This document shows, one piece after another, positions 1 to 19,632 of a DNA stretch of 19,632 bases (position 1 is its first letter; every line of letters begins with the position of its first letter). The notes under the pieces were generated by a model, which made no database searches, was not told the DNA's origin, and saw only the letters and a program-made list of their open reading frames with translations. The stretch is from assembly GCA_001799195.1 (NCBI GenBank), contig MGSU01000002.1, forward strand, positions 1 to 19,632, given 5' to 3'. Made by a program: the position numbers and the translations under genes. The DNA comes from Deltaproteobacteria bacterium RIFOXYA12_FULL_61_11. GTDB lineage: Bacteria > Bdellovibrionota_F > JAHFAK01 > YA12-FULL-61-11.

Positions 1-378
1 GAGGAGCTGGTCGAGGGGAAATTTTTGGGACATTTCCAAAAAGCCCAGGAGGACCAGGTGATCGAGCTCGGCTCCCTCGAGGGTGGGACAACATAGTCGG
101 CGCCGCAATCGGCTGAGCATCGGATAGTAGGCCAGGCACAACGCCGTGCTCCAGAACCCGCCGGGATGACGGCGATACTCGAGCAGGAGAATGCGCGACA
201 AGACCTCCCGTTCGGTCCAGCTTGCTTCGTCTTCCTGACGCAAAGCCAAGAGCACGGCCTGGATGGAGGAATAATTCTTGAGACAGGAATAGCGCTGCTG
301 CGCCTCGGTATAGGGCAAGGGCGACCGAGCGGCAAGGTCTTGACGCAGAGAGGTGAAGAGGGTTTGCAGGGTGGTCAT
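1..378 (-). CDS. Partial unknown protein, weakly sigma-factor-like (3' end off the left edge)
   Basis: This frame is not closed inside the window. Reading the minus strand from the ATG at 378, it stays open for 126 codons to the left edge. The protein begins MTTLQTLFTSLRQDLA and is Leu/Arg-rich. A stretch around residues 80-120 (AYYPMLSRLRRRL, then AELDHLVLLGFLE) has the spacing and hydrophobic pattern of sigma-70 region 2 (core-binding helix followed by a D-L-x-x-x-G-x-L segment). That is only a pattern resemblance; no promoter-recognition region is visible. The start overlaps the stop of the upstream resolvase gene as ATGA, so it is the last visible member of the replication operon and probably translationally coupled. 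A G-run seven bases upstream could act as ribosome binding site. It could be an element-encoded sigma-like regulator or an unrelated helical protein. Confidence 0.6.
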   Translation of the reverse strand, partial: MTTLQTLFTSLRQDLAARSPLPYTEAQQRYSCLKNYSSIQAVLLALRQEDEASWTEREVLSRILLLEYRRHPGGFWSTALCLAYYPMLSRLRRRLCCPTLEGAELDHLVLLGFLEMSQKFPLDQLL

Positions 379-713
379 GATTGAACCCCCCGCCACCATT
401 CGGCCACAAGCTTTAAAAAGTCCTCAAGCTCCATGGCCACGAGAGCGGGCTTGTGATCGTCTTTGCACACCGCCAGCGGCCAGCGACCTTGGGGCGCAGT
501 TTTTCGGGCTTGTTCTAAGGCCGCGCGAACGCTGACGCGGTGATGGTGTTTGGCCTCCAACCAGAAGCAGGGCAGTTCCACGTCCGGAACTTCCTTTCCG
601 GAGCGGTACTGCAGTCCGCGTTTAATCACAGCCTCAGGCATGGCCTGGCGGAAACGATGGACCAGCTCGCGTTCGAACTGCTGGCCTTTCCTGCGGGAAT
701 GGGCGCCGCTCAT
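375..713 (-). CDS. Hjc-like PD-(D/E)XK nuclease, probable Holliday junction resolvase
   Basis: 112 aa, the usual size of archaeal Hjc-type and phage PD-(D/E)XK resolvases. The order of motifs fits: a basic N-terminus, an early glutamate pair (FERE, residues 13-16), then RSGKEVPDV with Asp44, then WLEAKHHH with Glu53-x-Lys55, then a helix ending with a Gln-containing VRAALEQA segment. In this family Asp44, Glu53 and Lys55 would bind the metal and catalyse phosphodiester cleavage. The likely role is resolving branched recombination or replication intermediates of the element. Its ATG overlaps the stop of the RecB-like gene (ATGA) and its stop overlaps the start of the next gene (ATGA). It could instead be a general structure-specific endonuclease; assignment to the nuclease fold is firmer than the choice of substrate. 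Confidence 0.8.
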   Translation of the reverse strand: MSGAHSRRKGQQFERELVHRFRQAMPEAVIKRGLQYRSGKEVPDVELPCFWLEAKHHHRVSVRAALEQARKTAPQGRWPLAVCKDDHKPALVAMELEDFLKLVAEWWRGVQS

Positions 714-1879
714 GTAGGCACCTCCTTGGCCCAGAATCTTGGCACATAGGTCTTGTGGGCTCCGGCCTCCAGCTCGAGCTTGAGCAAGGTGGAGCGGTTT
801 TTGTCGTTCTTGCCCAAACTCTTCACAAGGCCCTCCAGGGCCTTGTTGTCGATGACCGCCACCTCTGCCAGGAGATCTTCTCTCGGGCGCCCTGTCGTGG
901 CCGCCAGGCGCTCCAGCGTGGCATTGAGCGGATAGTCCAGCCGGGTAGCGTTGAACAGGCGATACTGCACTCCGCCGAGAACCAACTCGTCCTGCTCCTG
1001 GAGCTGGGCCTTGAGGATTTTTTCCAGCTCTTCCTTGCGGGCATAGAGGATCTTGGCCAGGCGAGCCACCTCCTCACGTTCTCTGGCCACGGCCTCGAGG
1101 TCGTTGAGGTCGGTGCAAAGGAACTCCCTCTTGCCTTTCAGCGCCTCGGTATAGGCCGGACACTGACGGACGTGATCGCAAAAGTTGCAATTCGTATTGA
1201 GCCGGGGCGGGAACTCTTTCGCTTCCTCTGTCTGCCGGCCCAGGGTCTCGACGTAGGCCAGGGCAGCTTGTAGTTGCTCGGGCGTTCTCTGCGTGTCTTG
1301 TTTCAACCCGTGCCGCAGCATCCAGTACGACAGCTTGATCCGCTTGGCCCAGGGCCAGTGTTGCTGAGCGGCGAGCTGGTACAGACTGAGCTGCAGGTTG
1401 TTGTCCAACTCGTCGCGGTTGAAGAGCTGGCGGTTGGTCTTGTAGTCGACGATTTCGATGGTTTCAAGGTCGAGGTAATTGACCCGGTCGATGTAGCCGA
1501 GCACGGTGAACGGACCGACCTGGAGATGGAATTCTCGCTCGACGGCCAGAACATCGCGGTGCTCGACCACCCCCTGGTCACGAACGAAACGTTGTACAAG
1601 CTCGAACCCTTCCTGGAAGAGCTCAATACCGGTGAGGTTTTCGGCTTTCCAGGCCTCGCGATAGAGGGTCAGAGCCCGAGCTTCGGAAAGAGGTCCATCC
1701 TGCTCCTGGTCGACGGCTTCCCGCACCAGACACTCGAGGACGGCATGGATGATTTTGCCAAAGCGCAGGGCTGGACCGGGTTCGGCCTTGTGTTTGTCGA
1801 GATAGTGGAGCTGGTACGATAGTGGACATGTTTCAAAACGGCTCAGGCGGCTGAACGACAGATGGTCATTGCGGCTCAT
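710..1879 (-). CDS. RecB/Cas4-family PD-(D/E)XK nuclease with Fe-S cluster motif
   Basis: 389 aa. The first ~245 residues read as a RecB-family nuclease domain (PF12705-like): LSFSRLSRFETCPLSY at the N-terminus, His45 (FGKIIHAVLE), Asp131 in GYIDRV, Asp145-Tyr-Lys147 in IVDYKTN, and the QLSLYQLA helix at 163-170. Four cysteines (Cys18, Cys231, Cys234, Cys240) have the one-plus-three spacing of the 4Fe-4S staple seen in AddB and Cas4. No helicase motifs are present, so it is a stand-alone exonuclease-like protein. The last ~140 residues hold a charged, probably coiled-coil stretch (EREEVARLAKILYARKEELE) and a tail I cannot assign. The start is supported by AGGAGG just upstream and lies 14 bp inside the end of the Cys-rich gene. 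It probably processes DNA ends during element replication or recombination. Confidence 0.85.
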   Translation of the reverse strand: MSRNDHLSFSRLSRFETCPLSYQLHYLDKHKAEPGPALRFGKIIHAVLECLVREAVDQEQDGPLSEARALTLYREAWKAENLTGIELFQEGFELVQRFVRDQGVVEHRDVLAVEREFHLQVGPFTVLGYIDRVNYLDLETIEIVDYKTNRQLFNRDELDNNLQLSLYQLAAQQHWPWAKRIKLSYWMLRHGLKQDTQRTPEQLQAALAYVETLGRQTEEAKEFPPRLNTNCNFCDHVRQCPAYTEALKGKREFLCTDLNDLEAVAREREEVARLAKILYARKEELEKILKAQLQEQDELVLGGVQYRLFNATRLDYPLNATLERLAATTGRPREDLLAEVAVIDNKALEGLVKSLGKNDKNRSTLLKLELEAGAHKTYVPRFWAKEVPT

Positions 1880-2543
1880 GGGAACCTCCTGTGGGATTGA
1901 GGGAATCGGACCGGCAAAAATCGAGGGCGATGAGTTTGGCCCCGGGAAAGGCCTCGAGCAGCAGGCAGAAAGCGACCAGATCCTCGACCGTGAGCTCCTG
2001 CCGGGGTTTTTGGGTCAGTTTGGGTACGAGCCAGAGTTCGCCCAGCTCCGGTGAGCGGAAGCAGAACTCGACCTTGCGTTGTTTGAAATACTCTTTGCCT
2101 TCGGGGGTCAAAAGACTCGCCGCCAACGGCGGCAGGGTGAGCGGAGTGGGGCCATCGGCACCTTGTTGGACCAGTGGTTTTACGGGTGCTGTCTGCTTCT
2201 CCTCGGGCAGGGGGTGACCAAAGAGATCGGTGGGCACGGCCGCCGAGGGCGGCGGGGCCTTTTCCGAAGCAGGGAAGGCGCCATTTGTTACCGGTACCGA
2301 GGCAGGAGCATCCGAGAATGGTGTTACAGCTTGCTCAGGCTGCTCGGGAACGCGAGGTTCGAACTTGGGCACAGGGTGTCCGTTGGCTCGGAGCCATTCG
2401 TAGCACATGAAAACCTCTTCCCTGGCACAGGCACCTCCCTCGAGGTAGTACTGACAGCGTTTATCCTCACCCTGGAGGTAATAGGGGCAGGTGTAGGGTG
2501 ATGAAGAGGTGGTTGGTTTTTGAAAACGGTCGGAGAGCTTCAT
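1866..2543 (-). CDS. Unknown Cys-rich protein, possible metal or Fe-S binding
   Basis: 225 aa from the ATG at 2543, preceded by AGAGGC; a longer in-frame start 23 codons upstream lacks such support and adds an unlikely Cys-rich leader. The N-terminal ~50 residues contain four cysteines (19, 30, 39, 47; spacing Cx10Cx8Cx7C) among aromatic residues (CPYYLQG, CQYYLEGGAC, MCYEWL), suggesting a small zinc or Fe-S module. A Pro/Ala-rich linker (~55-140) follows, then a compact C-terminal domain (~145-215; VEFCFRSPELGELWLV, LIALDFCRSD). I do not recognise the family. It is the first gene after the non-coding AT-rich gap and overlaps the RecB-like nuclease gene by 14 bp, so it may be its partner or regulator, but that rests only on position. 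Confidence 0.7.
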   Translation of the reverse strand: MKLSDRFQKPTTSSSPYTCPYYLQGEDKRCQYYLEGGACAREEVFMCYEWLRANGHPVPKFEPRVPEQPEQAVTPFSDAPASVPVTNGAFPASEKAPPPSAAVPTDLFGHPLPEEKQTAPVKPLVQQGADGPTPLTLPPLAASLLTPEGKEYFKQRKVEFCFRSPELGELWLVPKLTQKPRQELTVEDLVAFCLLLEAFPGAKLIALDFCRSDSLNPTGGSHEPQ

Positions 2544-2657
2544 CGATTGCCTCTTTGGATAAATTTTGTGAACTTGCCCCCCCAAAAGGCAGGTTTTTGT
2601 GCAAGTGCACACCTAGGTGAATCGGGGTCTCGGCTTAGTCTCGCAACGGTTTGGTGG

Positions 2658-2820
2658 TCAAGATCACAAGAACACAGCTTTTTGCGTGAAGAGCCCTGTG
2701 TAGAGTATAAAAAAATATATTTATTTATTTCCCGCTTTCCGCGTCTTGCTCGGGAAAAATATTTCAAATTTCTCTTATATATATACCTACAAATGCAAAT
2801 ATGTGATCTTGTGATCTTGA
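2658..2820. repeat. Perfect 14-bp inverted repeat around the AT-rich core
   Basis: The left arm at 2658-2671 (TCAAGATCACAAGA) and the right arm at 2807-2820 (TCTTGTGATCTTGA) are exact reverse complements, 135 bp apart. The right arm also contains part of a GTGATCTT direct repeat (2803-2810, 2811-2818), so the same half-site occurs three times. The spacing suggests binding sites for a protein that loops or melts the AT-rich DNA between them, rather than an RNA hairpin. Confidence 0.7.
2704..2709 (-). promoter_or_regulatory. Possible -10 box for the Cys-rich gene, RecB-like and resolvase genes
   Basis: On the minus strand TATACT lies about 160 bp upstream of the Cys-rich gene's ATG, within an A/T-rich stretch that could act as an UP element. 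The -35 position at 17-bp spacing (GGAAAT) does not resemble TTGACA, so this is a weak call. A promoter here would let the four downstream genes be expressed separately from the primase block. Confidence 0.25.
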
Positions 2821-2861
2821 AAACCAACCTGAAGAAACCTTTGAAGAAAGGGGAAAAAAAG

Positions 2862-2897
2862 CTGTGAATTTGACTGTGCGCTTGACTGTGCACTTGT
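2862..2897. repeat. Three 12-bp tandem repeats (iteron-like)
   Basis: Units are CTGTGAATTTGA (2862-2873), CTGTGCGCTTGA (2874-2885) and CTGTGCACTTGT (2886-2897), head to tail without gaps. The third unit contains TGTGCACTTG, whose reverse complement sits at 2602-2611 on the far side of the AT-rich core. Short tandem repeats beside an AT-rich segment resemble initiator-binding iterons. They lie just beyond the primase stop codon. Confidence 0.6.
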
Positions 2898-2909
2898 GTA
2901 GGCCTCCCG

Positions 2910-5900
2910 TTAATCGCGCGTATTCCAGTTTCGCAGAGCCTCCCGCGATCCTCCCCAGGTTCGCACGATGCCTTGAGGAAACGTCTCGACATCGAGAAAC
3001 GTCGAGGCTTGTTCCAGATCGAGGGCAATGGTTCGTACACGGCGTTCTCCCATGGCTACGATTTTTCCCAAGTCCTTCACGTACCCCTCTCGCTGATGGT
3101 TCTCGCGGAGCATTCGTTTGAGAGCCCGAAGCATGCTCGCATCGACGTGTTGGCCGATCCGCTGTTGGTGTTCGAGAAACACCTCCCAACAGGAACGCAG
3201 ATGCAGGCAGGTCAGCCCTGTTACCAGCGCCCAGTGACGGTTTTCGACAAGCCCCCCGTTGAAGGCGAGCACCGAGCAGGTCTCGATGAACAGGTCGAGG
3301 GGGCTTTTGGCCCCCTGCTCTCCGTCCATCAGATCGGTAATCGATGCTGACAGCGCCGCCTCTACATCGAGTTCAGGGAGACCGTTTACCCCCATGGTTG
3401 CGGCAAAAGTCTCGAACATGGTCAGGCCCAAGACGATGACCCTCAAATTGTCCCGATAGCGCTGGGAGATTTTTGTTCCCCCGGGAATTCGCTGCAGCAC
3501 CTGGTCGGTGATCCGGGTAGCGAGTTCCAGATCCGTCGGGGTATCACGGGCCAGAGCAAAGCGAATGTAGGGTACGGCCAGAAAGGAGAGCTCATAGGTT
3601 TCGAGACGGCGGAAGGCCGCCACAGACTCAGGACTCGTCTTGAGGGTATTCGGATCAGGGGTGACCGAGACCAGCCGATCCACGAGAGCCGGATCATCGG
3701 TACGACCCTCACCACCGATACACACCGGTGCGGATAAACGGAAAGAAACCACGCTCAGGTCGTTCCGACCACGTCGTTCGAATTCCCCGCAGTAGATAGA
3801 CCGCAGCATACGATGCAACGTATGTAACTCCCGCGGCGACATATCGCTGGAGCGGTACTCGTCGAGAAAAATCGGGATGCTGTTGGTCGCGGACAGGAGT
3901 TTTATGAGAGCAAATTTGGTCTGGGTGACGCTGAAGGAATCGAGTTGCTCGGCCGACTTCCCCCCGAGCAAGCGCCAGAAGACATCCTTGATCAGAGAGG
4001 TTTTGCCACTGCCTTGAGTGCCCCAGATCCAGAGTATGGGAAAATGCTTGAGGATCTGCATGATCCTCGGCTTGAAGGGGGTGGCAAAAAACCAGCCGAG
4101 TACCGGCAACACCACCGAGGGAAGATTGACCTTCAAAAGGTCGGGCAAAGCCTGTGCAGCGAGCTCCCGGCAGACGGCAGCCTCAGCGAGGGGATAGTGC
4201 AGCGCTTCGATAAAACCCAACTCCTGACCGACCAGAACGAGATCACTTCCAGTCACGGGGCCATCGGGGCCGAGCACATGCTGGGGAGTAACCCAACGAG
4301 GACCTGCCGGGGTATCAGTGTAACCAACCACCTCCAGGCCGGTTTTTACCGGTACCTGCCGGGCGGAGAGGATGCGTAAAAGGCCCTGAACATTATCGTC
4401 GGATCCGGTCCACTGTAAGTCGGCATTGGGAAGGTTTTGGACAAAACTGCGCTTCGAATGCCATGAAGAGGGTGAAAAACGAAGGTTCTGATAGCTTTGT
4501 CCGCGTTCGGTGGTCACGTTGCCGACGATGATTTCGCCGGCTTCGAGGCGTATGCGTTCGGTGGGTTCGAGGTGGAAGGACGAGATGATGATCACCTCGC
4601 CATCGCGTCCTTTGACATAATAATGATCCTGATCTTCAAAAACCTCTCCTCTCAGGACCTCGCCTACAGAGTGCTCCTCTTTTCTCTCCGGTGCTGGGAC
4701 CACCGGCATGGCTTCGCGGAGCATGGCCTTGATGATGCGCCGGCCGATCTTGAAGCGCTGGGTGAGGAGGTCGATATACACGTCCTGTTCGAGCGTAGAT
4801 CGCCGAGCCAGGAGGTCCAACAGTGGGCGGAGGTGTTGACCGAGTTCGAACTTCGGAGTGTCGGCAGGAATGGCTTCCAGCAAACAGTCGAGATAACGCC
4901 GAGCTTTGGCGAGGATAATCCGTAGGGCTTCAGGAGGGTTGGATTTGAGAAACTCATTGAGATCGACCTTGACCACATCCTCAGGACGAGGCAGCTCGGC
5001 TATTCTGACCTCTCTGCCCTCGGCAAAGAGAGCGGCGGCAGTTTCCAAGGCGCCGACGGCGCCGGCTCCGCTCAGCTCGGCATCGTTGCAGATGATGATG
5101 CGCTTGGTATTCCGGGTAAGCTGGAGCAGCTTTTCAACATCCTGCTTACGAAACCTCGTAGTAACCGGCGAGATACAGGGGATGTCGGCCTGCATGGCGC
5201 TGATGCAATCGGTCACCCCCTCGGTGATGAGCAGTTCTTCAGTGCCGCGGGCTGCATCCTCATTGTAAAAATAGTCGTTCCCTACGACCGGTGAGACATA
5301 GCTGTGGCGCTCCGAGTGAGTAAGAAGCTTTTTATACTTGGATTTTTCCCACTCCTCGTCGCCGGTATACTCGGTTGCCCGGGCGATGAAATAGACCACT
5401 TGGCCACATTTCCAGTACGGGAAGACCAGTCGGTCGCGAAAGAAATCCTCGACCCGGCCTCCGCCGAGTACGACAAACAGCCCGGTCTTGAGTGCCAGGT
5501 CGCGCTCGACCTTCAGTTCTTCCAAAAAATAGTGAAAAAGATGCCCGTCGGCCCAGCCAAGCTGAAGTACATCAATGGTCTGATCAGAAAAACCATAGTG
5601 CTCGTGATACCAGGCTTGGCGAATGCGGGTTGGCAGGAGGCGATGAAAATAGCCGGCCGCCTGGGTGAGTAACCGTTCGAGGTTCCTACGTTCGACCAGC
5701 CGCTCGAGCTCTTGGCGAAAGGCCTCGTTGTCTTGATCAGGTCTCTTGACCCCACGCTGTTCGGCAAGGGTATAAAGAGCTTCCTTGAAACCGAGCTGAT
5801 CACGCTGCTGGACATAGGCAAAAACATCTCCGCCAAGTCCGCCACCATTCGAAAAATCGTACCAGGACTGGTTATGGGGCCAGACCACGAAGGACGGCGT

Positions 5901-6029
5901 TTTCTCGGGGTGGAAAGGAGAAAGCCCCTTGAGCGTCGTGCCAGAGGGGCGAAGTTCTACGTCGGCACCGATGATCGAGACAAGGTCCGCCACAGAACGC
6001 ACCTCTTCGATGAAGGTACGAAACGTCAT
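2910..6029 (-). CDS. Primase-helicase: DnaG-like TOPRIM primase fused to AAA+ ATPase
   Basis: 1039 aa. Residues ~1-95 align by eye with the DnaG CHC2 zinc domain (LKGLSPFHPEKTPSF, GGDVFAYV), but three of four zinc ligands are missing: Ser37, His40, then YDFSNGGG in place of YxCFxCG. Residues ~100-260 fit the primase core (FRDRLVFPYWKCG at 196-209), followed by TOPRIM with Glu270 (LLITEGVTD) and Asp316 (CNDAELSGAG). The C-terminal part is an AAA+/DUF927-like helicase: Walker A GTQGSGKT at 670-677, Walker B IPIFLDE at 718-724, and an Arg-containing segment GRTDDPALVDRLVS. The protein would synthesise primers and unwind the fork for the element. Its ATG overlaps the stop of the 85-aa gene (ATGA), and the non-coding candidate origin lies directly after its stop. 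Confidence 0.88.
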   Translation of the reverse strand: MTFRTFIEEVRSVADLVSIIGADVELRPSGTTLKGLSPFHPEKTPSFVVWPHNQSWYDFSNGGGLGGDVFAYVQQRDQLGFKEALYTLAEQRGVKRPDQDNEAFRQELERLVERRNLERLLTQAAGYFHRLLPTRIRQAWYHEHYGFSDQTIDVLQLGWADGHLFHYFLEELKVERDLALKTGLFVVLGGGRVEDFFRDRLVFPYWKCGQVVYFIARATEYTGDEEWEKSKYKKLLTHSERHSYVSPVVGNDYFYNEDAARGTEELLITEGVTDCISAMQADIPCISPVTTRFRKQDVEKLLQLTRNTKRIIICNDAELSGAGAVGALETAAALFAEGREVRIAELPRPEDVVKVDLNEFLKSNPPEALRIILAKARRYLDCLLEAIPADTPKFELGQHLRPLLDLLARRSTLEQDVYIDLLTQRFKIGRRIIKAMLREAMPVVPAPERKEEHSVGEVLRGEVFEDQDHYYVKGRDGEVIIISSFHLEPTERIRLEAGEIIVGNVTTERGQSYQNLRFSPSSWHSKRSFVQNLPNADLQWTGSDDNVQGLLRILSARQVPVKTGLEVVGYTDTPAGPRWVTPQHVLGPDGPVTGSDLVLVGQELGFIEALHYPLAEAAVCRELAAQALPDLLKVNLPSVVLPVLGWFFATPFKPRIMQILKHFPILWIWGTQGSGKTSLIKDVFWRLLGGKSAEQLDSFSVTQTKFALIKLLSATNSIPIFLDEYRSSDMSPRELHTLHRMLRSIYCGEFERRGRNDLSVVSFRLSAPVCIGGEGRTDDPALVDRLVSVTPDPNTLKTSPESVAAFRRLETYELSFLAVPYIRFALARDTPTDLELATRITDQVLQRIPGGTKISQRYRDNLRVIVLGLTMFETFAATMGVNGLPELDVEAALSASITDLMDGEQGAKSPLDLFIETCSVLAFNGGLVENRHWALVTGLTCLHLRSCWEVFLEHQQRIGQHVDASMLRALKRMLRENHQREGYVKDLGKIVAMGERRVRTIALDLEQASTFLDVETFPQGIVRTWGGSREALRNWNTRD

Positions 6030-6283
6030 GAAACCTCCTCGACTTCATCGTTGATGGACTGGTCGAACTTGCGAGCACTGGTGGTCAGTCGGGCGAGCCG
6101 TTGTCGAAATCGGACAAAAGCTTCCAAGTCCGGAAACTCGAGTTCAACCGTGACCCCGCCCTCCTCGATGCAGAGAGTGGGAAAATCACCTTCCCAGGGG
6201 GTCAGCGTAACGACCGGGTCCTGGAGTGAAACCGTGGTTTTCATCAGACCGAGTTCCAGTGCGGGGATAAGGCGAGGTTTCAT
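6026..6283 (-). CDS. Small unknown protein between helicase and primase genes
   Basis: 85 aa, not recognised. It starts MKPRLIPALELGLMKTTVSL and has an acidic strand-rich middle (VTLTPWEGDFPTLCIEEGGVTVELEFPDLEAF) followed by a basic helix and an acidic tail (NDEVEEVS). A second Met at residue 14 is an alternative start, but the first Met overlaps the stop of the SF2 helicase gene as ATGA, and its own stop overlaps the primase start as ATGA. That chain of couplings favours the long form and suggests the product is made in step with the two enzymes, possibly as an accessory or loader protein; this is inference from position only. Confidence 0.7.
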   Translation of the reverse strand: MKPRLIPALELGLMKTTVSLQDPVVTLTPWEGDFPTLCIEEGGVTVELEFPDLEAFVRFRQRLARLTTSARKFDQSINDEVEEVS

Positions 6284-7629
6284 GTCGTCAGTTGCCGATA
6301 GATCCGACGGCGTTCCTGATACTGCCTAGCCAGGGAAGGAACCGAGAGATCGACCAGATCGTAGAGAATCGCTTCCTGCTTGTCGGGATGGGGCCGCATC
6401 AAGCGGCCGAGACGTTGCGCGGTGCGGCCTCTGGTCCGACCTGGATAGGCCAGAATGATACGATCGAGACGAGGGATATCGAGACCTTCGTCTGCCAAGG
6501 TCGAGGCCACAACCACCCTCAACATCCCGCTGCGCAGATTATTGAGAATTTTTTGCCGATCCAATTTCTTGACGTCCCCAACCAGTACTTCGCAAGGAAC
6601 CTCACGGATCATCCGGACAAGCTTTCGGCAGTGTTTGACCCGCCCCGAAAGTACGAGCACCGAATGCCCCTCTCGAGCCTCCCGGGTAGCCAGTCCGGCA
6701 ATAAGCTCATTCCGTTCGGGATCTTCGATCAATTCCTTCATGCAGGCGTGATAGTCTTGGGAATCACTTGAGAAATCCGTAAAGATGGGTCGAACGGTAG
6801 GTATTTGAAGAAAGCCTTGGGCTACGAGCTGAGCGGTGGTGGTTTCCCACAGCAGTTCTCCCAAGGTGAAAGAGAGCAGCGGAGTGAGCCCATCCTCCCG
6901 GTACGGGGTTGCTGTAAGGCCAAAGCGATATTTTGCCGGAAGTCGGCTGAGTACCTGTTGAAAGGTACTGGCAGGGGTATGTTGAGCTTCATCAACGAGG
7001 ACACAGCCGAAACGTGCAGCCAGAGTATCGAGTTTCACAGGTGGTAGGCGCACCAGAGACTGGACCGTGGCCAGGGTGATGGCCGAGGGGGCACAGCATC
7101 CCTCGGTTACTACCCCAGGTTCGAAGCCATAGATCAGCGTGATCGTATTGTGCCACTGTTGGAGAAGATCGAGGGTATGAACAAGAATCAGTGTTGGTTG
7201 GTCGAGAACAGCAAGAGCCGCCGTCCCGATGATACTCTTTCCCCCACCGCAAGGTAGAACCACGAATCCCTGCACTCCACTTCGCATCCTCTCGATGACG
7301 TTGACCTGATACGGCCGCAGCTCGACCTTGGCACGAAGGCCGACCGCGGGATGGGAACAGCGACGGTCTTCGAACTCGACCGAGAGGCCGCCTTCCTGCA
7401 ATCGTTTCCGCAAGAGCAGCACTGCACCACGGGGAAGCTCGACCCAACCGTCGTCGCGTTCGACCAGACACTCGATCCGCTCCGGAATACCCTTGACCCT
7501 CCGTCCCATTCTCCGACACGAAAGGTAGATCGGGTTCGGGAAAGACAGCTCGCGCTTGAGACCTTCCAGCACCTTGGAAGGACATGCTGTGGAAGGAAAG
7601 GTGATGGTTCCAGCAACGATTGCTCGCAT
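6280..7629 (-). CDS. SF2 DEAD/DEAH-type DNA helicase (XPB/UvsW-like)
   Basis: 449 aa from the ATG at 7629, which overlaps the stop of the DinG-like gene as TGATG; a longer in-frame reading inside that gene is a shadow. Motifs run in SF2 order: LRPYQ (104-108), Walker A PCGGGKS (126-132), DEAQH (213-217), LTATPYRED (from 238), a motif V-like STLADEGLDIP, and motif VI QRLGRLMRP near residue 400. The DEAQH box and the LRPYQ start resemble XPB-type and phage UvsW-type ResIII helicases, which remodel branched DNA. An unassigned N-terminal ~100 residues (PNPIYLSCRRMGRRVKGIP) could be a damage-recognition or DNA-binding domain. It is encoded next to a second, different helicase, suggesting a division of labour in fork processing. 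Confidence 0.87.
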   Translation of the reverse strand: MRAIVAGTITFPSTACPSKVLEGLKRELSFPNPIYLSCRRMGRRVKGIPERIECLVERDDGWVELPRGAVLLLRKRLQEGGLSVEFEDRRCSHPAVGLRAKVELRPYQVNVIERMRSGVQGFVVLPCGGGKSIIGTAALAVLDQPTLILVHTLDLLQQWHNTITLIYGFEPGVVTEGCCAPSAITLATVQSLVRLPPVKLDTLAARFGCVLVDEAQHTPASTFQQVLSRLPAKYRFGLTATPYREDGLTPLLSFTLGELLWETTTAQLVAQGFLQIPTVRPIFTDFSSDSQDYHACMKELIEDPERNELIAGLATREAREGHSVLVLSGRVKHCRKLVRMIREVPCEVLVGDVKKLDRQKILNNLRSGMLRVVVASTLADEGLDIPRLDRIILAYPGRTRGRTAQRLGRLMRPHPDKQEAILYDLVDLSVPSLARQYQERRRIYRQLTT

Positions 7630-9536
7630 CAGGCCCCCCCTTCGAGAAAACAGCGGACATTGGCAAGGTGACGGCTCTTGAGGATCGGAGGAAGACTTGC
7701 GGTGAACACTCGGCCATAAGGTTTGCTGATCAGTCGGCGATCCAGAACTACCACCACGCCATGATCGGCGGTGCTGCGAATCAGCCGGCCAAAGCCCTGT
7801 TTGAAGGCGAGTACCGCCCGAGGGAGGCTGTAGTGTGTGAACCACTGACGATCCCGTTCGCTGATCGCATCGAGCACAGGATCCTCGGGGGAGGGAAAGG
7901 GTAATCGATCGATGACAACACAGGAGAGGGTTTGACCCGGAACATCAATTCCGGTCCAGAAGGACTCGGTGCCCAGTAATACCGAACTCACATCCTTGCG
8001 GAATTCCTCAACCAGTGCGGTTCGCGGCAAATCCCCCTGCCGTAGTACCCGATATCCGCACGATCGAATTCGTTCGTACACTGCATTGAGATTACGATAG
8101 GAAGTAAAAAGACCCAGGGTGCGACCCTCGGCCAATTCGAGAATGTCGGCAAAGATATGTGCGACGGTTGCCGGAAAGGCGGGATCATTCGGTTCCGGCA
8201 GATCTTCGGGAACTACGAGCAAGGCCTGTTGCAGAAAATCGAAGGGGCTGTCCACCACAAGTTCGCGGCAGGCAGGTATTCCAAGTTCTTCGCGTAGGTG
8301 CTCGAACGAACCCCCGGTGCTGAGGGTGGCCGAAGTGGCGATGACGGTGTCGGTTGCGTCAAATAGGTTCTGCCGGAGCCGCTCGGCGACGGAGATCGGT
8401 TTTGCACACAGGACAAGATTTTTCCGGGTATCTTCCTCGAGGAAAGTGACCATTGCTGGGTCTGCCAGGGTGAGCGCTGCTTGGAGTTGGGTGGCCAAGC
8501 GGTAACAGCGAACCGCAGCATGTTTCAACTCGGCTCGCAGGTCAGTTTCAGAAGTGGTGGTGGCGGCTTCGTTGTAAACGGTACGCACCTCGCCGAGGAG
8601 ACAAACAAGATCCTCCCAGGGCACGATGTCGGGGGTTCGCAAACGGATCCGATAGGCCGGCGATTTGCGGTGTTTGGCCAGCAAGGTGAAAAGCTGTTCG
8701 GCTTCGCGCATCACCTGCTCATGAAAGGTTTTTTCACCGAGGTGGAGGAGAAGGCGGAGAACCGAGCGATAGGAACCCTGGGTGAGGCGAAAACCGAAAA
8801 AATCTCGGGCGATATCGGCAGCCTTGTGGGCTTCGTCGAGAATGGCTACCTCGAAGGGGGGAAGGATGAGATCCTGTTCCGTATTTTCTCGAACCTGGAG
8901 GTGAGCGAAGAGTAGGTGATAATTACAGACGACGAGATCGGCCTCCTTGGCTGCAGCTCTGGCTTTGTAACCACAACAGTCCTCGCGAAAGCTGCAGTCG
9001 TTTTTCTTGCATTCCTCCGAGGTTGTCGAAAAACGGCGCCACAGTCGATACGGTGGTTCAAAGGGCAGTTCACTGACATCTCCCAACTTCGTACGGCGCG
9101 CCCAGGAAATGATTGTTTGGAGCTTGGTAACATCTTCAGGTTCCTCGAGATAGTCGAGGGTGCCCTGGGCTTCTTCCTGATAAAATTTGTTGTAACAGAG
9201 ATAATTATTTCTGCCTTTGAGAAGTGCGGAGGTGAAATCCCAGGGGAGAAGGTCAGCGAGCAGCGGTAGGTCTTTTTCCACGAGCTGTTCTTGGAGTGCG
9301 ATGCTCGAGGTCACGAGGAGGATTCGTTTTCCTCTTTGTGCTGCGTGGTAGATCGCCGGTACCGAGTAGCCGATACTTTTGCCCGTACCGGTTGGAGCCT
9401 CGACCAAGAGGTGCTCTTTGTTACCAATAGCTTCGTCCACTGCTTGGGCCAGTTCGAGCTGACCGGGGCGTGGAACGTAGTCTTCGAAGTATCTGGAGAG
9501 GAGGCCTCCTTGCCCGAACACCTGATTGATATCCAT
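7629..9536 (-). CDS. DinG/XPD-family Fe-S DNA helicase
   Basis: 635 aa from the ATG at 9536, which has GAGAGG five bases upstream; a TTG start ten codons earlier lacks such a site. Walker A is EAPTGTGKS (46-54). Four cysteines at 114, 176, 181 and 187 fit the Fe-S cluster domain of the XPD/DinG family. The DEAH box is at 234-237, followed by SATLS, a TESFWTGIDVPG segment and GFGRLIRS near the C-terminus. There is no N-terminal exonuclease domain, so it resembles E. coli DinG/YoaA rather than the Gram-positive exonuclease fusion. These enzymes unwind 5'-3', including R-loops and forked DNA. Its stop overlaps the SF2 helicase start, while 138 bp separate its start from the SSB gene. Confidence 0.9.
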   Translation of the reverse strand: MDINQVFGQGGLLSRYFEDYVPRPGQLELAQAVDEAIGNKEHLLVEAPTGTGKSIGYSVPAIYHAAQRGKRILLVTSSIALQEQLVEKDLPLLADLLPWDFTSALLKGRNNYLCYNKFYQEEAQGTLDYLEEPEDVTKLQTIISWARRTKLGDVSELPFEPPYRLWRRFSTTSEECKKNDCSFREDCCGYKARAAAKEADLVVCNYHLLFAHLQVRENTEQDLILPPFEVAILDEAHKAADIARDFFGFRLTQGSYRSVLRLLLHLGEKTFHEQVMREAEQLFTLLAKHRKSPAYRIRLRTPDIVPWEDLVCLLGEVRTVYNEAATTTSETDLRAELKHAAVRCYRLATQLQAALTLADPAMVTFLEEDTRKNLVLCAKPISVAERLRQNLFDATDTVIATSATLSTGGSFEHLREELGIPACRELVVDSPFDFLQQALLVVPEDLPEPNDPAFPATVAHIFADILELAEGRTLGLFTSYRNLNAVYERIRSCGYRVLRQGDLPRTALVEEFRKDVSSVLLGTESFWTGIDVPGQTLSCVVIDRLPFPSPEDPVLDAISERDRQWFTHYSLPRAVLAFKQGFGRLIRSTADHGVVVVLDRRLISKPYGRVFTASLPPILKSRHLANVRCFLEGGA

Positions 9537-9566
9537 AGTCCTCTCGCCTTGACCGGTAAAAGACAA

Positions 9567-9669
9567 CTCGAGCGCTCAGCACCGAGTCCGACCACCGGTG
9601 ACTCCGCTTCGCGGCCATCATGGGGCTCAAGGCCTCCCGGTCTGTCGAACCCGGCACTGAACGCTCGAG
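9567..9669. repeat. Long-range imperfect inverted repeat upstream of the DinG-like gene
   Basis: CTCGAGCGCTCAG (9567-9579) pairs with CTGAACGCTCGAG (9657-9669), 12 of 13 positions, across a 77-bp loop. It fills most of the gap between the SSB-like stop (9675) and the DinG-like start (9536). It may be an operator, a processing hairpin or an attenuator that lets SSB be made in excess over the helicases. No T-run follows, so it is not a clear terminator. Confidence 0.4.
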
Positions 9670-9674
9670 AGGTT

Positions 9675-10391
9675 TTAGGCGAAGGGATCCACTTCGCCCT
9701 TGGATTCGGCCTGAGTATGGCAATACTTTGCTTCAAGTCTCTCGATGAAAGTGTTTGCCACTTGCTCTTGGGATGCTTTCACCTCACGGACCCGAGAAAT
9801 GCCGAATTTCTCGAGAAATACATCAACGGCTTCTCTTGGCAGAGCCTTGAGCCGGCTGACGAACTGGCTCGCAGTGCGAGCCTCGATGGTCTCACCTTTG
9901 TCATACGTGTTGAAATCACTCCCTCCAGAAACGCTTTTGGCCAGATCGTGCAGTTTCAGAGCACCGATTTCTTTGATTTGTTCCGCAGAGAGTTTTTCCT
10001 CAGGAAGAAGAGAATATGTTGTTTTCGCATTGCCAGAGTCACCATGTCTCTCGACCTCAAACATCCAGGTTGTGAGACCATATTTGTCTCGAGCTTTGAG
10101 CAAGTCTTTGAACCAAATGGTGCCGCCTTCGATGATCTTTAATTCCTTCTCGACCGGGAGGTAGAAGTTCATCAACACGCGCAAGTTCGGGCGTTTGCCC
10201 TCTTTGCAATAACTGCAGCCAGTTCCGATACACTCTTCGTAACGCTCGCCGGTCCAGTGTGTTTCGCGGGCGAACGGCTCGCCGACAAAAACACCGACGA
10301 CCTTGTCGCGATCATTGGCCAGGCGCACGAACAGGCCATTATTGCTGTTGGAGTGCTTGTCGGCTAATCCTTGTGCATGATCCCAACTCAT
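9675..10391 (-). CDS. gp32-like single-stranded DNA-binding protein
   Basis: 238 aa, ATG at 10391 with GGAGG seven bases upstream. The N-terminal two thirds look like the phage gp32-type OB-fold family: FVRLANDRDKVVGVFVGEP, a probable zinc site from His45 and Cys54, Cys59 and Cys62 (ECIGTGCSYC), RPNLRVLMNFYLP, IWFKDLLKARDKYGLTTWMFEVERHGD, then SLLPEEKLS. The protein ends GEVDPFA, an acidic tip ending in Asp-Pro-Phe like the tails by which SSB proteins recruit partners. It would coat single strands during element replication and recombination. It lies second in the operon, upstream of both helicases and the primase, and ends 138 bp before the DinG-like gene. I do not use a gene symbol because the family has several names. 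Confidence 0.78.
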   Translation of the reverse strand: MSWDHAQGLADKHSNSNNGLFVRLANDRDKVVGVFVGEPFARETHWTGERYEECIGTGCSYCKEGKRPNLRVLMNFYLPVEKELKIIEGGTIWFKDLLKARDKYGLTTWMFEVERHGDSGNAKTTYSLLPEEKLSAEQIKEIGALKLHDLAKSVSGGSDFNTYDKGETIEARTASQFVSRLKALPREAVDVFLEKFGISRVREVKASQEQVANTFIERLEAKYCHTQAESKGEVDPFA

Positions 10392-10410
10392 TGTATACCT
10401 CCAGAAAGTA

Positions 10411-10698
10411 TCAGTTCACTACTGTGGAGAGCGAGGTGGTATCCTCGCGGTTACCTTTGTAAATGGTGGTTGTTTCCGTCTTCATAAACGGTTGGACCAG
10501 GAACGAGATTGCTTGGGCAGTTTCTCGAGCGTGTTCTCGGTCGAGGTTGTCTTCCTTCACTTGCCGTTCCTGGGCCACTTCTCTGCGGGCACGGGCAATC
10601 AATAGATCTGCAAGGCTTTCGGCGAGTGCCTCGAGAACTTGGTGATCTGCTTCAAGTTCCGGCTCACGAAGAATTTCAAAGAAAAGGTCCTGCCTCAC
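10411..10698 (-). CDS. Small unknown helical protein, first gene of the minus-strand operon
   Basis: 95 aa from a GTG at 10698, preceded by AAAGG eight bases upstream. The frame extends further 5' to an ATG at 10908, but the added residues (LLLLCNIQFCLCLFHHF, SRRRR) look non-coding and cover the repeat region, so I prefer the GTG. The product is strongly helical and charged (VLEALAESLADLLIARARREVAQERQ, split here only to show its character) and ends in a Thr-rich tail (MKTETTTIYKG). No family recognised. It sits 19 bp upstream of the SSB-like gene and directly next to the 21-bp repeats, which would suit a small DNA-binding or adaptor protein, but nothing in the sequence proves this. Confidence 0.55.
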   Translation of the reverse strand: MRQDLFFEILREPELEADHQVLEALAESLADLLIARARREVAQERQVKEDNLDREHARETAQAISFLVQPFMKTETTTIYKGNREDTTSLSTVVN

Positions 10699-10881
10699 GT
10701 TTTGACCTTTGAAGTTCCTGCTGCCTGCCCTACGTCGGCGGCTCGGTGCGGCCCACGAGCACAAGAGATGCCAAATACGAAAGTGGTGAAATAAACACAG
10801 ACAAAACTGTATGTTGCACAGCAATAGAAGGTGGTTCTTTACTGGTCCCATCATTTCTGAGCCGTTCAAATCGAGCGAAGC

Positions 10882-10986
10882 GGTCAGCCGGAGCGGTTGT
10901 ACGGTCAATCGGAGCGATCATCTGGTCAATGGGATCGGTGCCTTGGTCAATGGGATCGGATACATGGTCAGTTGGATCGATAATGG
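10882..10986. repeat. Five 21-bp tandem repeats (iterons)
   Basis: Units start at 10882, 10903, 10924, 10945 and 10966, each 21 bp and each beginning GGTCA. The shared core is close to GGTCAATnGGATCG, with the last seven bases variable. A diverged partial copy precedes them (GTTCAAATCGAGCGA, 10864-10878) and another (GAACGGAGCGGTTCT) follows at about 10993-11007. The 21-bp period equals two helical turns, placing all sites on one face of the DNA, as in plasmid origin iterons that bind a Rep initiator. They could also be operator sites for the divergent promoters or accessory sites for the integrase. Confidence 0.75.
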
Positions 10987-11158
10987 CACGCAGAACGGAG
11001 CGGTTCTTATGGTTCTTTCTTTGGGTTTGACACTACATCCATGGTTCTTGAAAAGATGCTCAGGACCAAGCCCCATAAAGCTTTTCAACGGAGCAGAAGC
11101 GACTTGATCTCAACGCGCCAATGAAGGTACAGGTAATGCAGTATGGACCAGCATAGGG

Positions 11159-11189
11159 CCTTGTTGGCCAGCGATAAAAAGCAACAAGG
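11159..11189 (+). promoter_or_regulatory. Hairpin overlapping the integrase ribosome binding site
   Basis: CCTTGTTG (11159-11166) and CAACAAGG (11182-11189) form a perfect 8-bp stem with a 15-base loop. The right arm runs into AAGGGGGT, the ribosome binding site just before the integrase ATG at 11198. Folding of the mRNA would partly hide this site, so translation could be kept low until the stem is opened. Structure is read from sequence; the regulatory role is inference. Confidence 0.4.
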
Positions 11190-11197
11190 GGGTAAGT

Positions 11198-13315
11198 ATG
11201 CCATCGGTTGTCAGTTATTGCCGTGTATCGTCTGATGAGCAGGCGCACAAGGATCTCTCGATCCCTGCTCAACGTAAGGCGCTCCTGCGTTGGATCGAAG
11301 AACGAGAAGACTATGAACTCGCAGAAGAGTTCGTCGACGAGGGAGAATCCGCCTATGCTCCTGCCAACAAACGGCCAGGCTTTTGCCGGATGATCTCTTT
11401 CTGCCGCAAGCAACCAGTGAACTTCATCTTGGTACACAAGCTCGATCGTTTCTCACGCAATCGCGAGGAGTCGATCCTCTTCAAGTCACTCTTGCGGAAA
11501 CATGGGGTTATTGTAAAATCCATCACTGAAAACTTCGACCCCGAGACCCCTCAAGGCTTTTTGTATGAAGGGATGATCGAGGTTATCAATCAATTTTACT
11601 CGATGAACCTGGCTACTGAAACCTTGAAGGGTATGCGGGAAAATGCCGAACGTGGTTACCTCAACGGAGGTAGCGTACCGTATGGCTATCGTCGTGAGCG
11701 CATACCCGATGCATCGGGCCGCGAACACAGCAAATATGTTCTGGGACCGGAAGCGGAAGTGGCCACGGTGCGGGAGATCTTCCGGCTCGCAGTCGAGGAA
11801 AACCACGGTGCAAATGCCATCAGCAAGATCCTGAACCGGCAAGGCATTCCTGCTCCTCGCACGCAGCACTGGAATCACTCGAGTGTCGGTGTCATTCTCA
11901 ACAACACCGTTTACATCGGTGATAGTGTTTGGAACAAACGTTCTGCAAAGAAGAACAATACCAGCAACCTGGTCATCATCAATGCAACTCACGAACCAAT
12001 CATTGATCGTGCTCTCTTTCTGAAAAGGAAAGAACTGGCAAGCCAGCGGCCCTTCAATCAGCGCAGTAGCCCTCGGCGCGCTGTGAGGTACCTCCTGTCC
12101 CGATTGATCCGCTGTGATCATTGCGGAGGGCTTTTCATCGGGAGGCGTTATAAGTATTTCAGTAAAAAGAAGAAAGAATCGTACGATCGGTTTCGATACT
12201 ACTGTGACACTCGCATCACGAAGGGCAAATCAATCTGCCCCGCTCCCGGGCTCAATAGCGATTGGATCGAAGGCAAGATCCTAGAACTCATCTACAACGA
12301 GATCTGCTCCCCTCAACGTATTGCCGTTCTGAAAGAATTGGTAAGCAAGAAGATCGAAGCCCGTCGAAGTCGCTATGGTAAAAACCCTCGCGAGCTCGAT
12401 CGAAAACTGTCCGACTTGAACCGACGTATCCAAAACTACTACCAAGCCATCGGTGACGGGGTTGATCCGAAGACGTGCAAAGAGCATATCGCCCGCCTCG
12501 AAGTCGAGAAGAACGAGGTCGAATTAGAAGCCAAGATCCTCCAGCAGGATGACTACTACCGCCGCGCCCTGGAGTTGAACCTTGTGGAACTCGAACGCTT
12601 TGCCATCGCCTTCAAAGAGGATTTTTACCGGTTGCCTCTCACCGCCCAACGCAATGTGCTCCTACACTTCGTCAAAGAGATAAGAGTGTTCAAGAACAAG
12701 ATCGTACGGGTCACCTTGAGAGTTCCCTTCAATGGCAACGGGGTTCGCCATCTCACCGATGAACTGCGGGCGCCTTCGGACGAAGAACAAACCGCTCAGA
12801 GCACAATGGAGGTTTTACTTCCAGGACCAACACGGGCTAACATGGTCCATAAGGAGGAGGTCCCAAATGATCTTCCAGAACCAGCACGGGGAGCCAAGCA
12901 TACCCTGGGCACTTCGCCGCCCAGTTTGGTTTACAGGAAGCCCGTCCGCGCCAAGCGGGTGGGTTTTCTCGTTTCTGGGCAAGGAGTTGCAGACCTGCGC
13001 GAATTCCGCCCGGCCGCAACCTCGCCCGTGGGACTCTCGGTTCAGAAGCTGGTGCAGGGCCTGGAGGCTACTTCAGACGGGCGGCTCGCTTGGCGATCGC
13101 CTTGCGGATCTTTTCGTAGCTTGGCGGCGGACCCTTCTGGAGGTCCTTGCCGTCCACGAGAATCGCATCGGCGATGCCCCACTCAACCACAGCGTCTCGC
13201 GTCGAGGTGTCGATTTCGCGGAAGGCGACCTTGTCACCGAACTCGGCCGCCGCGCGCTTGGCTCGCTCGTAGACCAGGTTCTGTGCCAGGCACCATCCGC
13301 TCGAAAAGGCCGTGA
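11198..13315 (+). CDS. Large serine recombinase (integrase) with read-through or rearranged C-terminus
   Basis: 705 aa; ATG at 11198 after AAGGGGG. The catalytic domain has Arg9 and nucleophile Ser11 (YCRVSSDEQ), SIPAQRKAL, and KLDRFSRN (81-88). The recombinase domain begins near 160 (PYGYRRERIP), then a zinc ribbon with Cys306, Cys309, Cys336 and Cys347, and a probable coiled coil (~370-480). Such enzymes cut and exchange attP and attB in a directional reaction. Up to about residue 565 the composition is protein-like; after LPEPARGAKH the frame becomes Pro/Arg-rich, and from 13,068 it lies antisense to the acetyltransferase gene. The native C-terminus therefore seems lost or fused at a junction near 12,900. 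Members of this family commonly end at 450-600 aa. It is transcribed away from the replication operon. Confidence 0.85.
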   Translation: MPSVVSYCRVSSDEQAHKDLSIPAQRKALLRWIEEREDYELAEEFVDEGESAYAPANKRPGFCRMISFCRKQPVNFILVHKLDRFSRNREESILFKSLLRKHGVIVKSITENFDPETPQGFLYEGMIEVINQFYSMNLATETLKGMRENAERGYLNGGSVPYGYRRERIPDASGREHSKYVLGPEAEVATVREIFRLAVEENHGANAISKILNRQGIPAPRTQHWNHSSVGVILNNTVYIGDSVWNKRSAKKNNTSNLVIINATHEPIIDRALFLKRKELASQRPFNQRSSPRRAVRYLLSRLIRCDHCGGLFIGRRYKYFSKKKKESYDRFRYYCDTRITKGKSICPAPGLNSDWIEGKILELIYNEICSPQRIAVLKELVSKKIEARRSRYGKNPRELDRKLSDLNRRIQNYYQAIGDGVDPKTCKEHIARLEVEKNEVELEAKILQQDDYYRRALELNLVELERFAIAFKEDFYRLPLTAQRNVLLHFVKEIRVFKNKIVRVTLRVPFNGNGVRHLTDELRAPSDEEQTAQSTMEVLLPGPTRANMVHKEEVPNDLPEPARGAKHTLGTSPPSLVYRKPVRAKRVGFLVSGQGVADLREFRPAATSPVGLSVQKLVQGLEATSDGRLAWRSPCGSFRSLAADPSGGPCRPRESHRRCPTQPQRLASRCRFRGRRPCHRTRPPRAWLARRPGSVPGTIRSKRP
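12819..12890. repeat. 18-bp direct repeat pair near the integrase 3' end
   Basis: TTCCAGGACCAACACGGG (12819-12836) recurs as TTCCAGAACCAGCACGGG (12873-12890), 16 of 18 identical, offset 54 bp. The first copy overlaps a short dyad, GGACCA (12824-12829) with TGGTCC (12843-12848). The pair lies where the integrase frame stops looking like protein, so it could be part of an attachment site or binding sites for the integrase. Coding-level duplication is an alternative. Confidence 0.45.
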
Positions 13316-13859
13316 GGTTCACCTTACCGGGGATCGGCTCCAACCGCTTGCCGGTCTTTGGGAGCCAGCGAGGCGGCTTCGCGTCGTCGGTGAAGGGCTT
13401 CCAGAGCAGCACCGCGATGCCCTGGCGATCTGCCTTGTGATAGCCGTGCTTCTTGAACCAGGAGGCCTTCATCCAGAAGGGGAGCCAGACGCCCCAGGCG
13501 ACCATGCCCTTAGCTCCGCGCCGCCGCGCATCATCCTCGGCTGCAGCGAGCAGCGCCGTGCCCATCCCATGCCCCTGGAAGTTGCCGCGGCCTCGCTTGT
13601 AGCCATGAACGTGGATGCAGTAGACGAAGTAGAGCCCCTCGCCGCCCACGTTCGAGTGCTCGATCGGCCCGTACTGGATCATCCCGCCCTCGACCCCTGT
13701 GTCATCGAGGGCCAGTTTTGCCTGCAGCCCGTGGCACGTCTGAGCGCGGTCCAACCACTCGCGGCGCTTGGGCCCCGCCTCCTTGGCGTCGTCTGACCAG
13801 TCCTCGAGGCATAGGCAGAACAGATCCTTTTTGTCATCCGGCAGGTCGATGACCTTCAT
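13068..13859 (-). CDS. GNAT N-acetyltransferase with C-terminal thioredoxin/YoaP-like domain
   Basis: 263 aa from the ATG at 13859; AAAGGAG lies about ten bases upstream, and a GTG seven codons earlier overlaps that site and is rejected. The GNAT fold covers ~1-155, with the acetyl-CoA loop QGHGMGTALL at 95-104, a following helix (AAAEDDARRRGAKG) and WFKKHGYHK near 134-142. From ~170 a second domain (LTAFSSGWCLAQNLVYERAK) has Cys190 and a thioredoxin-like βαβ pattern ending in ILVDGKDLQKGP, as in YoaP-type fusions. Substrate cannot be read from sequence. It appears to be host DNA; its 3' end overlaps the integrase read-through by 248 bp on the opposite strand. Confidence 0.82.
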   Translation of the reverse strand: MKVIDLPDDKKDLFCLCLEDWSDDAKEAGPKRREWLDRAQTCHGLQAKLALDDTGVEGGMIQYGPIEHSNVGGEGLYFVYCIHVHGYKRGRGNFQGHGMGTALLAAAEDDARRRGAKGMVAWGVWLPFWMKASWFKKHGYHKADRQGIAVLLWKPFTDDAKPPRWLPKTGKRLEPIPGKVNLTAFSSGWCLAQNLVYERAKRAAAEFGDKVAFREIDTSTRDAVVEWGIADAILVDGKDLQKGPPPSYEKIRKAIAKRAARLK

Positions 13860-13939
13860 GATTCTTGTGCTCCTTTCCACTGCTCATCCATCAGCTTCGC
13901 GATGAACTCGGCCATCACCACTTCCGCTGCCTTCGACAC
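13856..13939 (-). CDS. Possible 3' remnant or micro-ORF upstream of the acetyltransferase
   Basis: A 27-codon frame from GTG at 13939 (VSKAAEVVMAEFIAKLMDEQ...) ends with TGA overlapping the acetyltransferase start as ATGA. The reading is amphipathic and protein-like. In frame upstream it soon meets a stop, so this is either a leader peptide that couples translation or the end of a decayed gene. Support is thin: there is no clear ribosome binding site. Confidence 0.22.
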   Translation of the reverse strand: MSKAAEVVMAEFIAKLMDEQWKGAQES

Positions 13940-14202
13940 GATGCACCATTGTGGAGGTCGCTGACCTGCTCAGTTCCTACACGGTGCATTTGTGCGCCAT
14001 GGTCCCAATTACTAGCGTAAAAAGCGACCATTTGCTAGTAATACTGTCGGAGCGTGACGAAGAGAGGAAGATCCTTAAAAGATCCTCAGCTGTATGGATC
14101 GAAGTCCGTCTTTGGATACTGTTGGTGACTGCAGCGGCCTCGTTGCTCGAGCGATACGAATGCGCTAGGCTTGCACAACCCCTTGGGGTAGAGGAGAGAA
14201 AC
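13940..14202. promoter_or_regulatory. Divergent intergenic region with 9-bp inverted repeat
   Basis: Between the acetyltransferase side and the secreted β-barrel gene. ATTACTAGC (14008-14016) and GCTAGTAAT (14034-14042) are exact inverted repeats, 17 bases apart, an operator-like arrangement. TAATAC at 14038-14043 could serve as a -10 box but no good -35 is seen. A plus-strand frame from 13951 reads in frame into the downstream gene but has no ribosome binding site and is taken as non-coding. Confidence 0.35.
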
Positions 14203-15213
14203 ATGCTGAGCCGCGGGTTGTGGAGTTGGATTGGGGTGCTTCTCTTATCGTCGGGCTTGGCCTCGGCAGACCTGATCGAGGTTGTCGGCGGGGTGCAGGT
14301 CGAGGGAGAGGTCTTGGCCCTGACCAATCGCGGAGTCGAGTACGATCCGACAGGAGAGGTGACCTTCTACGTCATTCCCTGGCACGATCTCGTCGCTGTC
14401 CGCTATGCTGACGGCCGAGCGGTACACTGCGAGCGGCGAGCCCCCAACGCAGGACCATCCGCCGGCAGCGACCTGATCGAGGTTCGCGACGGCAGTCTGG
14501 TACAGGGGCTTGTCCTGCGGGTCATCGCCGAGGGAGTCGAATACGATCCAGCGGGTGAGCTAACCTTCTACGTCATCCCCTGGCACGACATACTCACCGT
14601 GCGTTACGCTGATGGCAAGACTCTCCTTTTTGATCGTCTCGCGCAGAGGGCGAACCCAGCCCCTACCCAACCCGTGGCTGCCGCAGCACCGGCGGTGCCG
14701 AAAACACCCGCCGAACCGGTCCGGTTGCGCGATACCTTGGGTCTGGAAGCCATGTTCGGTTGGAACTCCTCGGTCGGCGGGGGGGTGTTGCTCGATCTGG
14801 GGTTGTGGGACCATCTCCAACTAGCCGCTGGTCTGGGCACGGGGATGTGGGGTTTGCGCGCCACCGGTCTAACGCGCTTGTTCTTCCGCCGCCAACCCTA
14901 TGGTGCGGCACTGGGGTTTGGTTACACCTACAATGGTGGGGGCGACACGACGGTCGAATCGACCGTGGACGATCAGAACGCAACATCGAACTACACCTTC
15001 GATCCGGTCGGCACGCTGAACGTCTTCTTCCACTATGCCATTGACACCAATCCCACGTATACCGCCCGACTCTTCTTCGAGGTCGGCTATGCCTTCCGAT
15101 TTGGAGAAGCCGGGTATCAACTTCTCCATGGCGAAGCGTTGGACGACGAGGTCACCTTCATGCAGCCGGGTGGGGTGATCCTGGCCGCGGGTTTCGGGCT
15201 GGGACTCCTCTGA
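14203..15213 (+). CDS. Secreted outer-membrane β-barrel-like protein with duplicated N-terminal unit
   Basis: 336 aa; ATG at 14203 with GAGGAG eight bases upstream. Residues 1-22 form a signal peptide (WIGVLLLSSGLASA, cleavage before Asp23). Two copies of a ~56-aa unit follow, beginning at Asp23 and Asp90 (67-residue offset), each with DLIEV, GVEYDP, FYVIPWHD and VRYADG. An Ala/Pro linker (~150-172) leads to a Gly- and aromatic-rich C-terminal half with alternating strands (GGGVLLDLGLWDHLQLAAGL, GAALGFGYTYNG, ARLFFEVGYAF), typical of a small outer-membrane barrel. No enzyme motif is seen; a structural or binding role in the envelope is likely. Its stop at 15213 directly abuts the argS stop on the other strand. 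Confidence 0.75.
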   Translation: MLSRGLWSWIGVLLLSSGLASADLIEVVGGVQVEGEVLALTNRGVEYDPTGEVTFYVIPWHDLVAVRYADGRAVHCERRAPNAGPSAGSDLIEVRDGSLVQGLVLRVIAEGVEYDPAGELTFYVIPWHDILTVRYADGKTLLFDRLAQRANPAPTQPVAAAAPAVPKTPAEPVRLRDTLGLEAMFGWNSSVGGGVLLDLGLWDHLQLAAGLGTGMWGLRATGLTRLFFRRQPYGAALGFGYTYNGGGDTTVESTVDDQNATSNYTFDPVGTLNVFFHYAIDTNPTYTARLFFEVGYAFRFGEAGYQLLHGEALDDEVTFMQPGGVILAAGFGLGLL

Positions 15214-16917
15214 CTACATTCTTTCGATAGCAGCAATACCGAGCAGGCTGAGGGCGTTGCGCAGCGTCTGACCAATGGCTGCGCACAGGGCCAGAAGCGC
15301 TGTCCGCGAGGGTTCGGGAGCGTCGAGGAAACGCTTGAGGTTGTATAGGGTATTGAAGTCCTGGGCCAGGACGATCGCGTATTTCGCGATGATCGAGGGT
15401 TCGAGTTTCTCGACGGCCCGTTGGACCTGCTCCGGAAACTCGGCGAGGCGGCGCAGCACCGAGAACTCGGCGTCGTCGGTGAGTTCGAGGAGGTCCGGGA
15501 GCTGCTCCGGCAAGGTGCCTGCTTTCCGCAGCACGGAGGTGAGCCGGGCATGGGTGTATTGGAGGTAGGGTCCGGTTTCGCCCTCGAAGCTCAGGATCTC
15601 GGTCCAATCAAAGACTAGGTCCTTGATTCTCTTCGCATGGAGATCGAAGAACAGAATCGCACCGAGGCCGACTTCCCTGGCTACGGTTTCTTTGTCCGGC
15701 AACTCGGGATTGCGCTCCTCGATGATCGAACGGGCTAACTCGGCGGCGCGGTCGAGGACGTCCTCGAGGAAGATCACCTTGCCCTCGCGGGTGGACATGG
15801 TCCCTTCCTTGAAGCGGATCAGACCGAAGTCCACGTGCTCACAGGCCGACGCCCAGTCGTGGCCGAGCAGGCGCAGCACGGTGAAGAGTTGGGAGAAATG
15901 CAGTTTCTGTTCGGCCCCGACTATATAGAGCATACGACGGAACTCGTAGCGCCTCTGTCTCGAGATGGCTGCGGCGAGATCCCGGGTGAGGTACAGGGTA
16001 GCGCCGTCCTTCTTGCGGATCAGGGCAGGTGGCAGGCCGTGGTCGGTGAGGTCGACGACGTGGGCCTCCTGACTTTCGCTGAGCAGACCGGCCTGGGTGA
16101 GGGCCTGCTCGACCTCGAGCATGTCCTGACCATAGGCGCTCTCACCGCTGATTTCGTCGAAGGAGACATGGAGACGGGCGTAGATCTTCGAGAACTCGGC
16201 GAGGCTGAGTTCCCGGAAGCGTTGCCAGAGCGCGGTGGCTTCGGGGTTCCCTTGCTCGAGCCTGGCGAACCAGGCCCTGCCCTCGTCCTCGAGGGAGGCG
16301 TCGGCCGCGGCTTCCTGGTGGAACCGCACGTACAGGGAGAGGAGGTGCGGAATGGGGAGCCGCTCGAGTTCGGTTTCGAGCCCCCAACGGCGGAAAGCGG
16401 AAATGAGCTTCCCGAACTGGGTTCCCCAGTCGCCGAGGTGATTCAAGCGGATCGGATGATGACCGGTGAAGGCGAGGAGCCTGGCCAGGCAGGCTCCCAG
16501 GTTGGTTGATCTCAGGTGATTGATGCCGAAAGGTTTTGCAATATTCGGAGAGGAGAATTCGACGATGACCTTGGCGCCGTGCCCGAACTCCGAAGCTCCG
16601 TACCTATCGCCGAGTTCGAGGATAGTCTGCACGAGGGAGCGGGCGTAGGTCCTGCGATCCAGGTGGACATTGAGATAGCCCTTGACCGCTTCGACGCGCC
16701 GGAACGCCGGCGGCAAGACCAGCCTGGCCGCAAGGTCTTCGGCGATAGCCATGGGGCTGCGTCGCAGCAGCTTCGAAAGCCGGAAACAGGGGAGGGCGAG
16801 ATCGCCCAGGCTCAGGTCCTCGGGGACCTCCACCAGGCTCTGGAGGTCAAGGCTCCTGGCGTCGGGTGGCAGGAGAGGAAGAAGGTGGTCGTGGAGGATC
16901 TTCTTGAACGAATCCAT
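15214..16917 (-). CDS. argS: Arginyl-tRNA synthetase
   Basis: 567 aa, the normal size. It charges tRNA-Arg with arginine in the cytoplasm. The N-terminal Add1-like domain covers ~1-90. The signature region reads FSSPNIAKPFGINHLRST (121-138), where most family members have HVGH or HIGH; here the first His is Gly131 and the motif Gly is Asn133, with His134 kept. LNHLGDWGTQFGKLI (158-172) is classic ArgS. The KMSKS equivalent is MSTREGK near 372. The DALR anticodon-binding domain follows (YLQYTHARLTSVLRKAG), and the protein ends GIAAIERM, like the usual PERM terminus. The ATG lies 27 bp after the glycosyltransferase-like gene, so the two are probably co-transcribed. Confidence 0.95.
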   Translation of the reverse strand: MDSFKKILHDHLLPLLPPDARSLDLQSLVEVPEDLSLGDLALPCFRLSKLLRRSPMAIAEDLAARLVLPPAFRRVEAVKGYLNVHLDRRTYARSLVQTILELGDRYGASEFGHGAKVIVEFSSPNIAKPFGINHLRSTNLGACLARLLAFTGHHPIRLNHLGDWGTQFGKLISAFRRWGLETELERLPIPHLLSLYVRFHQEAAADASLEDEGRAWFARLEQGNPEATALWQRFRELSLAEFSKIYARLHVSFDEISGESAYGQDMLEVEQALTQAGLLSESQEAHVVDLTDHGLPPALIRKKDGATLYLTRDLAAAISRQRRYEFRRMLYIVGAEQKLHFSQLFTVLRLLGHDWASACEHVDFGLIRFKEGTMSTREGKVIFLEDVLDRAAELARSIIEERNPELPDKETVAREVGLGAILFFDLHAKRIKDLVFDWTEILSFEGETGPYLQYTHARLTSVLRKAGTLPEQLPDLLELTDDAEFSVLRRLAEFPEQVQRAVEKLEPSIIAKYAIVLAQDFNTLYNLKRFLDAPEPSRTALLALCAAIGQTLRNALSLLGIAAIERM

Positions 16918-16944
16918 GCAGGTATCCTAATGAAATCGCTGCGA

Positions 16945-17535
16945 TCAGGAGGCGTCGCCGAGGAGCAGGGCGAAGGCGCGGTTGAGCGGGAATTCGCTGG
17001 CGTCGTCTTTGTCGAAGGAGTTCTCTGCAATTGTGAACACCTTGAATTCCCTGAAACCGCGAGCAAGCACCAGGGAACGGGTCTGGGCGTCGGCCACGCT
17101 AACGGTGTCCACGAGTTTGAGCAGGCCGTTGCGCATGGTGGTGAGGAATTTTTCGGAATATTGTCCACCATCGCCATGACCGACCAAATCGAGATGGACC
17201 GGCCGCCTAGCCGCGAAACCCGCGAAGATTGCCGGTAGGGCGATGTCGGGCAGGCAGGTTTGGACGTAGATGATGTCCGCGCTGTGGGCGAGGGAGGTGA
17301 TGTTACGGATCTTGCTGAACAGGGTGCGGTGGTATTTTACGTAGGGAATGGTGGTGAAGAGGAAACGGTCGCTGCGCTCGACACCCTCTACCTCCGGGGT
17401 CGAAGGGTCGTAATAATAGATAAGTCTGACCTCATTGCGCTGGTGTACCAGTTTGGTGGCATGGGCGATGATCCGGTCGACTCCCGGACTTTCCGGCTTG
17501 TAGAGGTCGAAGGGATACAGCATCACGATGCGCAT
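16945..17535 (-). CDS. Half-length GT4-like glycosyltransferase (N-terminal domain only)
   Basis: 196 aa from the ATG at 17535, preceded by AGGGGGTG; an upstream in-frame start at 17691 adds a non-coding-looking leader. It begins MRIVMLYPFDLYKPESPGVDR, the β-strand and glycine loop of a GT-B N-terminal Rossmann domain, and continues through ADIIYVQTCLPDIALPAIF, RRPVHLDLVGHGD and VSVADAQTRSLVLARGF to IAENSFD, where a full GT4 enzyme would enter its donor-binding C-terminal domain. Here it stops some 20 residues later and only 27 bp separate it from argS, so the C-terminal domain with the EX7E motif is absent. It is either a truncated enzyme or needs a partner subunit. Confidence 0.65.
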   Translation of the reverse strand: MRIVMLYPFDLYKPESPGVDRIIAHATKLVHQRNEVRLIYYYDPSTPEVEGVERSDRFLFTTIPYVKYHRTLFSKIRNITSLAHSADIIYVQTCLPDIALPAIFAGFAARRPVHLDLVGHGDGGQYSEKFLTTMRNGLLKLVDTVSVADAQTRSLVLARGFREFKVFTIAENSFDKDDASEFPLNRAFALLLGDAS

Positions 17536-17568
17536 GGCACCCCCTGAGGCGCAAACTACGTAGCCTCC

Positions 17569-17597
17569 GACATACAAAGGAGAAGGGAGAATGTCAA
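17569..17597 (-). promoter_or_regulatory. Candidate sigma-70 promoter for the glycosyltransferase-argS pair
   Basis: On the minus strand a perfect -35 TTGACA (17592-17597) is followed after 17 bp by TATGTC (17569-17574) as -10. The implied start of transcription is about 25 bases before the glycosyltransferase ATG at 17535. The -35 and spacing are ideal; the -10 matches the consensus at only half its positions. Confidence 0.45.
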
Positions 17598-17689
17598 AGT
17601 AAAGGACGAGTCCCCATGGATGGAACGTACCCTTGGACTCCTCGGTTCGCCGTGGTAGGGGAGAGGCGACGGGATGAGGCGAGGTGAGC

Positions 17690-19000
17690 ATGCCGGGCCG
17701 GGCGAGTGTGATCCGAGGTAAGGACGGGCTGCTGGGGTGTCTGCTGATCGGTTGTCTCTTGTCAGGAGCAACGGCCGCCCAGGAGGCCTCTGGTCTGCTC
17801 GGCGTAGCGTTGGAATGTCAACAGGCCGGCGGGACCAAGGTCTGTACCCATTTCCTGCCCGGTTTCTTGGAACGGTTACCCGGAGTGAGACCGACCTCTC
17901 GAGCCGAGGCCGGGGTAATACTTTTCGTGAATGCGGTTGAGCACCAGGGTGAGGACGTGGTCCACTTGCGCGCCGTGGCTTCGGTGGAGGGAGCCCCCGC
18001 CGAGTTCGAAACCAAGGGGTTGCTGGACACCCATGCCACCGATGAGGACCAGTTGCAAGTGTGTCGCCGCAGCTTGCTCAGCGTCCTCGCACCCTATCTT
18101 ATTGTGATCAATCCGGAAGCGGTGCATATCGAGGTAGACGAAGGCGTAGTGAGAGAGCCAGTGCGAACGGGTTCGCCGTGGGGGGCCTCGCTCACGCTCT
18201 CGGGTTATGGTTCGCGGAACGGCGCCTATAGCGACCTCGAGGGTACGACCTCGCTGAAAGTAATGAGAATTACGACGACCGATCGGCTGGTGGGGTCACT
18301 TACTGGCGGCACCTATCTTTCCAGGCAGCCGCCGATCGTCTCGGAGGGCGATGAGTTGTCGCTCGACACGACCTCCTACTCCTTCGGCGGCAGTCTCTCC
18401 GGTAGCCGCAACCTGGGAGAGCATTGGGCCGTCGGGGTGGTCGGACGAGCCGGCGGCATGGACGACAAAGCGCGTTATGCCCATACCGAGCGCCTCAACG
18501 TGGCCTCGAGCTATGACCTCTTCCCTGCCGACGAGCCTCGCGGCAACCGGCTCTTTGCCCTGGTCGGAGCAGGGGTGCAATACGATAAATATAATTATAT
18601 CAATATTCTGAACGAGCGGTCGGCAGCCTTTCCCGGTGGGATGGTCATTATCGGCGGCAATGTGCGCTATGACCGGTTCGAATTCGGTACCGACCTCGGT
18701 TGCGCCGCTCAACTCCCGGCCTTCGAGCGGCGGTACGAACTGGATCTCTCTCCCTCCGCGGTCGTGCAACTCGGCGAGCATCTCGATGTCTCGTTGGCGC
18801 TCACGTTTAAAAAACAAGTGGTACCCGGTCCGTTGCAACTCGATCAGAGTGATTATGAAGCCGTGACCAGAGCTACCTACGCTGAGCCCTTGTACCTGTA
18901 CCTCGACCTTTCGATGACGCTCTACCTCGATCGCAGTAGCGCTGAACGAAACAATAGGTTGGATTTGTTCGATATGATGGGTTCTTTTACTACCTTCTGA
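17690..19000 (+). CDS. Predicted secreted outer-membrane β-barrel protein with N-terminal periplasmic domain
   Basis: 436 aa from the ATG at 17690 (GAGG five bases upstream); a GTG two codons earlier is possible. A signal peptide covers ~1-30 (LLGCLLIGCLLSGATAA). Residues ~30-145 form a small mixed domain (CTHFLPGFLERLPGV, AGVILFVNAVEHQ, LAPYLIVINPEAVHIEV). The rest is Gly/aromatic-rich with alternating strand patterns (LSGYGSRNGAYSD, YSFGGSLSGSRNLGEHWAVGV, GNRLFALVGAGVQYD, LYLYLDLSMTLYLD), as in 10-12-strand outer-membrane barrels. No family named. It is divergent from the glycosyltransferase-argS pair, and its 3' end overlaps the next convergent gene by 11 bp. Confidence 0.72.
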   Translation: MPGRASVIRGKDGLLGCLLIGCLLSGATAAQEASGLLGVALECQQAGGTKVCTHFLPGFLERLPGVRPTSRAEAGVILFVNAVEHQGEDVVHLRAVASVEGAPAEFETKGLLDTHATDEDQLQVCRRSLLSVLAPYLIVINPEAVHIEVDEGVVREPVRTGSPWGASLTLSGYGSRNGAYSDLEGTTSLKVMRITTTDRLVGSLTGGTYLSRQPPIVSEGDELSLDTTSYSFGGSLSGSRNLGEHWAVGVVGRAGGMDDKARYAHTERLNVASSYDLFPADEPRGNRLFALVGAGVQYDKYNYINILNERSAAFPGGMVIIGGNVRYDRFEFGTDLGCAAQLPAFERRYELDLSPSAVVQLGEHLDVSLALTFKKQVVPGPLQLDQSDYEAVTRATYAEPLYLYLDLSMTLYLDRSSAERNNRLDLFDMMGSFTTF

Positions 19001-19632
19001 GGTTCTCCGTCGACGGAACCGGCCCCTCCGACCACAGCACGTGGCCCTTCTCTTCGCAGCGGCTCGAGGTGCCGTCGCGTTCCAGGGCATTGAAGGAGAC
19101 GGTCAGCAGGCGGTTCGCGGGTGTGCTCAGCTCGACCCGACCATGGAGCGGAGCTGCGCAGAGGGAGCGTTGTCGGGCGAACACGAGGTCGAAGAAGGCT
19201 AAGCTGACGTGCCGTTCACCCCGGCCGAGGTTCAGGCGGCCCGAGACGAGGCGGAAGCGACGTCCGGCGACCTCGAAGCGGACATCGCGCAGGGAGAGGG
19301 CCACGCGGATCAGGGGAGTTCCCGCGGCTTCGCTGGCCGCCGTGAAAACGTATTTCGAGATCCGTTCTTGCCTCTGATGTTGGCGGACCAGGCGAAGGGC
19401 GAGCAGCCGGTCTGCCGAGCGCAGCTCGCGAGCAATAGTCGTGCACACCGTATGGTCATCGCTCCGTTCGTAGAAGGTCGTCAACCTCCCGCTGAGGCGC
19501 CGGCCGCTCTCGGGGTCACGGCAGGAGTCGAGCACGTCCGAACGGAAACTGCGGCCCGTGGGAAGTTCGTCGACCGGCTGCAGGTTCTCGTCGAAACGAG
19601 AGGTATTCGCGCAGGTCGGAAGAGCGGTGAGG
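18990..19632 (-). CDS. Partial unknown protein, possible lipoprotein (5' end off the right edge)
   Basis: Open from the right edge to a TAG at 18990. The first visible residues are LTALPTCANTSRFDENLQPVDELP; a Cys soon after hydrophobic residues and followed by a hydrophilic stretch could be a lipobox, but the start is outside the window. A GTG at 19535 could give a 181-aa product, yet the frame is clearly open upstream of it. The body alternates charged and hydrophobic residues (RISKYVFTAASEAAG, VRFEVAGRRFRLVSGRLNLG, HVSLAFFDLVFARQR), consistent with a β-rich envelope protein. No family recognised. Confidence 0.55.
   Translation of the reverse strand, partial: LTALPTCANTSRFDENLQPVDELPTGRSFRSDVLDSCRDPESGRRLSGRLTTFYERSDDHTVCTTIARELRSADRLLALRLVRQHQRQERISKYVFTAASEAAGTPLIRVALSLRDVRFEVAGRRFRLVSGRLNLGRGERHVSLAFFDLVFARQRSLCAAPLHGRVELSTPANRLLTVSFNALERDGTSSRCEEKGHVLWSEGPVPSTENLRR

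Follow-up and report, generated by a model that had tools for sequence, protein, structure and literature searches.

A replication and recombination gene block beside a large serine recombinase, very probably one arm of an integrated tailed phage related to Mx alpha

The DNA analyzed here (the window) comprises bases 1–19,632 of a 34,669-base contig, C2, from a fragmented MAG of 4.64 Mb (342 contigs, 87% complete); the genomes compared included two of the host phylum, the source MAG being one of them. Position 1 of the window is the end of the contig and not a natural end of the element that it carries. A preliminary description had named a single-stranded DNA-binding protein (SSB), two helicases, a primase-helicase, a nuclease, a resolvase and a divergent large serine recombinase (LSR), and profile searches confirmed all of these between 1 and 12.8 kb. 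The features are as follows.

1–399, minus strand: phrog_36246 ORF (start at 399 or 378), of which the window has the 5′ part; it runs off the contig end and continues in frame on contig C135 (L028:1-504), just before small-terminase-like genes
375–713, minus strand: Hjc-like PD-(D/E)XK Holliday-junction resolvase (phrog_244, 5e-19)
710–1879, minus strand: RecB/Cas4-type exonuclease (PDDEXK_1, 8e-35; phrog_69, 3e-42; Cas4 profiles)
1866–2543, minus strand: Cys-rich protein (zf), kept directly before the exonuclease in relatives
2556–2909, no strand: AT-rich intergenic stretch between the two operon halves (primase and Cys-rich genes), with short direct repeats CACAGTCAA
2910–6029, minus strand: primase-helicase with CHC2 zinc finger, DnaG-type core, TOPRIM and AAA-type C-terminal half (profile matches)
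6026–6283, minus strand: 85-aa ORF (orf85), kept in L003 (58%)
6280–7629, minus strand: XPB-like superfamily 2 helicase (ResIII, Helicase_C, ERCC3_RAD25_C; phrog_16, 5e-75)
7629–9536, minus strand: DinG-like helicase (Helicase_C_2, 1e-38; nearest solved structure, E. coli DinG)
9675–10391, minus strand: gp32-like SSB with a DPF C-terminal tip (phrog_14578, 1e-13)
10873–10977, no strand: five 21-nt iteron-like direct repeats between SSB and LSR, a candidate replication origin or regulator-binding array
11198–12800, plus strand: LSR (integrase), its frame open on to 13315
12790–12900, no strand: inferred right prophage/host junction (att), from the end of LSR homology, a GC step and an imperfect 19-nt direct repeat (12818–12836 and 12872–12890)
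13068–13880, minus strand: GNAT acetyltransferase, host flank (profile match)
15214–16917, minus strand: arginyl-tRNA synthetase (ArgRS), host flank (profile match)

Within the ArgRS gene, a tRNA-Asn was called at 15348–15419, probably in error. Gene families, gene order, overlaps, contig continuity and the composition boundary were all observed directly.

As transcribed, the minus-strand genes run SSB, DinG, XPB, the 85-aa ORF, primase-helicase, Cys-rich protein, exonuclease, resolvase and the cut phrog_36246 ORF. Most of them are indeed joined by ATGA/TGATG overlaps, as had been claimed: there are six such junctions, one of the TGATG type (DinG/XPB) and five of the ATGA type (XPB/orf85, orf85/primase, zf/exonuclease, exonuclease/resolvase and resolvase/next ORF). 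Gaps separate SSB from DinG (138 nt) and the primase from the Cys-rich gene (about 366 nt). We infer that this operon is an early replication and recombination arm.

The structure model of the SSB aligned with the gp32 core at Z 9.4 (VIA; 131–142 aligned residues), and Foldseek returned nothing under 1e-3. Its top Foldseek row was a structure of the phiC31 integrase-directionality factor (9teh_I, E 1.3e-3). A relationship to that factor, gp3, was considered and set aside as a weak lead without sequence support: the hhalign probability was 0.4 and the PHROGs differ. The primase-helicase matched CHC2 (5e-19), DNAG_N (7e-7) and Toprim_2 (6e-6), while its AAA-type C-terminal half matched the phage primases phrog_1139 and phrog_16345; overall, it is 57% identical to its counterpart in L003, an element in a Zodletone Deltaproteobacteria MAG. 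Homologues of the Cys-rich protein, 32–34% identical, occupy the same place in L003, L043–L047 and L122. The exonuclease has four cysteines positioned as in Fe-S nucleases. Residues E14, D44, E53 and K55 of the resolvase (E, D, ExK) were invariant in an alignment of eight relatives; its AlphaFold model (pLDDT 51) was too poor for use. A sigma-factor identity for phrog_36246 was rejected, as Pfam lent it no support. No gene for a DNA polymerase turned up in the portions of the element seen, and a host polymerase would therefore be needed.

The LSR gene is divergent from the block and lies at its right edge, beside chromosomal genes. Its domains occur in the order Resolvase (6e-30), Recombinase (5e-22) and Zn_ribbon_recom (2e-10), and the protein matched phrog_95 at 1e-104. 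Near 12.8 kb, the GC content steps from about 0.51–0.53 to about 0.60–0.63, marking the right edge of the block. Homology to phage LSRs stops near residue 503–544, and the frame continues through host-like DNA to 13315. The 3′ end of the LSR gene is the probable location of attP, and integration would then swap the C-terminus of the enzyme. The matching att site suggested in the preliminary description was looked for and not found: in the contigs searched, the 19-nt repeat matched at no more than two places, each with one mismatch, and the control strand gave the same number.

For the iteron-like array between the SSB and LSR genes, the lag-21 autocorrelation was higher than in any of 1000 resamples drawn from a first-order Markov model of the sequence. 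A 21/42-nt repeat array stands at the same place, before the SSB gene, in L003, and none of this type was detected in L100, L101 or L105, viral loci considered below. The repeats may mark an origin or a regulatory site. The array and the LSR frame running into host-like DNA are new details of this locus.

What lies beyond the left end of the window? Elsewhere in the MAG, its first 25 bases have a single further match, which lies at the tip of contig C135. The overlap between this contig and C2 is exact and 48 bases long (window 1–48), and the cut ORF continues in frame across the join. C135 encodes two small-terminase-like proteins (TerS; phrog_32085), a tyrosine recombinase (Yrec), the large terminase subunit (TerL; Terminase_6N and 6C; phrog_22646, 7e-138), an AbiEi/AbiEii pair, a TOTE-type primase-helicase and the start of a weakly DUF2924-like ORF. 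The terminase genes are transcribed in the same direction as the window block. No contig in the MAG overlaps the far end of C135.

These data bear on the nature of the element. The preliminary description had offered two readings, an integrative, self-replicating element or the replication arm of an unusual phage, and had noted that no capsid, portal or tail gene is visible. That absence is due to the cut at the contig end; leftward extension, which it had proposed as a check, supplied terminase genes. A non-viral integrative element (an ICE, IME or integrative plasmid) using a borrowed phage module to replicate once excised might draw on the lack of virion genes in the window itself, on the use of LSRs by ICEs as well and on iterons, which are typical of plasmids. 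This reading is largely refuted by C135 with its codirectional terminase genes. A 95.6-kb relative, moreover, has a portal and a capsid gene, and the scanned ORFs of the window, C135 and C110 (a contig discussed below) include no relaxase or type IV secretion gene. We consider it very improbable. The phage reading is the one that stood: the block is, with high confidence, the LSR-side arm of a temperate tailed phage that is integrated here and related to Mx alpha. Mx alpha is a prophage of M. xanthus of about 80–100 kb, found in tandem copies and encoding SitA toxins; its specialized transducing particles have been reported to lack tails and to measure about 35 nm (PMC6070905), or to be defective (PMC5562445).

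Relatives were sought among viral contigs. TerL and DinG queries gave relatives, and primase and LSR queries gave no matches. The C135 TerL retrieved 60 loci in IMG/VR, five of which (L043–L047) have the order zf, exonuclease, resolvase, phrog_36246, TerS, Yrec (on the opposite strand), TerL. These five are 85–88% identical over 1.7 kb to loci of named Myxococcus genomes and, judging from this DNA identity rather than from a named record, are presumably Mx alpha itself. The window element has both the gene order of the packaging module and the TerL clade of the Mx alpha group.

The DinG query revealed the same replication block in L100, L101 and L105 and in part in L107, in addition to L003. 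L101 is carried by the 95.6-kb IMG/VR contig 3300050821_003950 (G099), on which the genes follow the order SSB-DinG-XPB-primase-zf-exonuclease-TerS-like-Yrec/TerL-portal-capsid. Because this one contig carries the whole order, the linkage of block to virion genes is independent of the join between C2 and C135. About 6 kb upstream of its SSB gene, L100 encodes homologues (37–39%) of two tail proteins of C15, another contig of the MAG; an integration site between tail end and replication block would be expected to bring the two side by side in this way. The preliminary description had held the combination of helicases and primase to be unusual. Uncommon it is: at the sensitivity used, the set of XPB, DinG and TOPRIM-AAA primase was absent from the isolate phages searched. 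It is not unique, as it is also present in a small number of uncultured phage contigs and in one MAG. The gene set is a recurring phage module and no new kind of mobile element.

Could the block instead be a chromosomal DNA-repair or defence island that is not mobile at all? PADLOC labels the DinG protein typeIV_DinG and the exonuclease Cas4-like. Against this stand the LSR and GC boundary, the synteny with phage contigs and the continuation into terminase genes; nor are there csf genes among the scanned genes of the window. We regard such an island as scarcely credible. The same gene order fixed at one chromosomal place without an integrase, the finding named earlier as contrary to mobility, was not seen; the relatives have other neighbouring sequences and are located in viral contigs. 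A type IV(-A) CRISPR assignment of the helicase as CasDinG was rejected, given the lack of csf genes among those scanned and DinG-profile scores of 226 bits for E. coli DinG vs. 50 bits for CasDinG.

Virion genes are present elsewhere in the MAG. Queries with proteins of related viral contigs found two portals (Phage_portal; C189 and C110) and two major capsid proteins (Phage_capsid, HK97-type; C110 and C305). There are also two TerL genes, on C135 and C189, which are 78% identical to each other. The GC content is 0.69 for C189 and C305, 0.62 for C110 and 0.59 for C135. Because C189 holds the TerL and portal of another prophage, C110, with the second portal and a capsid gene, was assigned by elimination to the prophage of the window. 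C15 encodes a tail sheath and ORFs resembling tail tube, baseplate and fibre proteins, and it could belong to the second prophage of the MAG rather than to that of the window. The placements of C110, C305 and C15 rest on homology, GC content and elimination, without overlap.

The second related prophage, C189 plus C305 (L094, L096; GC 0.69), has a different replication arm, and two co-resident related prophages recall the multiple units of Mx alpha. At L095:3861-7859, a 1332-aa ORF joins stretches of a D12 adenine methyltransferase to an XkdF-type prohead protease.

The stretch from TerL to portal resembles a cargo slot. At L028:4811-9021, on C135, it holds the AbiE pair and the TOTE-type primase-helicase; other genes fill it in L044, L045, L038 and L030, and the cargo differed in each relative examined. 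In L030 (8499-14732), the slot is occupied by an array of 26 tRNA genes with a 522-aa ORF within it.

A defective prophage or a phage-derived gene-transfer unit, as Mx alpha has been described, kept for its cargo, would differ from our preferred explanation only in functionality. The AbiE and TOTE genes between TerL and the end of C135 are in keeping with this alternative, as are the reports of defective or tail-less Mx alpha particles and the Mx alpha-type packaging module of the element. Conversely, the scanned genes are open frames, and a contractile-tail module exists both in the MAG and in a Myxococcus relative: the related Myxococcus-type prophage that we examined has tail sheath, tube, tape measure and baseplate genes. 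We judge loss of function to be possible but rather unlikely.

For a functional temperate phage, the gene families allow a course of events to be proposed. The LSR would insert the phage into the host chromosome beside the GNAT gene. After excision, the divergent early operon would make a phage replisome, with the gp32-like SSB and a primase-helicase that, from its family, probably opens and primes the DNA at or near the iteron array. The DinG and XPB helicases may remodel forks or junctions, and the Cas4/RecB-like exonuclease and Hjc-like resolvase may process recombination intermediates ahead of packaging. Transcription would next enter TerS-TerL, the cargo gap, portal, capsid and contractile tail.

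A seemingly odd mobile element thus becomes a placed prophage with a link to the Mx alpha elements, the carriers of the kin-discrimination toxins of Myxococcus (PMC5562445). The comparison also suggests that the Mx alpha group encodes contractile-tail genes and a TerL-portal cargo slot, though Mx alpha particles have been described as tail-less. The conserved DinG-XPB-primase block is a candidate phage replication system for study. More broadly, we see about an even chance that there is a wide, mostly unsampled group of temperate contractile-tailed phages in Myxococcota and one or more poorly sampled phyla, with a common Mx alpha packaging core and swapped replication modules, one of them an iteron-associated replisome of primase-helicase, XPB and DinG.

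How does the element compare with known systems? Its LSR gene would work like the int/attP region of Mx8, in which attP is located inside int, at its 3′ end, so that integration replaces that end of the gene and alters the C-terminus (PMC6070905); Mx8 is of a separate phage group, and the window enzyme, a large serine recombinase, would undergo a comparable exchange. G099 has the entire order from SSB to capsid on a single contig, but protein identity is 25–56%, and further genes stand between its DinG and XPB genes and between its exonuclease and TerL genes. L003 shares LSR-SSB-DinG-XPB-orf85-primase-zf-exonuclease at 34–63% identity, whereas its LSR is only 26% identical. It has a RuvC-like resolvase (L003:15265-15786) where the window has the Hjc-like one, which suggests module exchange. 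Finally, the Mx alpha-type prophages (L043–L047 and the Myxococcus loci L004–L007) differ from the element in that their LSR is only 23–24% identical, the Myxococcus loci lack nearby DinG and XPB genes, the C-terminal half of the primase is not recognizably related and the cargo is different. They have in common with it the SSB, the DnaG-like half of the primase, the packaging gene order given above and cargo between TerL and portal. Their TerL proteins are 72–78% identical to that of the element, which is thus a prophage of a tailed-phage group common to Myxococcus and another phylum.
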